Of a DNA stretch of 64,000 bases, positions 1 through 64,000 are shown in pieces. A program made the position numbers and the translations under genes. This stretch comes from Chitinophagales bacterium (GTDB taxonomy: Bacteria > Bacteroidota > Bacteroidia > Chitinophagales > Saprospiraceae), in assembly GCA_013299105.1 (NCBI GenBank), contig JAAFJY010000017.1, positions 1-64,000 on the forward strand, read 5' to 3'. The notes under the pieces are model-generated. The model searched no databases. It saw only the letters and a program-made list of their open reading frames with translations, and was not told the DNA's origin. Position 1 is the first letter of the stretch; the number at the start of each line of letters is the position of its first letter.

Positions 1-419
1 ATGGCTTTTTGTTGGTTGGGCTTGAGGCCCAGGTTCAGTTCCTTCATCCATACTGGCAAAAATGAGCTCCCGATGATCACATCAGATTTCAACAAGGTCT
101 CATTGAATATTTGATTGGCCCTCAATACCCTTAATTGTCGGTTGAACAAGAGGTCAGTTTTGTGCTCCACCAGTACTTGAATCAATTCAGGATCAATGCT
201 TTTGCAATTGTTTTCTTTATCGGCGATGATATAAGATTGTTGAAGGTGGTATTTCAATAAGTCCTCAATGAAAAGCTCTAGGTCAGCAAAATGGTGGTAA
301 AAAGAAGATTTGCTGATGCCTACTTTTTTGGCCAAAGGTTCAATTTTCAATGCTTCGAGGCCCGAAAAAGCAAAGATTTTGTAGCCTGTTTGTATCCAAA
401 TGTCCTTGGCATCGGTCAT
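1..419 (-). CDS. TetR/AcrR family transcriptional regulator (3' end cut off by window)
   Basis: Read directly from the minus strand, because the ORF track omits it as it runs off the window. The start is ATG at 419-417 and about 139 codons are visible without a stop. The N-terminus has the TetR helix-turn-helix pattern: a helix containing FAFSGLEALKIEPLAKKVGI followed by SKSSFYHHFADLE, where the recognition helix normally ends in YxHF. The rest is the start of the variable ligand-binding helical region. Such proteins bind operator DNA as dimers and are released by small ligands. The target is unknown, because the genes next to its C-terminus lie outside the window. The family call is firm; the ligand and regulon are not inferable. 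Confidence 0.85.
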   Translation of the reverse strand, partial: MTDAKDIWIQTGYKIFAFSGLEALKIEPLAKKVGISKSSFYHHFADLELFIEDLLKYHLQQSYIIADKENNCKSIDPELIQVLVEHKTDLLFNRQLRVLRANQIFNETLLKSDVIIGSSFLPVWMKELNLGLKPNQQKA

Positions 420-589
420 CTTTATAAGTTTTATGGGCCATAAATACGCATTTTTACAAAAAAAAGCAGGCAAAACGATCAAAACCGACCGCCTGCCTGC
501 TTCAGAAAACTTGGATGTTTCTTACAAGAGGGTAAAACAGTGTTGTACTGGGCGTTCGGAGTTCTTCTCAACTCCTCAACTAAAACAGC

Positions 590-1318
590 TCAGTTCGCGT
601 CAACCACCCGGCCTGAGCCGCTGGTCGATTGGTTGATGCGGGGCTTGCCTTTGTAGCGAAAGCTGCCTGAACCGGAAAGGCGCACATCCACTTCATCACT
701 CACCCGCAGCGAAATGCCGCCGGAACCAGTAGCTTTCAAATCAGCGCGTTTTAAGCTGAAACCAAAGCCATCCACTTGGCCAGAACCTGTGCTTTCGTGG
801 ATGATGTTGTTTGCAAAACCTTCCAGGTTCAAATCTCCAGAACCAGTAATGCGGCTGTCGATGCTTTCGCCTTCGAGGTCGAGTGTCAGGTCGCCGCTGC
901 CAGTGTTGCGGAGTTCGAGGTTGCTTACTTTCAAAACCTTGTCCGAACTGATATTGCCCGAACCCGTGTTGCGGATAGCGGAAATGCGTGGGATGGTGAT
1001 GAAAACCTGCAAATTGCCATCGCCAAGTACACAGCGATCGTAGTCGATGTTCCAAGTACGGCCGTTCACGTCGCGCTCCAGGATACCAATGATGTTTTGT
1101 GGGCCTACCACTTTCACCTCTTGGGTGGTGCCTTGGGTGATGATCACATCTGCGCTGCACTGCAAAGCAATGGCGTCAAAAGTGGGGAGATCAAGGGTAC
1201 GGGTAGTTCGGGAGCCATCGGCCCTGATGCAAGTGGTAAATCCATCGTCATCGATGTTGCAAGCGGTGAACAAGGTGCTTAAAACCAGCAAAGTTACTAA
1301 ATACGAGATCCTTCTCAT
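590..1318 (-). CDS. GIN-domain (DUF2807) lipoprotein, copy 1
   Basis: A 242-aa exported lipoprotein. An N-terminal signal peptide ends in the lipobox LFTAC, so Cys20 is the probable lipidation site. The rest is a putative auto-transporter adhesin head GIN domain: a right-handed beta-helix-like repeat with recurring GSGD/GSGN turns, such as RNTGSGNISSDKVLKVSNLE and RNTGSGDLTLDL. The family is widespread in Bacteroidota cell envelopes, and its role (adhesion or envelope stress) is not settled. It is a tandem paralog of the next gene, with the same strand, length and architecture, and 55 bp between them. The two are probably co-transcribed, with the 1374-2108 gene upstream. Start chosen at MRRISYL because it begins a canonical signal peptide. 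Confidence 0.88.
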   Translation of the reverse strand: MRRISYLVTLLVLSTLFTACNIDDDGFTTCIRADGSRTTRTLDLPTFDAIALQCSADVIITQGTTQEVKVVGPQNIIGILERDVNGRTWNIDYDRCVLGDGNLQVFITIPRISAIRNTGSGNISSDKVLKVSNLELRNTGSGDLTLDLEGESIDSRITGSGDLNLEGFANNIIHESTGSGQVDGFGFSLKRADLKATGSGGISLRVSDEVDVRLSGSGSFRYKGKPRINQSTSGSGRVVDAN

Positions 1319-1373
1319 GGTGTGTTATCTGTTTGGGTTAGAAAAAGGGTAAATAAGCGGGGGACTCCTCAAC

Positions 1374-2108
1374 TTAATTCGCGTCAATGATCCGGCCAGA
1401 GCCAGTGACATTGGAAGAAATGCGGGGATTACCCTTGAAGCGAAAATCACCGGAGCCGCTGATGCGTACCGAGGCGTCGTCGGCAATGGTAAGTTCTACA
1501 TCACCTGATCCCGAAATCCGGGTATCACAGCGTTTGGTACTCAGGGGAAATGCCCGCAAATCGCCCGATCCACTGGTGCTGTGTTCTAAATTGCTGGCTT
1601 TGCCTTCGATCAGCATATTGCCCGACCCCGAAATGCGGGTAATGACCTCCGTAGCATCAACGCCTACATCCATGCGGCCAGAGCCTGAAATACTGAGGTC
1701 AATTTCACTGACCTTGATGATGTTTTCGCTAATCAGGTCGCCAGAGCCGCTGATGCGCAGCGCACGAACGTCGGGAATGGTGATAAAAACCTGCACATTG
1801 CTGGCATTGCGCACACAACGGGTAAAGTCAACGTCCCAGGTACGGTTGCTCACGTTGCGGTTCATCACATTGATGAGGTTGAGCGGCCCTTCCACCACTA
1901 CTTTCTGGGTAGCACCTTGGGTGATTTTTACGTTGATTGAAGAGCTCAAAGTAACGGCATCGAAGTTGGCCAAATCCAATTCGCGGCTCACGATTGAGCC
2001 TTCTCCACTGACGCAGGGACCAAAATCATCGTCGTCCCAATCAAAATCGCAGGCACTGATCGCCAAGGCCAGCACCAAGAGGCTGGCAAGAAAAAAAATC
2101 CTTCTCAT
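1374..2108 (-). CDS. GIN-domain (DUF2807) lipoprotein, copy 2
   Basis: A 244-aa paralog of the preceding gene. It begins MRRIFFLASLLVLALAISAC, a lipoprotein signal with Cys20 as lipidation site, followed by an acidic DFDWDDDDFG linker. The body is a GIN/DUF2807 beta-helix with regularly spaced ISGSGD and ISGSGN turns and a VFITIPDVRALR strand shared with copy 1. The protein should sit anchored in the outer membrane or periplasm. The two copies align end to end, including C-terminal GSGRxxDAN, which indicates tandem duplication. The call is confident at domain level; molecular function is not known. Confidence 0.88.
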   Translation of the reverse strand: MRRIFFLASLLVLALAISACDFDWDDDDFGPCVSGEGSIVSRELDLANFDAVTLSSSINVKITQGATQKVVVEGPLNLINVMNRNVSNRTWDVDFTRCVRNASNVQVFITIPDVRALRISGSGDLISENIIKVSEIDLSISGSGRMDVGVDATEVITRISGSGNMLIEGKASNLEHSTSGSGDLRAFPLSTKRCDTRISGSGDVELTIADDASVRISGSGDFRFKGNPRISSNVTGSGRIIDAN

Positions 2109-2150
2109 TGTCGGGTATTTAAGGGAAAATGGGAAAATTTGATCAAGTCA

Positions 2151-2729
2151 TCAGAATCCGCCAAAGCGTAGGCCTACCCCGTAAAAGGTGCCACGGAAGT
2201 CAGTTGCCTTGTAACCACGGCTCTCATTTACGCCAGAGGTGTAGCGGTAGCCCACCGTACCGGCCAAGCGGAACCAGCGGAAAACATTGAGCTCCAAACC
2301 TACTTCAGGAGTGACAACAAAAACCCGGTCTGCGTCGCCAAAAGTGTAATTGGGATCGTCAAAAGGCACGTTGATAGCCCCCCAGCCTACCCGGCTGCTC
2401 ACGTAAGCGTGCAAAACCTTGCGGGTAGGGATATTCAAACCCACCCAAAAGCCGCCGTGCCCAATGTCTAGGCGATCGATGTCGCGACCATCCCACAGGG
2501 CATTGAAATCTACGCTGCCAACGCCATAAGCGCCCACAAATACATCGCCAAAAGCCAAACCGCCACCGCCGCCTACTGCCGAACTGGCACCTTTGTCGCC
2601 CAGGCGGTTTTCAAAAATCATGCTACCAAAACCACCCGTTACGCGGGCACGTTTGAACAGGGTTTCTTGTTGGGCCATTGCCACATGGGCACTGAGGATT
2701 ACGGCGATGAACAAAAGCCAATTTTTCAT
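2151..2729 (-). CDS. Small outer-membrane beta-barrel protein, unknown function
   Basis: A 192-aa protein with a clear Sec signal peptide (MKNWLLFIAVILSAHVAMAQ, cleavage after AQ). It continues as alternating hydrophobic strands typical of an 8-stranded barrel, for example VFVGAYGVGSVDF, VTPEVGLELNVFRWFRLAGT and a terminal TFYGVGLRFGGF ending in aromatic Phe, as in outer-membrane barrels. It resembles the short hypothetical barrels that often lie next to GIN-domain genes in Bacteroidota. It is 42 bp upstream of GIN copy 2 on the same strand, so a three-gene unit is likely. I do not recognise a named family. Confidence 0.7.
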   Translation of the reverse strand: MKNWLLFIAVILSAHVAMAQQETLFKRARVTGGFGSMIFENRLGDKGASSAVGGGGGLAFGDVFVGAYGVGSVDFNALWDGRDIDRLDIGHGGFWVGLNIPTRKVLHAYVSSRVGWGAINVPFDDPNYTFGDADRVFVVTPEVGLELNVFRWFRLAGTVGYRYTSGVNESRGYKATDFRGTFYGVGLRFGGF

Positions 2730-2902
2730 TTTTACTTTTTTTAGTTGGTCTTATAAAAGTTTGTGTTCGAATGTGGGCACCCCACTGTTGTTTTGGGACA
2801 TCTTTTTTCCAACTCAACAAGCATGGCACAGCCAGCCTCAAGCACAGCGCATACGGTGCCTGGGTTCAACAAAAAATTGAACCACAAAGTGTTACAGGAA
2901 AA

Positions 2903-4648
2903 TCAGATTCGGATCCCCACGTTGAATCCCATCCAGCCTTGGGTACGCTTGAGCCCTTCCGTGCGGTCGAACCAGGGCTTTTTCACCAGCTCACTCCCTC
3001 CAAATCCATACTCAGTGCTGAATCGCGTTGATTGCAGGATGTTGAAAGTAGGGCCAGCAAAAATGCTGCTTCGACGACCCGTGCGAAGGTCAAGTGGCAG
3101 GCGGAATTGGTACATTTGATGCAGACCAGCAGTCCAGGGCTCGCGCTCGTTGATTTTGATGAAAACAGCTTCGAGGTTGACCAAAAATCCGCGGCTCAAT
3201 GGAATGGTCGTTCCCAGTCCATAGCCCAGGCCCCAGGTCAGCTCCCTGATTTCGTTGTTGGGAATGCTGCTGGGGGCCTTGGTGATCCGTGCTCCCAGAT
3301 ATAAGATGTTGTAAAATGGCTTCACCCCTATTTTAAAAGATAAATTTCCAAAAAAAGCATCACTGCCCGCAATTTCCACTCGATTGTAGCCCTTACGGAT
3401 AAAGTTGAGCAGGCCAATGGAGACTCCGTTTACCGTATCCGCTACGTTCAACAAGGCCATCTGAAAACCTTTTACAGATTTTGCCACATTGATCAAACTA
3501 CTTACTTGCCCCACTTTGGTTCCTCTGCTCACATTAAACAAGCCTGCGACTTGCAAACGGGCGTCGCCCTTGCTGGTATTGAACAAGCCCGCAGCTTGCA
3601 AACTCCGAGAGTTTTCGCCTGCGACATTGAACAAACCACTGGCCTGGACACCAGCAAAATCTCGTCCAGCGATATTGAACACCCCAGCTGTCTGAATGGC
3701 ATTTCCCTGCCCGGCGATGTTGAACATCCCCGCCGCCTGCACGCCAAAAATGGTATCTCCAGTAATATTGAACATGCCCCCTATTTGGGAGCCAATTACA
3801 TCATGGCCCACTGCATTGCCCAAACCCGCTACTTGTACCCCTTTCACGTCATTGCGAATCGAGTTGACCAAGCCCCCCACTTCCACCCCTTCTACCCCGG
3901 CATTGTGGCCCCATAGCAAGTTGATGGACAACCGATTAGAAATTCTGGCGCTTTTCATGGCATTGGTCCCCAGGTAAGGAAGCAGGGAAATCTGAGCCAG
4001 GCGTGAGGTGGGAGTGGTTTTTACCTCCTGCAAAATCCGATTGTCCGTACTGCTGGAATCGGGACTTGTTGAAAGGGAGTCGAGCACTCGTTCGGGTGCT
4101 TCTGCTACCACAGGCTCTGGGGTGATCGGCGATATTTTGTAAACCTCTAGGTTTTCTTCACCATTGCTGTTATTACTTTTTTCTACTCGCCCCACTTGTC
4201 GCTGTGAAATCAGGGGCGCACTTTCGGCCCAACGACGGCGGCGCTCGGCGGCCATTTCTTCCAGGCGAGGGTCAGGATAAAGCGGGCTTTGTTGTTGTAC
4301 TTCTTTGGGAGTGGGTTTTTGAGTGATGCGCGGAACAGGTTCTTTTTGTACCGGTTTAAGCACAATTTGCCCGCCGATGTAGCGGTAAGCAATTGGCATT
4401 GGTTCGAATAATTTGTCGAGCGCGTCGGAAAGCGATAAACTGTTTACTGAAATCGTTACGGGTTGTTGGAGTGGGATGTACTCCGCGCTGTAGGCAAAAT
4501 ATACATCGTGGTCATTGCTGATATCGTTCAAAACTTGCCTGAGTGGAATACGATTGTAGCTGAACGAGACCTTTTTTGTCAGCACTTGGGCAGTCATAGT
4601 ACTAGCCATGCAAATGCAGATGAATGTACAAAAAAGGCGCATGATCAA
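2903..4648 (-). CDS. STN-domain protein with LA_2272-type surface repeats and C-terminal barrel
   Basis: A 581-aa protein. A signal peptide (to about residue 20, MTAQ) is followed by a secretin/TonB N-terminal (STN) domain at about 23-100: VSFSYNRIPLRQVLNDIS, then YFAYSAEYIPLQQPVTI. A low-complexity Pro/Ser/Thr linker (about 105-215) leads to 9-10 repeats of about 20 residues (about 235-410) of the form GVQAAGMFNIAG, GVQASGLFNVAG, LQVAGLFNVSRG, as in LA_2272-type surface repeat proteins. A strand-rich C-terminal region ends GWMGFNVGIRI. It lies directly downstream of the FecR and sigma genes, in the position normally held by a TonB-dependent receptor. By analogy the STN domain could contact the FecR protein, but there is no visible plug or full TonB barrel, so it is an atypical third partner. 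Confidence 0.78.
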   Translation of the reverse strand: MIMRLFCTFICICMASTMTAQVLTKKVSFSYNRIPLRQVLNDISNDHDVYFAYSAEYIPLQQPVTISVNSLSLSDALDKLFEPMPIAYRYIGGQIVLKPVQKEPVPRITQKPTPKEVQQQSPLYPDPRLEEMAAERRRRWAESAPLISQRQVGRVEKSNNSNGEENLEVYKISPITPEPVVAEAPERVLDSLSTSPDSSSTDNRILQEVKTTPTSRLAQISLLPYLGTNAMKSARISNRLSINLLWGHNAGVEGVEVGGLVNSIRNDVKGVQVAGLGNAVGHDVIGSQIGGMFNITGDTIFGVQAAGMFNIAGQGNAIQTAGVFNIAGRDFAGVQASGLFNVAGENSRSLQAAGLFNTSKGDARLQVAGLFNVSRGTKVGQVSSLINVAKSVKGFQMALLNVADTVNGVSIGLLNFIRKGYNRVEIAGSDAFFGNLSFKIGVKPFYNILYLGARITKAPSSIPNNEIRELTWGLGYGLGTTIPLSRGFLVNLEAVFIKINEREPWTAGLHQMYQFRLPLDLRTGRRSSIFAGPTFNILQSTRFSTEYGFGGSELVKKPWFDRTEGLKRTQGWMGFNVGIRI

Positions 4649-4696
4649 GCGATTTCTAGCGAGTGATAAGGAAATAGGCAGTAAAAATTCAAGAGA

Positions 4697-5743
4697 TTAT
4701 TGGCAGCCTTTACCGGAAATAAGGTAGCCCTCAGCGGTTTTAACGTGCTTAGTCGAATTCGTGGAAGTAATAATAAGCAAGGCTTCTTCTGCTGAAGCGC
4801 CCCCAAACCGGCCTTTGAAAGGGCAATTGTAGATGGCCGGATCAGATACTTCTATTTTAATGTTGTAAAAACGTTCAACGGTAGGCAATACTTCTGACAA
4901 GGGTGTGTCTTGGTCGTACACGACAGAGCCTTCTTTCCAGGAATCGGCCTTGGCGATACTGGTTTCGGCTTTTTCCAATTCTTGGGATTCCGCGTTAAAA
5001 ACGCCTGAATCGTTAGGCAGAAGTACCACTTTCTGAGGTTTGGCAGCCTTGGTCGATGCCACTTCTACCCTACCCGTTTTTACAGTTACTTCCACTTTCT
5101 CTTCGCCAGGATAAGCGCGTACATTGAAACTGGTACCCAAAACTGTGGTCTCCACGGCCCCACTGCTGATCACAAAGGGGTGCTCGGCGTCTTTGCTGAC
5201 GTCGAAGAAAGCTTCGCCACTGAGGGTTACTTTTCGAATACCATCGCGGTAAGCATATTCCAGTTTAGAATTCTGATTGAGCCAAACCTTACTTTTATCG
5301 GGTAAAATCAGTTCTTGTCGCTCGCTTTTGCCCGTATTCACCGCTACTTCACGGTAAATCCCCTTACTGTGGCTCCACCACCATCCCACACTGAGCAGCA
5401 AAACCAAAGAGGCTGCTATACCCATCCAGCGCAGCGCATTGCGGCGAGCTGGTAAGCTGACAACTTTGGGTTCTTGTACTGGTTCGAGTTTTGGGGCTGG
5501 AACTACCGTAGGTTCAGCAATACGGCTTTGTACCTTGTTCCAGGCCACTGCGGTATTGGCTTGAAAAACGGGCTCCGTTTCTTCGTAGGTTTCGGTCAAG
5601 TCCCACAACTGCACCATTTCGGCAAAAAGCTCTTGGTTGGCCGGATCTGCGTCCACCCAATCCAATAGCACCTTTTCCTCTGCTTCCGACAAATTGCCAG
5701 AGAGGTACTTGCCAATGGTTTCCAGTTGTAAATCTTGCTCCAT
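4697..5743 (-). CDS. FecR-family anti-sigma factor
   Basis: A 348-aa single-pass membrane anti-sigma protein. The N-terminal cytoplasmic part (about 1-100) has the FecR pattern LSEAEEKVLLDWVDADPANQ. One transmembrane helix follows at about 105-126 (WMGIAASLVLLLSVGWWW). The periplasmic FecR domain (about 140-235) contains LPDKSKVWLNQNSKLEYA, and a C-terminal DUF4974-like domain starts near PLSEVLPTVERFYNIKIEV. The family sequesters an ECF sigma factor and passes on a signal from an outer-membrane STN protein. It is encoded 119 bp downstream of the sigma gene and 48 bp upstream of the STN-repeat protein, which fits a complete sigma / anti-sigma / outer-membrane sensor cascade. Confidence 0.92.
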   Translation of the reverse strand: MEQDLQLETIGKYLSGNLSEAEEKVLLDWVDADPANQELFAEMVQLWDLTETYEETEPVFQANTAVAWNKVQSRIAEPTVVPAPKLEPVQEPKVVSLPARRNALRWMGIAASLVLLLSVGWWWSHSKGIYREVAVNTGKSERQELILPDKSKVWLNQNSKLEYAYRDGIRKVTLSGEAFFDVSKDAEHPFVISSGAVETTVLGTSFNVRAYPGEEKVEVTVKTGRVEVASTKAAKPQKVVLLPNDSGVFNAESQELEKAETSIAKADSWKEGSVVYDQDTPLSEVLPTVERFYNIKIEVSDPAIYNCPFKGRFGGASAEEALLIITSTNSTKHVKTAEGYLISGKGCQ

Positions 5744-5862
5744 GCCAGACAGAATTTCAGTTCAAAGATACAGATGCAAAAACTAAAATGCTACCCCTAT
5801 GTAAAACTTGTTTTTAAGAAAATATTTTTTTGCCTCCAAAAAGACCTAAAACAACTAACTCA

Positions 5863-6411
5863 TTAGACTTGTAGGTAATGCGACAAACTACTCCTCAACA
5901 TTTTCAAAGCTTTGCCCATTTGGTTTTCCACAGTTTTGATCGAAATACCCATTTGATCGGCGATTTCCTGGTAACTCATCTCTTCAAAACGGCTAAGTTG
6001 AAACACTTCTTTGCATTTGGGTGGTAATTCATTGATGGCCTCACGAATGTTTTGCTCCATTTCGTGGTGTATCACCTTAGAATCGGTTTCGCCTGAGCCT
6101 TTGAGTTGGTGGGCATGCTCATCAATTTCTTCATGAAATACTTTCTTGCTACGCAAATAGGCCAAAGCTTCATTGACCGCCATGCGGCGCAGGTAAGCCT
6201 CAATGGAAGAATTGATCTCAATCTGATGCCTTTTTTGCCAAAAACGCACGAAGACCTCCTGTGCGAGGTCTTCCACCACCGCATGGTCCTTGATCATCCG
6301 ATTGATGGCAGTGCAGATTTTCAGGTAGTTTTCCTGAAAAATTTCTTGCAACACGCTCTCATCATCGGCTTTGAGTCGAGAAATGGCGCTATGTAGTCGG
6401 TCGTTTAGCAT
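5863..6411 (-). CDS. ECF RNA polymerase sigma-70 factor (Bacteroidetes family 1)
   Basis: A 182-aa sigma factor. Region 2 includes DHAVVEDLAQEVFVRFWQKR, the core-binding/-10 region. Region 4 includes LPPKCKEVFQLSRFEEMSYQ, then EIADQMGISIKTVENQM, the HTH that recognises -35. Length and motifs match the Bacteroidetes FecI-like ECF group. It is the first gene of a minus-strand unit with the FecR anti-sigma and the STN-repeat protein, so it probably drives its own cascade when the anti-sigma is relieved. Start taken as MLNDRLHS at 6411; no competing upstream start is needed. Confidence 0.93.
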   Translation of the reverse strand: MLNDRLHSAISRLKADDESVLQEIFQENYLKICTAINRMIKDHAVVEDLAQEVFVRFWQKRHQIEINSSIEAYLRRMAVNEALAYLRSKKVFHEEIDEHAHQLKGSGETDSKVIHHEMEQNIREAINELPPKCKEVFQLSRFEEMSYQEIADQMGISIKTVENQMGKALKMLRSSLSHYLQV

Positions 6412-6683
6412 TCAAATAAGCGTACAGCGCGCAAAATAACGCATTCGGCGAAAATATTGGCACTGCTTCGACCAAAAAGCGTTTGCATGGGACCAAGGTT
6501 TGTTTAGTTCGTACCAAAATCCTGAAAGGAATAGCAGACATGGCCCCTGAAACATAGCAGTTTACTTAATCCTAGCGCAGCAGCAGGCGAAAATTTCAAA
6601 AAAATTTAGCTTAGTTCTTGTTTTTAACAATTATTGTTTTTATTTTTGAATCATTCAAAACATTTAACACAAAATCAAGCGGC

Positions 6684-7112
6684 ATGAATTTAACGCAAAA
6701 TATCCACCACTTAGAAAAAATTCTGAACAAAGAATCCGATTTCAGTGTGATCATGAATTTTTTCATGGACATAACGGACGATCCCAGCATTTTGGCCCAA
6801 AGTGAACGCTTAGAAAAACATCCCAACTTGCCTGAAATCCTGCAAGAAATTGTTTCGACCATTTTTATCCAGCTTTTTCCGGGCACCAATCCTCCCAAAA
6901 TGAGTGAGCTGTACCTTTTGCAAGTGGCCAATACCGATTTTTATCACGGTTGCATGCGATTGGGCAATGGCTTGGGTAATTTCTTCTTTTACGAAAAAAG
7001 CGGTCTTGGCATGATCGGTTTAGCACCTGACATCACCAAAGACACTTGGTTTTCGCGCATTTCCCTGAAACCTCATGAGCAAGCAATACCTGCTTTTGCG
7101 AGCATGAACTGA
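6684..7112 (+). CDS. Unknown 142-aa protein, paralog of 7708-8133
   Basis: The internal start MNLTQNIHHLEKILNKES at 6684 is preferred over the track start at 6618. It follows an AAGCGGC stretch and aligns with the start of its paralog at 7708. There is no signal peptide or membrane segment. The two proteins share a pattern of about 140 residues: an N-terminal helix, FxxIMxxFMDxxxDDP, a P-rich FPGTNPP / FPDKTPP turn, then short strands YLLQVANTDFYHGCMRLGNG against MVLTVKGSDLYYGSMFLGKG, and finally WFSRISL / WFTRLSM. I do not recognise the family. Both copies look intact, so this appears to be a small lineage-specific cytoplasmic family. Confidence 0.65.
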   Translation: MNLTQNIHHLEKILNKESDFSVIMNFFMDITDDPSILAQSERLEKHPNLPEILQEIVSTIFIQLFPGTNPPKMSELYLLQVANTDFYHGCMRLGNGLGNFFFYEKSGLGMIGLAPDITKDTWFSRISLKPHEQAIPAFASMN

Positions 7113-7205
7113 TGGTTTTTGCAAAAGGGATTGCAGATTCAAGGCAGGTCAAAATGATGAATCAATGAACACAAGTTCCTCTGATTCAAGATCAGCATCT
7201 GGAAA

Positions 7206-7298
7206 CACATCTAAAATCGTGTAACCCTGGACTTCAGTCCGGGGACAAAATCCACCCCTGAATTTCATCTGAAATCTATCCAGCAGTTGCATCAAATG
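7206..7298 (+). repeat. Dispersed repeat family 2, copy 1
   Basis: About 93 bp shared with 47154-47249: an ATCGTGTAACCCTGGACTTC core continuing AGTCCGGGGACAAAAT, a variable stretch, then ATCTATCC(A/G)GCAGTTGCATCA. The core has an imperfect 9-bp inverted repeat, CCCTGGACT/AGTCCGGGG, with a 2-nt loop. It lies in the 595-bp non-coding stretch between the two paralogous small genes. The function is unknown. Confidence 0.8.
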
Positions 7299-7540
7299 TC
7301 AGGCGAATGGCCACATGGAAAATTGCTGCAAATTGCCAAAATGGGTGCTAAAAGACATGTTTTCCAGGAAAACCTGCCCGTAGGTGAAGCTTCGCAAAAA
7401 GCCAAAAACTTGGTAGCATCTGATCCAAGGCGCGGGTCTTGGCTTCGGAGCAGCCTAGAAACTTGAAAAAGGGCTTCTGGAGCAAAAATCTATGAAAACT
7501 TTCCAGAAATTCTCAGAAATGAGTATTTTCACTTATCTTA

Positions 7541-7685
7541 GTATTTGAGCTAAAATAAACTGGACGTATTTGCTTTTGAGGTTTAGCAAAAAAAGAACAC
7601 AACCTCCTTCCAGTCAGTTGCTTAAACTGGTAGTGACCTTTTTTCACTAAACCCAAATCCGTCCACCTTATTTCTTTACGCTCCC
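7541..7685 (+). repeat. Long-hairpin dispersed repeat (family 1), copy A
   Basis: One of five copies in the window (others at 14888, 15943, 22103 and 56443). It starts GTATTTGAGCTAAAATAAAC and ends TTACGCTCCC. The left arm (AAAATAAACTGGACGTATTTG, then GGTTTAGCAAAAAAAG) pairs with the right arm (CTTTTTTCACTAAACCCAAA, then TCCGTCCACCTTATTT), with a CAAC/GTTG apex, so almost the whole element folds on itself. This copy has an extra segment after the apex (AAACTGGTAGTGACC). It ends 22 bp before the gene at 7708. Confidence 0.88.
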
Positions 7686-7707
7686 TTGAACACTTAAAAT
7701 TCCCACT

Positions 7708-8133
7708 ATGGACAAAATACTATTCAGCCTCTCCAAAGTACGAGAGCACCTCAGCACAGGTACCAACTTCAAAGAAATCATGGAGACTTTCATGGATCGG
7801 GTAATGGACGACCCTGCGGTACAAAAAGCCAGTAAACCAACCAAAGTTAGCTTACTCAAAGAAATGCTGCAAGTTGGAGTCGATGGCCTATTTGAATTGC
7901 AATTTCCCGATAAAACACCTCCGCCTATTCAAAATTTGATGGTATTGACCGTAAAAGGCTCGGACTTGTATTATGGTTCGATGTTCCTGGGCAAAGGCAA
8001 TGGCATGTTTTTCTATTTTCAAAAAAGCAACCAGGGGCTGCTGTATTTTCATGAAGGTCATGGAAGCATGAATTGGTTTACCCGATTATCCATGAGCAGG
8101 GTACACATGCCCAAGGATCCGGAAATGAATTGA
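7708..8133 (+). CDS. Unknown 141-aa protein, paralog of 6684-7112
   Basis: A 141-aa soluble-looking protein with no signal peptide. It shares with the upstream paralog the motifs FKEIMETFMDRVMDDP, FPDKTPPP and LMVLTVKGSDLYYGSMFLGK, and the aromatic block MFFYFQKSNQGLLYF. The start at 7708 (MDKILFSL) follows a short A/C-rich leader just after a family 1 hairpin repeat, so the hairpin may form part of the 5' untranslated region. I cannot assign a family. The call rests on ORF integrity and the conserved paralog. Confidence 0.65.
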   Translation: MDKILFSLSKVREHLSTGTNFKEIMETFMDRVMDDPAVQKASKPTKVSLLKEMLQVGVDGLFELQFPDKTPPPIQNLMVLTVKGSDLYYGSMFLGKGNGMFFYFQKSNQGLLYFHEGHGSMNWFTRLSMSRVHMPKDPEMN

Positions 8134-8195
8134 GCACGAAAAAAACGGGAGTTCTTTATACCCTTTCAAGCGCCAGATTCGTTTTTACGAAAAAA

Positions 8196-8567
8196 ATGAA
8201 CATGTACACCGCCTTTTTGCTGCTCGCATTGCAATTGTTTGAACCTTGCATCGAATGGACCAGCCCCATTGAGCAAGACCTCGGCGAGATAGCCAGCGGC
8301 AAAACCATCGTTTGTTCATTTACTTTCAAAAACTGCTCAAAAGAACCCATCACCATTGCCAATGTGAGGCCCGCTTGTGGTTGCACCGTCCCGGATTGGC
8401 GTGAAGCGCCCATCCCACCCGATTCAAGTGCGGTCATCGACATCGAATTCAGCTCGCGCAAGGCGGGTGCTTTTTACAAACCCATCAAAGTGTTTTTCAA
8501 AGAATTTCCCCAAGGCGAACGCTTGGCGGTAAGCGGGACGGTTTTGGCGGTGCAGGAAGATGAGTAG
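8196..8567 (+). CDS. DUF1573 domain protein, exported
   Basis: A 123-aa protein when started at MNMYTAFLLL (8196), which begins a hydrophobic export signal. The longer track start overlaps the end of the upstream gene and is less likely. The mature part is one DUF1573 immunoglobulin-like domain: DLGEIASGKTIVCSFTFKN, then a Gly-Cys-Gly-Cys-like turn PACGCTVPDW and PPDSSAVIDIEFSSRKAG. Bacteroidota encode many such periplasmic or secreted beta-sandwich proteins of poorly defined function. It sits 62 bp after the 7708 gene on the same strand. Confidence 0.82.
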   Translation: MNMYTAFLLLALQLFEPCIEWTSPIEQDLGEIASGKTIVCSFTFKNCSKEPITIANVRPACGCTVPDWREAPIPPDSSAVIDIEFSSRKAGAFYKPIKVFFKEFPQGERLAVSGTVLAVQEDE

Positions 8568-8641
8568 GTTGATCAAATTTAGTGACGGTTCAAGAATAAA
8601 GCAAAGCTTTCCAATTTTGACAGTTGTTGATTGCAATAAAT

Positions 8642-8804
8642 GTCAACGTGATGGTCAAAATCACGGTCAAAATCGTGTTGGCAATCTGTGAAAATCCGTT
8701 TAATTCGTGTTCATCCGTGTTCCCATCCCGCGAAGCGGGGCAAAAAGATTAGTGGCTCTTCGGAGTAACAAAGTTGCGAATTGAAAAGGTTTATTCGTGG
8801 CTTG
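8642..8804 (+). repeat. Dispersed repeat family 3, copy 1
   Basis: The left half is TGTCAACGTGATGGTCAAAA, followed by AATCCGTTTAATTCGTGTTCA. A GC hairpin follows (CCCGC-GAA-GCGGG at 8727-8739), and the end is TTTATTCGTGGCTTGT. Related copies lie at 48857, 49075, 50674 (minus) and 56583 (minus). This copy is the most diverged in the central ATCCGCGTCATCCGCG block. It ends 4 bp from the stop codon of the convergent acyltransferase gene. Confidence 0.75.
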
Positions 8805-8808
8805 TCAC

Positions 8809-10092
8809 TTATTGACCGAAAGCCAGGTCCCTCACCACAGCCCTCATGCCCTGCAATGCTTGCATTTTTTCGGTGCCCAATTTCTTGAAGCGGCTCCATA
8901 CTAGGGCATCTTCCCAACTTTCCTTTACCAACAAGCCCAAGTAAGCCAAGCTGCCTAAAATCAAAGCTCCACCAAAAATCAGCCACTGTCCACTGATCGC
9001 AGCAACAAGCAGCCAAAAAATGTAGTAGAACAGGAACAAAAGCCAAGTCAATCCCGCCCATACGGGCAGGTAATATTCAGGGCGTTTCACCCTTTGGTCT
9101 TTGATTCGACGAGCCAATGCGGCCATGGGCCAAGCGAAGATGCGCCCAGGCAAGGTCAGCAAAACAAAAATTGCCAGCAAGGCAATCGGGGTTTGCCCAC
9201 GTTTTCCGATGTTAGCCACTGCCCAGTCTTGCAAGTTGTGCTTTTTGAGCTCGGCCTGATAGGTTTTCAACTCGGCAGCGATCTTTTGTTTCTGTTCATC
9301 AGGCAGAGTCGATAGTTTTGCGGCAACTGTTTTTTCTGCTCGCAGGGGCGCTTCATCGGCAGTAATCACTGGAAAGTTGGGTTCAGGATTTTCACTGCGG
9401 TGCATGGTCAGCAGCCCTTCGATCCATTCGTCATCGGCTTCTTGATCGATCAAAACCAGGTGTTCTGACATGGCTACGGTCAGGGTATCCAACAACTTTT
9501 GGTTGTCCTGTTGGCCATCCGCGCTGATGAAGTCTTTCACCATCAAAGGTTCTCCGAAGTTGATCATCACCCGGCTGCGGGCCTGGGTGCCATCGCAGAA
9601 GTTGGCTCCGGCTGGCACAATACACAAGTCTTGCAGCAGCTCAGGATAGCGCTCAATGGAGCCAAAAGCCATGCGGCAAATGCCTTTTTGCAGGGGGCGC
9701 AAGCGCTTTTCTAAAATAGTCCGCCCTTCCGGGAAAATCATGATTACTTGTCCAGCCTTGATGCTGTCAAAACAAGCAGAAAAAGTTGCCAGGTTGTTTT
9801 TTACTGCACCCAAGCCGTCGTCGCGCTGTCGGTAAATCGGCACCAGGTTTAGGCTGTTTAACAATTTGCGGTAAAAAGGCTTGCGAAAAACGTCCCCCCG
9901 CACCAGGATGTACAAGGGTTTGGACAAAAGCACTGCCAGCAACATAGGCTCCATGAAACCCGTTGGGTGATTCAATGCAATGATCATTGGCTTGTCCTTG
10001 GGAATACGGTGTGTATTCGAACAATGGATTTTGCGGAAGAAAATTTGAGTCCCCAATTTTGCGAGGGGTTTCACCAGATTGTATAACAGCAC
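8809..10092 (-). CDS. PlsC-type 1-acylglycerol-3-phosphate acyltransferase family protein
   Basis: A 427-aa protein. The N-terminal acyltransferase domain (about 20-230) has the active-site motif as ALNHPTGFMEP (NHxxxxxE variant of HxxxxD), a substrate-binding block MIFPEGRTI, and IVPAGANF. The family transfers acyl chains to lysophospholipid acceptors at the inner membrane. The C-terminal extension has an amphipathic helical region and two or three hydrophobic segments (LLAIFVLLTLPGRIFAWPM, WLLFLFYYIFWLLVAAI, GGALILGSLAYLGLLV), making it longer than the usual PlsC of about 240 aa. The replacement of Asp in HxxxxD by Glu is unusual and makes the exact reaction uncertain. It is divergent from miaA, with 18 bp between starts. 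Confidence 0.8.
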   Translation of the reverse strand: MLLYNLVKPLAKLGTQIFFRKIHCSNTHRIPKDKPMIIALNHPTGFMEPMLLAVLLSKPLYILVRGDVFRKPFYRKLLNSLNLVPIYRQRDDGLGAVKNNLATFSACFDSIKAGQVIMIFPEGRTILEKRLRPLQKGICRMAFGSIERYPELLQDLCIVPAGANFCDGTQARSRVMINFGEPLMVKDFISADGQQDNQKLLDTLTVAMSEHLVLIDQEADDEWIEGLLTMHRSENPEPNFPVITADEAPLRAEKTVAAKLSTLPDEQKQKIAAELKTYQAELKKHNLQDWAVANIGKRGQTPIALLAIFVLLTLPGRIFAWPMAALARRIKDQRVKRPEYYLPVWAGLTWLLFLFYYIFWLLVAAISGQWLIFGGALILGSLAYLGLLVKESWEDALVWSRFKKLGTEKMQALQGMRAVVRDLAFGQ

Positions 10093-10110
10093 AGTATAGC
10101 GGCTTAAAAT

Positions 10111-11112
10111 TTGCTCGAAGATGTGACAAAGTTAGGTTTAGGTTACAATTTTTACTCAATTTTTCCCATTTTTGGGCCAAACTTTGATCCAATTTTGTCC
10201 AATTTTCCGACCCGTAAATTCTTGTTGGTCATCGGTGGCCCAACGGCTAGTGGCAAAACCGCTCTGGCCATTCAGTTGGCCCAATACTTTGATTCCGAAA
10301 TCCTTTCTGCGGATAGTCGGCAGTTTTACCGTGAAATGAAGATTGGTACCGCCAAACCCAGCGCTGAAGAATTGGCCCAAGCGCCGCATCATTTTGTCAA
10401 CAGTTTATCAATCACCCAAAATTACAGTGTGGGCGATTACGAGCGCGAAGCACTGACATTACTAGACAAGCTGTATCAAAAACACGGTATTTTGATCCTC
10501 ACCGGGGGGGCCGGTTTATTTGTCAATGCACTGTGCAGGGGTTTGGATGAGTTCCCCGAAGTGCCCACTGCGATCAAGGAGCAGGTAGAACTTGATTTTC
10601 AAGAAAAAGGCCTGGCTTTTTTACAACATGAACTACAAAATCAAGACCCCGATTACTACGCTCAAGTAGATATTCAAAATCCACACCGCCTCATGCGGGC
10701 CCTTGCGGTAATTAGGGCCAGTGGCCAAGCTTTTTCTACTTTTCGTAACCAAGCTATGGAGCCCCGTTTTTTCACACCTATTCATGTATGGATCAATTGG
10801 GAACGAGAATTGCTATACAAACGCATCAACCAGCGTGTGGACCTCATGCTGGCCCAAGGTCTGGAGCAAGAAGCCTTGTCACTTTACCCACAAAAACACC
10901 TTACAGCTCTACAAACCGTGGGTTACCAAGAGTTTTTTGACCATTTCGACGGCAAAATCAGCCGCGAAGAAGCCATTGAGCTCATCAAACGCAACAGCCG
11001 TCGCTATGCCAAACGCCAGGGCACTTGGATGCGCCGAGATGGTTTCTGGCACGAAACTCAGCCAGGAGATTTTGAAGGGGTTTCAGACTGGGTGAAGCGG
11101 CAGATGAAGTAA
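10111..11112 (+). CDS. miaA: tRNA dimethylallyltransferase MiaA
   Basis: Transfers a dimethylallyl group to A37 of tRNAs that read UNN codons. The visible motifs are the P-loop GGPTASGKTALAI, the substrate block SADSRQFYREMKIGTAKPS, ILTGGAGLF, PHRLMRALAVI and TVGYQEFFDHFDG. The 333-aa length is slightly above the usual 300-315, because the track start adds about 25 residues before RKFLLVIGG. There is no other ATG before the P-loop, so a TTG start nearer 10196 is possible. It converges with the DUF6157 gene, with only 2 bp between the stops. Confidence 0.95.
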   Translation: MLEDVTKLGLGYNFYSIFPIFGPNFDPILSNFPTRKFLLVIGGPTASGKTALAIQLAQYFDSEILSADSRQFYREMKIGTAKPSAEELAQAPHHFVNSLSITQNYSVGDYEREALTLLDKLYQKHGILILTGGAGLFVNALCRGLDEFPEVPTAIKEQVELDFQEKGLAFLQHELQNQDPDYYAQVDIQNPHRLMRALAVIRASGQAFSTFRNQAMEPRFFTPIHVWINWERELLYKRINQRVDLMLAQGLEQEALSLYPQKHLTALQTVGYQEFFDHFDGKISREEAIELIKRNSRRYAKRQGTWMRRDGFWHETQPGDFEGVSDWVKRQMK

Positions 11113-11114
11113 GG

Positions 11115-11522
11115 TTACTTCCTCGACGACCGCATCGCCTTGACTTTCTTCACTTCTGAATCGGCCAAAAATGCGGCGTACTCAGCCGAGCCTTGGGCAA
11201 AAATCGCCACTTTGCCCTCCGCATTGTGGTGTACTCCCCAGGCATAGCGCTTGGCCAGGGGTGAAGCACGCAGGCAAGCCTGGCCTTTGGCAAAAAACAG
11301 CGCTTTCTCAACATCCAAATTGCTTTCCAAGCCTTTGCGCAAAGCATGAATGCCAAAGATAACTTCATCTGAAGTGTAGCGATAGGGATTTTCGGCGATC
11401 ATCTCAAATTGCAGATTGGCCACCGTTTTATCCTCACCTTTTTGAGGCGGCACTTCGGCAAGGTTGATGGGACAATCTTCAGCTACTTCGATGAAGGTGT
11501 TGTAATAATTAGTGGTATGCAT
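11115..11522 (-). CDS. DUF6157 family protein
   Basis: A 135-aa protein when started at MHTTNYYNTFIEVAEDCP (11522), which is the characteristic N-terminus of the family; the track's extra 22 residues are probably not translated. It continues ANLQFEMIAENPYRYTSDEV, then LAKRYAWGVHHNAEGKVAIF and ends with a basic tail VKKVKAMRSSRK. It is a small, presumably cytoplasmic protein. I know of no established function for DUF6157. It is convergent with miaA. Confidence 0.82.
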   Translation of the reverse strand: MHTTNYYNTFIEVAEDCPINLAEVPPQKGEDKTVANLQFEMIAENPYRYTSDEVIFGIHALRKGLESNLDVEKALFFAKGQACLRASPLAKRYAWGVHHNAEGKVAIFAQGSAEYAAFLADSEVKKVKAMRSSRK

Positions 11523-11645
11523 AGTTCGAAGATTTAACCTACTATATGACACCAAGCCAAAGGCCAAGGTTGCGGATGCATCTGACATCAGCCTTGCAAG
11601 TTAAACAAACTGCTGTAATTTTGCCCCAATCAAAACCATGTCGCC

Positions 11646-12164
11646 ATGTCAGCAAGTGCAACCATGCCATACTTTATCAAACCATCTTTGAACCTGGAGC
11701 CTGCTGAAAAACTCGCCGCTTATCAGCAAGCTTCTTTTGAAATTGACGCCAATCTGGCGGGAGAAAGTGATGAAGTGCTCAAAATGGCGACCATCAATTG
11801 CATCCTCAAAAGCCATTTGCCTTATTATTATTGGGTGGGATTTTACCGGGTTTTGAACAACAGGCTTTCAGTGGGGCCGTACCAAGGTACCTTGGGTTGC
11901 TTGCACATTGACTTTGGCCGGGGCGTATGTGGCAAGGCTGCCCGCGAGCAAAAAACCCAGATTGTGGAGGATGTACACGCCCTTGCACAAGGTACCGATC
12001 ACATTGCCTGCGATCCAAATTCTGCCTCTGAAATCGTAGTCCCGGTTATTGATCATCAAAAACAACTCATTGCTGTATTTGACGTAGACAGCACAGCTCC
12101 AGGCTCATTTGATGAAATTGATCAGCAATTTTTAGAGGCAATTCTAAGTAAACATTTTGGGTAA
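11646..12164 (+). CDS. msrC: Free methionine-(R)-sulfoxide reductase (GAF domain)
   Basis: A 172-aa single GAF-domain enzyme that reduces free methionine-R-sulfoxide using thioredoxin. The diagnostic residues are visible: YYYWVGFYR, GPYQGTLGCLHI (Cys), GRGVCGKAA (Cys), then IVEDVHA, DHIACDPNS (Cys) and SEIVVPV. The three conserved cysteines of the fRMsr active site are therefore all present. Length is typical of the family. Start at MSASATMPYF; the second Met (MPYFIKPS) is an alternative. No operon partner is evident. Confidence 0.93.
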   Translation: MSASATMPYFIKPSLNLEPAEKLAAYQQASFEIDANLAGESDEVLKMATINCILKSHLPYYYWVGFYRVLNNRLSVGPYQGTLGCLHIDFGRGVCGKAAREQKTQIVEDVHALAQGTDHIACDPNSASEIVVPVIDHQKQLIAVFDVDSTAPGSFDEIDQQFLEAILSKHFG

Positions 12165-12387
12165 TTGACCTACTTTTTTCAGCTATTGATCTTCAAAGGG
12201 CTGCCTTCTGCAATCGATTGCAGCGTGGAATGTGCATTGTATGTAACTTGGTGCTCACAAAATCGGACTCTTTTGATTTTTCACCCTTTTTGCTCGAACT
12301 TATTTTTGGTGAAACTTAACCGAATGTAAGCAGGTCAAGTATTCACTTTTTGACTGCAAGCTTTCTTTGCCCAAACAGGATCACAAC

Positions 12388-13632
12388 ATGAAATCATTGC
12401 TGACGCTTGGCCTCCTGAGCTGCTTGGTTTGTTTTTTACAAGCCCAAAATGAACCTACACCGGATCATCTTGATATTTTTCTGGATTGCCCAACCTGCGA
12501 TATGAATTACATTCGCACCAACCTGGATTTTGTCAATCATGCCAATGACCCAGCAGTAGCCCAAGTGCATATTTTGGTAAGTGTACAGGGAACTGGATCA
12601 GGAGGTGCATTGCACCAATTGGATTTTGTAGGCAAAGACCCCTTCACTGGTGACCGGATCACGCTCGACTTTCAAGCCGAAGCAACCATGACCAATCTGG
12701 AGCGACAGGAAGGATTGGTGCGAACCCTGAAATTAGGCCTTGTACCCTTTATGGCACAAACCCGCATGGCCAAACAAGTGGACTTGCAATTCAAAAAAAA
12801 CAATGCCACAAACGCGCCAACGGAACCCCTGGGCAAAGGGAAAAAGCCATTTGACAACTGGATTTTTGAAGTCTTCAATAACCTCAATTGGGACAAGGAA
12901 TCGCTGCGCAGTACCGTGGATTGGCGCTACGGCCTGTCTGCTGATTATGTGACACCTGAGTGGAGGGTGCGAATTGATCCTAGTTTTTATTATCAGGAGA
13001 GGGTGGTAAAAACCGATGAAAAAGAGATTCGCTCCTACCGCCGCCAAAATGCCATGTATTGGTCAATTGTCAAAAGCCTGGGGGAACACTGGTCGGTGGG
13101 TTTTTTCAACAATATCACTTCCAGTACTTACAACAACGTCAAGCTGGGGGTGTGGGTTTCACCCGCCATTGAGTACAGCATCTTGCCTTATTCCGAGGTA
13201 GTTACACGGGAATTGACCTTGGGTTATCACCTTGGGACCCTGCGCAATCGCTACATTGAAGAGACGATTTTTCTAAAAACCGAGGAAACCATTTTGAGTC
13301 ATTACCTTGATTTACAGTTTCGCTTGCGCCAGCGCTGGGGCGACGTGAACATGTTTTTGCAGGGTAGTTGTTTTTTGGACGACTGGTCCAGGAACCACCT
13401 TTCGCTCAATGGCAGAGTTGGCGTCAGAGTGGTTAAGGGCTTGAGTTTTAACATGGGTGGCAGCTTCCGCATCGTCAATGACCAAGTCTCCCTTCCTCGC
13501 GGCAACATCAGCCTGGAAGACATCTTGCTGGGGCAAAGACAACTGGCCACCAATTTCGATTCCAACCTCAATTTTGGGGTGCGCTATACCTTTGGAGCTT
13601 TGTACAACAATGTGGTCAATACCCGATTATAA
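12388..13632 (+). CDS. Outer-membrane protein of unknown function
   Basis: A 414-aa protein from MKSLLTLGLL (12388); the seven codons before it in the track are unlikely because the signal peptide starts here (cleavage near FLQAQN). The N-terminal part has a Cys pair and HLDIFLDCPTCDMNYIRTNL, then AQVHILVSVQGTGSGG, a pattern I associate with unannotated Bacteroidota outer-membrane proteins. The remainder alternates strands with aromatic girdle residues (WRYGLSADYVTPEWRVRI, SFNMGGSFRIVNDQVSLP) and ends FGVRYTFGALYNNVVNTRL, consistent with a barrel like DUF481-type proteins. Its C-terminus converges with the next gene. Confidence 0.7.
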   Translation: MKSLLTLGLLSCLVCFLQAQNEPTPDHLDIFLDCPTCDMNYIRTNLDFVNHANDPAVAQVHILVSVQGTGSGGALHQLDFVGKDPFTGDRITLDFQAEATMTNLERQEGLVRTLKLGLVPFMAQTRMAKQVDLQFKKNNATNAPTEPLGKGKKPFDNWIFEVFNNLNWDKESLRSTVDWRYGLSADYVTPEWRVRIDPSFYYQERVVKTDEKEIRSYRRQNAMYWSIVKSLGEHWSVGFFNNITSSTYNNVKLGVWVSPAIEYSILPYSEVVTRELTLGYHLGTLRNRYIEETIFLKTEETILSHYLDLQFRLRQRWGDVNMFLQGSCFLDDWSRNHLSLNGRVGVRVVKGLSFNMGGSFRIVNDQVSLPRGNISLEDILLGQRQLATNFDSNLNFGVRYTFGALYNNVVNTRL

Positions 13633-13641
13633 GTAAGAAAC

Positions 13642-14781
13642 CTACCACCTACGGCCAACGATCTTCCAGCGCTTGAAAAACTCTTCTTGCTTGGGGATGC
13701 CACCATAGTAGAAAAAGACTTCACCTGGTAGGTTTTCGCCACGATTAGCCCTGAGCATGCCTGAGATCAATTCTTCTTTGGCCAGGTACCCATTGCCTAG
13801 GCTACTGAGCATCCCCGCATAAAGGCGGTTTTTGTTCTTCCCCGCAAAACGCACTTGCGAATCAAGGGTTTTGCGGTAATTTTCCAAATCGTAACGGTAA
13901 AGTTGGACGATGACATAGTCCACATAGCCCCCACGCAACCAGGTGGGCCAATCTTGCAAGTACTCGTGTTTGGCCCAGGGAAAAACACTGGGTGCCATGC
14001 TTACCAATACTTTTTTGTTTTCGGTTTTGACGGTTTGGTAGATTCGTTTGCCAAAAGCGTTGAGTTGCTTGGTACGCCATTCCAGCCAGGAACTGTCGTT
14101 GTACATTTTTGGAGGCAACTCGCCATTGTGTTCTGCTTGGTATTTTTTGACCGTATAGGGGTCATATCCAATGGTAGAAGGGCAAGCTGGCAGGCGATCA
14201 TCACCCTGGATTCCTGCTACTTTGTATTTTTTGACTACTTCGGTGATCAGACTGAGCATAAAGTCCTGTACTTCGGGGTGCAGGCCATTCATCCATCGGA
14301 AGCCGTTTTTGATCACAGGTTTCCCATCTGGTCCGATGGCCGACCAATGCGGGTACTTTTCCAGGATGTGCTTGCCCATGTCCTCGTAGGAACTGGCAAA
14401 GCCAAACTCAAACCAAGCGTGGACCTTGATATGGGCTTTTTTTGCTTCTTCAATCATTTCCTGTAATGGGTCCCGATCTCCGTATTTGGGGTCGATCTTG
14501 ACGCCAAAGTGCTTTTGCATCACTTCGCTGTGATACATGGTATAACCACGATTCCAAACAACCATGTAAATGTTGTTGATGCCCGCTTTTTTACAGGTTG
14601 CGATGCATTTGCGAATATTTTCACGCGAATCCAGTGCATCGCTGGCTACATTGGTGACCCATGTACCACGAATGTAGCCATGTGGCGGGCGTAGGTACCA
14701 AGGATTCTTTGGACTATCTGTGGCTGCAATAGCCAAGAAGCTCAGTGCCAAGAGCACTAATAATTTGGTAAAGGCTTTCAT
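13642..14781 (-). CDS. Secreted GHL10-like (family 10-like) glycoside hydrolase
   Basis: A 379-aa protein from MKAFTKLLVLLALSFLAIAA, a Sec signal peptide; the ORF track's ten extra residues precede it. The body matches the GHL10 (DUF187-type) TIM-barrel family: RGTWVTNVASDALDSRENI, AGINNIYMVVWNRGYTMY, KVHAWFEFGF, then WMNGLHPEVQDFML, VAGIQGDDR (acidic strand-end pair) and VDYVIVQLYRYDLENY. The family is predicted to hydrolyse polysaccharides or peptidoglycan-like glycans in the periplasm or outside the cell. The exact substrate is unknown. Its start region lies about 100 bp from hairpin repeat copy B. Confidence 0.83.
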   Translation of the reverse strand: MKAFTKLLVLLALSFLAIAATDSPKNPWYLRPPHGYIRGTWVTNVASDALDSRENIRKCIATCKKAGINNIYMVVWNRGYTMYHSEVMQKHFGVKIDPKYGDRDPLQEMIEEAKKAHIKVHAWFEFGFASSYEDMGKHILEKYPHWSAIGPDGKPVIKNGFRWMNGLHPEVQDFMLSLITEVVKKYKVAGIQGDDRLPACPSTIGYDPYTVKKYQAEHNGELPPKMYNDSSWLEWRTKQLNAFGKRIYQTVKTENKKVLVSMAPSVFPWAKHEYLQDWPTWLRGGYVDYVIVQLYRYDLENYRKTLDSQVRFAGKNKNRLYAGMLSSLGNGYLAKEELISGMLRANRGENLPGEVFFYYGGIPKQEEFFKRWKIVGRRW

Positions 14782-14887
14782 GTTGTTAAAGGACTGTTTA
14801 TATTTCAACATCTTTTCGCCGATAGTGTTGGAAATAAAACATTTTCAACACTATTTTTCCACTATTTTTTCTGGATTTTGTACCTGA

Positions 14888-15016
14888 GTATTTGAGCTAA
14901 AATAAGATAGACATCTTTGTTTTCGAGGTTTAGCAAAAAAAAACAACTTCCTTTCATCCAGTTGCTTTTCTTTTTTCACTAAACCCAAACCTGTCCACCT
15001 TATTTTTTTACGCTCC
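14888..15016 (+). repeat. Long-hairpin dispersed repeat (family 1), copy B
   Basis: Starts GTATTTGAGCTAAAATAAG and ends TTTTTTACGCTCC. Left arm AGACATCTTTG pairs with the right arm CAAACCTGTCC, with the apex CAACTTCC...AGTTG. Relative to copies A and D, the G of GGACG is changed to A on one arm and the matching C to T on the other. It fills most of the gap between the mqnD stop and the GHL10 start, ending 4 bp before the mqnD stop codon. Confidence 0.88.
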
Positions 15017-15020
15017 TGAC

Positions 15021-15863
15021 TTATTTTGGATGTGCAACAAAAATTTCGGTTTCAACTTTTTCAATGAGGCTTTTTTCTTGTGCTTTGGCAAATAGCAGGT
15101 GGACTGCATCGCGGCCTTTGGCCCCTAGGTCAGCAGAGTATTGATTCACATACAGCTTGATGTGCTGTTGGCGTACTTCGGGATCCATTTCCTGGGCGTG
15201 TTCAGCCACAAACGCTTCTGATGCAGTAGGATTGGCCCAAGCGTACTCGACACTGCGATGAATCACCCGATCCACTTTTTGTTTTAGTCCATCGGGAAAC
15301 GCACGACGGATCACAATTCCGCCCAAGGGGATCGGCATTTGGGTACTATTTTCCCAAAACTCTCCTAAGTCCAACAATTTTTTGAGGCCTTTTTCTGCAT
15401 AGGTAAAGCGATTTTCGTGAATGATCAGACCTGCATCAACTTTTCCGTCTAGTACTGCTCGTTCAATATCAGCGAAAAGCATTTCCGTCTTTTGCTTGAT
15501 TCTAGGGAAAGCGAGGTTCAGTAAAAAATGTGCGGTAGTCAACTTGCCTGGAATGGCGATGTGCAAGTTTTGCACCTGGCTCAGAGGGATGTTTTCACGT
15601 GCGATCAGTAAAGGACCACAGTTGTTGCCAAGGGCGCTACCTGAATTCAACAATTGGTAGGTATTGGTCAGATAGGCAAAAGCGTGGTAACTCAGCTTGG
15701 TGATGTCCAAATCCGTTCGGGCGGCACGCTGGTTCAGTTCCTCCACATCCGCCATCAGCACCTCGAATTCCAGGCCTTCGGTATCGATTCGCTGGTGGAT
15801 CATGGCATCAAAAATGAAGGTGTCGTTGGGACAAGGTGAAAAACCAATACTGAGCTTTTGCAT
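15021..15863 (-). CDS. mqnD: 1,4-dihydroxy-6-naphthoate synthase MqnD
   Basis: A 280-aa enzyme of the futalosine route to menaquinone. It converts cyclic dehypoxanthine futalosine to 1,4-dihydroxy-6-naphthoate. It has a periplasmic-binding-protein-like fold, with the family signature IGFSPCPNDTFIFDA at the N-terminus, DITKLSYHAFAYL, LGNNCGPLLIAR (substrate pocket) and AGLIIHENRFTY. Length matches the family. It suggests the organism makes menaquinone by the futalosine pathway; the partner genes (mqnA, B, C) are not in this window. It is flanked on both sides by family 1 hairpin repeats (copies B and C). Confidence 0.93.
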   Translation of the reverse strand: MQKLSIGFSPCPNDTFIFDAMIHQRIDTEGLEFEVLMADVEELNQRAARTDLDITKLSYHAFAYLTNTYQLLNSGSALGNNCGPLLIARENIPLSQVQNLHIAIPGKLTTAHFLLNLAFPRIKQKTEMLFADIERAVLDGKVDAGLIIHENRFTYAEKGLKKLLDLGEFWENSTQMPIPLGGIVIRRAFPDGLKQKVDRVIHRSVEYAWANPTASEAFVAEHAQEMDPEVRQQHIKLYVNQYSADLGAKGRDAVHLLFAKAQEKSLIEKVETEIFVAHPK

Positions 15864-15942
15864 AATCTATAAACGTTTTGTACAACAAATGTAGGAACAG
15901 CTTGAATTCCATCCGTGTTCAATCAGATCTTTCATTTCATTC

Positions 15943-16077
15943 GTATTTGAGCTAAGATAAAGTAAACTAATTTGCTTTTGAGGTTTGGCAAAAAAAGAAC
16001 ACAACTTCCTTTCATCCAGTTAGTTTTCTTTTTTCACTAAACCCAAATCAGTTTACCTTATTTTTTTACGCTCCCTT
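15943..16077 (+). repeat. Long-hairpin dispersed repeat (family 1), copy C
   Basis: Starts GTATTTGAGCTAAGATAAAG and ends TTACGCTCCCTT. Here the arm segments read TAAACTAATTTG and CAAATCAGTTTA, instead of TGGACG.ATTTG/CAAATCCGTCCA in copies A and D. Several bases have changed on both arms in a paired way. It lies between the divergent mqnD and pseudouridine synthase genes and ends 15 bp before the latter. Confidence 0.88.
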
Positions 16078-16092
16078 GCTTACCTTTACGGC

Positions 16093-16788
16093 ATGAATAT
16101 CCAAGTAATTTACGAAGACAATCATTTGATTGCGGTCAATAAAGCGGCTGGTGTATTGGTACAAGGTGACGAAACAGAGGACACGCCCTTGGTGGACATG
16201 GTGAAAAAATACATCAAATTGCGCTACCAAAAACCCGGTGATGTATTTTTGGGTGTGGTGCATCGCATTGATCGCCCGGTTAGTGGAACCGTAATTTTTG
16301 CGCGCACCAGCAAGGCACTTACGCGTATGAATGAATTGTTTAAAAACCGCCAGATCGAGAAAAATTACTGGGCTATTACGGATGAGCGTCCAAATCCGCT
16401 GCAAGGTCATTTGACCCACTACATTTTAAAAGACCAGGAAAAAAACATCTCCAAAGCGCTAGATCAAATGAGTAATCGCTCAAAAGACGCCAAAAAATCA
16501 GAATTGGACTACGAGATGATTGGTGAACTTGAAAGCAAACACTTGCTCTTGGTGAAACCCATTACAGGCCGCCCGCACCAGATTCGCGTGCAACTGTCCA
16601 AAATGGGCTGGCCGATCATCGGTGATGTAAAATATGGGCATTCGCAGGCCAATCGGAATGGTAGCATTTATTTACACTGCCGTTCAATGTCATTCATGCA
16701 TCCTACTAAACAGGAAAAAGTCACCATTACCTCTGACGTACCTCACGATCATTTGTGGGAAAAAATGACGGCGATGATTGAAATGTAA
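16093..16788 (+). CDS. RluA-family pseudouridine synthase
   Basis: A 231-aa enzyme converting uridine to pseudouridine in rRNA or tRNA. It has the RluA signatures IYEDNHLIAVNKAAGVLVQ, VVHRIDRPVSGTVIFAR (catalytic Asp in the RIDRPVSG loop), KNYWAITDERP and ITGRPHQIRVQLSKMGWPI. It lacks an N-terminal S4 domain, like the short RluA/TruC-like members, and its exact RNA target cannot be read from sequence. The start is closely preceded by TACCTTTA (16081-16088), a possible weak -7 box, and by hairpin copy C. Confidence 0.92.
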   Translation: MNIQVIYEDNHLIAVNKAAGVLVQGDETEDTPLVDMVKKYIKLRYQKPGDVFLGVVHRIDRPVSGTVIFARTSKALTRMNELFKNRQIEKNYWAITDERPNPLQGHLTHYILKDQEKNISKALDQMSNRSKDAKKSELDYEMIGELESKHLLLVKPITGRPHQIRVQLSKMGWPIIGDVKYGHSQANRNGSIYLHCRSMSFMHPTKQEKVTITSDVPHDHLWEKMTAMIEM

Positions 16789-16810
16789 AAGAGCCCCCCC
16801 TTTTCTTACT

Positions 16811-17737
16811 TCATTTATCTACTGGATAATCCGATTTGTACTGTTCGATCGTAGCCAGTGCTTCTGCTTCGGTTTGGCCTTCATTTTGTAGGATATCTTT
16901 TACGATGGCTTGTACTTGATCCTCATTTACGCCAACAAGTAGGGCAATTTTACGAAATGAGGATTCGCGGAAGGCCCAGAGGCTACTGACAAAATTTCGG
17001 TTTGAAAGCTCAACCCCAATTTCGATACCTTCTTCACGGCCTTCTTCACGGCCTTCTTCACGGCCTTCCGCAAGGCCTTCCAAAAAAAGGCCATCGGATT
17101 TTACATCATAATCAAAAGACATGGCTTGAATTTGATTTTTAACAATGAGCTCCGCGCTGCGTAAACGTGCTAAAGTTAACAATTGTTTTTGAAACTTTTT
17201 GATTTGATTTTTGCCCCCCAAAAGCTTTTTTAGGCGATTTAAAATTTGCCTGACGATCTCATCGGTTGAATAGGCACCGTAGTCGCCCAAGATGGCAAAA
17301 AGTATCTCCTCAGGCGTGTCGGAATTCAGGAAATGTTCGGCGGGAATTTCTTTGATCACGATGACCTCAAAACGGGAACTGTGTCCAATGAGTTTCAAGC
17401 GATTCCTTCGAATCACGGTCGCTTTATCGCTTCCTACATAAATGACAATCTGCCTCAGCGGCAAGCCTGTTTTGTGGTGAAACATCGCATAGTGTAGGAA
17501 ATTTCGCTTTCGCAGGTCTTGGTTCTTGACATGAAACTCAAGCTGCAAACCATAGTCAAGGGCTGGATTTTCATGCACAACCCTGCGGATGGCATCCATT
17601 TCTATTTCAGGAGTGACCTGGATCTTGGCATCAATGGGTACCAGTTTTTGTGGATCAATGCCCAAAAATCGCTTCATGATTAAGGGTAGCAGTGGGTCCA
17701 GGTTCTCCTTGAATATCTTATCGTAATCGTTAGGCAT
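16811..17737 (-). CDS. Rpn/PD-(D/E)XK-type putative nuclease with GREE repeats
   Basis: A 308-aa protein. The N-terminal half (about 1-150) looks like an Rpn-family/DUF4351-type PD-(D/E)XK domain: MPNDYDKIFKENLDPLLP, then DYGLQLEFHVKNQDLRKRNF (Q.E..V core strand) and GLPLRQIVIYVGSD. Such proteins are annotated as recombination-promoting nucleases or putative transposases, though in Bacteroidota they are usually stand-alone. A short acidic repeat EGREEGREEGREEG (about residues 228-241) is encoded by a 12-bp tandem repeat. The C-terminal part has HTH-like FRKIALLVGVNEDQVQAIV. Activity is not established. Confidence 0.72.
   Translation of the reverse strand: MPNDYDKIFKENLDPLLPLIMKRFLGIDPQKLVPIDAKIQVTPEIEMDAIRRVVHENPALDYGLQLEFHVKNQDLRKRNFLHYAMFHHKTGLPLRQIVIYVGSDKATVIRRNRLKLIGHSSRFEVIVIKEIPAEHFLNSDTPEEILFAILGDYGAYSTDEIVRQILNRLKKLLGGKNQIKKFQKQLLTLARLRSAELIVKNQIQAMSFDYDVKSDGLFLEGLAEGREEGREEGREEGIEIGVELSNRNFVSSLWAFRESSFRKIALLVGVNEDQVQAIVKDILQNEGQTEAEALATIEQYKSDYPVDK
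17029..17064. repeat. In-frame 12-bp tandem repeat inside the Rpn-like gene
   Basis: Three copies of CTTCTTCACGGC on the plus strand, encoding the EGREEGREEGREEG run on the minus strand. The repeat count can vary in this family by slippage. It preserves the reading frame because the unit is 12 bp. Confidence 0.85.
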
Positions 17738-17995
17738 AGATTAAAAGGCGTTGATTTGCGCCCAAGATCAACAGGATTTTTTCCCCCTGAAAGGACAAAA
17801 AACACGTTTTGTCCACCTAGGTTTTGGCCTAAAACGGGGTATTTCAGTGATATAAAAAATTGTAAATCAAACCATTGTTTAAATTTGAAAACACCATAAG
17901 GTCCAAAACCACTGTCTAAGTTGCATTACGGAATTCTGATCTTTTTCAAAGAATTGAGCATAAAATCTCATTTCCCCCACCACAGATTAAGGTGC

Positions 17996-19090
17996 TTAAT
18001 CATGGACATCATAGTCAATATCGATAATTTCCATTTCCAACCAAGTCCAATCCCCATTATCCAACTTCCAAGTGGCATTGAGCATTGAAGGCACCTTAAT
18101 GCCTTCAAATGTCTTGTATCCATTTACGTTTAAAATCCATTCTTTTCGCCCTGCATTTGGCTCATTACCCTGAAAGCGCAGGGCACTAAATTTGACGAAT
18201 TCTCCTTTATCGTTAAAGAAAAACGTACCCCTCCCTTTCGTCCCATTAAAGCTCATGCTGGCTTCAGCACTATTGCTATCAATTGGTTTCCAAGTGACGT
18301 AAGGGCTGATTGCCAGCGATGGGAACCATACTATTTCACCTAAAAAGCGCTGTAAAGAACCTTCATCAATTTTTGCACCTTTTTCATCAACGACTTTTAA
18401 CACTGAGTTCAATTTAATCATCATGGTTCCCTTACCTTTTTGAAATTTATCCCGACCCAAAAACCACATCCATGGATTAGCTTTCACCTGAACTTTCCAA
18501 ATAAATGCAGGCTGATCGATCACCGTGTATTGTAGTGCCGTGGCTGCATACCAGTTCTTTTGCCCTGGTTTCAATTTCATCAGCGCTTTTTGGGTGATCT
18601 TACCATTGCAGGTTTTGTTTTTACCTACTGCACCACAATTGATCAACCATTTCTTGACCGGAGAAGGTAAACTTTCAATATCCACTTCAGTTAAGGTGAT
18701 GGTACTCTGAGCACTTGCTGATGCAAGAATTGTTTTCCGCTCGTTTTCAAACAAGGCACTAAAGCTCGCCTCGCTGTAACTGAGTAAAACTGCAAGCAGC
18801 ACGAGAATGTTCGGCAGGGTTCCGAACTTTGCGTCCTTCCAATACAAAAAGACCAGGATTTGCGATAGCAATGCCGCAAATAAACCAAGCCACCAAATGT
18901 TTTTTGAATTCAAAAGGTATCCAAGTCCGAATAACATGAATAATCCCAATGCACTCAACCACAAAAGACCAATGGGCTTTGAAATTGATGCACTCAGTGC
19001 TTTGATGTCCCTGATCCCAAATGCCTTGATGAATCCAAGCGAATGAATCAACCCATGCACAAAAACGATCGTTAAAAAAACTGCTTTCAT
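17996..19090 (-). CDS. DUF6544-like membrane protein
   Basis: A 364-aa protein when started at MKAVFLTIVFVHGLIHSLG (19090), the usual N-terminus for the family. Four hydrophobic segments occupy about residues 1-125 (including LLWLSALGLFMLFGLGYLL and WWLGLFAALLSQILVFLYW). They are followed by a soluble domain with DIESLPSPVKKWLINCGAVG, GKITQKALMKLKPGQKNWYA and NPWMWFLGRDKFQKGKGTM, which resembles DUF6544 (polyisoprenoid-binding-like beta domain). The presumed role is unknown. It is monocistronic-looking on the minus strand. Confidence 0.72.
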   Translation of the reverse strand: MKAVFLTIVFVHGLIHSLGFIKAFGIRDIKALSASISKPIGLLWLSALGLFMLFGLGYLLNSKNIWWLGLFAALLSQILVFLYWKDAKFGTLPNILVLLAVLLSYSEASFSALFENERKTILASASAQSTITLTEVDIESLPSPVKKWLINCGAVGKNKTCNGKITQKALMKLKPGQKNWYAATALQYTVIDQPAFIWKVQVKANPWMWFLGRDKFQKGKGTMMIKLNSVLKVVDEKGAKIDEGSLQRFLGEIVWFPSLAISPYVTWKPIDSNSAEASMSFNGTKGRGTFFFNDKGEFVKFSALRFQGNEPNAGRKEWILNVNGYKTFEGIKVPSMLNATWKLDNGDWTWLEMEIIDIDYDVHD

Positions 19091-19306
19091 GGTCATCGGT
19101 TTTAGAGCGAGCGTATTTTTGGGTACCACGAATTGATATTCGAGTTAGAGGATGTTTAAATGTAGAATTGAAGTCAAAAATGAACACGTTTTCGCCCATT
19201 TGAGGCGCAAAAAGCGGAGTTATGCAGCGCATAATGAGCATTTTTGCAACGAAGGATGGGAGGAAAGAGGCCATTTTGGGCCAAGCAAAAATTTATAAAC
19301 ATACTC

Positions 19307-20656
19307 TTAGATCGCCTTGCTAAAAGTGGGAATTTTTCGGTCTTTTTCAAAGTGCCGTGCATCGAAAGCCAGGCAGATGTTGCGCAGAAACGCGTCGCCA
19401 AGATGGGTGATGCGCAATCCAAATGGTTCCAGTTCAATCAAACCATCGGCCTGCAAAGGTTGGAGCATTTCTACTGATTTTTCAATGAATGGGGTATAAT
19501 TGTCCGGATTTCTCCAGGAGGTAAATCCTTTGCACATTAGGTTTTGGATGTGCGTCCGCAAAATTTTGTCTTCTGCGGTCAAATGATGTCCGCGCCAAAT
19601 GGGGTGTTCAGCTTTTTTCCAAGCATCTTGGTAATCGAAAACACCTTTGACGTTTTGTAAATAAAAGTCACCTATCTGACTGATGGAGGAACAACCCAAG
19701 CCAATCAAGTTCGCGGACTTGATGGCGGTATAGCCCATGAAATTGCGATAAAGACTGGATTCGTCGCGGGCTTTTTTTAGTTCATCACTAGGCAATGCGA
19801 AGTGATCCATGCCAATTTCAGTATAGCCCATTGACAGTAGCAGAAGCTTTCCTGTTTCATACAAACTTCTCTTTTCTACCGCATTGGGCAGGTCGCTTTC
19901 ATCAAATGCCCGCTGGCCGTTTTTCAGCCACGGCACATGAGCGTAACTGTAAAATGCAATGCGATTAGGCCTTAGTTCGCGAACCAAGTCGATCGTAGCC
20001 AGAATGTTTTCAATTTTTTGCCTTGGCAAGCCATAAACCAAGTCAAAATTGATCGAAGTATACCCAAAATCCCTAGCTTGGCGGCACACCTGTCGCACCT
20101 GCTCCAGTGTTTGGTAGCGATTGATCAACTTCAAGATATCCGGACTCACATCCTGGACACCCAAACTCAAGCGAGTAAAACCCAGCTCTCTCAAAGTTAC
20201 CAAATGCTCAAGCGTCGTGCTAGCCGGGTGCGCCTCAAAGCTCATGGCTACGTTGGGTGCTATTTCAACATGTCTTTTAATTTTTTCCAGTAAATCATGT
20301 AGATTTTCTGGAGAAAAAAAAGTGGGGGTTCCGCCTCCCAAGTGTAACTCTTGAAGCATTGGTTTCTGCTGAAACCGCTTGGCATAATGCATCCACTCCC
20401 TTTCGATTGCATCGATATAAGGAGATTCAACCGTATGATTTGTCGTAATGTATTTGTTGCACGCGCAATAGGTACACAATTGCTCACAAAAAGGAAGGTG
20501 GATGTAAACACTTAGGTTGGGATCCAGTTCCAGTGTTTTCAACACATTCCACTCCCATTGCTTGGCACTTGGAGCCCCTTCATCCCAATCGGGTACGCTG
20601 GGATAACTGGTGTAGCGCGGAGCCGGCACATCGTATTTTCGAAATAGAGCGTCCAT
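19307..20656 (-). CDS. hemN: Oxygen-independent coproporphyrinogen III oxidase HemN
   Basis: A 449-aa radical SAM enzyme of haem synthesis that oxidatively decarboxylates coproporphyrinogen III without oxygen. The cluster motif PFCEQLCTYCACNK has the CxxxCxxCxC spacing of true HemN. Further matches are APRYTSYPSVPDW at the N-terminus, HLGGGTPTFF, RLSLGVQDVSPDIL, NFDLVYGLPRQ and ALPSDELKKA, plus LIGLGCSSIS. The length equals genuine HemN rather than the shorter HemW homologues. Start MDALFRKYDVPAPR is clear. No operon partner is visible. Confidence 0.95.
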   Translation of the reverse strand: MDALFRKYDVPAPRYTSYPSVPDWDEGAPSAKQWEWNVLKTLELDPNLSVYIHLPFCEQLCTYCACNKYITTNHTVESPYIDAIEREWMHYAKRFQQKPMLQELHLGGGTPTFFSPENLHDLLEKIKRHVEIAPNVAMSFEAHPASTTLEHLVTLRELGFTRLSLGVQDVSPDILKLINRYQTLEQVRQVCRQARDFGYTSINFDLVYGLPRQKIENILATIDLVRELRPNRIAFYSYAHVPWLKNGQRAFDESDLPNAVEKRSLYETGKLLLLSMGYTEIGMDHFALPSDELKKARDESSLYRNFMGYTAIKSANLIGLGCSSISQIGDFYLQNVKGVFDYQDAWKKAEHPIWRGHHLTAEDKILRTHIQNLMCKGFTSWRNPDNYTPFIEKSVEMLQPLQADGLIELEPFGLRITHLGDAFLRNICLAFDARHFEKDRKIPTFSKAI

Positions 20657-20871
20657 CTTTATTCAAATTGAATCCAAAATACAAGGTAGTTGCAATTCAG
20701 AACACCGTCTTGTTGGCTCAAGACATGAAATGAACACTGACCTTGCCACAATGATCTGGCATTTATGAAGTCAAAAGTCAATGAAAATGCACTGTTGCTG
20801 GATGAGGGTTGTCAATAGAAAGGCTGATTGTCGTCAATTGTGCCCAAGTTATCATAAAAACGAACCGATGC

Positions 20872-22092
20872 TCAAGCCTCCCAGGTGATCCAAAATGAAG
20901 AACCTTCGCCAGACTTGCTTACAAAACTACATTCAGCATTGAGCATCTCTGCATAGCGTTTGACGATGTAAAGTCCTAAGCCCGTTCCTTTGACATTCGC
21001 AGAGTTAGATGCTCGGAAAAATTGGTTAAACAATTGGGCTTGTTCAATCTCCGGAATACCCGGTCCATTGTCGATGACTTTTATGGTGTTTTTTCCATCC
21101 AACACCTGGCTCTCAATACTAATTTTAGCGCCTTCAGGGCTATATTTGATGGCATTGGCGAGTAAATTGGTCAGGATATTGCGCAGAATATCTGCGTCGC
21201 CCTTGCTCCATGCCTCCCCATTATGATTTTGTAAAAATGCCTGACCTTCTTTGAATTGTTCTCGCAATTGCTCATGTACTTCACTGATCAGCTCTGGCAA
21301 ATGAATTGCAGTAAATTTTGCTTCAACTTTTCCTTCTTCCAGGCGACCTAAAGAGAGAAATTCGCCCAAAACACTATTCATTTGATTTACCGCTTTTTTG
21401 ATCAATTCGGTATGTTTCCGAATGGCCGCGGTATCTCCTTTGTCCAAATAACGTTCGATCAATCCTGCCGAAGAAAGCACTCCACTCAAGGGGGTGCGAA
21501 ACTCATGTGAGGCAATGGTCACGAAACGGGATTTTAAACTGCTCAATTCCTTTTCTTTTTGCAAAGACAACTCAAGTTCCGCTTTAGCTCGTTCCAATTC
21601 CAGGGTGCGTTGGGCTACTTTCTCCTCAAGTCCTTGGTTGAGTTCAGTTAATTCCTGGTTTAGTTCTACCAGTTGTTTTTGGTGCGCCGAAATAGCCTTC
21701 TCCTGGGCTCTACGATCACGGATATCCTGGATGAAAGAAAAAACCATGTAGCCTTCTTCCGTTTTGAACGGACTCAGGCCCACTTCTATATCAATCTCTT
21801 CACCACTTTTGGTCAAACCAGTGATCTGCATTTGATGCCCCATTTTACGCATATGGGGGTTCTCCATATAGCTGTGATGAACGGCATCGTGCTGTTGGCG
21901 TTTACTCATCGGGACCAGCACATCAATAGGTTGCCCTTGCAATTCGTATTCCTCGTAACCAAACAAGTCCAGTGCGTTCGAATTGACCATGGTTATGATC
22001 CCTTCTGGGTTGGTCATTAGAATTCCAATCGAGGCATTTTCAAACAAGGCATTGGCTCTGGGGCCGTCAAAAAAACTCTGTCGTTTTGCCAT
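20872..22092 (-). CDS. PAS-domain sensor histidine kinase
   Basis: A 406-aa soluble kinase from MAKRQSFFDGPRAN (22092). The track's 28 extra residues are translated from hairpin repeat copy D and are rejected. A PAS domain (about 15-130) has ALFENASIGILMTNPEG and GYEEYELQGQPIDVLVP. A coiled coil of Glu/Leu-rich heptads (about 140-185) follows. HisKA has SHEFRTPLSGVLSSAG (phosphorylated His). The ATPase domain has NLLANAIKYSPEGAKI, VIDNGPGIPE and GTGLGLYIVKRY. There is no transmembrane segment, so it senses a cytoplasmic signal. It is directly downstream of the response regulator on the same strand, separated by repeat D. Confidence 0.9.
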   Translation of the reverse strand: MAKRQSFFDGPRANALFENASIGILMTNPEGIITMVNSNALDLFGYEEYELQGQPIDVLVPMSKRQQHDAVHHSYMENPHMRKMGHQMQITGLTKSGEEIDIEVGLSPFKTEEGYMVFSFIQDIRDRRAQEKAISAHQKQLVELNQELTELNQGLEEKVAQRTLELERAKAELELSLQKEKELSSLKSRFVTIASHEFRTPLSGVLSSAGLIERYLDKGDTAAIRKHTELIKKAVNQMNSVLGEFLSLGRLEEGKVEAKFTAIHLPELISEVHEQLREQFKEGQAFLQNHNGEAWSKGDADILRNILTNLLANAIKYSPEGAKISIESQVLDGKNTIKVIDNGPGIPEIEQAQLFNQFFRASNSANVKGTGLGLYIVKRYAEMLNAECSFVSKSGEGSSFWITWEA

Positions 22093-22102
22093 AAAAATAC
22101 AT

Positions 22103-22236
22103 AGTATTTGAGCTAAAATAAACTGGACGTATTTGCTTTTGAGATTTAGCAAAAAAAGAACACAACTTCCTTTCATCCAGTTGTTTTTCTTTTTTCACTA
22201 AACCCAAATCCGTCCACCTTATTTTTTTACGCTCCC
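22103..22236 (+). repeat. Long-hairpin dispersed repeat (family 1), copy D
   Basis: The cleanest copy. GAGC-TAAAATAAACTGGACG on the left faces CGTCCACCTTATTTTTTTACGCTC on the right. GATTTAGCAAAAAAAGAA faces TTTTTTCACTAAACCC, and the apex CAACT...AGTTG closes an 11-nt loop. It separates the response regulator stop from the kinase start inside what looks like one operon, so it would be transcribed as a very long stem. It ends 23 bp before the regulator stop codon. Confidence 0.92.
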
Positions 22237-22259
22237 ATAGGTGAAACAGCGAAAAAGAA

Positions 22260-23300
22260 TCAGTTGGGGATGTTACGCAGTTTATCGGGTTTGAGAATGG
22301 CAATCACCCCATCATTGATTTCAATCAAGCCTTCCGATTTGAATTCAGCTAAGGTACGAATAAAGGTTTCTTTAGCGGTTCCAACTATTGCCGCAAGGTC
22401 TTCGCGAAACATTTTGATGCTGCCATTGCCATCTTCAGCCAGTTTAACCAGAGCAGTTGCAATGCGCTTGCGCACAGAGTGGTAGGCCAAGTTGAGCAGT
22501 TGTTCTTCTTGTTCAGCCACTTGTCCAGCCAGCATCTTTAAAAAACAAGCCATCACATCGCGGTTGCCATAGACCAGGCTGATGAAATCTGATTTGGAAA
22601 TCAGGCGCAATTCAGCTTCTTCCAGCACCGCTGCGCTTTCAGAATAAGAGCGATCCTGCAGCAAATCCTGATAACCCAAAAATGATCCTGCATCGGCAAT
22701 GCGCAGGATGTACTCACGGCCATCTTCGGCGGTCTTGTAGATTTTTACTTTGCCTTTTTCTACCAAAAACAACCAACGGGGCGCGTCTCGCTCCAGGTAA
22801 ACCAGGTCTTTTTTGCGGTATTGCCTTATTTCCTGGTTTTCGGAGAGTTCCTTGAGGTTTTGTAAAACCATCGCTTCGTTGATGAACTGCTTGATGGCCG
22901 TTCCGCCTTGATCAGAAACCGTCTTGAGGCGCTCATAACGCTTCAATCTGGCCTCAATGGTATTCAGCAGCGCCGCATCGTCAAAAGGCTTGGTAATGTA
23001 ATCATCCGCCCCTAAGGACATGCCCTTTCGAAAATCCTCTTTTTCAGCTTTGGCAGTAAGGTAAATGAAAGGAATGTAAGCAGTTTTAGGATTTTTGTTG
23101 AGAATGGTCAAGGTTCCATATCCATCCAACTCAGGCATCATCACATCACAAATGATCAGGTCTGGGAGCTCATGAATGGCTTTTTCGACCCCAATTTTAC
23201 CATTTTCAGCTGTAATGGCTTCATAATCGCTCAATTCCAGGATTTCAGCGAGGTTATTGCGAACGTGGTCATCGTCCTCAATGATGAGAATCTTCTTCAT
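22260..23300 (-). CDS. Response regulator: REC + cyclic-nucleotide-binding + Crp HTH
   Basis: A 346-aa three-part regulator. The receiver domain (about 1-120) has KILIIEDDDHVRNNLAEIL and LIICDVMMPELDGYG with the phosphorylated Asp. A Crp-like cNMP-binding barrel (about 150-260) has LFLVEKGKVKIYKTAEDGR and GSFLGYQDLLQD. A Crp-type winged HTH (about 270-340) has REDLAAIVGTAKETFIRTLA, then EFKSEGLIEI. The partner kinase follows on the same strand. The fusion would let phosphorylation and a ligand or redox input act on one DNA-binding protein. This REC-Crp arrangement occurs in Bacteroidota. Targets are unknown. Confidence 0.9.
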   Translation of the reverse strand: MKKILIIEDDDHVRNNLAEILELSDYEAITAENGKIGVEKAIHELPDLIICDVMMPELDGYGTLTILNKNPKTAYIPFIYLTAKAEKEDFRKGMSLGADDYITKPFDDAALLNTIEARLKRYERLKTVSDQGGTAIKQFINEAMVLQNLKELSENQEIRQYRKKDLVYLERDAPRWLFLVEKGKVKIYKTAEDGREYILRIADAGSFLGYQDLLQDRSYSESAAVLEEAELRLISKSDFISLVYGNRDVMACFLKMLAGQVAEQEEQLLNLAYHSVRKRIATALVKLAEDGNGSIKMFREDLAAIVGTAKETFIRTLAEFKSEGLIEINDGVIAILKPDKLRNIPN

Positions 23301-23327
23301 GATGGGTTGCTTGTACTAATACACCTT

Positions 23328-23492
23328 AGAAACTGTTTTAAAACACCCTACGGGCCATAAAACGCCATCTTTTGGTGTCATACTACATCAATTTTTGAGG
23401 CAATAGCCCAGGCTATTCCCTCGAAAATTGCCTTCGCCTGACCCTCAAAATCTGACATTTTCTGTCATCCCCAGAGATTTTAAAACGGTTTC
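23328..23492. repeat. Inverted-repeat element upstream of the response regulator
   Basis: About 165 bp bounded by AGAAACTGTTTTAAAAC and GATTTTAAAACGGTTTCT, which are near-perfect inverted repeats. Inside is a second imperfect palindrome: CAATTTTTGAGGCAATAGCC faces GGCTATTCCCTCGAAAATTG with 18 of 20 positions paired. No ORF is present. It fills half of the 374-bp gap between the regulator start and the end of the six-gene operon. The remaining sequence (23493-23674) shows nothing I can name. Confidence 0.7.
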
Positions 23493-23674
23493 TTGCAAAT
23501 GAACGCATGTCCCACTGTTGACAAAATCAATCGCGAACCCATACTTTCACTCCGTAAATATACATGGTCTCAGTACTTTTCCCAGTTGAGTAAAGTCATT
23601 TTTTGGCTTGCTTTTGCTCATTTTGTAAAAAACAGGCCCATCACAAGTGTTTAAAAACAATTTATACCCCAAAA

Positions 23675-25534
23675 CTATTCTGGTTTCCGATTTTCCACAA
23701 TCCGATCAAAGGCCAAACCACTGCTGCCTTCTCCCCTACCCGTGGTTTTGCGGGTGCCAAACCACACCATTACCCGCCCGTCGCGCCAACGGCTGCGCTG
23801 GTAGGATTGGTAAACCTGGGCTCCGGCCCTGGGGATTTCTTCCTCGTGGATAAAGTAAGCTTCTCTTTTAGCCAAGCCCTCTTGCAACAAGGTGGTTCTT
23901 GGTCGGATTTTGAGGGGTTTTGCAGGGTCATTTTTCAAAAAGCGGGGCATGGCCGCCCTTTGCAATTGGGTTTCGTGGATGCTGTTTTCAAGGTGAGCAG
24001 GGATGAAAGGGATCCAGTTTTCAGGTACTTCGTTCATCACTTCGTAGCGGATTTTAGCATCAGTCTCGCTTGGAGCAGGTCCAGGCGCAGGAGGTGGGAT
24101 CAAACCCTGCAAATAGGCCCGGTACTGCGCCGCAGCCCCACTGCCCGCGACAGAACTACCCGAAAATAAGGGGATGCGGGTTTCGATGCCCCAAACCATA
24201 TTGGCCATTTCATCGCGGATGAAGGTGACTTCTTCGATCGGTTGGCCTTCCTGGATTTTGGGCACGCTGGGCAAGAGCAACATGGTCAAATCAGCAGGTA
24301 CATTGACTTTGCCTTTTACATTGATGCTGAACATGTTCCAACGATCCCAGTCTTCATCGCCACCCCTGCCGCTGGCATCGATCCAAATGTTTTCGCCAAA
24401 AACATTGGTTACCGCCATGCCTTTGATTTCGGCCAAAGTTCCCACTGGCAATTCGTAGGGGATCAAAAACCAGTCGTTGGCATAAACCAGGCCAAATTCG
24501 AGGAAAAGCAACTTCGACAACTCTTGGGTATTGGGCTTGATGTAGCTGTAATTGACCCGGTTGTTTTCAAAAGCCCACCAGCGGGTATTGGGCATGCCAT
24601 CGAACATCACGGGCGTGGGCAGCATGGTTTTGACCGTTTTGCCAAGCACCGTTTCATCGGGGCCTACGTTTGCATCATTTAGGGTCTCGATGCTTGGGTC
24701 CACGTCCAAGTTGTACCAATCGAGGTGACCATGATAATACTCCTGGGCGCTGTACACCTTTTCACCTTGTGGCTGCGGGGCCGAGCAGGCAAACTGGTAC
24801 TCCAGGTGGCTCGGCATCCAGGCATTGTCTGCGGGGTCAAGGGGTTGCAAAAATAGCTGCTCGAACCATTCCAGGTAGCTTGAAATCGCCCCACTTGGTT
24901 CGCCGCCTGCCAAAAGGCCGCCATCGGGCAAGTCGATCAGTTGCTTTCCTGCTTTCAGGTAAAAATACAATTCAGCGCCATCTACCATTCGCCCAGCCAC
25001 GCTCATGGCTTGTTGCCAGGCATCGGGGTGGGCGCAGATGTAGGCGTCTTCGGGTTTGGTTGGATCGGGTAGTCTGAACGCAAAATGCTTCAAGGTAAAG
25101 GCATAATAAGGATTTGCCGGGTCAGCGGCAGCCAATATTTGCTTCCACCTGCGCCCCATCAGCAAGCGCAAATCCAGCGAGATTTTTTGCTTGTCGAGGC
25201 TAAAAGGCAGAAATTTTTGCTCCACCTGTGCCTCCAGCGCCAGTTCTTGCGGAAAATCCTGCGGCAAGCGGCTATCGGCCTGGTAGCGGGTCAACATACT
25301 GGTGTCCATGCGCACCTTGGCGAGCACGGGCGAACCAGCATCGTCGCCTTCAAATTCGCCCATTTGCCACTGCTTGGTCAGCATCCAAAGTGGGTCGCGG
25401 ACCTCGGCTTTGAGCGCCCGGTCGAAGTCTTTGCGGGCGCGAGGGCGGCCTTCAATGCGGTTCCACATCATCACCGTCGGGAAAACGAACTCGCTGACGA
25501 CTGCCTTGATGTTATCGATTTGATTGAGGATCAT
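23675..25534 (-). CDS. Uncharacterised 619-aa protein of the giant-protein operon (last gene)
   Basis: No signal peptide or membrane helix. Strong motif blocks suggest a conserved family: AEVRDPLWMLTKQWQMGEFE then GDDAGSPV (about 44-72); PNTRWWAFENNRVNYSYI (about 310-327); LEFGLVYANDWFLIPYELPV (about 345-366); FIRDEMANMVWGIE (about 455-468); and a C-terminal WRDGRVMVWFGTR then GRGEGSSGLAFD. I have the impression of similar blocks in unannotated proteins of cyanobacteria, actinobacteria and myxobacteria, but know of no assigned function. The gene is 13 bp downstream of the 1888-aa gene, the final gene of a six-gene unit, so it probably works with the other giants. The product is soluble and rich in Trp and Pro. 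Confidence 0.85.
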   Translation of the reverse strand: MILNQIDNIKAVVSEFVFPTVMMWNRIEGRPRARKDFDRALKAEVRDPLWMLTKQWQMGEFEGDDAGSPVLAKVRMDTSMLTRYQADSRLPQDFPQELALEAQVEQKFLPFSLDKQKISLDLRLLMGRRWKQILAAADPANPYYAFTLKHFAFRLPDPTKPEDAYICAHPDAWQQAMSVAGRMVDGAELYFYLKAGKQLIDLPDGGLLAGGEPSGAISSYLEWFEQLFLQPLDPADNAWMPSHLEYQFACSAPQPQGEKVYSAQEYYHGHLDWYNLDVDPSIETLNDANVGPDETVLGKTVKTMLPTPVMFDGMPNTRWWAFENNRVNYSYIKPNTQELSKLLFLEFGLVYANDWFLIPYELPVGTLAEIKGMAVTNVFGENIWIDASGRGGDEDWDRWNMFSINVKGKVNVPADLTMLLLPSVPKIQEGQPIEEVTFIRDEMANMVWGIETRIPLFSGSSVAGSGAAAQYRAYLQGLIPPPAPGPAPSETDAKIRYEVMNEVPENWIPFIPAHLENSIHETQLQRAAMPRFLKNDPAKPLKIRPRTTLLQEGLAKREAYFIHEEEIPRAGAQVYQSYQRSRWRDGRVMVWFGTRKTTGRGEGSSGLAFDRIVENRKPE

Positions 25535-25547
25535 CTGTTTTTGATTT

Positions 25548-28500
25548 TTAGGGGTTTACAACTTTGGAATAATCGGCGATGTGCATACCAATGGTCACGG
25601 GTCGCCATACCGCCGCCGAAATGGTGGCAGGCAAGTAGCGGGCATAAGGCGTGGTGTCAATTTGCGAGGGTTCCACGGCCCGCAGGCGAGCGGATTCTAG
25701 GGTGTAAGTCAGCGCATCCACCAGGTCATCCCAGCGCCAGTTGCCCGTCAGTTGGGTGGGTAAAACCATGAGCATCGTCTGCGGAGCCTCCGAATTGGGG
25801 CGGTCATAGTGAAAACTCAAGCCCGTTGTTTCAGTCTCTTGCGGAATCACTTCGGTCCATTCGTCGAGCAGCAAACCACAGGCCACATTGGGCGCTGGTG
25901 TGGCCGTAGCACAAACTGCGGTGTAGAGCATTCTTTCCCCATCGCCCAGTTTGAGTGCTTTGGGAAAAGGCATGGCCAGCCAGTGGTAATCCGTGTTTTC
26001 AAACGGAAACTGGTTGGCGTGCAAGCCCATCGCTGTGTCGTCCAAGCCCAGGCTTTCGCGCATCAAGATGCAGTTTTCTACCTGCCACATTTTTTCCCTC
26101 ACCCTGGCGATGCCGTGCAGCCAGTCTTCTTTGGGGTTGAGGAAATTGGGCGTGTGCATGGTCTTCAGGTGATTGAGCAAACTGGTCTCAGCGTTCCAGG
26201 CGTTGAGCATTTCAAAGGCCTGCTTGGCAGGCAGGGCATAGCTGGGGATCATCCGAAATTCCCCACCAAACAATTGGCGGGCCGCCGCCTCGATGGTTTT
26301 GATGCGGGCATTGGCATCCTGTGCGGGTAATTCAGCCAGCAAATCATTGGCAGCCTTGATTTGTTTTTCAGCCAGTTTTTGCAAACCCAGGGAACGGGGT
26401 TTCAAATCATCCAGCACGTAGCGGACGATCTGTTTTTCTTCCGTTTCCAGCGAAAAAACCTCCAATTGAAAATCACCCAGGTTGACCATTTCCGTCCTGA
26501 TTTTTTGCAGCAATGCAAACAAACCATTCAAGCCAATCGGGCTGATGCTTTGGGCCAAGGCCGTTTTTTTGGCTTCGTACAGGGCCTTTTTTCCTTGTAC
26601 AATGGCCAAAGTAATGGTATCCGCAGGTGTAAAACCCGTCGAAACCAGGCGTTCCATCGCTTGCAGTTTTTCCGCTGCATCGGGGTCAGCGGGGTTGAAG
26701 GCGGCTTCTTGGGTATTGTAATCGACCAGGCGTTGGGTCCAGGTATCGACCAAAGTCTGCACCTTTTTTTGTACGGCCAAAACCATGCTTTGCTGCCAGG
26801 TGTACAAGGTGCCCACGCCCGTTTGTGGCAAACCATAGCGCCCCAGTTTCATCATTTCCTGGATGCTGTTTTGCAAATAGGTGCCCACATTCTGCAGGAT
26901 GCTCTCGGTCTCCAATTCATCGGGTTTCGCAGGCAGGGCATTGAAGACATCGAGCACTTGGGTTTTGAACGTGCCACTCAACAAGGCTTGCAAGTCGCTC
27001 AAAACCTGGGTAATCCGGGCCTCATCAAGGGTAGGTTCCAGCACCGCCTTGCGGTCCGTTTCACCGGGTATGCTGATGTCATTGGGCTTGAGATTGCCCG
27101 ATTGCAAGGCCAAGCCACGCAGGTTTTTGATCAAAGGCATGACTTCAAACACCGAAAATTGGCTGGGATCAGTGGGCCTTTGGGTGTAAATCAAGTGAAT
27201 ATCGAGGTCCAGGCGCGGATTTTTATTTACAAAAACGTGGTTCAACACCCTTTCGTCCAGTTCGGTTTGTGCGGCTTCGCCTTCGGGATTGAGCAAGTAA
27301 AGCAAGTCCAAGTGGCTCAGTCCAAGCTCGGCCATGTTGACTGCTTCGTTTTTCTCGGTGTCGGTAACTCGGTCCTGGTACTTCACGCCCACCACCATTT
27401 TGTTCAAGGCAGGCAGCAGCGATTGCAGCCATTGGTTTAGGCTAGGCTCGGCACTTTGGCGGGGTTGGCCCACCTGGTGCGCAAGGGGCACAAAATTGAG
27501 TGGCACGCCCACCCGATGGGTCAGTACTGGCCCACTGCGCGGAGTGCGAATCACATCCGGCGTTTGCGGATAATTGCCATTGCTGTAAGTCTCCAAAACC
27601 CCGGCGGCACGGTCGTAATTGCCCATGCACACTTGGTGTACGCTTTCGGCCATGCCCAGGTCGGCCACCGCATCCTCAATGTTCATGATGTGGTCGAGGG
27701 CCTCGTTGATCGCATTTTTGATGGCGTCTTCGGCTACGGGCAGCTTGGCGGGCGCAAAACCGAAGGGGTACTTGCGATTGGCGGGCGTTTGTTTTTTGAC
27801 GTATTGGATAAAACGCTTGCCGTGCAGCACATTGCGGGCTTCGATGGCGCTGATCGGCACGGTATCGGGGTCCACATCGGGCGATTGGCTGGCGCGGGTA
27901 TCTTTGATTTGCTCGGCATTGAGCGGGAAGACCCGTCGCAAGTGATAAATATAGGCGTCAATTTTTTTAGCAGTCAACTCTTTTTTGTCGTGCAAAAAGC
28001 GCTCGAACTGGTAGCCCAACAAGGCCGCCAAGCTTTGTCCATTTTGCATCCCCTCGATGGTAGCGAGGGCCAAACGTACCCGATCCGAAGACAAGTTTAC
28101 GGCATAAGCACTGTTGTTGTTCGACTTGCCATGACTGATAAAGGCATTGCGCAGTACCGCAGAGGTAACCGCCTGGTTCACCGAGGGCGCATGCAGGTAG
28201 CCCGCGTTGGCCTCGTCGCTCAAGTATTGCAAGGGGAAGTCTTTTTTCAAGCCTTCGGGCAAAGTCACTGGCTTGAGCACCTTGTTTTTTTCGGGCTTCA
28301 CATTTTCCAGCCAGCCAAAGGCACCTACGTACAAGCCGTTTTTGGTTTGCACTTCATTGTTGTCGTTGCCATGCGGTGCGTTGTTGCGCATCAGGGCCAG
28401 TTGCAGGCGCAAGATGCCTTGGTTCCAGGCGTCGAGGCGGTAGGAGCAGGTGTCGAGGTGCTCTACGAAGGCGCGTTCGAGGCGAGCGGTGGAGGCGTTT

Positions 28501-31214
28501 TCCAAATGCTCCAAAGCCTCCAATTGCTCGGCCAGGTTGGGGTTGATCAAGCGCAATTTCACCAAATCGCGGCTCAAATCGCGGATGTGGTCGGCGACCA
28601 TGAGGCCACCAGCAATGTTGTCGTCGTTTTTGTACAACAAGGAATAACGGCTCGGCACCACCCGGCCTTTCCAGGTTTGGTGTACATAAGGCTCTTCTTG
28701 GTAAGCGAGGCGGGTTTGTTTTTGGTCAAAAACCTCGGCACGTTCGTGCAAGCGCACCGCAGTATCGTAAAAGCCCTGTTCCAAAGCAAATTTCATCACC
28801 GAAAACAGCAAAGCGGTGGGTGTTTCTTTCAAAGTCTTGTTGTTGCGCAAGTCATCGTAAGACTGGCGGGCGGCTTTGACCAGGGCCGCGATGTAGTTTT
28901 TGCCATCCTCGGTGTAGGCACGGATGCCCTCGGCTTCGGACAGAGGCACCGAATCGATCAAGGTTTTGATTTCCCAGCTCTTGTTGGTGCCGTATAGTTT
29001 GCTCAGGAGGGGCAAATCAGCGGCTTGTTCGCCGGGGTCGTAGCCCAGGTCCTGCAACAACTGGTAGGCCAAGCCGAACTCCATTTTGTCAAAACCCAAC
29101 TTGACATCCGTCCCAGGAATACTCAACACCATGTAACTGTACAAAACCTCCAAAGCCTGCAAGTAACGGTGGTGAAACTCGTGCGAAGTAGGGTGCAAAC
29201 TCAGGATGTCCAACAACTGCTGGTGGGTATTGTCAGCCTGGTCGCCGCCCAGGTGGGCTACATCGGGCACCAGTTCTTTCATCCAATCGGACTGGATTTT
29301 TTGCAAAATGCCATACAAGCCCCGAATGAAGCGCGCCGGAGAACCATTGCGATACCCAGGCCGCAGGAATTGCCCCAAAGGCCGATCCGCCCGCTCCAGT
29401 TCACTCACCCAAGCCAGGCGATTGAAGGCCGCCGTAGTCAAAATGCCATAGGGTTGATTGCCGATGCGCAAGGCTGGCATACCCCCTCTCCCGCTCACAA
29501 ACTGGGTAAAAAACTGGCGGCTGAGTTCCACATTGCGCTCTTGAAAAACGGGTTTCATCATCGACTCCATAACGTAGCCCAGGGTCCCATTCCAAAGGGC
29601 CAGATTCATGTTGATGGCGTCGGCTTGGTCCAGGCCATCGGCGTGGGTGAGTTTTTGAAACAAGTCATAGGGCAAACCCAGGTGCTCGGCCAGCCATTGC
29701 CCGTCGCGTTTTTTTTGCCAATCTGTAGTGGGTTCAAAAGCGGGTTTTCCTTTCAAAAACAGGTCAAAAGTGCTGTCGGCATCGTCCAGATAACTGGCTC
29801 CGGCGCTGTTGGCCTCAGTACTGTTGGTAGGTGTGCCTTGTGGGATGACACTCAAGCCCTTGGTGCTGAAAAAATGGTGGGTCAGCAATTCTTGCACCAG
29901 ACCTTGGCCGCCCGTTTCGCTTTCGTCGGCGCTGAGGCGAACGCCTAAAACCATGAGGCGGTCAAAGCCTTCCAGGGTTTCCTGACTCAGGTTCACCCGG
30001 AAGCCCATGCCGTTTTCTACGGCCTTGTCAAAGTTGATGATCCACTCCAGTTCGCCAGGGATTTCGAGGTCGCCTGCTTCGTTGGGTACAAAACGCTCGC
30101 CTTCCGGGGCGTTGGGATCCATGCCTACTTGCAAGTTGGGCGGAATGATGGCCCCCAGTTGTTCGAGGACTTTTTTGCCATTCTTATAGCCGATCAAAAC
30201 CAGCCTTTCGGGCAAAATCTTCACTTTGGCCGCTTGCGACCAAGAACTGGTTTTGCCCAGTACTTCCTCTGGTTTTGGCAAAACGACCAGGGCGATTTTC
30301 AAGTCAGTTTCAGCACGAGTAAAGCCCGTCGGTGGCTTGTCTTTGAAATTGACGGGGGTGAATTTTTCCAAAACGCTGGCCGCGTCAGGAAAAGCGTCGG
30401 TGATGACCTTGCTTTGGGCGGGGTCATCGGCGGCTTTCCACAAATCACTGAAAAACTGAAAAATGGCCACTTGATTGGCCAAAATAGCCGGATCAGCGCT
30501 GGCGATGGTCAGGATCAGGGTTTTATCGGAATCGTAGGTAGGGAAAACTGAACCCGGTTGTGGCAACACTTCGGGCGATTGGGCCAACCAGGCCGCACGG
30601 CCAGCACCTTGTGCATTGACCAACAAGCGCCAGGCAGCTTTTTGGCGGTCCAACACCGCTGGTTCGGGATTGGCCGGGTCAGTTGCCTCGCCTGCGGCAT
30701 AAAATTCAGCCCAAAAACGGGCCGTATTGTTCACTTCCGAAGCCGAAAGGTGGGGGTCGAAAGCATCGACCAAGCAAGTATCGGGATACACCCGCACCCA
30801 CAATTGCGATTGCCTGCCACCAGCCACGTTGCCCGGCGCAGTTTTGAAACGCGTTTCCATGCGCAGGGGGAAAAGCATGAAGGGCGTTTCGTTGCTGAAA
30901 TGCTCCGGCAATTGCTGTCGGGGATCGGTAAAGGCGGCATATTCGGCCAACAAGCCTTTCAAGTCGGCATGAATGGAATTGTATTTTTCGCGGCCTTGCT
31001 TCGCGGCTTTTTCCAGGGAAGCCATGCTGGCCTGGAGTACTTTGAGCCTGGCCGAGGTTTCGGCATTGTTGGGGCTGGCCTCGCGTTCGAGGCTTTCTTT
31101 TTCGCGGTTTAGGAATTTCAGGCGCTCTTCGCTAGAAAAAATATCCTGGCGTAAGCTTTCCTGCTCCGCTGAAAATTTATTGATGGCCGCTCTTTGGTCT
31201 TTGAAGTCTGGCAT
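25548..31214 (-). CDS. Uncharacterised giant protein, 1888 aa
   Basis: The largest product in the window. An N-terminal coiled coil of about 100 residues (AEQESLRQDIFSSEERLKFL; ASMASLEKAAKQGREKYNSI) is followed by FMLFPLRMETRF and QLWVRVYPDTCLVDAFDPH (about 110-155). Mid-protein it has LGYVMESMMKPVFQERNVEL and GRGGMPALRIGNQPYGIL (about 545-590), and later long helical stretches including KKVQTLVDTWTQRLVDYNTQ. It ends with DEWTEVIPQETETTGLSFHYDRP-like and ATISAAVWRPVTIGMHIADY motifs, quoted in part. There is no signal peptide, membrane helix or known catalytic motif. The motif conservation suggests a structural or scaffold protein of an undescribed complex. It is encoded between the 1140- and 619-aa genes with gaps of 20 and 13 bp. 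Confidence 0.85.
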   Translation of the reverse strand: MPDFKDQRAAINKFSAEQESLRQDIFSSEERLKFLNREKESLEREASPNNAETSARLKVLQASMASLEKAAKQGREKYNSIHADLKGLLAEYAAFTDPRQQLPEHFSNETPFMLFPLRMETRFKTAPGNVAGGRQSQLWVRVYPDTCLVDAFDPHLSASEVNNTARFWAEFYAAGEATDPANPEPAVLDRQKAAWRLLVNAQGAGRAAWLAQSPEVLPQPGSVFPTYDSDKTLILTIASADPAILANQVAIFQFFSDLWKAADDPAQSKVITDAFPDAASVLEKFTPVNFKDKPPTGFTRAETDLKIALVVLPKPEEVLGKTSSWSQAAKVKILPERLVLIGYKNGKKVLEQLGAIIPPNLQVGMDPNAPEGERFVPNEAGDLEIPGELEWIINFDKAVENGMGFRVNLSQETLEGFDRLMVLGVRLSADESETGGQGLVQELLTHHFFSTKGLSVIPQGTPTNSTEANSAGASYLDDADSTFDLFLKGKPAFEPTTDWQKKRDGQWLAEHLGLPYDLFQKLTHADGLDQADAINMNLALWNGTLGYVMESMMKPVFQERNVELSRQFFTQFVSGRGGMPALRIGNQPYGILTTAAFNRLAWVSELERADRPLGQFLRPGYRNGSPARFIRGLYGILQKIQSDWMKELVPDVAHLGGDQADNTHQQLLDILSLHPTSHEFHHRYLQALEVLYSYMVLSIPGTDVKLGFDKMEFGLAYQLLQDLGYDPGEQAADLPLLSKLYGTNKSWEIKTLIDSVPLSEAEGIRAYTEDGKNYIAALVKAARQSYDDLRNNKTLKETPTALLFSVMKFALEQGFYDTAVRLHERAEVFDQKQTRLAYQEEPYVHQTWKGRVVPSRYSLLYKNDDNIAGGLMVADHIRDLSRDLVKLRLINPNLAEQLEALEHLENASTARLERAFVEHLDTCSYRLDAWNQGILRLQLALMRNNAPHGNDNNEVQTKNGLYVGAFGWLENVKPEKNKVLKPVTLPEGLKKDFPLQYLSDEANAGYLHAPSVNQAVTSAVLRNAFISHGKSNNNSAYAVNLSSDRVRLALATIEGMQNGQSLAALLGYQFERFLHDKKELTAKKIDAYIYHLRRVFPLNAEQIKDTRASQSPDVDPDTVPISAIEARNVLHGKRFIQYVKKQTPANRKYPFGFAPAKLPVAEDAIKNAINEALDHIMNIEDAVADLGMAESVHQVCMGNYDRAAGVLETYSNGNYPQTPDVIRTPRSGPVLTHRVGVPLNFVPLAHQVGQPRQSAEPSLNQWLQSLLPALNKMVVGVKYQDRVTDTEKNEAVNMAELGLSHLDLLYLLNPEGEAAQTELDERVLNHVFVNKNPRLDLDIHLIYTQRPTDPSQFSVFEVMPLIKNLRGLALQSGNLKPNDISIPGETDRKAVLEPTLDEARITQVLSDLQALLSGTFKTQVLDVFNALPAKPDELETESILQNVGTYLQNSIQEMMKLGRYGLPQTGVGTLYTWQQSMVLAVQKKVQTLVDTWTQRLVDYNTQEAAFNPADPDAAEKLQAMERLVSTGFTPADTITLAIVQGKKALYEAKKTALAQSISPIGLNGLFALLQKIRTEMVNLGDFQLEVFSLETEEKQIVRYVLDDLKPRSLGLQKLAEKQIKAANDLLAELPAQDANARIKTIEAAARQLFGGEFRMIPSYALPAKQAFEMLNAWNAETSLLNHLKTMHTPNFLNPKEDWLHGIARVREKMWQVENCILMRESLGLDDTAMGLHANQFPFENTDYHWLAMPFPKALKLGDGERMLYTAVCATATPAPNVACGLLLDEWTEVIPQETETTGLSFHYDRPNSEAPQTMLMVLPTQLTGNWRWDDLVDALTYTLESARLRAVEPSQIDTTPYARYLPATISAAVWRPVTIGMHIADYSKVVNP

Positions 31215-31234
31215 GGTGTTGGGTTTTTAGGGGA

Positions 31235-34200
31235 TCAAGTTTTGGGTAACATTTCGGCAGCGTGTACGGCTACCAACACGGGCACTTGGTACATGATGTA
31301 GGCCAGGTCAGCCGCATCTACTTGTTTGCCAGCAGTGTTCCAATGGATTTGGATGTCCTCGTTGTGTTGTTCTTCCAAACCGTCGGGTTTTTGGGTGCCC
31401 GCTGGAATGGGGTGTTTAATGGCCACAGCCGGGTTGGGGTTGACGTTGACGATAATTGGATTGGGCTGAGGTACTTCAAAGTCAACACCAGGCAAAACCT
31501 CGCTCCAGGAAATGTCATTCCAGGTGATGTTGGGTTGGGCGTCCACGTCTGCTTTGGGGATGTCGAAGCCAAAGCGGGGCTCACCGGGGCGTTCTTTGAT
31601 CACAAAAAACCAACCTGCGTTGTCCAAGGTGGGCGTTTGGGGATCGCTGTCGCCCTTGGCCTCGTCCACGCCAAGCTTGAAGCCAAAAAAAGTAATGTCC
31701 GGCGACACCCTGGCTTCGTATAAGGGCGTGCGGATGACCTTGAAATCGGGCTTGGACTTGTCTCCTTCATCGGGTTTGTAGAGGTCGCGGGCCTTGGTTT
31801 TGTCAAAAGTGGGGTCGGTATCCGACTTGTTTTCCCACACTGCTTTGTGGGCATACACCACCGCGTTGGGGTATTTTTTCAACAATTCTCCCCGGATCAC
31901 CAGCACCACCTCTTCTTCAGGGACTTCACCGGGTTTTTGGCGGTGGTCGTGGTCACCCAGGTTGCTGAACTTGGACCAGCGGTGCAGTTTGGGTATGTCG
32001 CGGTACAATTCGCGGATTTCTTCCTCGGTTTTACCTTCGTGGTTGGTGTCGGTGGTGTTGAGCAAAGTCGAAGCATCCCAAAACTGACGGAAATAACTGC
32101 CCCTCTGGTCGGTGGGGTATTCGCGCCACAGCAATTCGCGGGCAAATTCGTGGTTGAGGCCCACCATGTAGGCTTCGATGAATTTCTGGTTGGTTTCCAG
32201 CAAGGTGATGCTGTTGTACTCGATGAGGTTGATGTTGGGCAAAAACAACTCGGCAGAAATATCCACCAGAGGCTTGTACATCGGCAAGTCGAAACGCGGA
32301 TAAGCCATCGCCTCCACAAATTCCTCCTGCGGCATTTGGTTGCGGATCCAGTCGGGAATGCGGATGCGCTCCCAGGTCCATTTCGGGATGGTTACTCCAG
32401 GATCGAGGCGATTGACCATCGTGGCTCCTACCGCAGCAATGGGCAAAGTACGCAGGGGCTTGGGCGGTTCAACGGCTCGATCGGTCAGTTGCACCAGGCG
32501 AAAGGAATCACCCAGGCTTTCTTTGAAGCGCCGGGCAGCTTCATTGTCAGCGCCACCACCCAGGCGGGGCTGGAAGTTTTCACCCAATTCACTCAAGCGA
32601 AAATCCGGGCTGCTCGGCAGGGCGGCCACGGCTTCGGGGGTCTGGTTTTCTTGTTTTACCCCATCCGCAGCCCTCAATTGTTTGCGCCAGCGAAACAGCA
32701 AAATCGACAAATACACCAAGCCCACACAAATCGCCAAACCCAGGCTGCCACTGGCCAAGCCAAGGCCCGTGAGGAGCAAAAACAAGGCCACCAAAAGCGC
32801 CAAACCCAAGGGCACCCAAGGCAACCAGGGGTATTGGCCCAGCAAATTGACTAGCCAAGGCGGCAAATTATTGGGCTTCAAAGCTTCACTCAAACCCTCC
32901 GCCGAAGGCAAACCCGGCGCAATGACTTTGGGTGGCGCAGCAAGCACCTCGCCACTGTTCATTTTTTCTACCAGCACTTCGGGCTTAAAAACCGTACCAG
33001 CCGGACTTTTGGCTTGTAAATCTTTGACAAAACGGCCTCGCGGGCGCAAAATCCGACGCATCGGCTCCGAAAGTACGGCATTAGGTGCCAGGCTCTCACG
33101 GAATTGCTGAAAAACTGTGCTGCCTTCGTACATGATGCGTTTTTGCAAAGGCGCGGTCAGGAGCAGGGCTTGGGCTGCGTTTTTCTCCTGGGTAGCCACC
33201 AGGTATTTTTGGTACAAAACCGCCGAAGCGGCCTCGGCGATCTGGGCATAGCGAATCTGCTGGTTGGCCTTGATCACCTCGCCTACTTGCTCCCAGGCGG
33301 CATTCATGTAGTTTTCCTGGTTGGTTTGCACCACGCGGGTACCAAAATGGGCAGGCACGCGGTAACGTGGATCAAGGTTGAGTTCGTTGAGCCAATTGTA
33401 GTCATGGTGGATGGGATTGCCGTCGCGGTCTTGCAAGACCCTTTCGACCATTGCATGCCAACGCCCGTAAATGGGTGGCGTAATGATCGGGTCGGGGTCG
33501 TTTTCTTCAAAAAAGACCACCCCTGCATCGCCTGCATCTGTATTAGCGGGTTGGGTTTCTTTTACCTGGTAATCATCCGCCAGGTTGAGCAGGGCCGCCA
33601 ATTGGGTTTGGAAAGGGTGCGGAAAACGGTCCTTTGCCCAGTTGTCCAGTTTTTCGAGTTTTTCGCGTTCGGGCGCGGGCAGGGTTTTGCGGGGCACCTG
33701 CAAGGCTCCACCCAAGCGCAGGATGCCTTCGAGGTCAAAATCGGGGGCTTCGACCCATTCCAGGTTGGCTTTGGGCTGGGTCATGTCCATGTCGCGGCGA
33801 CCTACGCGCAAGTCGGCGGGCTTGGGCACCAGCAGGCGCACCAATTGTTCGAAGTCGCCCTCAGCACCCGTTTTGAACTCCCAGCGAAAATAAACCGGGT
33901 ACTCCATATTGGTGGGTGCATCCCAGCTCAATTTTACCCCGGCCGCATTGATCTGGGCTTGGTCAGCTCCCACGCCAGCCAGTCGGCCACTTTCAAAAGC
34001 GGGCAACACAAAGGCGTGGTAATTGGTATCGGCCTCCAGTTTGCGTGGACAAACCAGACGCGAATAAGCCAGGTCGGCGTTTTTGTTCAAAATGTCCTGC
34101 AATTTGTTCAACACAGGCTCCATGCCACCAGCCGTATCCTCGATGGTTTTGCCCACGATGTCCTGGTTCACATGCACGTGTGCCCAGGCCCAAGACTGGT

Positions 34201-34657
34201 CTTCGTTGGGAAAAACTTGGTCCGGTGTTACGTCCTTCAAAGTGATGTAGGGCGAAGGGCGATCCAGCAAGTTTTGGCCATTTTTAAACTCCCCTTCTTT
34301 CAACAAAACCAGCACGATCCATGGCTTGAGCCGATGCGAGGCTTCAGGGGCCATCGGTGTGTAGCGCCAAGGAAAATCCTCCTCATAAAACTCGATATGG
34401 GCCAGGTAATTGGGCTCAAAATTGGTAATGAAACTGCGCGGCTCGGTTTTGACGATGCCGTTGGGGTCGATACCCACCACGTCGCCGGGGCCGTACAATT
34501 CCACATCGCGGGGGGCCAAGCTGAGGTTGGAGCCATTGTCCGACTCAACTTTGAGCTTCACGGTGTAAATCCCCCTGGCCCCGCCCGTGTTTTTCACGTT
34601 GTTGGCGAGGCCTTGGCGCAGGTAGGGTAAAAATGAATAAGTGGCTATGCTGCTCAT
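31235..34657 (-). CDS. Uncharacterised 1140-aa protein with central membrane hairpin
   Basis: It has two soluble halves joined by two or three transmembrane segments at about 600-655 (WLPWVPLGLALLVALFLLLT; GLAICVGLVYLSILLFRW). The N-terminal half contains YGPGDVVGIDPNGIVKTEP, PNYLAHIEFYEEDFPWRYTP and HRLKPWIVLVLLKEGEF (about 55-123). The C-terminal half contains PRFDLPMYKPLVDISAELFL, FIEAYMVGLNHEFARELLWR and EYPTDQRGSYFRQFWD. These blocks look ancient and constrained, though the family has no name I know. There is no N-terminal signal, so with an even number of helices both halves would be on the same side, probably the cytoplasm. It is second of the three giants and is 4 bp from the DUF6603-like gene. 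Confidence 0.85.
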   Translation of the reverse strand: MSSIATYSFLPYLRQGLANNVKNTGGARGIYTVKLKVESDNGSNLSLAPRDVELYGPGDVVGIDPNGIVKTEPRSFITNFEPNYLAHIEFYEEDFPWRYTPMAPEASHRLKPWIVLVLLKEGEFKNGQNLLDRPSPYITLKDVTPDQVFPNEDQSWAWAHVHVNQDIVGKTIEDTAGGMEPVLNKLQDILNKNADLAYSRLVCPRKLEADTNYHAFVLPAFESGRLAGVGADQAQINAAGVKLSWDAPTNMEYPVYFRWEFKTGAEGDFEQLVRLLVPKPADLRVGRRDMDMTQPKANLEWVEAPDFDLEGILRLGGALQVPRKTLPAPEREKLEKLDNWAKDRFPHPFQTQLAALLNLADDYQVKETQPANTDAGDAGVVFFEENDPDPIITPPIYGRWHAMVERVLQDRDGNPIHHDYNWLNELNLDPRYRVPAHFGTRVVQTNQENYMNAAWEQVGEVIKANQQIRYAQIAEAASAVLYQKYLVATQEKNAAQALLLTAPLQKRIMYEGSTVFQQFRESLAPNAVLSEPMRRILRPRGRFVKDLQAKSPAGTVFKPEVLVEKMNSGEVLAAPPKVIAPGLPSAEGLSEALKPNNLPPWLVNLLGQYPWLPWVPLGLALLVALFLLLTGLGLASGSLGLAICVGLVYLSILLFRWRKQLRAADGVKQENQTPEAVAALPSSPDFRLSELGENFQPRLGGGADNEAARRFKESLGDSFRLVQLTDRAVEPPKPLRTLPIAAVGATMVNRLDPGVTIPKWTWERIRIPDWIRNQMPQEEFVEAMAYPRFDLPMYKPLVDISAELFLPNINLIEYNSITLLETNQKFIEAYMVGLNHEFARELLWREYPTDQRGSYFRQFWDASTLLNTTDTNHEGKTEEEIRELYRDIPKLHRWSKFSNLGDHDHRQKPGEVPEEEVVLVIRGELLKKYPNAVVYAHKAVWENKSDTDPTFDKTKARDLYKPDEGDKSKPDFKVIRTPLYEARVSPDITFFGFKLGVDEAKGDSDPQTPTLDNAGWFFVIKERPGEPRFGFDIPKADVDAQPNITWNDISWSEVLPGVDFEVPQPNPIIVNVNPNPAVAIKHPIPAGTQKPDGLEEQHNEDIQIHWNTAGKQVDAADLAYIMYQVPVLVAVHAAEMLPKT

Positions 34658-34661
34658 AGGA

Positions 34662-37600
34662 CTAGTTTTGGAGGGCTTCGTGTGCAGGAATTACGTGTAG
34701 TTCGCTCGTCAGGTTGGGTTGCTTGCGCACTTCGGTTTGTAGGAAATCGCGGGCCAGGGCTTCGTTGGCAAAAACCAGGGTTTCGCCATGTACCTTATTA
34801 TTGGCTACTGAGGCCACGCTGAAACCTACTTCGCCCACTTTCACCCGGTCGTCCACAGCGTAAGGCACCATTGCCTTTTTGGTGGCTTGCGAAAGGGCCG
34901 ACTTGGTCACTGCCGCTCCGCCCAGGAAGTGGTTGAAAAGGGTACCCACAAACCTGAAAAACTTGCGACTGAAACGCTTGTAATTGGTATCAATGATGAT
35001 GGTTTCGTAGCGCACCACCCGGCGCACCACTTTGCTGGAACCGAGTTGTTTGCCCGCAGCCGTCAGCTCTTGCCCACCCGCAAAATCCTGGAAGGCTGGG
35101 CGGCTGAGTTTTTGGTCATTGCTCATCTCCTGGAACTGGGCAATGGCAAATTTCTCCTGTGGTTTTTGACTGCTCAGGGCCAGTTCCGGCGATTCTACTT
35201 TGAGCGAAAAGCGCTTGCCATCGCCCGTTTTTTGCTGGCCTACTTTGTCGATGTTGAGTTCCAGCGGCACTGCCCGTTGGGTGATTTGCAAGCTGCCCAG
35301 CGGGTGCAAAACCAGGGTTTCGGCGGTCTCATCGAGTTTGCGCAGGCTCACCAGCAGGTTGCTGTTGGCGGGGAGTTTGGCGCGCCAATTTTCGCCTTTT
35401 TTGAACTCGGTTTCCAAAAGTGGCAATACACTGATTGCTGGCAGGCTGGTATCCTCCGCATCGCCCCAAGTGATGTCGAATTCGGCAGAAATGCTGATCT
35501 CGAACAGCCACAAGTCGATGGTCAGGCGGCCAGTGCCGCGTGCCCGCCAAGGCGTAGGTCCTTCGAGCGAGAGCTCCAGGTGGATGCTGAACAAGCCAAT
35601 GCCAAACACTTTGAGGCTGACCGAAAAGGACAACGAAATGATGAACTTGAAAGGCGAAAACTGGAACAAAGCGTCGAGCGCAAAATGTCCAGAGATTTCC
35701 ACCACCGCCAGTCCGATGTACAACTCTGCCCTGGCCCCAAACTGCACCGTATTGGAAGTCACTGCGAAATAGCACTCCACGCTGATGCGCTGCAAAGGAT
35801 TGCTCAGAATGCTGATGCGAATTCGCCCCGGATTGGGGAAAGGCAGGGGCGGCGGATTGAAAAGCGGGTGAAAACCACCCACGCTGAGCACAAAATTGGG
35901 GTTGTCGCCGTAGTCCATCAACAAGCCCATTTCGCCCTCCAAGGTGAGGAAAAGGATGCGCGAGTTGAACAAGGCAGCGTAAAACCAGATGCGTTTTTTG
36001 TCAAACTCCAAGGCCCCGATGAAGCCTACGTTGATTTCGACAATAGCCAATTCATCGGCGGGCAAAGCCACGCGCAGGATGCCAACGATGGCGATATTGC
36101 CTGGGATTTCGATGATCAAACCAAAGGACAAACTGACGATGGTCGGCGTACCCCAGCCCACTTTAAGCATGGGTCCGATCAGGAACTTGCCTTCGTAAGG
36201 CGGGAAGTAAGTGCGCAGGTCACTGATGATCCTGGCCGCATTGGCGACAGGGTTGGGTGGAAACATGATGCTGTTCAAGCCCCCGCTGCGAATGCCTGCC
36301 GCAATGGGTTCGAGCAACATGGTGCGGTTGAGGCCCAGAATGCCCCCCACGCCCAGCAAAGTAAAGCCAAAGCCCAACTGAATACCCGTGCCAAACTCGG
36401 CGGTAATGATCAGCAGCAGCGAAAAACCCTTGCTGCCATCGGGCATCTTGGTGGTGATCAGGCCAATGGCTTTGACGGTGACGATGCCTGCAAAGCCCAG
36501 TTCTAAAATGCCCGCGTATTCTTCTTTGTCGGTGTCAAAATACAGGTAGCCCCCACCTTTGACGATGCCCACGTCGAGGGAGAGGCCTACGCCTTTGGGG
36601 GGCTGGAAACCGAAAGCCAGGTCGAGCGGACCCAAGTTACCTTTGTTGTTGTTGGCAAAACTGAGGTCGGCTTTGATGCCAAAACTTTCGACTACGGCTA
36701 CCAAAGGCCCCAATTCGGCTTTGATGTCGGTGGCAATGGCAATGGGAAATTTGCCGTCTTTGATGCCTACCAAAAACCGCAAGCCATTCAATTCGATGGG
36801 ACCCAAACTGATGTGTACAGGCAAGCGCACTTCAAGGGTACTGCTGCCAAAAAAGAACACCCCTTGCTTGGAGGAAAAACCAATGCCAAGGTCAAAATTG
36901 CTGTCCACACTCAAGCCGCTGAGGATGGTGGCTAAAAAACCATCACTCTGCGACATGTCGATGAACACCCGACCACCTTTTACTTCGCCCGTTACTTTGA
37001 GGTTGGTATCGGCTTTGGAGGAGCCCGCAGCAAAGGCCAGTTCTGCAATGGTTTTGAGGATGAATTGTTTGACCTCAATCCTGGGGCCATTGGCACTGCC
37101 GAAAATGACAAAAGGTTCACCGCTGGACTTGCCTGCGGTAAACTGTACGCCCAAAGCCCCGTTGGCAGCCGGGCTGGGAAAGTTAATCGAGAACCCGCCA
37201 TTGGGTTGAAAAACCATGTTGACCTCCGGGCTAATTTCAGCATTCGTAACGGCCTCCACTTGCCAATCTCCGCCCTGGTTGAAAGGAACGGATTTATCGA
37301 CATTGATTTTTTCAATCATCCGCACGTTCAATCCCCTTGGATCGACATCTTTTTTGGCCGAAATTTCTGCAAACAAAACATCCAAAATCGGATCAGGCCC
37401 CGAATTGTCCACAATGGCCGGAATGCTGGCATTGGTCAAGAGGTTTTGCAGTTTGGGCAATAGTTTTTTGCCATCAAACGTATTCAGACCCCAGTCATAA
37501 TTGGTTTTTAAAAACTCAGTTGGTGATTTAAAAAATTGGCCAAAACGGTCAAAATTGAGTTGGTATTTGGCCGAACCTGCGGCGCTTTCAATGCCCGGAT

Positions 37601-38105
37601 TGGAACCGCCAGTCTCGATCAAGCCCAGCAACTCCAATACTTCTGGCACGATGGGTACCAGGGAGATGGCTTTGACCACCAAGTAATCAAACAAGCGTTT
37701 TGGCAACTTATCGGCAAAATCATTGAGTGTAGCGGCGGGGATTCCAGTAGGTCCACTCAAGGTTTTGATGGCTCCGGCCAAGTCGTCGATGCCTTTGATG
37801 ATGCGCACCACACTTTCGATCAGCGCTTTTCCGCTGTTCAGGATTTTGGCAAAATCTTCATCCGAAATGGCGTCAATCAATTGGGTGATTTGGGGCGGCA
37901 ACTCCTTGGCCGAAGCGACGATGGCTTGTAGGGAAGTCGAGAACGCCCCTATTCCATCGGCGCTAGCTGGCAGTTCAAGCCCTAAATCGGAGAGCAAAGC
38001 CCGGGCCCTTCCTCCTGCCAACTCTTGTTCCAGGGGCGTAAAAACCTGCGCCAAGCCGAGGGCGATATACTCAAGGGTACCAGTTTGTTGTTGGGTTGTA
38101 GGCAC
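34662..38105 (-). CDS. DUF6603-type beta-rich protein, 1147 aa
   Basis: The first about 180 residues are helical and hydrophobic (LFDYLVVKAISLVPIVPEVL). From about 190 to 960 the chain is a long series of alternating strands with Gly turns and amphipathic hydrophobics, such as GGGYLYFDTDKEEYAGILEL, FGTGIQLGFGFTLLGVGGIL, FKFIISLSFSVSLKVFGIG, then EGPTPWRARGTGRLTIDLW. This matches my memory of DUF6603. There is no signal peptide. The pattern resembles either an extended beta-helix/groove or a very large membrane-associated sheet; that is inference. The C-terminal 180 residues are soluble and more variable. Being in the same tight operon as the three other large proteins, it probably forms the surface or lipid-contacting part of the system. 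Confidence 0.85.
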   Translation of the reverse strand: MPTTQQQTGTLEYIALGLAQVFTPLEQELAGGRARALLSDLGLELPASADGIGAFSTSLQAIVASAKELPPQITQLIDAISDEDFAKILNSGKALIESVVRIIKGIDDLAGAIKTLSGPTGIPAATLNDFADKLPKRLFDYLVVKAISLVPIVPEVLELLGLIETGGSNPGIESAAGSAKYQLNFDRFGQFFKSPTEFLKTNYDWGLNTFDGKKLLPKLQNLLTNASIPAIVDNSGPDPILDVLFAEISAKKDVDPRGLNVRMIEKINVDKSVPFNQGGDWQVEAVTNAEISPEVNMVFQPNGGFSINFPSPAANGALGVQFTAGKSSGEPFVIFGSANGPRIEVKQFILKTIAELAFAAGSSKADTNLKVTGEVKGGRVFIDMSQSDGFLATILSGLSVDSNFDLGIGFSSKQGVFFFGSSTLEVRLPVHISLGPIELNGLRFLVGIKDGKFPIAIATDIKAELGPLVAVVESFGIKADLSFANNNKGNLGPLDLAFGFQPPKGVGLSLDVGIVKGGGYLYFDTDKEEYAGILELGFAGIVTVKAIGLITTKMPDGSKGFSLLLIITAEFGTGIQLGFGFTLLGVGGILGLNRTMLLEPIAAGIRSGGLNSIMFPPNPVANAARIISDLRTYFPPYEGKFLIGPMLKVGWGTPTIVSLSFGLIIEIPGNIAIVGILRVALPADELAIVEINVGFIGALEFDKKRIWFYAALFNSRILFLTLEGEMGLLMDYGDNPNFVLSVGGFHPLFNPPPLPFPNPGRIRISILSNPLQRISVECYFAVTSNTVQFGARAELYIGLAVVEISGHFALDALFQFSPFKFIISLSFSVSLKVFGIGLFSIHLELSLEGPTPWRARGTGRLTIDLWLFEISISAEFDITWGDAEDTSLPAISVLPLLETEFKKGENWRAKLPANSNLLVSLRKLDETAETLVLHPLGSLQITQRAVPLELNIDKVGQQKTGDGKRFSLKVESPELALSSQKPQEKFAIAQFQEMSNDQKLSRPAFQDFAGGQELTAAGKQLGSSKVVRRVVRYETIIIDTNYKRFSRKFFRFVGTLFNHFLGGAAVTKSALSQATKKAMVPYAVDDRVKVGEVGFSVASVANNKVHGETLVFANEALARDFLQTEVRKQPNLTSELHVIPAHEALQN

Positions 38106-38115
38106 AGCTTCGGTT

Positions 38116-39684
38116 TTAGGATTTTAGCAAGATGGAAGAACATTCCAGAAATCCGGCCAATTCAAGGCGTTCGGCCATTTGCTCCAGTTTTTCTCCACGC
38201 GAAAGGGCTTGGATCAAGCCTGCCTGGTGCAGTTTTAGCATCTCTTTCAGCTTCGAGCTTCCATATTTTTGCAAAACCTCACCCATGTTTTGCAAAAGTT
38301 TAGTCCTGCTGATCCCCGCTACTTCCATTGGCACCTGGTACCGTTCTTCACGCGCTGCCCTGGCCAAAGCGGCTACATAGGCGGGTCCTTGTCCCCTTTG
38401 CCAGGCAATGGTTACGGGTCGGCAGGTATTGACCAGGTTAAGTACTTCTTCGTGGTGCTGGTCAAATAGTTGATACAGGACACTTTCCCGATTGGCTTCC
38501 CTCAGTTGTTCTAGGTAGTTCAAATCCTTGGGTTCAGTGCTTTCCAATTTTTGCACCCGCTTCTTGGCCGATTTTCCACGACCACGATCGCCGCCACCGT
38601 CCTCACTGGTGGACAAGGTGATGGCGAAACCAGCACCTGACAGCTTGGACAATACATTGGCGATGTTGTTGGCCAAAGTTATGCCTACATTGTTCGTAGT
38701 GCGGTCGCCACCCCAATTGAGGGCAATGATTTCATCGTCATCGTTGAGAATCACTGCACCTGAGTCGCCGCTGTTGGAAAAAGCGAATTTGCAGACGCCT
38801 TCTCGCACCTGGTAAGTTTCCTCTGCCACCGGAATGATCAACACTTGACCTTGGCGCACAATAATTGCAGTTCCAGCAGAATCATTTGGTGCAGCGACAG
38901 CAATGTCTCCAAGGTGAACAACTGTGCCTGTCGTGAACCCTGATCGGGCACCAATTTTTCTTACCCGATCTCCTACCACTGCAACCCCGGTGCCCGTAAC
39001 CGTCAACACCTCGTCAGTGGCATTATTGGTGATTTCATAGATGATTTCGGCAGCGATTGCGGGATCAATCTTAGCGATCGCACAATCGACTGAAGTGTTG
39101 CTAGCGGGAGCAATGTCCCTGATGCCAATGATCGACTCCCCAATCGCGTTGTCACTACCGCATTCGCAGCAACAACAAGTACTTGGCGAGCCCAATTGAG
39201 GTTGAGCGACCTTTAAATGTCTGTTATCCGTGGTGTTGGTTGCATCATACAACACATGCTTGTTGGTCAGCAGAATAGGCGTATCATCCGCATCCAAAGT
39301 GCCAAACCAACCCAAGGTACCATAACTGGTGCTATCAGTAGAAATAGCTATTCCTGCTTGAATCGGTCGGAATTTGGTCAGGTCTCTTCGTTCATCGCCG
39401 CATACATCCGAGTCATCGGTGACTACGAGCGGGGTCAAAACATCGGTTTTGATGCCATTGATCTCTGCTGGAATCAAATCTTGTGGGGCAATGAGGTCGC
39501 GGCTGATTTTTTGCTCCACAAACACCCGAATGACGATCTCATCCGTGAATTTACCAGCCGTTTCTTTCATGCCAATGCCCATTGCTACTACATTCGGCAG
39601 CTTGGCAAGGGTTTCACGGGCTTGTTCGAGCTCGCTGAGGAAACGATTTTGCAAAGAACTACGTTCGTTACGGTTCATGCGCAC
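38116..39684 (-). CDS. Trypsin-fold serine protease of the giant-protein operon
   Basis: A 522-aa protein without signal peptide. A chymotrypsin-like triad is readable: His in ILLTNKHVLYDA (about 140), Asp in NTSVDCAIAKIDP (about 200) and Ser in SNSGDSGAVILND (about 305). An insert with CCCCECGSDNAIG (about 167-180) could bind metal or form a redox cluster. The N-terminal region (LPNVVAMGIGMKETAGKFTD) and the helical C-terminus (CRPVTIAWQRGQGPAYVAAL; TKLLQNMGEVLQKYGSSKLK) resemble Nal1-like trypsin-fold proteins. It is 10 bp upstream of the DUF6603-like gene. A cytoplasmic protease inside this operon suggests processing of a giant partner or a conditional effector. MNRNERSS (two codons later) is an alternative start. 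Confidence 0.87.
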   Translation of the reverse strand: MRMNRNERSSLQNRFLSELEQARETLAKLPNVVAMGIGMKETAGKFTDEIVIRVFVEQKISRDLIAPQDLIPAEINGIKTDVLTPLVVTDDSDVCGDERRDLTKFRPIQAGIAISTDSTSYGTLGWFGTLDADDTPILLTNKHVLYDATNTTDNRHLKVAQPQLGSPSTCCCCECGSDNAIGESIIGIRDIAPASNTSVDCAIAKIDPAIAAEIIYEITNNATDEVLTVTGTGVAVVGDRVRKIGARSGFTTGTVVHLGDIAVAAPNDSAGTAIIVRQGQVLIIPVAEETYQVREGVCKFAFSNSGDSGAVILNDDDEIIALNWGGDRTTNNVGITLANNIANVLSKLSGAGFAITLSTSEDGGGDRGRGKSAKKRVQKLESTEPKDLNYLEQLREANRESVLYQLFDQHHEEVLNLVNTCRPVTIAWQRGQGPAYVAALARAAREERYQVPMEVAGISRTKLLQNMGEVLQKYGSSKLKEMLKLHQAGLIQALSRGEKLEQMAERLELAGFLECSSILLKS

Positions 39685-39690
39685 AGGGTT

Positions 39691-40068
39691 TTATTTGGTG
39701 TCAAATCGGTATCCACTGGAAAAGAGTTTTACGCCAAAACTCCGAGCTTGCAACTGCCCATCAGCAGTTTTTACGGCAACATTGTATAGCTGCACCGAAG
39801 GCTCGGTATCCAAAAGGCTGGGGTCTACAGTCGCAGATTCGACACAATCATGACTGGACAACCATTGCAGAATGTGGTCGGTATTGGCGGTAAGGCCATC
39901 CGCTGCGCTTATGCTTTTCAAAAAAGTGTCGCAGCTTTTTTGCAAAGCCAACTGATCATTGTCCTTTAAAGCTTGGCAGAAGTCTTTATTCATCTTGCGA
40001 TTGCATTGATTGTGGCTGAGTAAAAATGGCCCAAAACACAAAACCAGCACAATGAACACGGGTTTCAT
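39691..40068 (-). CDS. Small exported Cys-containing protein, first gene of the giant-protein operon
   Basis: A 125-aa protein with an N-terminal hydrophobic signal (MKPVFIVLVLCFGPFLLS, then HNQCNRKMNKDFC). Cys residues at about 11, 22, 31, 46 and 74 suggest disulfides or lipidation. The C-terminal part has strands VQLYNVAVKTADGQLQARSF and ends GYRFDTK. No family recognised. It ends 6 bp before the protease start, so it is probably co-transcribed and could be an envelope or inhibitor component. The upstream gap (40069-40461) probably carries the operon promoter. Confidence 0.65.
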   Translation of the reverse strand: MKPVFIVLVLCFGPFLLSHNQCNRKMNKDFCQALKDNDQLALQKSCDTFLKSISAADGLTANTDHILQWLSSHDCVESATVDPSLLDTEPSVQLYNVAVKTADGQLQARSFGVKLFSSGYRFDTK

Positions 40069-40461
40069 TGCTGGCGCTTTGTGTTGTTTACAATCTTGTT
40101 CAACGAAAAAAGGATTGGCCCAATGGACTTAGGAAAAAAGCCATTGGATAGACGGGTGTATGGACACTTGAGGGTGTACACTTGGGTAATAGGCATAGGT
40201 TTTTGGTTTTAACCACAGCAAACTGCCGTAGTCAATTAAAAAATGATCGTCTGTGGTGAGTGTGTATCAGCTGAATGAAAACAAACGGATTCCAACCCGC
40301 AATTGCAGGTTCTGAATTTCCATTGGAATAAAGGGACGCTGAGTGCGCGAGTAGAAGCAATGAAAAGTGTCCACCGAGGTTTGAACGATCAGCAATTTAC
40401 GTCAAAATCAGGCCTTTGTCAAGTATTTCGCTATTTTTTAACAAATGTCAACGGATATCCC
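40069..40461. other. Non-coding gap upstream of the giant-protein operon
   Basis: 393 bp between two minus-strand units. I see no credible ORF; the plus-strand 148-aa ORF here runs antisense into the next gene. A locally repeated GGACACTTGAGGGTGTACACTT with the palindrome GTGTACAC lies near 40159-40182 and could be an operator. No clear TTTG/TAnnTTTG promoter pair was found on the minus strand. Confidence 0.4.
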
Positions 40462-41046
40462 TTACTCCAAAAGTTGTTGCAAAGCCTGTTCCAGAGCAGC
40501 CAATTGGGCAGCCTGCTTGGCCTTGACTTTTTTGCCCAACACCAAGATGGCATAAGCCAGCCAAGCAAAAGTGACCGCAGAAATACCCACAAACCAAGGC
40601 CATTGATCGGCCATCAAAGACCAATAATACAGCAACAAACCAGTACTGAGCAAAACCGCATAAACCGGAAATCCCCAGCGCTCCATCAACCTCAAAAACC
40701 TGCGGTAGCGGATCAATTTTGTCAAATATTCCTGCGGCGAGACAAATAAAGTGTCGTCCGTGCGCAAAAGCCAGGCACCCCAAAAAGCAAGCAGCATCCA
40801 GCCAAGCAGCGCAGAAGAGATGAGCAGTAAAGCGATTTTTAAGGAAAAAGTATTGAATTGCAACCAATAAAATAGGAAGGCAATCCAGGCAAAAGTCAGG
40901 ATCATCGTCAGGGCATTGAGCAAGTTGCCCCGGAGCAATTTTTGCTGCTGCCGACGCGCCAAGCTCACAATTTCTTCACTTGGCTTAAAAACCTGGCTTT
41001 GCCCAGCTTCCTGCCAAATTTGTTTCAGCTGATCAAAGTTGTCCAT
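40462..41046 (-). CDS. Membrane partner of ECF sigma factor (putative anti-sigma), unknown family
   Basis: A 194-aa protein. It has a short soluble N-terminus (MDNFDQLKQIWQEAGQSQVF) typical of small anti-sigma-like partners, then four hydrophobic segments (MILTFAWIAFLFYWLQFNTF; IALLLISSALLGWMLLAFWG; VYAVLLSTGLLLYYWSLMA; WFVGISAVTFAWLAYAILVL) and a Lys/Gln/Ala-rich C-terminal helix. It overlaps the sigma gene's 3' end by 14 bp, so they are translationally coupled. By position it probably holds the sigma factor at the inner membrane, but there is no recognised zinc or FecR motif. Confidence 0.72.
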   Translation of the reverse strand: MDNFDQLKQIWQEAGQSQVFKPSEEIVSLARRQQQKLLRGNLLNALTMILTFAWIAFLFYWLQFNTFSLKIALLLISSALLGWMLLAFWGAWLLRTDDTLFVSPQEYLTKLIRYRRFLRLMERWGFPVYAVLLSTGLLLYYWSLMADQWPWFVGISAVTFAWLAYAILVLGKKVKAKQAAQLAALEQALQQLLE

Positions 41047-41515
41047 GTCTTTTTAGTTTTTCGCTCAGTTTTTGCTTCACCCGGTGAATCCTGACCCGGA
41101 GGTTGCCTTCGCTGATGTTGAGAATGGCCGACATTTCGGCATAGGGCAAATCCTCCAAAACCAGGCCGATGAGCAGTCGGTCGGCTTCGTCGAGGCTGGC
41201 AATGGCGCGGTACAAGAGTGAGATTTCCTGTTCTTTTTCGGCGGGTCCCGTTCGCCCGTCGATCAGGTCCGACAAGGGCACTTGTTGCATGCGTTTGCCT
41301 TTTTCCAAATCGCGCAAGCAAGTATTGACTGCTATGCGGTAAGCCCAGGTCCCAAGGCTGGATTGGCCCTTGAATTGGGGCAGGTTTTGCCAAACTTTGA
41401 TGAAAACTTCCTGGCACAGGTCCATCGCCTGCTCCGGGTTGCCACAAAAACCCAGGCACAGGCGATAGATCCGCTCTTGGTATTCCTGATAAAACTGGTC
41501 AAAATCCTTACTCAT
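41033..41515 (-). CDS. ECF RNA polymerase sigma factor
   Basis: A 160-aa sigma-70 family protein. Region 2 has FCGNPEQAMDLCQEVFIKVW and the -10 helix WAYRIAVNTCLRDL. Region 4 has EADRLLIGLVLEDLPYAEMS, then AILNISEGNLRVRIHRVKQ as recognition HTH. It is shorter than the FecI-like factor at 5863 and belongs to a different ECF group. The start at 41515 overlaps the stop of the upstream hydrolase gene by 8 bp, and its own stop overlaps the next gene, so the three are one operon. Confidence 0.9.
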   Translation of the reverse strand: MSKDFDQFYQEYQERIYRLCLGFCGNPEQAMDLCQEVFIKVWQNLPQFKGQSSLGTWAYRIAVNTCLRDLEKGKRMQQVPLSDLIDGRTGPAEKEQEISLLYRAIASLDEADRLLIGLVLEDLPYAEMSAILNISEGNLRVRIHRVKQKLSEKLKRHGQL

Positions 41516-42344
41516 TCAGCAGTGCATCGAGCTGGCTAAAATACCACTTTGGATCGTCGTACATGATAAAATGCAGGCCTTTTTCGGCGTAAACCAGTTT
41601 TGCCTGCTTCAATTGGCTGTATTGGGCCTCGATGAGTGGTTTTGCGTGTACAAAATACGCTTCGAGCAGCACTTGCACCGGGCAGGTGATGGTCGCCAGT
41701 TTTTGGCGCAGGTCGGTATTCCAAAACTGGCAATACAAAAGCCCCAAGGTTTTTCGATCCGATTGGACTGCCCACTTCAACACCTCCTCGTGACGGCTGC
41801 TTTCGCTGATCATGCTGCTCAGGGTAGCGCGCTGTTGCAACAAAAAATGCTGCTGATCGGTTTGTTCCATCACTTTTGCCATGCCCAGGCAGTCCGCATT
41901 AGGGTCGGGCTTGGCTTGGGGATTTTGCATGGCCGCCAAATAAGGTAAGGCATCTACTACAATCACCTGGCCGGGCAAATGCGGGTACTCAGCCGCCACC
42001 CAAAGCGATAAAGCCCCGCCAATGCTGTGGCCAATGAGCAAGGGGTTTTCCATTTTTTGGTCTTGGATATAGGCCGCAATGCCTTTCACGATGGCATCCA
42101 GGCTGGGGTTTTCCACGGCCTTTTCGCCAGCAAACCCTGCAATGGTGAGCACATGGCAAGCGTACTTGGCTTGGTATTTGTCCACCGTTTCTTTCCATAC
42201 CTCGCCCGAGCAGGCAAAACCGGGGATGAAGATCAGGGGCTTGCCTTGGCCGATGACTTGGACGGAAAAAGGGTAGCTCTTAGCAGCGGCAACTGTGGAC
42301 AAGGAGATGCAAAAGGCCAAAAGGAGCAAAAGAAGGTTTTTCAT
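41508..42344 (-). CDS. Secreted alpha/beta hydrolase
   Basis: A 278-aa protein. Signal peptide MKNLLLLLLAFCISLSTVAA. The alpha/beta hydrolase fold has the oxyanion loop LIFIPGFACSGEVW, nucleophile elbow LIGHSIGGALSLW (Ser), a late Asp region VQVLLEAYFVHAKPL and the His in KGLHFIMYDDP. The substrate is unknown; members include esterases and peptidases. It heads a three-gene overlapping operon with an ECF sigma factor and a membrane protein, an unusual pairing that could mean sigma-controlled envelope hydrolase expression. The start is certain from the signal peptide. Confidence 0.88.
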   Translation of the reverse strand: MKNLLLLLLAFCISLSTVAAAKSYPFSVQVIGQGKPLIFIPGFACSGEVWKETVDKYQAKYACHVLTIAGFAGEKAVENPSLDAIVKGIAAYIQDQKMENPLLIGHSIGGALSLWVAAEYPHLPGQVIVVDALPYLAAMQNPQAKPDPNADCLGMAKVMEQTDQQHFLLQQRATLSSMISESSRHEEVLKWAVQSDRKTLGLLYCQFWNTDLRQKLATITCPVQVLLEAYFVHAKPLIEAQYSQLKQAKLVYAEKGLHFIMYDDPKWYFSQLDALLNE

Positions 42345-42515
42345 GCTTTTGTTTTGGCTTTTTGATCCGGGAGGGGTGGGATTGTTACAGGGGGGAGGGA
42401 TTTTTTTTGGTGATTTCCCGGGCAGTGAGTTTCACGTTTGGAAACTTCAAAAGTTTCGTAAACGTGGAACTCATGCTAGCACGACCTTGCGTTCATCTGG
42501 TAGGGGATTCTATAC

Positions 42516-44726
42516 TCATAATTTCTTCTGAATAGCACTTCGCAACTTATTTTTTTCAAGTTGATACTCCTCTCTTTTCAATGTACCAGCAGCGTGTTCA
42601 TTCTCCAACTCAGTGTACCGCCCCATGAAATTCACATACTCTTCGCTTTCTTCGGGAAAAAACTGAATGGCTTCCTCTATTTTGTCTTCGCTCAATTTTT
42701 GCTTGATCGCTCGCTTGTCCAGGTCATCCATTGACCTCAACAAACGCCTTTCCATTTGAAAATCGTGAAGCAGCTTGTCAACATTGACCATTTGAAAATG
42801 CAACTGGCACTGCACTGCTGGAGCGTTTTGTTCTTTGGCGCTCAAAAGCATATTGTAGGAAAAAAAATAGGGATTTTCCGAACCTTCGCATTTGGGGCAA
42901 ATGCAAGGAACCTTTTTTCTCACTGCATTTTCATCCTGCGAAAACTTGGGGTAGGACTTGTGCAAATTGTCAATTTCATCCATCACGATGTTCCTCAAAT
43001 CGCGGGCATCGGGGCCAATCGCCTGCAAGTGTAAGCCTTTGGGGTCCTTAAACATTTCTTCTAGCAGTAAAGTCGATTTCCCTCTTTTGAAAATGGCCCC
43101 AGCTTGCCAGGCATCGTGGCGATCGTCTTCCAGGTAGCGGTGCAAACGAACGACGAGTCGGGCAATGATCCCCTTGGGCATAAAATCGTATTCGTACCGC
43201 AATTGCAAAGCGCCCTTAGGCTTCCAGTTTTGGGCCTTCTCAGGTTGTTCTTCGCTCAACATTTGAGGAGCCAGGTAAGCTTCTTCCGTTTCATTGAGGC
43301 GATAACAAATTTCAAATTTACGCATCAACTCCAGCAATTCGTCGGCCATTTCCACATGTTGGGCGCGGTAGTGCTGACCACTGGGGTCTGCCCAAATATC
43401 AAGGGCATCTTGGCGCGTAAAATAGCCTCGCTTGTCTTGTACTTTCCTCGAATCCAAAACCTGATAGACTCCATCGGTGGCCCATTCACTGTCCAAAATC
43501 ACCGTTTTGTTCAAAAAACTGAGGTTTTGGAAGTGCAAAATGGCTCCCAAATCGTGTAAGTCGCGGCTGATCTTCAGGGCTTCTATTTGATCTTGCCTGA
43601 AGGCGAGACAGTATTTCAGGTATTTTTTAAGGCTGATGAATGGCTTTTGTTTTTCAGCACGTACTTCCTGTAATTTGCGGCGAAGATTTACCCGATTGGC
43701 TGGCCAATCTGCACCGACATGTTCCAGCTCAATCAGCGTTTCTTCGATGTCTTTTTTTAACTTGTTGAGTTTGTCCTTATCTTTACTCAAATCAAGGCTG
43801 TGCGTACTTTTCAATTGTGGAAACTGGTCTTGCAGTTGCCCGAAACTGATCCTGGGGCCACGCCCGCTCTTTTCGTTTTGCACCAGGATAACCGGGCTAT
43901 TTCCCCCCAATAATTCAATGAATTGCAGCCAATAACTGTAATCCTCTTCCTTGCGCAAGTCGATTACGACCACGTACAAAGAGCGGGTGGTCAGAAAAAA
44001 TTGATGGGTGGAATGGTAAATCTCTTGCCCGCCAAAATCCCACAGGTGTGCCGTAAAAGTTTGGTCATCTGCACAACTGAAGGTATGGTCTTTCACATCA
44101 ATGCCCTGCGTGCTTTCATTTTCTCCTGGCATGACCGCACCAATGCCATCCAGCAATTTGCGCAACAAGGTGGTTTTACCCGCTCCACCTGCGCCCAAAA
44201 TCAATACCTTGGCTTCGTAGAGCTTTAGGCCACCCTGCTTTCTGATGTTGCGCAAATGCTCCGCAATCGCAAACCTTCCCCGCGCCACAATCTCCGGCGG
44301 CGGGTTTTTCAAATTGGGATTGCCTGATAAAAAAACATGCTCCAAGTTCTCTGCATTGGGTGAAAACTGTAAATCCACCAATTGGTTGTCGCACAAATCC
44401 AGGTATTGTAACTTATTCATGCGCTCCAATCCCGGCAAATGGGTCAATTTGTTGCCGCGCAGGTTGAGGGCTTCCAGGTTTTCCAGGTCCAGTAGGGGCT
44501 GGATCTTGGCCCAGTCGGCATCATTCAAGCCCCGGCCCGCCAGGTTGAGGCCAGTAATCTTTCCATTGTTTTCAAGGTAAAGGGCTTGCCAGGGGGAGGA
44601 TTTTTCTTTGCTTTTAGCTGGATTGTGCAAGCAAGGCATGACCGCCCAAGCCGGGTTACGGCCCTGCAATGGGGTGGCTTGCAGGGGAAAAGAGAGCAGG
44701 GCTTGGAGTTGGGCTTGGGTTGACAT
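42516..44726 (-). CDS. LRR-Roc-COR (ROCO) GTPase with C-terminal EAD-like domain
   Basis: A 736-aa protein. Leucine-rich repeats (about 55-150: LENLEALNLRGNKLTHLPGL) precede a Roc GTPase (about 170-335) with P-loop LILGAGGAGKTTLLR and switch WDFGGQEIYHSTHQFFL, then a COR region (about 365-600). A CICPKCEG pair-of-Cys motif (about 605) may bind metal. The last about 70 residues (KLSEDKIEEAIQFFPEESEE; GTLKREEYQLEKNKLRSAI) look like an effector-associated domain of the EAD11 type (helical, ending with an RNRI-like motif). Such domains recruit effectors in bacterial NTPase conflict systems. The neighbouring HRDC and DGR-like genes support that reading. It is plausibly a GTP-dependent switch that oligomerises on sensing a signal. 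Confidence 0.85.
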   Translation of the reverse strand: MSTQAQLQALLSFPLQATPLQGRNPAWAVMPCLHNPAKSKEKSSPWQALYLENNGKITGLNLAGRGLNDADWAKIQPLLDLENLEALNLRGNKLTHLPGLERMNKLQYLDLCDNQLVDLQFSPNAENLEHVFLSGNPNLKNPPPEIVARGRFAIAEHLRNIRKQGGLKLYEAKVLILGAGGAGKTTLLRKLLDGIGAVMPGENESTQGIDVKDHTFSCADDQTFTAHLWDFGGQEIYHSTHQFFLTTRSLYVVVIDLRKEEDYSYWLQFIELLGGNSPVILVQNEKSGRGPRISFGQLQDQFPQLKSTHSLDLSKDKDKLNKLKKDIEETLIELEHVGADWPANRVNLRRKLQEVRAEKQKPFISLKKYLKYCLAFRQDQIEALKISRDLHDLGAILHFQNLSFLNKTVILDSEWATDGVYQVLDSRKVQDKRGYFTRQDALDIWADPSGQHYRAQHVEMADELLELMRKFEICYRLNETEEAYLAPQMLSEEQPEKAQNWKPKGALQLRYEYDFMPKGIIARLVVRLHRYLEDDRHDAWQAGAIFKRGKSTLLLEEMFKDPKGLHLQAIGPDARDLRNIVMDEIDNLHKSYPKFSQDENAVRKKVPCICPKCEGSENPYFFSYNMLLSAKEQNAPAVQCQLHFQMVNVDKLLHDFQMERRLLRSMDDLDKRAIKQKLSEDKIEEAIQFFPEESEEYVNFMGRYTELENEHAAGTLKREEYQLEKNKLRSAIQKKL

Positions 44727-44730
44727 GTTA

Positions 44731-44760
44731 GTTATGGGTTATGGGTTATGAGTTATGAGT
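44731..44760 (+). repeat. Heptamer tandem repeat, left flank of HRDC genes
   Basis: GTTATGG GTTATGG GTTATGA GTTATGA GT, immediately upstream of the ROCO start (minus strand). The inverted counterpart at 45985-46019 lies on the far side of the two HRDC genes. Confidence 0.9.
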
Positions 44761-44791
44761 GGGGGGATTTCAATCGAGATTTAGGAGTGGC

Positions 44792-45256
44792 TCATTCATA
44801 TCGCTTGTCCAGTTCCTCTTGCAGCATTTTCAGCAAGCGTTTACCGTATTTTTCCACTTTCAGTTTTCCTACGCCGCGTTGCTTCACCATGCCTGCCTCC
44901 GATAAAGGCACGTCAAACTTGGTAAAGGCGATCAGTTCATCGTCGGTAAATACCCGGTGGGGCAATTCCCCCTCTTCAGCGGCAATTTTATCGCGCAAAC
45001 TGCTTATCAACACAAAACGTTGGTGGTGGGCCTCCTGATTTGGGTTGTCAAAATAATCGGGCTTGGATTTTTTGACTGCTACTTTATGACTGCCTTCCTC
45101 CTCGTATTGGATACAAAAGCAAAGAAAATTCTCCTCCTCGGTTTTCAGCAATTGCTGGTCAATTTTCAGGATGTGCTTGCCTTCCAGGAATTTGTTGACC
45201 TCTTCCACGGCCAGCTCACTGTCTGGGATGGGGATGGTGAATAGTTTGATTTGCAT
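44792..45256 (-). CDS. Stand-alone HRDC-domain protein, copy 1
   Basis: A 154-aa protein from MQIKLFTIPIPDSELAVEEV (45256), the same N-terminus as its paralog; the longer track start is rejected. The N-terminal half has an alpha/beta region (KILKIDQQLL-like; FLCFCIQYEE) and the C-terminal half is an HRDC-type helical domain (VLISSLRDKIAAEEG; LPHRVFTDDELIAFTKFDVP; VGKLKVEKYGKRLLKMLQ), a nucleic-acid-binding fold of RecQ and RNase D. Stand-alone HRDC proteins of this form are known accessory proteins in DGR loci of Bacteroidota. It is duplicated in tandem with the next gene, and a DGR-like target gene is next to both. Confidence 0.82.
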   Translation of the reverse strand: MQIKLFTIPIPDSELAVEEVNKFLEGKHILKIDQQLLKTEEENFLCFCIQYEEEGSHKVAVKKSKPDYFDNPNQEAHHQRFVLISSLRDKIAAEEGELPHRVFTDDELIAFTKFDVPLSEAGMVKQRGVGKLKVEKYGKRLLKMLQEELDKRYE

Positions 45257-45359
45257 GGTATCGTTTTTGTGAATTTTCAGGTTTTTCAACGTAAATTCCA
45301 AATTATAAATTCCTCGTTGCTACGGATTTGATACAACAAGCGGTCGGCTAGGCTCATGC

Positions 45360-45818
45360 TTACCGCTTGTCCAGTTCCTCTTGCAGCATTTTTAGGAATC
45401 GTTTACCAAATTTTTCCATTTTCCCGTTTCCAAAGTTGCTTGTTAACATCATTACCTGTTCCGTCAATGGCTCTTCATACCTTGCAAAGTTGCTTAGATG
45501 ACCATCGTGAAAAACCTGTTGTGGCTTCACCCCATCTTCAGCAGCCATTTTATCGCGCACGCTGCTCAACAATTTATAACGTTCCATATAGGCATCCCGC
45601 TTTTGGTCGTATTGATCATTAAACTTTGATTCCCTGCGCGACTCAGTATTACTGATCCCCTCCTCGTATTGGATGCAAAAGCAAAAAAAATCCCCCTTTT
45701 TGGTTTGCAGCAATTGCTGGTCAATTTTCAGGATTTTTTTGCCTTCCAGAAATTTGTTGAGCTCTTGTACGGCAAGCTCATTGTCTGGGATGGGGATGGT
45801 GAATAGTTTGATTTGCAT
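45360..45818 (-). CDS. Stand-alone HRDC-domain protein, copy 2 (diverged)
   Basis: A 152-aa paralog of the preceding gene. It starts MQIKLFTIPIPDNELAVQEL and shares FCFCIQYEE, LLSSVRDKMAAEDG and KRFLKMLQEELDKR. Its HRDC region is altered: the VKQRGVGKLKVEKYG block (GVGxxK-like turn) is MLTSNFGNGKMEKFG here, which may change nucleic-acid binding. The upstream DNA is duplicated too (TTTTCAGGTTTTTCAACGTA precedes both starts), so one duplication event produced gene plus leader. It lies between copy 1 and the DGR-like target gene. Confidence 0.82.
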   Translation of the reverse strand: MQIKLFTIPIPDNELAVQELNKFLEGKKILKIDQQLLQTKKGDFFCFCIQYEEGISNTESRRESKFNDQYDQKRDAYMERYKLLSSVRDKMAAEDGVKPQQVFHDGHLSNFARYEEPLTEQVMMLTSNFGNGKMEKFGKRFLKMLQEELDKR

Positions 45819-45984
45819 GGTTTCGGTTTTTGTAAATTTTCAGGTTTTTCAACGTAAATTCCAAATAAAATTCCTCTTTCCAACAACTTGCGGCGACAAA
45901 ACGACAAAGGTTTGCAAAATTTCAAAAATCCCAAACCGTGCCCCCGAATGTTTAAGCCCCCTCAAATCCCCCCAGCGAGCCCCC

Positions 45985-46019
45985 ACTCATAACTCCTAAC
46001 TCATAACCCATAACTCCCT
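45985..46019 (-). repeat. Heptamer tandem repeat, right flank of HRDC genes
   Basis: ACTCATA ACTCCTA ACTCATA ACCCATA ACTCCCT, the reverse complement family of the heptamers at 44731-44760. It lies directly downstream of the formylglycine-enzyme-like gene's stop. With the left array it brackets the HRDC pair in opposite orientation. Confidence 0.88.
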
Positions 46020-46041
46020 ACAGCCGGACCTGCAAACCACC

Positions 46042-46878
46042 TCACTGGAGGGACCGGGCGAGGCGGAAGCCGAGATAATTGTCGCGGTATTCCGGCTCGT
46101 AGCTGCGGCGAAGAGCTACTCGACAGCGCTGCGAGCGGTTGAAGCAGCTGCCGCCGCGCACAATGCGGGCACGGCCCCCATCAGCCCCTTGCGGATCTTT
46201 TTTTCGCTCCTTGGGATAGTCACTGTACCAATCCCCACACCATTCCCATACATTGCCACTCAGGTCGTACAAACCCAGGGCATTGGGCAGCAAAAGCCCC
46301 ACTTCTTTGGTTTCATTTTGACTGTTTTCACCATACCAACCACACTGCGCCAGGTTTTCGCTGCCTGCGTAGGTCATGCGAGAAGCATGGGTATAGGCTC
46401 CACCCCTAGCGGCGTATTCCCATTCCGCTTCGCTGGGCAGGCGGTAGCCATTGGCGGAGGGGTCGAGCACTACATCGCCTTTGTTAGGCAAGTCCCAGTT
46501 TCCTTTCGCCGATTGGCCGAATATTTTGCTGTATTGGCCAGTTCCCGGCTCAACTAAATAATAACAAGGCCTAAACCCCGATTGCAAACTGAGCCGATTG
46601 CAAAAAACAGCGGCATCGTACCAGGAGACGTTTTCTACAGGACGACGCTCCCCTTTAAAATAGGCAGGATTATCCCCCATCAAAGCCTGCCAATATTCCT
46701 GGGTCACTTGGTATTCGCCCAGGTAAAAGTCGCTGATTTTGATTTCATGGGCGGGTTGTTCGCTCTCATGAGCATCCTCTTCCTGCGCATGACTCCCCAG
46801 CCAAAAGCTGCCACCAGGGATGTGCAGCAGGCGGTAGGTTGCTGCCAGGCCGAGTTGGGGTAGGTGGTGGTCGTTCAT
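46042..46878 (-). CDS. Formylglycine-enzyme-fold (SUMF1/C-type-lectin) protein, probable DGR target
   Basis: A 278-aa protein of the FGE-sulfatase family: IPGGSFWLGSHAQEED, EYQVTQEYWQALMG, NVSWYDAAVFCNRLS, GYRLPSEAEWEYAARGG, GLYDLSGNVWEWCGDWYSDY, then IVRGGSCFNRSQRCRVALRR and a final NYLGFRLARS. There is no signal peptide. FGE proteins normally oxidise Cys to formylglycine in sulfatases, but this fold is also the commonest target of DGRs. The last 40 codons have the DGR variable-region pattern (see the separate feature). With the adjacent HRDC genes, it is most likely a diversified ligand-binding protein rather than an enzyme. No reverse transcriptase is in the window. Confidence 0.85.
   Translation of the reverse strand: MNDHHLPQLGLAATYRLLHIPGGSFWLGSHAQEEDAHESEQPAHEIKISDFYLGEYQVTQEYWQALMGDNPAYFKGERRPVENVSWYDAAVFCNRLSLQSGFRPCYYLVEPGTGQYSKIFGQSAKGNWDLPNKGDVVLDPSANGYRLPSEAEWEYAARGGAYTHASRMTYAGSENLAQCGWYGENSQNETKEVGLLLPNALGLYDLSGNVWEWCGDWYSDYPKERKKDPQGADGGRARIVRGGSCFNRSQRCRVALRRSYEPEYRDNYLGFRLARSLQ
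46045..46166 (-). other. Putative DGR variable region at the 3' end of the FGE-like gene
   Basis: Reading the minus strand after RIVRGGS, the codons include TGC TTC AAC CGC, CGC TGT CGA, CTT CGC CGC AGC TAC, TAC CGC GAC AAT TAT and then CTC GGC TTC CGC. Many NNC/NNT codons stand at positions where typical DGR templates of this fold carry AAC/AAT (as in RGGSWNNN...NRNNN). That is the expected footprint of adenine-specific mutagenesis. I found no adenine-rich template copy within the window. Confidence 0.6.
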
Positions 46879-47153
46879 TGGTGCGGTATGGTTTTAGTAG
46901 GTGTGTGGGGTGCCCTGCCCAAAATGAAATGGGCACGGTAGCTGCTGTGCAAAATAAGGAATTGCGGGAAGATATGGTTAAAATTTTCAGGTTCTCTGAC
47001 AAATCATGTGTCCCTTGAAGCAACTTCTGGATAGATGCAAGATGTGTTGATGGTTCCATTTTGAAAATTTATTGAGATGGGAAGCTAAAATTCAAATCAC
47101 GGCAAGCTGAAATAAATCAGTTCAATTGTCTGAATTTCAATTAAATGCAAGAA

Positions 47154-47249
47154 TCACATCCTGCATCGTGTAACCCTGGACTTCAGTCCGGGGACAAAAT
47201 GCCCTCCCCTAATCACATCACGCATCTATCCGGCAGTTGCATCATATGA
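47154..47249 (+). repeat. Dispersed repeat family 2, copy 2
   Basis: Same core as 7206-7298: ATCGTGTAACCCTGGACTTC, then AGTCCGGGGACAAAAT, and the distal block ATCTATCCGGCAGTTGCATCA. It sits in the 610-bp non-coding stretch 46879-47488 between the FGE-like and ATPase genes, which otherwise holds the regulatory boxes described separately. Confidence 0.8.
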
Positions 47250-47408
47250 AGACTAGTGGTCTATATAAGATGGGGCAAAGGCACTACCACATGCACCTCC
47301 GTTGAGAAATTTTGAACTCCCACCCTAATTGTCAAAGAACCAATTTTTTTGATGCCGTACCTGGCTGTATGGGGCTTAAAGTTGCTAATTTGCGGTATCG
47401 TCTCTTCG

Positions 47409-47486
47409 TACAGTGACAAAAAAGGCAAATTTCGTCACTGTATGGAAAGACAAAAATGCTTATCTTTGTCTTTACACACAGTGACG
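47409..47486 (+). promoter_or_regulatory. TACAGTGAC operator-like boxes upstream of the DUF4143 ATPase
   Basis: A perfect inverted pair, TACAGTGAC (47409-47417) and GTCACTGTA (47434-47442), plus a third CACAGTGACG at 47477-47486 just before the start codon. A fourth box is at 48793-48801 after the gene. Repeated boxes of one sequence around a gene suggest a DNA-binding regulator site; the regulator is unknown. Confidence 0.5.
47461..47468 (+). promoter_or_regulatory. Bacteroidota -7 promoter element (TATCTTTG)
   Basis: TATCTTTG matches the TAnnTTTG consensus of Bacteroidota promoters. It lies 20 bp before the ATG at 47489 and between two TACAGTGAC boxes, so a protein bound to them would block or recruit polymerase. 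I see no convincing -33 TTTG partner. Confidence 0.5.
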
Positions 47487-47488
47487 AT

Positions 47489-48760
47489 ATGGATAAAAAG
47501 CAAATTTTCAGCACCATTATTGCGGATGCCATTGCCAAAAAATACGACCAGAGCCTTCCCCGCATGGTTTCGATCCCCTTGGATGTGCCCAAAATCATCT
47601 CCATCATCGGTCCCAGGCGAGCGGGGAAAACCCACCTGATGTACTACACGATCCAAGAGCTGCGCAAGACGGTTCCTGCGGATCGCCTGGTTTACATTAA
47701 TTTTGAAGACGACCGCCTTTTCCCCATGCAACTGGAAGAGATGGAAAACCTGGTACAAGCTTATTACGAAATGTACCCAGGCAATAAAGACCAGCAAGTA
47801 TGGTTCTTTTTTGACGAGATTCAGGAGGTGTCGAATTGGGAAAAATTTGTGCGCAGACTTTCAGATACGGAACAATGTAGGATTTACATCACGGGTTCCT
47901 CTTCAAAGATGTTGAGTAGGGAGTTGGCCAGTGGCCTGCGCGGACGTACCCTCACCTACGAAGTACTGCCACTTAATTTTGCTGAATTCCTGGCTTTTAA
48001 CCACATTGAAGCGGCGGTGAATGGCTCCAAAGCCCAAGCCGAAATGCTGCATTGGTTTGATCGATGGTTGAAACAAGGTGGGTTTCCTGAATTGGTATTC
48101 TTGCCTCAAGACTTGCATCGCCAGACCATCTCTGAATACCTCGATTTGATGCTGTACCGGGATTTGACCGAGCGATTTGACTTGCGAAACCCAGCTATGC
48201 TAAAGTACCTATTGAAATACGTGCTTTCCAATTTGGCCCAATCATTGAGTACCACGCGTATTTTCAATGATCTGAAGTCGATGGGCTACAGCATTGGGAA
48301 AAACACGGTTTTTGACTACCTCTCTCACCTTGAAGAAGCTTTTGTGCTTTTTCAGGTCCCCATCTGGCATCGCTCGGTAAAAAACCAGGCGCGAAATCCC
48401 AACAAATTTTACTGCATTGACCCTGCGTTCAAATACGTGGTTCACCATACCAACGATATTGGTCGGGTGTTTGAAAACGCTATTTTTTTGCACCTGCGTC
48501 AAAAAGGGCTTGAAATCCATTACCTCTTGAATGGGCAAGAGGTCGATTTTTACTGGAAAGACGGCCCCCCAATCAATGCTTGTTGGGAAATGACCCAGCT
48601 CTCCACCAAAAACCGGGAAGTAGAGGGGATGTTTTCCGCTTTAGAAAAATACAACTTGCCCGAAGGAATCATCCTGACCCGCGACCACCAAGAGGAAATT
48701 CAACGCAATGGCCGTCGAATCCAGGTCCAGCCAGCCTGGCGCTATTTTCTGGAGCATTAG
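47489..48760 (+). CDS. AAA ATPase with DUF4143 (AAA_14-type)
   Basis: A 423-aa protein from MDKKQIFSTIIADAIAKKYD (47489); the track's 11 extra codons overlap a promoter box. The P-loop is IIGPRRAGKTHLMY, Walker B VWFFFDEIQEVSNWEKF, sensor region YITGSSSKMLSRELASGLRG. C-terminal DUF4143 (about 215-390) has QTISEYLDLMLYRDLTERFD and GQEVDFYWKDG, a nuclease-fold-like end. These stand-alone ATPases are widespread and poorly understood, sometimes transferred horizontally. The flanking boxes suggest its own regulation. Confidence 0.88.
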   Translation: MDKKQIFSTIIADAIAKKYDQSLPRMVSIPLDVPKIISIIGPRRAGKTHLMYYTIQELRKTVPADRLVYINFEDDRLFPMQLEEMENLVQAYYEMYPGNKDQQVWFFFDEIQEVSNWEKFVRRLSDTEQCRIYITGSSSKMLSRELASGLRGRTLTYEVLPLNFAEFLAFNHIEAAVNGSKAQAEMLHWFDRWLKQGGFPELVFLPQDLHRQTISEYLDLMLYRDLTERFDLRNPAMLKYLLKYVLSNLAQSLSTTRIFNDLKSMGYSIGKNTVFDYLSHLEEAFVLFQVPIWHRSVKNQARNPNKFYCIDPAFKYVVHHTNDIGRVFENAIFLHLRQKGLEIHYLLNGQEVDFYWKDGPPINACWEMTQLSTKNREVEGMFSALEKYNLPEGIILTRDHQEEIQRNGRRIQVQPAWRYFLEH

Positions 48761-48792
48761 CGAAAGACAAAATTGATGTTTTCGTCTCTCCA

Positions 48793-48801
48793 TACAGTGA
48801 C
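48793..48801 (+). promoter_or_regulatory. TACAGTGAC box downstream of the DUF4143 ATPase
   Basis: The same nonamer as at 47409. Around it, the minus strand reads TTCGTCACTGTATGGAGAGA, matching TTCGTCACTGTATGGAAAGA upstream of the gene (about 47431-47450). The ATPase is thus bracketed by inverted repeats of about 25 bp. Confidence 0.5.
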
Positions 48802-48856
48802 GAATAACGGCTGAAAATAAAACGCTCCAATCTTTACGCCTAATTGATAGCAACGC

Positions 48857-48980
48857 ATGTCAACGTCATGGTCAACGTCAAATTAGCAACCGTGAAAAAC
48901 CGTGTAATCCGCGTCATCCGCGTCATCCGCGTGCTAAAAAACAAGCTTGCGGAGCAAGCAAAAGAATATTCATCCGTAGC
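48857..48980 (+). repeat. Dispersed repeat family 3, copy 2
   Basis: GTCAACGTCATGGTCAACGT, then ATCCGCGTCATCCGCGTCAT, CCGCGTGCTAAAAA, hairpin GCTTGC-GGA-GCAAGC (48945-48959), and ATTCATCCGTAGC. The ATCCGCGTC unit is repeated in tandem here. Confidence 0.85.
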
Positions 48981-49040
48981 TTTTTCAAGGTCGCGAAGCG
49001 GTGCAAAAACCGAACTGAGGCCATTTCCCAGCGTCATTTT

Positions 49041-49060
49041 AGACAGGGCATGCCCTGTCT
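49041..49060. repeat. Perfect 20-bp palindrome
   Basis: AGACAGGGCATGCCCTGTCT is its own reverse complement. It lies between two family 3 repeat copies in the 463-bp gap 48761-49223 and is not followed by a T run. Possible binding site or repeat remnant. Confidence 0.75.
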
Positions 49061-49074
49061 CTACAGGTCCCCGT

Positions 49075-49218
49075 GGTCAAAATCATGGGGTCAACGTCAT
49101 GCTGGAAATCCGCGCAAACCTGCGTCATCCGCGTCATCCGCGTGCTAAAAACAGCACCGCGTGAGCGGGGCAAAGGAAGGCAACGCAGTTGCCCACTCGC
49201 AAAAATTTATCCGAGGCT
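49075..49218 (+). repeat. Dispersed repeat family 3, copy 3
   Basis: GGTCAAAATCATGGGGTCAA, TGCGTCATCCGCGTCATCCG, CGTGCTAAAAA, hairpin CCGC-GTGA-GCGG (49157-49168), a second hairpin GGCAAC-GCA-GTTGCC (49179-49193), and TTTATCCGAGGCT. It is the fullest copy and reaches the stop region of the permease gene. Confidence 0.85.
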
Positions 49219-49223
49219 AAACA

Positions 49224-50651
49224 CTACCCCTCTTCCCTACCCCCATTCTTACCATTCCAATACAAAAAGAAAGGAATGCCCAAAGCGATCAAACCCAAGC
49301 CAATGCCCGCATCCAGCGGGTGCGACACGATGGTATTGATCACCAAACCCACACAAAACAGGATAAAAATGGCGGGTACAAAGGGATAACCCCACACCTT
49401 GTAAGGCCGGGGCGCATCGGGCATTTTGCGGCGCAGGATGAAAACCCCCAGCGTAGTAGCCCCATAAAAAATGAAAGCGGCAAAAATCAAGCGATCGGTC
49501 AATTGGTCGAAACTGCCGGAAAAAACCAATAGGCAAGACCAAACACCCTGGTAAATCAAAGAATTGGCCGGGGTAGCGTACTTGGGGTGCACTTTTTCCA
49601 CGCCTTTGAAAAACAAACCCTGGTTGGCCATCGCAAAGTGGTTGCGGGCGGTGAGCAAGATCGTGGTGTGGGTACAGCCCAGGGTGGTGATCAGGATCAA
49701 CACCGAGATGAAAATGCCGCCCTTGGCTCCCCAAAAGCTTTTTACGGCTTCCACGGCGGCGATGCTGTTGGGGGTATTTTTGATTGCGATCAGTTGATCA
49801 GCAGGCAAAAGGGTCAGGTAAGTGACATTGGCCAAAAGGTAAACGGTGATCACCGCCATCACGCCCCAAAACAACACGATGGGCAGGTTGCGCTTGGGGT
49901 TTTGAATCTCGCCGCCGATATAACCGATGGTATTCCAGCCCTCGTAAGCCCAAAAAGCCGCCAACATGGCCGTAAACATGCTCGAAATGAGTGGCCAAGT
50001 AGCCGGAGCCTGGTAGTTGCTCGCATTTACGCTCAAACGGCCCCAATCCGACTGACCGCTGCTGAGGCCAAAAATCACGATGATGCCAATGCCGATCAAG
50101 ACCGTAAACGTGATGATCCGGCTGATTTCGCCCCCCATCTTGATGCCACGAATGTTGATGAAACTCAAAATGGCGATCAAAGAGATGGTCACCAGTTTAA
50201 TGGAGAAGTTTTCAAAGGGCTTAAAAACACCCAGTAGGTTCCAATTCGCCCAGGATTCCAGCAGCGGTGGAATGGGCACGATGGCGTTCAAGGATTGCGT
50301 AAAAACGTAGGCAATGGAAGCGATGGCCCCGGTTTTGATGATCGAAAAGGTGGTCCAGCCGAACAAAAAAGCAAAAAAGCGCCCATAAATCGTGCGGTAG
50401 TAACGAAACTCGCCGCCCGTACCCGCCAATACACTTGCCACCTCGGCATTGCTCACCGCACCCGCCAGGCTGATCAATCCGCCCAGTACCCAGGCCAGCA
50501 ACACCAGCATGGGCGATTGCAGGGTATCGGTCATCGGGGCTACCTTTTTGTACACCCCCGAACCAATGATCGAACTGATGATCATGGCAATGGCCATCGG
50601 CAGGGTGATGGCCGCGACGAGCTTGTTTTCGTTGTTGTTTTCGTTCAGCAT
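49224..50651 (-). CDS. APC-superfamily amino-acid permease
   Basis: A 475-aa inner-membrane transporter with about 12 hydrophobic segments. The APC consensus is visible at the start (ITLPMAIAMIISSIIGSGVY, the GSG turn of helix 1) and in helices 2-3 (LLAWVLGGLISLAGAVSNAE, then GEFRYYRTIYGRFFAFLFGW). Later it has FWAYEGWNTIGYIGGEIQNP, the helix 6-7 signature, and FIFYGATTLGVFILRRKMP. It probably takes up or exchanges amino acids; the substrate is not readable from sequence. It is monocistronic, flanked on both sides by family 3 repeats. Confidence 0.92.
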   Translation of the reverse strand: MLNENNNENKLVAAITLPMAIAMIISSIIGSGVYKKVAPMTDTLQSPMLVLLAWVLGGLISLAGAVSNAEVASVLAGTGGEFRYYRTIYGRFFAFLFGWTTFSIIKTGAIASIAYVFTQSLNAIVPIPPLLESWANWNLLGVFKPFENFSIKLVTISLIAILSFINIRGIKMGGEISRIITFTVLIGIGIIVIFGLSSGQSDWGRLSVNASNYQAPATWPLISSMFTAMLAAFWAYEGWNTIGYIGGEIQNPKRNLPIVLFWGVMAVITVYLLANVTYLTLLPADQLIAIKNTPNSIAAVEAVKSFWGAKGGIFISVLILITTLGCTHTTILLTARNHFAMANQGLFFKGVEKVHPKYATPANSLIYQGVWSCLLVFSGSFDQLTDRLIFAAFIFYGATTLGVFILRRKMPDAPRPYKVWGYPFVPAIFILFCVGLVINTIVSHPLDAGIGLGLIALGIPFFLYWNGKNGGREEG

Positions 50652-50673
50652 GACTACTTGATTGCTTGGTTAG

Positions 50674-50825
50674 AGGCCACAAATAAAATGTACGTAAATC
50701 GCAACTGCGTTGCTTTAATTGCCTCGCTGCGCGAGGTTATTTTTAGCACGCGGATGACGCGGATGACGCAGATTTTCGCGGATTACCAACATGATTTTGA
50801 CTGTGATTTTGACCATGACGTTGAC
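50674..50825 (-). repeat. Dispersed repeat family 3, copy 4
   Basis: Reverse orientation. On the minus strand it reads CGTCATGGTCAAAATCACAG, AATCCGCGAAAATCTGCGTC, ATCCGCGTGCTAAAAATAAC, hairpin CCTCGC-GCA-GCGAGG and GCAAC-GCA-GTTGC. It occupies the gap upstream of the PSD1 gene. Confidence 0.85.
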
Positions 50826-51036
50826 GCTCTCTGTGCTCAAGACCCAGAGAAATCGGTACACTTTAATGTTGATCTGTTGCTTAGAATGTGGTAAAATTAG
50901 CATTAGCCCTATTTTTTCAAAGGTTTGGCGACTTTTTTTCTTGAACAAATGTTATTTTAGGGTCTTTGCTCTTGACGAATTATTTATTTTGGCAGCGGTA
51001 AAGAGCACAAGTGGTTTTTACCAAAAACAGATCACA

Positions 51037-53856
51037 ATGAAAATGCCAAACTTCCTGGGGAAAAACCCCCTGATTCTTGCAGTGTGCCTGCTCTTGGCGG
51101 TCTTATTATTGGCCAACTTCATCAATTTTGGGGGCGCATCCATCCATTATGCCACCCAGGTCAAGCCCATTCTCAACAAAAAATGCATTTCCTGTCACGG
51201 TGGGGTGAAACAAAATGCCGAATTCAGCATGATGACCCGTGAGCACCTGCTGCGCCCCAACGAATCGGGTAAACCCGCCGTGGTGCCCGGCAAACCCGAC
51301 GAGAGTGAGCTGATGAAGCGCATTCAATCCCACGACCCTGAAGAGCGCATGCCCTACGAGGAAGCCCCCCTCAGCAAAAAAGAAATCTCGATCCTGCGCC
51401 AATGGATCAAAGAAGGCGCACAATGGGGCGAACACTGGGCTTATGTGCCCGTGCAGCCCGTAAAAGTACCCAAAGCCAAGGGTTTTCTGGGCATTTTTCC
51501 CGCCCCCAAAAATCAATGGGTACAAAACGACATCGACTGGTTCATCCTTGATCGCCTGAAAAAAGAAGGGCTGAGTAATTCGCCAATAGCCGACAAGGCT
51601 ACTTTGTTGCGCCGGGTCAGCCTGGACTTGACTGGCCAGCCTGCGCCCGCATCATTGGCCAAAAAATACTTGGCGGATCAATCGCCAAAAGCATATGAAA
51701 ACCTGGTTGACTCCCTGCTCGCTTTGCCTGCTTACGGCGAACGCTGGGCCAGCATGTGGCTCGACCTGGCCCGCTATGCCGATACCAAGGGCTACGAACG
51801 CGACTACAAACGCGACATTTGGCGCTACCGCGATTGGCTGATCCGCACCCTGAACAAGGACATGCCTTACAATGATTTTTTGACCGAACAACTGGCGGGC
51901 GACCTGCTGCCAAATCCAACTGATGATCAATTTTTAGCCACCGCTTTTCACCGCAACACCCCCACCAACGACGAAGGGGGGACCCTGAACGAAGAATACC
52001 GGGTAGTGGCCCTGATCGATCGGGTGAATACTACTTTTGAGGCCATTCTGGGCACTACTTTTGCCTGTACGCAGTGTCATGGGCACCCTTATGAAGCCAT
52101 TTTTCACGATGAGTACTACAAGGTAATGGCTTACTTCAACAACAGCCGCGACGAGGACACCAACGAGGACTACCCCCTGCTGCGGCATTACCCAAAAGCC
52201 GATAGCCTGAAACTCGATAGCTTGTGCCGTTGGGTAGCCCAAAACGACTCGCCCAAACGCAGTATGGAGATTTACACCTTTCTCAAAACCCTGCAACCTT
52301 CGTTCTATTCCATCGCCTCGGATCAGTTTGTCAATTGTGAACTGTACGATACCAAGTGGCTCAACATGCGCAACCACGCCAGCGCTCGTTTTCAGGAAGT
52401 GGACCTCACGGGCAAAAGCCAGCTCATCCTGCCACTTTGTGGGGTGGTTGGTGGGGGCCGTTTCAGCATTCATTTGGACAGCTTGAATGGGCCTTTGCTC
52501 TTGAGTATCGGAATGGAAAAAACGGCCAACTATTGCGATACCAAGGCTTATGATTTCCAGCCCGTGAAAGGCAAGCACCGTTTGTTTTTCCGCTACGAAA
52601 ACCCCGCTTTGGCCAGCGATCCGCGCAAATCAGGCATCGGCTTCAACTGGTTTTATTTCACCAACCCATTCCCAGGGCAAGGCAAACCGGGTTACGAGCA
52701 AAAACTGGCCGATTATTGGGCCCTCATTCGCCAAGACCCGCCTACCACGCCCATCATGATGGACAATCCCGCTACTTTGCCCCGCCCCAACCACGTATTC
52801 GAGCGCGGCAATTGGTTGGTAAAAGGCCAAAAAGTGAGCCCTGGAGTGCCCGCCTTGCTCGGCAAATTACCTGCCGGAGCCCCCAGCAATCGCCTGGGCT
52901 TTGCGCAATGGGTCACCGACCCCAAAAACCCACTGACCGCCCGCACGATGGTGAACCGCATGTGGGAGCAAGTGTTTGGGCAGGGCCTGGCCGAAACCTT
53001 GGAAGACTTGGGCTCGCAGGGCATCCCCCCTACCCACCCCGAATTGATGGACTACCTGGCCTGGCAATTCGTTCACGAGCAAGGCTGGAGCATGAAAAAA
53101 CTGCTGCGCGAAATGGTCCTTTCGGCCACCTACCGCCAATCCTCGGTGGGTAATCCTAACTTGGTAGAAAAAGACCCGACCAACAAATTCTACGCCCGTG
53201 GCCCCAGGGTACGCCTCAGCGCCGAGCAAATCCGCGACCAAGCTCTGAGCCTGGCGGGCTTGTTGAGCCACAAAAAGTACGGCCCCGGCGTGATGCCCTA
53301 CCAACCCGATGGCATCTGGAAATCGCCTTACAACAGCGACAATTGGATACAGAGCGAAGGAGAAGACCGCTACCGCCGGGCAGTTTATACTTATTGCAAG
53401 CGCTCCAGTGGCTATCCTTCCATGCTCACTTTTGATGGGGCCACCCGAGCCGTTTGTACGGCCCGCCGCATCCGCACCAATACACCTTTGCAAGCCCTGG
53501 TCACGCTCAACGATCCGGTTTACATCGAAGCGGCCAAGGCTTTTGCCCAAAAAATGAAAAAACTGGGCGGCAAGGAGGTCAAAAATCAAATTAAAAAAGG
53601 ATACGGCCTGGCGTTGGGCAAACACATCGAGGAGCAAAAGTTGCAAACCTTGGTCGGGCTTTATGACAAAGCCAAAGCCAAATATGCGGCGGACCCCAAG
53701 CTGGTTCAAGCCTTGTTTGCGGAGCCTGAGCCCAAAAATGCCGCTGAAAAGAAACCTGCAAGCCTGCCGATGCCAGCTTACAGCGCGGAGGATGCCGCCT
53801 TGACCCTGGTGGCCAATGCCCTATTGAACCTTGACGAGTTGGTCAGCAAAAATTAA
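51037..53856 (+). CDS. PSD1 / planctomycete-type cytochrome c protein
   Basis: A 939-aa exported protein from MKMPNFLGKNPLILAVCLLL (51037); the track start at 50791 runs through a repeat and is rejected. An N-terminal membrane anchor is followed by a PSCyt1 haem domain with CISCHGG (about 48), a DUF1549/PSCyt2 domain (about 150-350) with RYADTKGYERDYKRDIWRYR and a second haem-type FACTQCHGHP, and a DUF1553/PSD1 domain (about 600-880) with RTMVNRMWEQVFGQGLAETL and ATYRQSSVGNPNLV. The set is common in planctomycetes and some Bacteroidota and is linked to polysaccharide or sugar oxidation, but biochemistry is thin. First gene of an operon with DUF1501 and a TIM-barrel protein. Confidence 0.9.
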   Translation: MKMPNFLGKNPLILAVCLLLAVLLLANFINFGGASIHYATQVKPILNKKCISCHGGVKQNAEFSMMTREHLLRPNESGKPAVVPGKPDESELMKRIQSHDPEERMPYEEAPLSKKEISILRQWIKEGAQWGEHWAYVPVQPVKVPKAKGFLGIFPAPKNQWVQNDIDWFILDRLKKEGLSNSPIADKATLLRRVSLDLTGQPAPASLAKKYLADQSPKAYENLVDSLLALPAYGERWASMWLDLARYADTKGYERDYKRDIWRYRDWLIRTLNKDMPYNDFLTEQLAGDLLPNPTDDQFLATAFHRNTPTNDEGGTLNEEYRVVALIDRVNTTFEAILGTTFACTQCHGHPYEAIFHDEYYKVMAYFNNSRDEDTNEDYPLLRHYPKADSLKLDSLCRWVAQNDSPKRSMEIYTFLKTLQPSFYSIASDQFVNCELYDTKWLNMRNHASARFQEVDLTGKSQLILPLCGVVGGGRFSIHLDSLNGPLLLSIGMEKTANYCDTKAYDFQPVKGKHRLFFRYENPALASDPRKSGIGFNWFYFTNPFPGQGKPGYEQKLADYWALIRQDPPTTPIMMDNPATLPRPNHVFERGNWLVKGQKVSPGVPALLGKLPAGAPSNRLGFAQWVTDPKNPLTARTMVNRMWEQVFGQGLAETLEDLGSQGIPPTHPELMDYLAWQFVHEQGWSMKKLLREMVLSATYRQSSVGNPNLVEKDPTNKFYARGPRVRLSAEQIRDQALSLAGLLSHKKYGPGVMPYQPDGIWKSPYNSDNWIQSEGEDRYRRAVYTYCKRSSGYPSMLTFDGATRAVCTARRIRTNTPLQALVTLNDPVYIEAAKAFAQKMKKLGGKEVKNQIKKGYGLALGKHIEEQKLQTLVGLYDKAKAKYAADPKLVQALFAEPEPKNAAEKKPASLPMPAYSAEDAALTLVANALLNLDELVSKN

Positions 53857-53862
53857 AAAGTC

Positions 53863-55365
53863 ATGTCCAGAAGAATAAACTTGCAAGACGAGTTGCGCCA
53901 AGAAAGCGCAGCATTAAATACCCGCCGCCTGTTTCTCAAAAACTGTGCGATGGGCTTGGGTGCGGCGGCTATGGGTAGCCTTTTGAGTGCTTGTGGGGGT
54001 GGCAGCATTACCAATACGGGCAATGCCATTGTTTTTGACCCCGCCAATCCACTGGCTCCCCGGCCACCCCATTTTCCGGGCAAGGCCAAGTCGGTGATTT
54101 ACCTGCACATGGCGGGTGCGCCTTCGCAGCTCGACTTGTTTGACTACAAGCCTACCCTAGCCAAACTCAATGGCCAGGCTTGTCCCGAATCACTGTTGGC
54201 GGGCAAAACCTTTGCTTTCATTCGCGGGGTGCCAAAACTGCTGGGGCCGCAGTCCAACTTCATGCAAAGGGGCCAAAGTGGGGCTTGGATTTCAGACTAC
54301 CTGCCCCACTTGAGCACCATCGCCGATGACCTGGCCTTCCTCAAAGCCGTGAACACCGACCAGTTCAACCATGCACCAGCCCAGTTGCTCATGCACACGG
54401 GCTCGGCGCGCTTGGGGCGGCCCAGCATTGGCTCTTGGGCCACTTATGGTTTGGGGTCAGAAAACAGCAATTTGCCGGGTTTCGTGGTGCTGACTTCGGG
54501 CGGACAAAACCCCGATGCGGGCAAAGCGGTATGGGGCAGTGGGTTTTTACCCTCGGTTTACCAAGGTGTGCAGTGCCGCTCGGCGGGCGAACCCGTTTTG
54601 TACCTGCAAGACCCCCAGGGCATCGACCGCGACCTGCGCCAAGCTTCCATCGAGGCCATCAATGACGTGAACCGCAAAACCTACGAAGAATTCAAGGACC
54701 CGGAAATCCTCTCCCGGATTTCGCAGTACGAAATGGCTTACCGCATGCAAGTGACCGCGCCGGAGGTGATGAACATCAACGACGAGCCAGCTTACATCCA
54801 CGAAATGTACGGCACCAAACCCGGCCAAGAGGCTTTCGCCAACAACGTTTTGCTGGCCCGTAAACTGGTGGAAAAAGGCGTAAGATTCGTACAGCTCTTC
54901 GACTGGGGTTGGGACGCACACGGCACTGGTGCGGACACCGCCATCGACGTGGGTTTCATCAACAAGTGCCGCGAAATCGACAAATCCATCACTGCCCTGA
55001 TCCTTGACCTCAAACAACGGGGCTTACTCGAAGAAACCCTGGTGGTATGGGGCTCAGAATTTGGCCGCACGCCCATGCAAGAAAACCGCAATGGCCTGGA
55101 GTTGCCCTTCAAAGGCCGCGACCACCACGCCGACGCCTTCACGATGTGGATGTGCGGCGGGGGCATCAAAGCGGGTGCTTCGCACGGCGAGACCGACGAA
55201 ATTGGTTTCAATGCGGTGAGTGGCAAGGTCTCGGTTTACGACGTGCAAGCCACGATCTTGAACCAATTGGGTTTCGACCACGAAAAATTCACCTATCAGT
55301 TCCAAGGCCGTCCTTTCCGCCTTACGGATGTGGAAGGGGCGGTCATTAAGCAGGTTGTTGCCTGA
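53863..55365 (+). CDS. DUF1501 protein with Tat-type lipoprotein signal
   Basis: A 500-aa protein six bp downstream of the PSD1 gene. The N-terminus has a twin-arginine-like NTRRLFLKNCAMGLGAAAM and then LLSACGGGS, so it may be a Tat-exported lipoprotein. The DUF1501 body (alkaline-phosphatase/sulfatase-like fold) has KSVIYLHMAGAPSQLDLFDY, then FMQRGQSGAWISDYLPHL, FDWGWDAHGTG, TLVVWGSEFGRTPMQENRNG and GRDHHADAFTMWMCGGGI. The Asp/His metal residues typical of the fold are present. It is conserved next to PSD1 genes and is presumed to work with them on the same exported substrate. Confidence 0.9.
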   Translation: MSRRINLQDELRQESAALNTRRLFLKNCAMGLGAAAMGSLLSACGGGSITNTGNAIVFDPANPLAPRPPHFPGKAKSVIYLHMAGAPSQLDLFDYKPTLAKLNGQACPESLLAGKTFAFIRGVPKLLGPQSNFMQRGQSGAWISDYLPHLSTIADDLAFLKAVNTDQFNHAPAQLLMHTGSARLGRPSIGSWATYGLGSENSNLPGFVVLTSGGQNPDAGKAVWGSGFLPSVYQGVQCRSAGEPVLYLQDPQGIDRDLRQASIEAINDVNRKTYEEFKDPEILSRISQYEMAYRMQVTAPEVMNINDEPAYIHEMYGTKPGQEAFANNVLLARKLVEKGVRFVQLFDWGWDAHGTGADTAIDVGFINKCREIDKSITALILDLKQRGLLEETLVVWGSEFGRTPMQENRNGLELPFKGRDHHADAFTMWMCGGGIKAGASHGETDEIGFNAVSGKVSVYDVQATILNQLGFDHEKFTYQFQGRPFRLTDVEGAVIKQVVA

Positions 55366-55391
55366 TTTTCATCTAAAAACAAACAAAAAAC

Positions 55392-56318
55392 ATGCCTACC
55401 AATCGCAGAACCTTCCTCAGCAACAGCATGGCTTTGGCCGGGGGTATGCTGATGGATCCTTTCCAAAGCGTGGAAAAGGACAAAGTCAATTTTCACATTC
55501 CCGCTGCATTTTCCCTCAAATTCCTGGCTACCAATTGGGGTTTTGAGGGCACTTGGGACCAATTTTGTGAAAAAGCCAAAAAAGCGGGCTACGACGGCTT
55601 CGAAGCCTGGGCACCTAGTGACGAAAAAGGCCGCAACGAAATGCAAGCCGCCGCTGCGAAATACGGCTTGAGCTACGGTCTGTTGGTTGGAGCGGGAGAT
55701 AGCGATCCTACTAAAAACAAGGCTGCCCTCGAAGCCCAAATGAAATTTGCCTTGCCCATGAAGCCTTTGTTCTTCAACTGTCATTCGGGTAAAGACTACT
55801 TCAGCCAGGAACAAGCGATTGGCATTTTGGACATGGCCAACAAAATAGGCAAGGCCGCTGGCATCCCCGTTTACCACGAAACCCACCGGGGCCGCATTTG
55901 CTACGCGGCACCAGTGACCAAGGCATTGATGGAAAAACTGCCTGACTTGCGCCTCACCCTCGATATTTCGCACTGGTGCTGCGTGCACGAATCGCTACTC
56001 GAAGAACAGACCGAAACCGTAGCGATGGCCCTCAGCCGTACCGACCACATCCACTCGAGAGTAGGCCACCAGGAAGGGCCACAGGTCACCGACCCACGTG
56101 CGCCCGAATGGGCCAGCGCCCTCAAAGCCCACCTCGCCTGGTGGGACAACGTGGTAGAAATGAAAGTCAAAGCAGGCCAGGGACTGACCGTCCTGACCGA
56201 ATTTGGCCCACCCAACTACCTACCCACCGTACCCTACACCCTGCAACCCTTGGCTGACCAATGGGGCATCAATGTGTATATGAAGGATTTGCTGAAGGCG
56301 CGGTACGCGGGGAAATGA
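55392..56318 (+). CDS. Sugar phosphate isomerase/epimerase-like TIM-barrel protein
   Basis: A 308-aa protein, 26 bp after the DUF1501 gene. The N-terminus MPTNRRTFLSNSMALAGG resembles a Tat signal. The barrel has ATNWGFEGTWDQFCEKAKKA, GYDGFEAWAPSD, IPVYHETHRGR, LTLDISHWCCVHE (metal-binding Asp/His) and HIHSRVGHQEGPQV, then LTVLTEFGPPNY, as in xylose-isomerase-like TIM barrels. The exported location and operon suggest a sugar epimerase or lyase used with PSD1/DUF1501. The exact reaction is not determinable. The normal next gene (DUF2231 cytochrome) is 2.7 kb away because of an inserted cassette. Confidence 0.87.
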   Translation: MPTNRRTFLSNSMALAGGMLMDPFQSVEKDKVNFHIPAAFSLKFLATNWGFEGTWDQFCEKAKKAGYDGFEAWAPSDEKGRNEMQAAAAKYGLSYGLLVGAGDSDPTKNKAALEAQMKFALPMKPLFFNCHSGKDYFSQEQAIGILDMANKIGKAAGIPVYHETHRGRICYAAPVTKALMEKLPDLRLTLDISHWCCVHESLLEEQTETVAMALSRTDHIHSRVGHQEGPQVTDPRAPEWASALKAHLAWWDNVVEMKVKAGQGLTVLTEFGPPNYLPTVPYTLQPLADQWGINVYMKDLLKARYAGK

Positions 56319-56321
56319 TCA

Positions 56322-56356
56322 GAAGTTGAAAGGTTGAAGGGTTGAAGGGTTGAAAA
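56322..56356 (+). repeat. Short tandem repeat GTTGAAGG
   Basis: GTTGAAAGGTTGAAGGGTTGAAGGGTTGAAA-type decamer/nonamer repeats just after the TIM-barrel stop. Probably slippage-prone; no coding role seen. Confidence 0.7.
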
Positions 56357-56442
56357 GAGGGGCCTTCACTTAACTTTAGGCATGGAGCAATAGATAAGTA
56401 TTCAACTAATTGTAGCAAATGTTTGTAGAAACAGCTTGCTAA

Positions 56443-56575
56443 GGGAGCGTAAAGGAATAAGGTAGGCCAATTTTGGTTTAGTGAAAAAAGAAAAGCAACT
56501 GACTGAAAGAAAGTGGTGTTCTTTTTTTGTTAAGCCTCAAAGAAAATGTGGTTACCGTATTTTAGCCCAAATACT
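56443..56575 (-). repeat. Long-hairpin dispersed repeat (family 1), copy E
   Basis: Reverse orientation: GGGAGCGTAAAGGAATAAGG on the plus strand and, at the other end, GTATTTTAGCCCAAATACT. GGTTTAGTGAAAAAAG faces CTTTTTTTGTTAAGCCTC, with a CAACT apex. It is the most diverged copy but keeps both ends and the hairpin. It lies just before family 3 copy 5. Confidence 0.82.
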
Positions 56576-56582
56576 AAGTAAC

Positions 56583-56711
56583 AAGCCACGAATAAATCTT
56601 ACCAAATCGCAACTGCGTTGCCTCGCTGCGCAAGGCTGTCTTTAGCACGCGGATGACGCGGATTTAGCGGATTTTCGCGGATTTCCAACACGACGTTGAC
56701 TGTTACGTTGA
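56583..56711 (-). repeat. Dispersed repeat family 3, copy 5
   Basis: On the minus strand: TCAACGTCGTGTTGGAAATC, CGCGAAAATCCGCTAAATCC, GCGTCATCCGCGTGCTAAAG, hairpin GCCTTGC-GCA-GCGAGGC (one G-U pair), GCAAC-GCA-GTTGC, and ATTTATTCGTGGCTTGT. It sits 122 bp upstream of the AAA ATPase. Confidence 0.83.
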
Positions 56712-56832
56712 TATGCGTGTATCTTAAAAACTGGAAAGGTTTATTTTTGACCCGTTACTAATGTTGTGATTTACAAAAAGTTTGGTTAGAAAAACCGTAA
56801 CTTTGAGTGCATCCACAAAAAATGCCAAGTGC

Positions 56833-58209
56833 ATGATAACCAAACTGGAAATATCTGGCTTCAAATCATTTTCCAATTTCAGCGTTGATCTAGCCCCCTT
56901 TGTGGTAGTAGCGGGGCTTAATGGTGCGGGTAAAAGCAACCTGTTCGATGCCATTAGTCTATTGTCTGATCTGGCGAAAATGAATATCAGAGAAGCTTTT
57001 AGTAAGCAGCGAGGCTCCGCAATAGAGTTGTTTACTCATTATGATAAGGACCAAACGGCTACCGAAATGGAATTCGCAGTAGAAATGCTGCTTGATAAAA
57101 CCATTCGTGACGCTTGGGGTAGTGAAACAAAGCTGGATTACACCCGCTTGCGCTACGAATTAAAAATCGAGCGCAGGCCAGACAAGCATGGCATTGAGCG
57201 ACTTTTTGTCAAACACGAAGCCTTGGTACCTATCCCTAGCACTAACGACCAATGGTACAACACTTACGTAGGACCTTACAACAAATGCTGGCGGCCAAAC
57301 AAGTCAAATAACCTTGAATTCTTTATTGCAACTGGCTTTCGTGGAAACAAAGAAGAGATTGTCATTTTGCAAAAAGGGATGAATGATGACACTCATCGAG
57401 AGCAAAATATTGAATACTTGGAAAGTACCATGCTCAGTGGGGCAAGTGATATTCAATACGCCCATGCTTTTGCTGCCCGCGAGGCTATGCGCAATTGGAA
57501 CCTTTTACATCTCAATCCAGAAGAATTAAGTAAGCCTTCTGCCAGCCTGCAATCATCAGACCAGATGGGGCCTGATGGTGCTGGACTAGCCTCGACCTTG
57601 TACCGCATCAAGCAAGAAAGCCCAGTAGCGTTCAATGACATCTCCATAGAATTAATGAGCCTGGTTCCCGACATCTCGATGATTGATGTCAAGCTTGATC
57701 CTAATGAGGACAATTATATAATCAGCCTCGATATGGAGGACGGCCGTACCTTTAGTTCAAAGGTTTTTTCAGAAGGTACCTTGCGAATGCTGGCACTCTT
57801 GACGCTCAAACACGATGAAAAACACCAGGGAGTTTTGTGTTTTGAGGAGCCTGAAAATGGTGTCAATCCAAGACGAATTGCCCAACTGAGCTCATTATTG
57901 CGTGATTTGAGTACCATTTTCCAAGATGACCCTGATGCTGATTTTCCGCTTCGACAAGTGTTGATCAACACTCATTCGCCCTTGTTGGTAGGAGAGGTCA
58001 AAAAAATGAAAAACTTTGATCAATGGGGCATGCTGTTGTTTGCCCGTCAAGTTACCCAAGTTAAAAAAGGTCACAAGTGGAAGCATACTTTAATCACCCC
58101 AGTGAGCAGTGAACAGGGAAACCTGTTTTGGGAGCGAAACATGACTCAGGGTTTGCAATCGGTTAATCGGGAGGAGTTCAGACACTACCTTGAAACCGCA
58201 AAGTTTTAA
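56833..58209 (+). CDS. AAA (RecF/OLD-like) ATPase of a two-gene cassette
   Basis: A 458-aa protein from MITKLEISGFKSFSNFSVDL (56833), the usual start for this class; the track's 17 extra residues are rejected. The P-loop VVVAGLNGAGKSNLFDAI is followed by an ABC-like signature VFSEGTLRMLALLTL (about 313), Walker B GVLCFEEPENGVNPRR (about 338) and an H-loop INTHSPLLV. The middle resembles AAA15/AAA21-type SMC-like ATPases. There is no fused TOPRIM, but the next gene supplies one, as in OLD-like and PARIS-like anti-phage modules. Stop and next start are 20 bp apart. Confidence 0.87.
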   Translation: MITKLEISGFKSFSNFSVDLAPFVVVAGLNGAGKSNLFDAISLLSDLAKMNIREAFSKQRGSAIELFTHYDKDQTATEMEFAVEMLLDKTIRDAWGSETKLDYTRLRYELKIERRPDKHGIERLFVKHEALVPIPSTNDQWYNTYVGPYNKCWRPNKSNNLEFFIATGFRGNKEEIVILQKGMNDDTHREQNIEYLESTMLSGASDIQYAHAFAAREAMRNWNLLHLNPEELSKPSASLQSSDQMGPDGAGLASTLYRIKQESPVAFNDISIELMSLVPDISMIDVKLDPNEDNYIISLDMEDGRTFSSKVFSEGTLRMLALLTLKHDEKHQGVLCFEEPENGVNPRRIAQLSSLLRDLSTIFQDDPDADFPLRQVLINTHSPLLVGEVKKMKNFDQWGMLLFARQVTQVKKGHKWKHTLITPVSSEQGNLFWERNMTQGLQSVNREEFRHYLETAKF

Positions 58210-58228
58210 TACCCCCAAGCCTGATCAA

Positions 58229-58912
58229 ATGAACACATTGTACAGCTCTTTTTGGGGAGAGGGTGTAACGGATGAGCGATTCTATCCAATACTGATTAAA
58301 AGGGTGTTATATGAGTTGTTGTACCAGTGTGCGAGGGGACAATGGGACGTTGAAACACCTATTACTTTACAAAGTGAACAGGATACTTTTGTTGCGTCAG
58401 TACTTGATATTGCCAGGCAGTCGACGGGATCCACATTGGTTTTCGTGCATACTGATGCAGACGCTCCAGCCCTTGAAAAGGTCTTGCAGGATAAAATTAC
58501 TCCAGCTTTGAAAGAGATCACAAAGCTAGATGATAATACAGCCTGTAAATATGTAATCCCTATTCTACCTGTTACCAAGACTGAAAATTGGAAACTAGCT
58601 GATACAGCAGCTATGGAACGGATTTTAGGTGTTGATCTCGATCGGCAAGCCCTTGGTTTGAACAAAAGCGCAAAAAACCTTGAAGAATACGCTGATTCAA
58701 AACAACTCTTGCAAGCTGTAATCCATGCGGCAAGGATGCAAAGAAGGAGCAAGAATTCTTTCGATCCTGAAGTTTTTGACATCGCTCTGGCTAATAAAAT
58801 AAGCCTTCAGGCATTAAATAGGTTCGATTCATTCAAGTATTTTTTGGAGGGCTTGAAGAAGGCTTTGATTGACCTAAACATCATTGAAGAGGACTGTTCT
58901 CCTCGTTTTTGA
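58229..58912 (+). CDS. TOPRIM-like DUF4276-type protein of the cassette
   Basis: A 227-aa protein from MNTLYSSFWGEGVTDERFYP (58229); the longer track ORF overlaps the ATPase end. The TOPRIM-like core reads Glu in FWGEGVTDERF (residue 11) and a DxD in VFVHTDADAPA (76, 78), matching DUF4276/TOPRIM nuclease-like proteins. A helical tail follows (TKTENWKLADTAAMERILG; LLQAVIHAARMQRRS). With the upstream ATPase it forms a probable nuclease-ATPase pair, by analogy with Gabija, OLD or PARIS. Activity is untested. The codon usage looks more A/T-rich than in the neighbouring PSD1 genes. Confidence 0.8.
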   Translation: MNTLYSSFWGEGVTDERFYPILIKRVLYELLYQCARGQWDVETPITLQSEQDTFVASVLDIARQSTGSTLVFVHTDADAPALEKVLQDKITPALKEITKLDDNTACKYVIPILPVTKTENWKLADTAAMERILGVDLDRQALGLNKSAKNLEEYADSKQLLQAVIHAARMQRRSKNSFDPEVFDIALANKISLQALNRFDSFKYFLEGLKKALIDLNIIEEDCSPRF

Positions 58913-58982
58913 ACTTCAACAAACTAAACCAAGAATAACTTTCCCATTGCACAATTCGAGCACCTAATTAGGCCGCTTTATT

Positions 58983-60464
58983 TTGAAAAAAACGGAAAAA
59001 CCAATCACTTTGGAAAACTGGAGTCCATTCATCGGCCATTTTCACCCTTTGTTGGTGCATTTACCCCTGGGCATTTTGCTTTTGGGGGTCTTGTTCAGTG
59101 TCTTTGGCCGCTTTGAACGATATGCGCATTTAAAAGCCGCTGCGCCTGCCACTTTGTTTTGGGGCACTTTGGGGGCGATTTTCTCCTGCATCACAGGCTA
59201 TTTGCTGTCTTTGAGCGGCGAATACGAAGGCTTGACTCTGGAAAGGCACAAATACCTGGGCATTGGGGTAGCGGTGGCCGGCATCCTTCTTTATGTGGTA
59301 GAAAAAGCCAAATTGAGGCCGCTCCTGGCCAATTTCAGCGCCTTGTTGCTGTTGGGCTTGCTCATGGGGGCGGGGCACCTGGGGGGCAGCCTGACGCATG
59401 GTGGCGATTACCTCACCCAAGCCTTGCCTCCTGGCATCAAAGCCCAATTGGGGCTGCAAGCAGAAGATGGTGAAACTGCCGAAGCTAAGCGCCCTTCATT
59501 AGCCGAAGCCAGTGCTTACCAGGCAATTGTTGCGCCCATTTTCAAGGAAAAATGCCAAAATTGTCATGGCGCTGAAAAGCAAAAAGGCAAACTGCGGCTT
59601 GACAGCCCCAATGCTTTGGCTGCTGGTGGAAAAAACGGCCCTGTGCTGTTGGCTGGCAATGCCGATGCAAGTGAATTGATCAAACGCGCCCTGCTGCCAA
59701 CCTCTAACGACAAGCACATGCCCCCCAAAGAAAAGCCCCAACTGAGCGAAGAAGAGATCAAATTGCTGCATTGGTGGATCCAATCGGGGGCGGACTACGC
59801 CAAAAAAGCCGCTGACTTGCCTACCGACCCCGCTATCCAGGGTATGTTGGACAAATACGGCAAAGCAAGTGTTTCAACCGGCGTGGCCCAAATCCTGATC
59901 GACGAGCACCCCAAGGTAGAAGTAAAAGCACCCGACGCCAAGGTCATCGAACAAATGAAAGCCAAGGGCTTGGTGGTCCTGCCATTGGGGCAAAATCAAA
60001 ACTTCCTGAGTCTCAACTTTGTGAATTTCCCCAAGGTCAGCACCAAAGATTTTGCGGCTTTGGCCCCTTTGCAAAAAAACATCGCCTCCTTCAAACTAAG
60101 CGATACCAATATCGACGACGCTGGCCTGGCCGAAGTCGCCAAATTCCCGAATCTGACCAAGTTGTTTTTGGAACGAACCAAAGTCAGCGACGCGGGTCTG
60201 GCCCAACTCAGCAAGCTGCCCCATTTGCAATACCTCAACCTGGTGGGCACCAAAGTGACGGCAAAGGGCCTCTCCAGCCTGATTGCCCTACCAGCCCTGA
60301 AGCAAGTGTACTTGTACCAAAGTGGCTTGACAGCCGCCGATTTCCAAGCCCTGCAAGCCAAAATGCCCAAGGTGCGATTGGATACTGGCGGCTATCGGGT
60401 GCCTACTTTGTACAGTGATACGACTTTGGTGCAGCCACCCAAGGTGAAGGGGTTTTATGAGTAG
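58983..60464 (+). CDS. DUF2231 membrane protein with planctomycete-type cytochrome c and LRR
   Basis: A 493-aa protein starting at TTG (58983); there is no ATG between it and an in-frame TAA at 58965. N-terminal DUF2231 region with about four membrane helices (PFIGHFHPLLVHLPLGILLL, LFWGTLGAIFSCITGYLLSL). A c-type haem motif CQNCHGAE (about 192) lies in a PSCyt1-like domain ending DKHMPPKEKPQLSEEEIKLL. The C-terminus has leucine-rich repeats (LAEVAKFPNLTKLFLERTKV; LSKLPHLQYLNLVGTKV). It is the usual fourth member of PSD1/DUF1501/TIM-barrel operons, here separated by the AAA/TOPRIM cassette. The non-ATG start may reflect a displaced 5' end. Confidence 0.88.
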   Translation: MKKTEKPITLENWSPFIGHFHPLLVHLPLGILLLGVLFSVFGRFERYAHLKAAAPATLFWGTLGAIFSCITGYLLSLSGEYEGLTLERHKYLGIGVAVAGILLYVVEKAKLRPLLANFSALLLLGLLMGAGHLGGSLTHGGDYLTQALPPGIKAQLGLQAEDGETAEAKRPSLAEASAYQAIVAPIFKEKCQNCHGAEKQKGKLRLDSPNALAAGGKNGPVLLAGNADASELIKRALLPTSNDKHMPPKEKPQLSEEEIKLLHWWIQSGADYAKKAADLPTDPAIQGMLDKYGKASVSTGVAQILIDEHPKVEVKAPDAKVIEQMKAKGLVVLPLGQNQNFLSLNFVNFPKVSTKDFAALAPLQKNIASFKLSDTNIDDAGLAEVAKFPNLTKLFLERTKVSDAGLAQLSKLPHLQYLNLVGTKVTAKGLSSLIALPALKQVYLYQSGLTAADFQALQAKMPKVRLDTGGYRVPTLYSDTTLVQPPKVKGFYE

Positions 60465-60686
60465 AAGGGGGAGTCCAGTTTTTTCTACAACATCATGCCT
60501 GGGGTGGTGTAATTTTGCATCGCAATGGGAGAGAAAGTAACTATAGTGATGGAGAAGGTTTAGAGGGAATCCCACTAGCAAGCGGGCTTCGCAAGTGGCC
60601 AAACCACGTCCCTAAACTTGAAAATTAATTGCAATTCGTACCACTGGATATTTTAAAACAATCGTTTTTAATCCCCACAGAAAAGC

Positions 60687-60694
60687 TATCTTTG
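60687..60694 (+). promoter_or_regulatory. Bacteroidota -7 promoter element (TATCTTTG)
   Basis: TATCTTTG with a TTTT block 19 bp upstream (about 60664-60667), spaced like the -33/-7 pair. It is only 5 bp before the ATG at 60700, so the mRNA would be nearly leaderless. Confidence 0.5.
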
Positions 60695-60699
60695 TATCC

Positions 60700-62247
60700 A
60701 TGAAGAAATTACCCATCGGCATACAATCTTTTGAAGAGCTCATCGAAGGGACTTATCTCTATGTTGACAAAACGCAGTTGATCAATCAGCTCGCTACATC
60801 AGGCAAATACTATTTTTTATCTCGTCCGCGCCGATTTGGCAAATCTTTACTACTGGATACGATCAAATCCTTGTTCGAGGGTAAAAAAACACTGTTCTCT
60901 GGCTTGTGGATTGAAGACCAATGGGATTGGGAACGAACCAACCCTGTTTTGCATTTTTCTTTTGATGCCATTGGTTACGATAAATTGGGTTTGGAAGGAG
61001 CCCTCCTTTTTCAACTAAAAAAAATAGCAAGCCTTCATGAAATTGAATTACCTACGGATTCAATTGGCATCCAATTTTCAGAACTCATCCAACAACTGCA
61101 TAAAAAATACGGTAAAGTCGTTATACTCATCGACGAATACGACAAACCCATCATTGATTACTTGGAAAAAAACACCCTTGAACAAGCCAAAATTAACCGC
61201 GAAGTCTTACGCAGTTTTTATGCGGTGCTGAAAAGTTCTGACAAATATTTACAATTGGTTTTTATTACGGGCATTTCAAAATTCGCTCAAGTTTCCATTT
61301 TTTCGCACCTTAACAATCTGAATGACATCACGCTCAATAATCGGTATGCCACTTTGACTGGTTATACTCAATTGGAATTGGAACATTATTTCGAAGACTA
61401 TTTACAAGAAGTGCAAACCTACCTGAATGCCAGCCGCCAACAAGTCTTGGATGAAATGCGCGAGTGGTACAACGGTTACTCCTGGGATGGGGTGCAGCGG
61501 GTGTACAATCCATTCGGTGTTTTGCGCTTTTTTTCGGCCCAGCGTTTCACTAATTTCTGGTTTTCTACGGGCAGTCCGCGTTTTTTGATCGAGCAAATGC
61601 GCAAATGGGAGGTGTTCAACATCGAAAATTCCCCAGCCAATAACACTACATTTGAACGATTCGACCTGGAAAACCTTGATCTCACGTCCTTGCTTTTTCA
61701 AACAGGCTATTTGACCATCAAGGAAATGGACCTTTGGACCGGAGACATGATCCTTGATTATCCAAACAAGGAAGTGCGCCAAAGCATGTACCAGTTTTTG
61801 ATCGATGATTTATCCAAAGATGTGCATCGCACCGATACCGGGCTTACCATCCGCAACCTCAACCAGGCTTTTTTACAAGGGAATCTTGTCCAGGTGCGTG
61901 CAATACTCGATGGTTTACTCGCAGACTTACCCAGCGAAGTTTTTGATAAAAAATCCGAAGGTTTGTATCACGGATTGATCCATTTGGTGTTTAATTATTT
62001 GGGTATGTATGCACAAAGCGAGGTCCACTCTGCACATGGCCGGGCGGATGCGGTCGTACAAACAACCGATGCGGTGTATATTTTTGAGTTCAAATTCAAC
62101 AAGACTGCCGCCGAGGCCCTGGCCCAAATTCAGGAGAAAGCTTATGCAGACAAGTACCGGAGTACCCAGAAAAAACTGATGGGTATTGGTGTCAATTTCA
62201 GTACAGCTGTCAGGGGCATTGACCAGTGGGAGGAAATAGCGCTGTGA
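60700..62247 (+). CDS. AAA-ATPase-like / PD-(D/E)XK nuclease fold protein (PF09820/PF08011 type)
   Basis: A 515-aa protein. N-terminal AAA-ATPase-like domain: LPIGIQSFEELIEGTYLYVD, a P-loop FLSRPRRFGKSLLLD, Walker B VVILIDEYDKPI and FITGISKFAQVSIFS. C-terminal PDDEXK-9-like domain: SEVHSAHGRADAVVQTTDAV, IFEFKFNKTAAEALAQIQ and YRSTQKKLMGIGVNFS. Such proteins occur in many copies in Bacteroidota and are of unknown role, possibly transfer-associated. Gene and start are secure from the promoter box and family pattern. Confidence 0.9.
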   Translation: MKKLPIGIQSFEELIEGTYLYVDKTQLINQLATSGKYYFLSRPRRFGKSLLLDTIKSLFEGKKTLFSGLWIEDQWDWERTNPVLHFSFDAIGYDKLGLEGALLFQLKKIASLHEIELPTDSIGIQFSELIQQLHKKYGKVVILIDEYDKPIIDYLEKNTLEQAKINREVLRSFYAVLKSSDKYLQLVFITGISKFAQVSIFSHLNNLNDITLNNRYATLTGYTQLELEHYFEDYLQEVQTYLNASRQQVLDEMREWYNGYSWDGVQRVYNPFGVLRFFSAQRFTNFWFSTGSPRFLIEQMRKWEVFNIENSPANNTTFERFDLENLDLTSLLFQTGYLTIKEMDLWTGDMILDYPNKEVRQSMYQFLIDDLSKDVHRTDTGLTIRNLNQAFLQGNLVQVRAILDGLLADLPSEVFDKKSEGLYHGLIHLVFNYLGMYAQSEVHSAHGRADAVVQTTDAVYIFEFKFNKTAAEALAQIQEKAYADKYRSTQKKLMGIGVNFSTAVRGIDQWEEIAL

Positions 62248-62309
62248 AAAGATTGTTGTGTTGAGTGGCTTCGAGTAAAGTGGATGCAATGGCATATGGG
62301 TAGAGAGGG

Positions 62310-62492
62310 GTGGCGGATGCCAGGATTGAGGAGATGCGAAAGGCTGCTGTAGCCCGAATGAAAATTGACATCAAAAGACAAAGCATCGAAAATGCGCCCA
62401 AACAAGACAATTTGACTTTGCTCGAAATTACTGAAGTTTTTGAAAGGGAGATGGAATATGTAAAGCAGTTGCAGGTGGGGATGGGGAAGTGA
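62310..62492 (+). CDS. Possible small protein (60 aa, GTG start)
   Basis: Starts at GTG 62310: a helical, charged 60-residue sequence (MADARIEEMRKAAVARMKID; ITEVFEREMEYVKQLQVGMG). No family recognised. Only one start option and no clear ribosome-binding site, so it may be a remnant or a chance ORF in the gap before the lipoprotein gene. Confidence 0.35.
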   Translation: MADARIEEMRKAAVARMKIDIKRQSIENAPKQDNLTLLEITEVFEREMEYVKQLQVGMGK

Positions 62493-62575
62493 TTAGAAAT
62501 AAAACTTGTACCAAGGTTCGTTATTGGTAGTTACCTTTAAGGATTCAATCGTTCAAATAATTACACTTATCGAAT

Positions 62576-64000
62576 ATGAAAGCCAATTTTGCGCTGGTTT
62601 TGCTGTCATTGCTAATAAGCTGGAGTTGCAAACCAAAGATTCAAGGATCCAACTTCAAAGCTTGGACATTTTCAGATCAGCAAGTATTTGGGGTACATGA
62701 ATTAAAAAAAACAAAAGGGTTTGATCATTTTCACATCTACAACTTAGACTCTACAACCTATAAAATAGAACAATACAAAGCGAATGGGGTATTGGAGTTA
62801 TCAATGGTAATCAAAAAGCTAGGCGGCAAAATTGCATCCATTACCAGTTACAACAATCAAGGTTTCGCTACTGAGACTCGATTTTTCCAACCATTAAAGG
62901 GTGGACTTTTAGAAATCACAAAACAACTTGGTGTAAACAACAGCATCCCATGCAAAGGAATGATTCACCAGTTTAAAGATGGAATGATCATCGAATCAAA
63001 CCTAATTGGTTTTGATCAGAAGCCATGTAATTGCTCACAAGGTTTTTCTTCCATTCGATTCGTCAAATACTCAGACCGGAATAGAAGGGACCTTATCAAA
63101 GAAGTATCTTATTTTAACATATTGGGAGAGCCTGTAAATTATGGATCGTATCACAAAGTAAAGTACGAAAGAGATGAGAGAGGCAATGTTATCAAAGAAT
63201 CTTATTGGGGGACCGACAACCAAGCCATTAATGACAGTTATGGAGTGCATGAACGCAAACGAAAATTTGATGCATTTGACCATGAGATCGAAATGAGTTG
63301 TCATGGTCCAGATGGTTCAGCTATTGCTAACATTTATGACTCACATAAATACATCTATGAATACAAGGATGGTTTGATCACAAAGCATACCATTTACGAT
63401 ATAAACAATAAGATAGCAAAGGAAAAAGGTGATTTTGTTGAAGATGGATCAGCAATCGTAAACATCAAGCGTGACAAAAGAGGTAACATCATCGCTTATG
63501 CCAATTTTGATGAAAATCAAAACCCCATGAATTCAAAACAAGGGTATCATTCATTGAGGATGCGTTTTGACGAATTTGATAAGGTTATTGAAGAAGGATT
63601 TTATGGTATTAATGGCGAGCCTGCTTCAGATTATAAAGGCGTGCACAAATACATTTATGTTCGTGACAAAAATGGTCTCCTAGGGCTTGAAAGCTATTAC
63701 AACGTAGAGAATAAGCCTATGATTGATGCTTCATATGTTTACATGAATAAATACAAGTACGACAAAGAAGGTAGGATGATTTCGAACTCATTCTGGAAAG
63801 ACCAAAACACCAAAATGACAAATTTTGCTGGTGTCCATCAAGTCGTAAGTCGATACAATGAAAACGGCCAACTTATTGAGACCTTGAATCTTGACATAAA
63901 TGGTAATCCGATTAGGGGGTCCATCAACTTTTCGAAGGAAGTAATTCAATATGATGAACTTAGCAGGCCTTCTTTCAGAAGTTACTTTGATGGGATCGAA
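62576..64000 (+). CDS. Repeat-containing lipoprotein (3' end beyond window)
   Basis: Translated by hand, because the track omits ORFs that run off the end. The start is ATG 62576; 475 codons are open to the last base. MKANFALVLLSLLISWSCKP is a lipoprotein signal with Cys18. The rest is made of about 45-residue repeats of the form GVHKYIYEYKDGLITKHTIY, RDERGNVIKESYWGTDNQ and YDKEGRMISNSFWKDQNTK. They resemble YD/MORN-like or RHS-style strand-turn repeats (YxxDxxGN). Surface-exposed in Bacteroidota by analogy. The C-terminus is unseen, so an effector or sorting domain cannot be excluded. Confidence 0.75.
   Translation, partial: MKANFALVLLSLLISWSCKPKIQGSNFKAWTFSDQQVFGVHELKKTKGFDHFHIYNLDSTTYKIEQYKANGVLELSMVIKKLGGKIASITSYNNQGFATETRFFQPLKGGLLEITKQLGVNNSIPCKGMIHQFKDGMIIESNLIGFDQKPCNCSQGFSSIRFVKYSDRNRRDLIKEVSYFNILGEPVNYGSYHKVKYERDERGNVIKESYWGTDNQAINDSYGVHERKRKFDAFDHEIEMSCHGPDGSAIANIYDSHKYIYEYKDGLITKHTIYDINNKIAKEKGDFVEDGSAIVNIKRDKRGNIIAYANFDENQNPMNSKQGYHSLRMRFDEFDKVIEEGFYGINGEPASDYKGVHKYIYVRDKNGLLGLESYYNVENKPMIDASYVYMNKYKYDKEGRMISNSFWKDQNTKMTNFAGVHQVVSRYNENGQLIETLNLDINGNPIRGSINFSKEVIQYDELSRPSFRSYFDGIE

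Follow-up and report, generated by a model that had tools for sequence, protein, structure and literature searches.

Gene content of the locus

The window analysed here is the whole stretch of 64,000 nt from a Chitinophagales genome. It carries an operon with the gene order PSD1, DUF1501, TIM barrel, ATPase, DUF4276 and DUF2231/PSCyt1/LRR cytochrome, as the earlier note had described and as was borne out by reading the ORFs and their Pfam domains. The features are as follows:

51037-53856: PSD1 gene
53863-55365: DUF1501 gene
55392-56318, + strand: TIM-barrel (AP_endonuc_2) gene, left host gene
56324-56366, + strand: short GGTTGAAG-type repeats in tandem, just past the TIM-barrel gene, with copies across the genome and elsewhere in the window; the corresponding junction of congener G001 holds related repeats
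56410-56431, + strand: possible scar; 20/22 positions agree with the 3' end of hsdS, which precedes the cassette in congener G003 (suggestive)
56436-56580, + strand: second dispersed repeat family, with copies at 7537-7687, 14878-15016, 15940-16077 and 22098-22240 of the window and elsewhere in the genome
56574-56761, + strand: repeat of about 188 bp, dispersed over intergenic sites, with at least 40 strong genomic copies (77-94%) and several partial ones at other places in the window
56790-56832, + strand: cassette leader with TAnnTTTG (TAACTTTG at 56798-56805); nucleotide homology with the G003 cassette begins at 56790
56833-58209, + strand: HEC-01A, an OLD/SMC-like ABC-type ATPase of 458 aa (PADLOC, Pfam, motifs, AF2/Foldseek)
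58229-58912, + strand: HEC-01B, a DUF4276, TOPRIM-like putative nuclease of 227 aa (PADLOC, motifs, AF2)
58983-60464, + strand: DUF2231/PSCyt1/LRR cytochrome gene with a TTG start only, right host gene

The ATPase ORF begins at ATG 56833, and therefore 56319-56832 is intergenic. A gene pair is indeed present as previously noted, but the span given to it (56319-58912) has to be corrected to the two genes listed above. For the DUF4276 gene, the best start is ATG 58229, 19 nt past the ATPase stop, and the 72%-identical congener uses the same start. The cassette measures about 2.1 kb in the window, or 2.1-2.2 kb when the congener copy is counted. The pair is lower in GC (43.3%) than the operon genes (52.4-56.6%), and also in GC3 (47/39% against 62-69%). 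The TAnnTTTG element in the leader is kept in the alignment with the congener. TAnnTTTG is a -7-like element of Bacteroidota promoters, and the leader element may thus serve as the promoter of the cassette. Compared with the G003 copy, the two genes have dN/dS values of 0.10 and 0.12, which are approximate, with synonymous sites near saturation. The pair is under purifying selection.

Insertion into a conserved operon

The TIM-barrel and DUF2231-cytochrome genes are adjacent without the cassette in all six relatives with a readable junction (G001, G002, G003, G004, G040 and G051, four of them in the same genus; for G002 the junction was read on a contig fragment). In congeners G001, G003 and G004, the gap between the two genes is 7-290 bp. 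The claim that the pair had been inserted into a normally continuous operon held in this comparison, which had been set beforehand: the six-gene order is found in 0/6 relatives. Since the junction is empty in every one of these relatives and the cassette is lower in GC, the gene orders indicate that the four-gene operon is ancestral and that the cassette was acquired in this lineage.

As also noted previously, the cytochrome gene has only TTG starts: there is no in-frame ATG in the first 100 codons, and the only candidates near its start are TTG at 58983 and 59010. In relatives, this gene starts with an ATG that, aligned by eye, falls at about window position 59019. As the window gene lacks this ATG, its original start may have been lost through the insertion.

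The site is no defence island, the sole other PADLOC match among the 22 ORFs at 20-64 kb being PDC-S01 at 47.5 kb. This gene (47456-48757) encodes an AAA_14/DUF4143 ATPase (E 4e-103). A Roc-COR GTPase bearing the effector-associated domain EAD11 is encoded at 42516-44726. The downstream gene at 60700-62247 (AAA-ATPase_like/PDDEXK_9) was rejected as part of the module, having no PADLOC match and being missing at homologous loci.

Flanking repeats

The ~440 bp ahead of the cassette consist mostly of dispersed repeats with dozens of genomic copies, present at other window sites too. The 188-bp repeat stops 71 bp short of the ATPase ATG. It is built of GCGGATTT units, and its window copies lie at 48853-48958, 49090-49218, 50676-50812, 8655-8811 and 56574-56761, with dozens more genome-wide. 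The earlier note had taken the upstream repeats for the footprint of an acquisition. They are real copies of repeat families, but because they occur genome-wide and at intergenic sites without cassettes, they are no insertion footprint by themselves, and this candidate was ruled out. The same TIM/DUF2231 junction is also filled with repeats in the cassette-free G001, where a long inverted repeat (ATGAGTCATCCCGAATTTTT...) lies next to tandem repeats of the TTGAA type (L026:9420-9710). Together, the copies show the repeats to be the mark of a permissive junction, and not an element that carried the cassette. A search for direct repeats flanking the window cassette gave only chance-length matches between the left and right flanks. 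The right flank was likewise ruled out as a repeat, being unique in the genome.

Assignment of the pair to HEC-01

The ATPase matches the PADLOC HEC-01A model PDLC04184 with an E value of 5.3e-129 (residues 1-456/458, profile positions 1-460/464), and the DUF4276 protein matches the HEC-01B model PDLC04210 with an E value of 4.9e-37 (profile positions 1-215/217). The two genes are adjacent on the same strand with 19 nt between them. Since both proteins match these models, the pair is, by profile, a member of the catalogued candidate phage-defence system HEC-01 and not an unknown one. The name HEC-01 (Hma-embedded candidate 1, PADLOC-DB) reportedly comes from a 2024 preprint by Payne et al. To our knowledge, embedding in another defence system, the source of the HEC name, is not demanded of every HEC-01 member. 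At the window locus the neighbours are those of the PSD1 operon, with no other defence system around the pair. Thus, the window proteins fit the HEC-01A and HEC-01B models over nearly their full length and in the same order, whereas the pair lies outside any Hma operon, alone in the PSD1/DUF1501 operon. HEC stands for Hma-embedded candidate (PMC12988326, PMC10855318).

By its profiles, the pair is also related to MAD3/MAD4. The ATPase matches PADLOC mad3 and NCBIfam MAD3, and the HEC-01B relative L098 matches mad4. However, the MAD3 score of 151 bits is far under the cut-off of 420, and no other MADS genes adjoin the window pair, whose neighbours belong to the PSD1 operon. Membership of MADS, i.e. 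MAD3 over its cut-off together with companion mad genes, was therefore not found.

The ATPase is an ABC-type protein

The earlier note had called the ATPase an AAA (AAA+) protein, which did not stand. Pfam AAA_21 matches it with 97.7 bits (cut-off 27), and profile comparison retrieves the retron Eco8 OLD nuclease (E 4e-6 for the C-terminal half of the ATPase), OLD and SMC proteins and, weakly, AriA. Foldseek matches of the AF2 model (pLDDT 85) are SMC heads, PtuA, Rad50 and retron Eco8. Because of these profile and model matches, the ATPase is classified as ABC-type, OLD/SMC-like rather than AAA+. The ATPases of PARIS and OLD are likewise ABC-type and not AAA+ (PMC12839542). The Walker A (GLNGAGKSN), signature-like (SEGTLR), Walker B (FEEPENG) and H-loop (NTHSP) motifs are intact; across 13 homologues, Walker A, SEGTLR, EEPENG and NTHSP are invariant or nearly so.

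HEC-01B is a likely TOPRIM protein

HEC-01B contains the intact motifs GEGVTDERF and HTDAD. Among its homologues EGxTDxRF and HxDxD are kept, with E10, D14 and D75 invariant and D77 nearly so across 12 homologues (residues numbered as in the 226-residue row of the alignment). In the AF2 model (pLDDT 90), the order of strands and helices fits TOPRIM, and EG..D.RF and H.D.D come after strands 1 and 3 (E5-8 and E69-73), as in TOPRIM domains. HEC-01B thus shows the features by which TOPRIM domains are recognized: a catalytic Glu motif where strand 1 ends and a DxD where strand 3 ends. When compared by hhalign to OLD TOPRIM domains, HEC-01B scores weakly (E 0.006, probability 6), but the motifs are aligned. 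The relative L098, which matches PADLOC HEC-01B as well as mad4, passes the cut-off of the Pfam OLD-like TOPRIM family PF20469. Pfam DUF4276 scores 28.0 bits on HEC-01B, slightly below the cut-off of 30.2, while the congener copy passes with 32.9. Foldseek with the HEC-01B model gave no TOPRIM structure and only poor matches (TM about 0.3), and a sequence comparison with solved structures gave no match. Based on the motifs and remote profiles, and not on the fold search, HEC-01B is likely a TOPRIM protein.

Homologues in restriction operons and elsewhere

The closest homologue, in G003 of the same genus (77% and 72% identity), sits in a type I restriction operon, with hsdS on one side and hsdR on the other. 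Nucleotide homology to this cassette spans 56790-58896 at 75%. The next homologue, in G096 of another genus (46% and 50% identity), occupies the equivalent hsdS|hsdR position in a type I operon. The window copy forms a group with the G003 and G096 copies, with support of 97/96 for the ATPase and 100/98 for HEC-01B. At a further locus (L042), the pair lies between mod-like and res-like genes of a type III restriction operon. Since the nearest relatives are found inside restriction-modification operons, a defence role is supported, in agreement with the defence link proposed earlier and with the nearly full-length HEC-01A/B matches. At L042, a 43-bp repeat (93%) is present inside both the mod-like and res-like frames around the pair (9760-9802 and 12331-12373).

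In G003, the cassette is flanked by a 29-bp direct repeat of the hsdR start, with 28/29 positions identical (L044:7941-7969 and 10159-10187), and hsdS and hsdR are directly adjacent in about ten related operons. Empty sites are therefore seen for both insertion places, the TIM|cytochrome junction and the hsdS|hsdR slot. Fic-like and AbiLii-like defence candidates sit in the same slot of related operons; embedded systems are known from the hsdS|hsdR gap (PMC12255303). The inserts upstream of hsdR vary, with AbiLii-like, PDC-S04/SoFic-like and PDC-S24 genes at L102, L116, L122 and L130. In G003, a trypsin-like/NB-ARC/TPR STAND-type protein is encoded immediately upstream of the type I operon (L044:1589-4948).

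The other HEC-01 homologues in the family are mostly orphans between housekeeping genes and not in defence islands. A PADLOC scan of 85 neighbour proteins covered the 25 most frequent families among the matches, so that single defence genes beside orphans may be missed. Two species (G060 and G260) share an orphan copy at an identical location, and one orphan adjoins ruvB and exonuclease III, as read from ORF translations. The distribution is patchy, with homologues in 14/298 genomes of the family and 5/396 of the phylum. No relatives of HEC-01B were found in viral contigs, and plasmids gave one weak match; a homologue of the ATPase is present in two unannotated faecal phage contigs.

The orphan beside ruvB and exonuclease III, together with the resemblance of the ATPase to SMC/RecF/Rad50 heads, would fit a housekeeping role in DNA repair or recombination, as a RecF/Rad50-type module with a TOPRIM partner (RecF-RecR-like), and no function in defence. 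However, the pair is rare and patchy, occupies unrelated insertion sites including the inside of restriction operons, and has a GC content below that of the host genes. A repair function is thus highly improbable.

Proposed function

The reading we prefer, with a probability of roughly 0.68, is that of a two-gene HEC-01 candidate defence module, gained by horizontal transfer and equipped with its own leader, in which an ATPase sensor would hold a TOPRIM nuclease until triggered by phage, as in PARIS. In PARIS, the TOPRIM tRNase AriB stays sequestered by the ABC ATPase AriA for as long as no phage trigger, such as Ocr, has been sensed (PMC12409363, PMC12839542). Because of this analogy, the probable sensor is HEC-01A, with HEC-01B as the probable effector. 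HEC-01A, as an ABC-type OLD-family ATPase, would keep HEC-01B inactive, and a phage component or anti-restriction protein would release or activate it. HEC-01B, as a putative TOPRIM-type nuclease, would then cut nucleic acid as its substrate and stop the infection, like AriA/AriB, thereby protecting against phages.

The earlier note had proposed a PARIS/Gabija/OLD logic with different proteins. The resemblance to PARIS and OLD stands, but the pair is not outside the known systems, being HEC-01. Like PARIS, it combines an OLD/ABC-type ATPase with a separate TOPRIM-like protein, and the ATPase matches the PADLOC AriA model and, weakly, solved AriA chains. In contrast to PARIS, HEC-01B has no AriB match and is recognized by HEC-01B models only, and the HEC-01A model scores far above AriA. 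The C-terminal half of the ATPase resembles the retron Eco8 OLD, whereas here the TOPRIM part is on a separate gene instead of one chain, and neither a reverse transcriptase nor an ncRNA component was identified at the locus. AbiLi/AbiLii and RloA/RloB have the same architecture, and AbiLii-like genes are among the inserts between hsdS and hsdR of related operons, but HEC-01B matches neither AbiLii nor RloB models. Gabija (GajA/GajB) also has an OLD-type ATPase and a TOPRIM; however, in the window these are unfused and no UvrD-like GajB helicase adjoins them.

A two-gene operon with a small nuclease-like partner might also be a toxin-antitoxin-like or selfish module, with HEC-01B as toxin and HEC-01A as antitoxin, kept mainly by addiction and without a specific phage trigger. 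One toxin-antitoxin network includes AAA+TOPRIM pairs (PMC10440598), and the orphan shared by G060 and G260 at the same place is consistent with such maintenance. This is quite unlikely, as embedding in restriction operons favours defence and the same architecture is phage-triggered in PARIS.

Possible passage through an hsd operon

The location of the nearest relatives between hsdS and hsdR, together with the sensing of Ocr by PARIS (PMC12409363, PMC12839542), raises a more specific version, in which HEC-01 would guard restriction-modification by sensing Ocr-like anti-restriction proteins of phages and killing or arresting the cell once restriction is blocked. The window copy would then be a stand-alone descendant from an hsd operon. 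In its favour, the unique part of the left flank contains the 20/22 match to the hsdS 3' end, which ranks first among 3654 control 70-mers from the window and has no other copy in the genome. Its score of 34 is reached by 1/3000 shuffles, but the next control scores are near (32 and 31), and the match was found post hoc. Therefore, the 22-nt match is suggestive of passage through an hsd operon at most. Most HEC-01 copies lie outside restriction operons, and a search of this genome at E 1e-150 gave no close relative of the G003 hsdR. A guard of restriction-modification is therefore doubtful.

The cassette could also be self-contained and move between the hsdS|hsdR slot and ordinary operons, with G003 showing the entry (29-bp duplication) and the window copy bearing the 22-nt hsdS scar of a guard that has left its restriction operon and works alone. 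We consider this itinerary rather unlikely.

No new kind of system is added here; what is new is that a known candidate module has entered a conserved operon. With a metabolic operon occupied in one species and the hsdS|hsdR slot in a congener, the cassette offers a before/after case for the spread of small ATPase-nuclease defence candidates, and its nearest copies inside restriction operons point to a possible role as backup to restriction, like PARIS. The genome to which the window belongs carries a second, distant HEC-01 pair (G000:C21:21498-23540; L053:16499-18580), with 41% and 32-34% identity, alone between unrelated genes.
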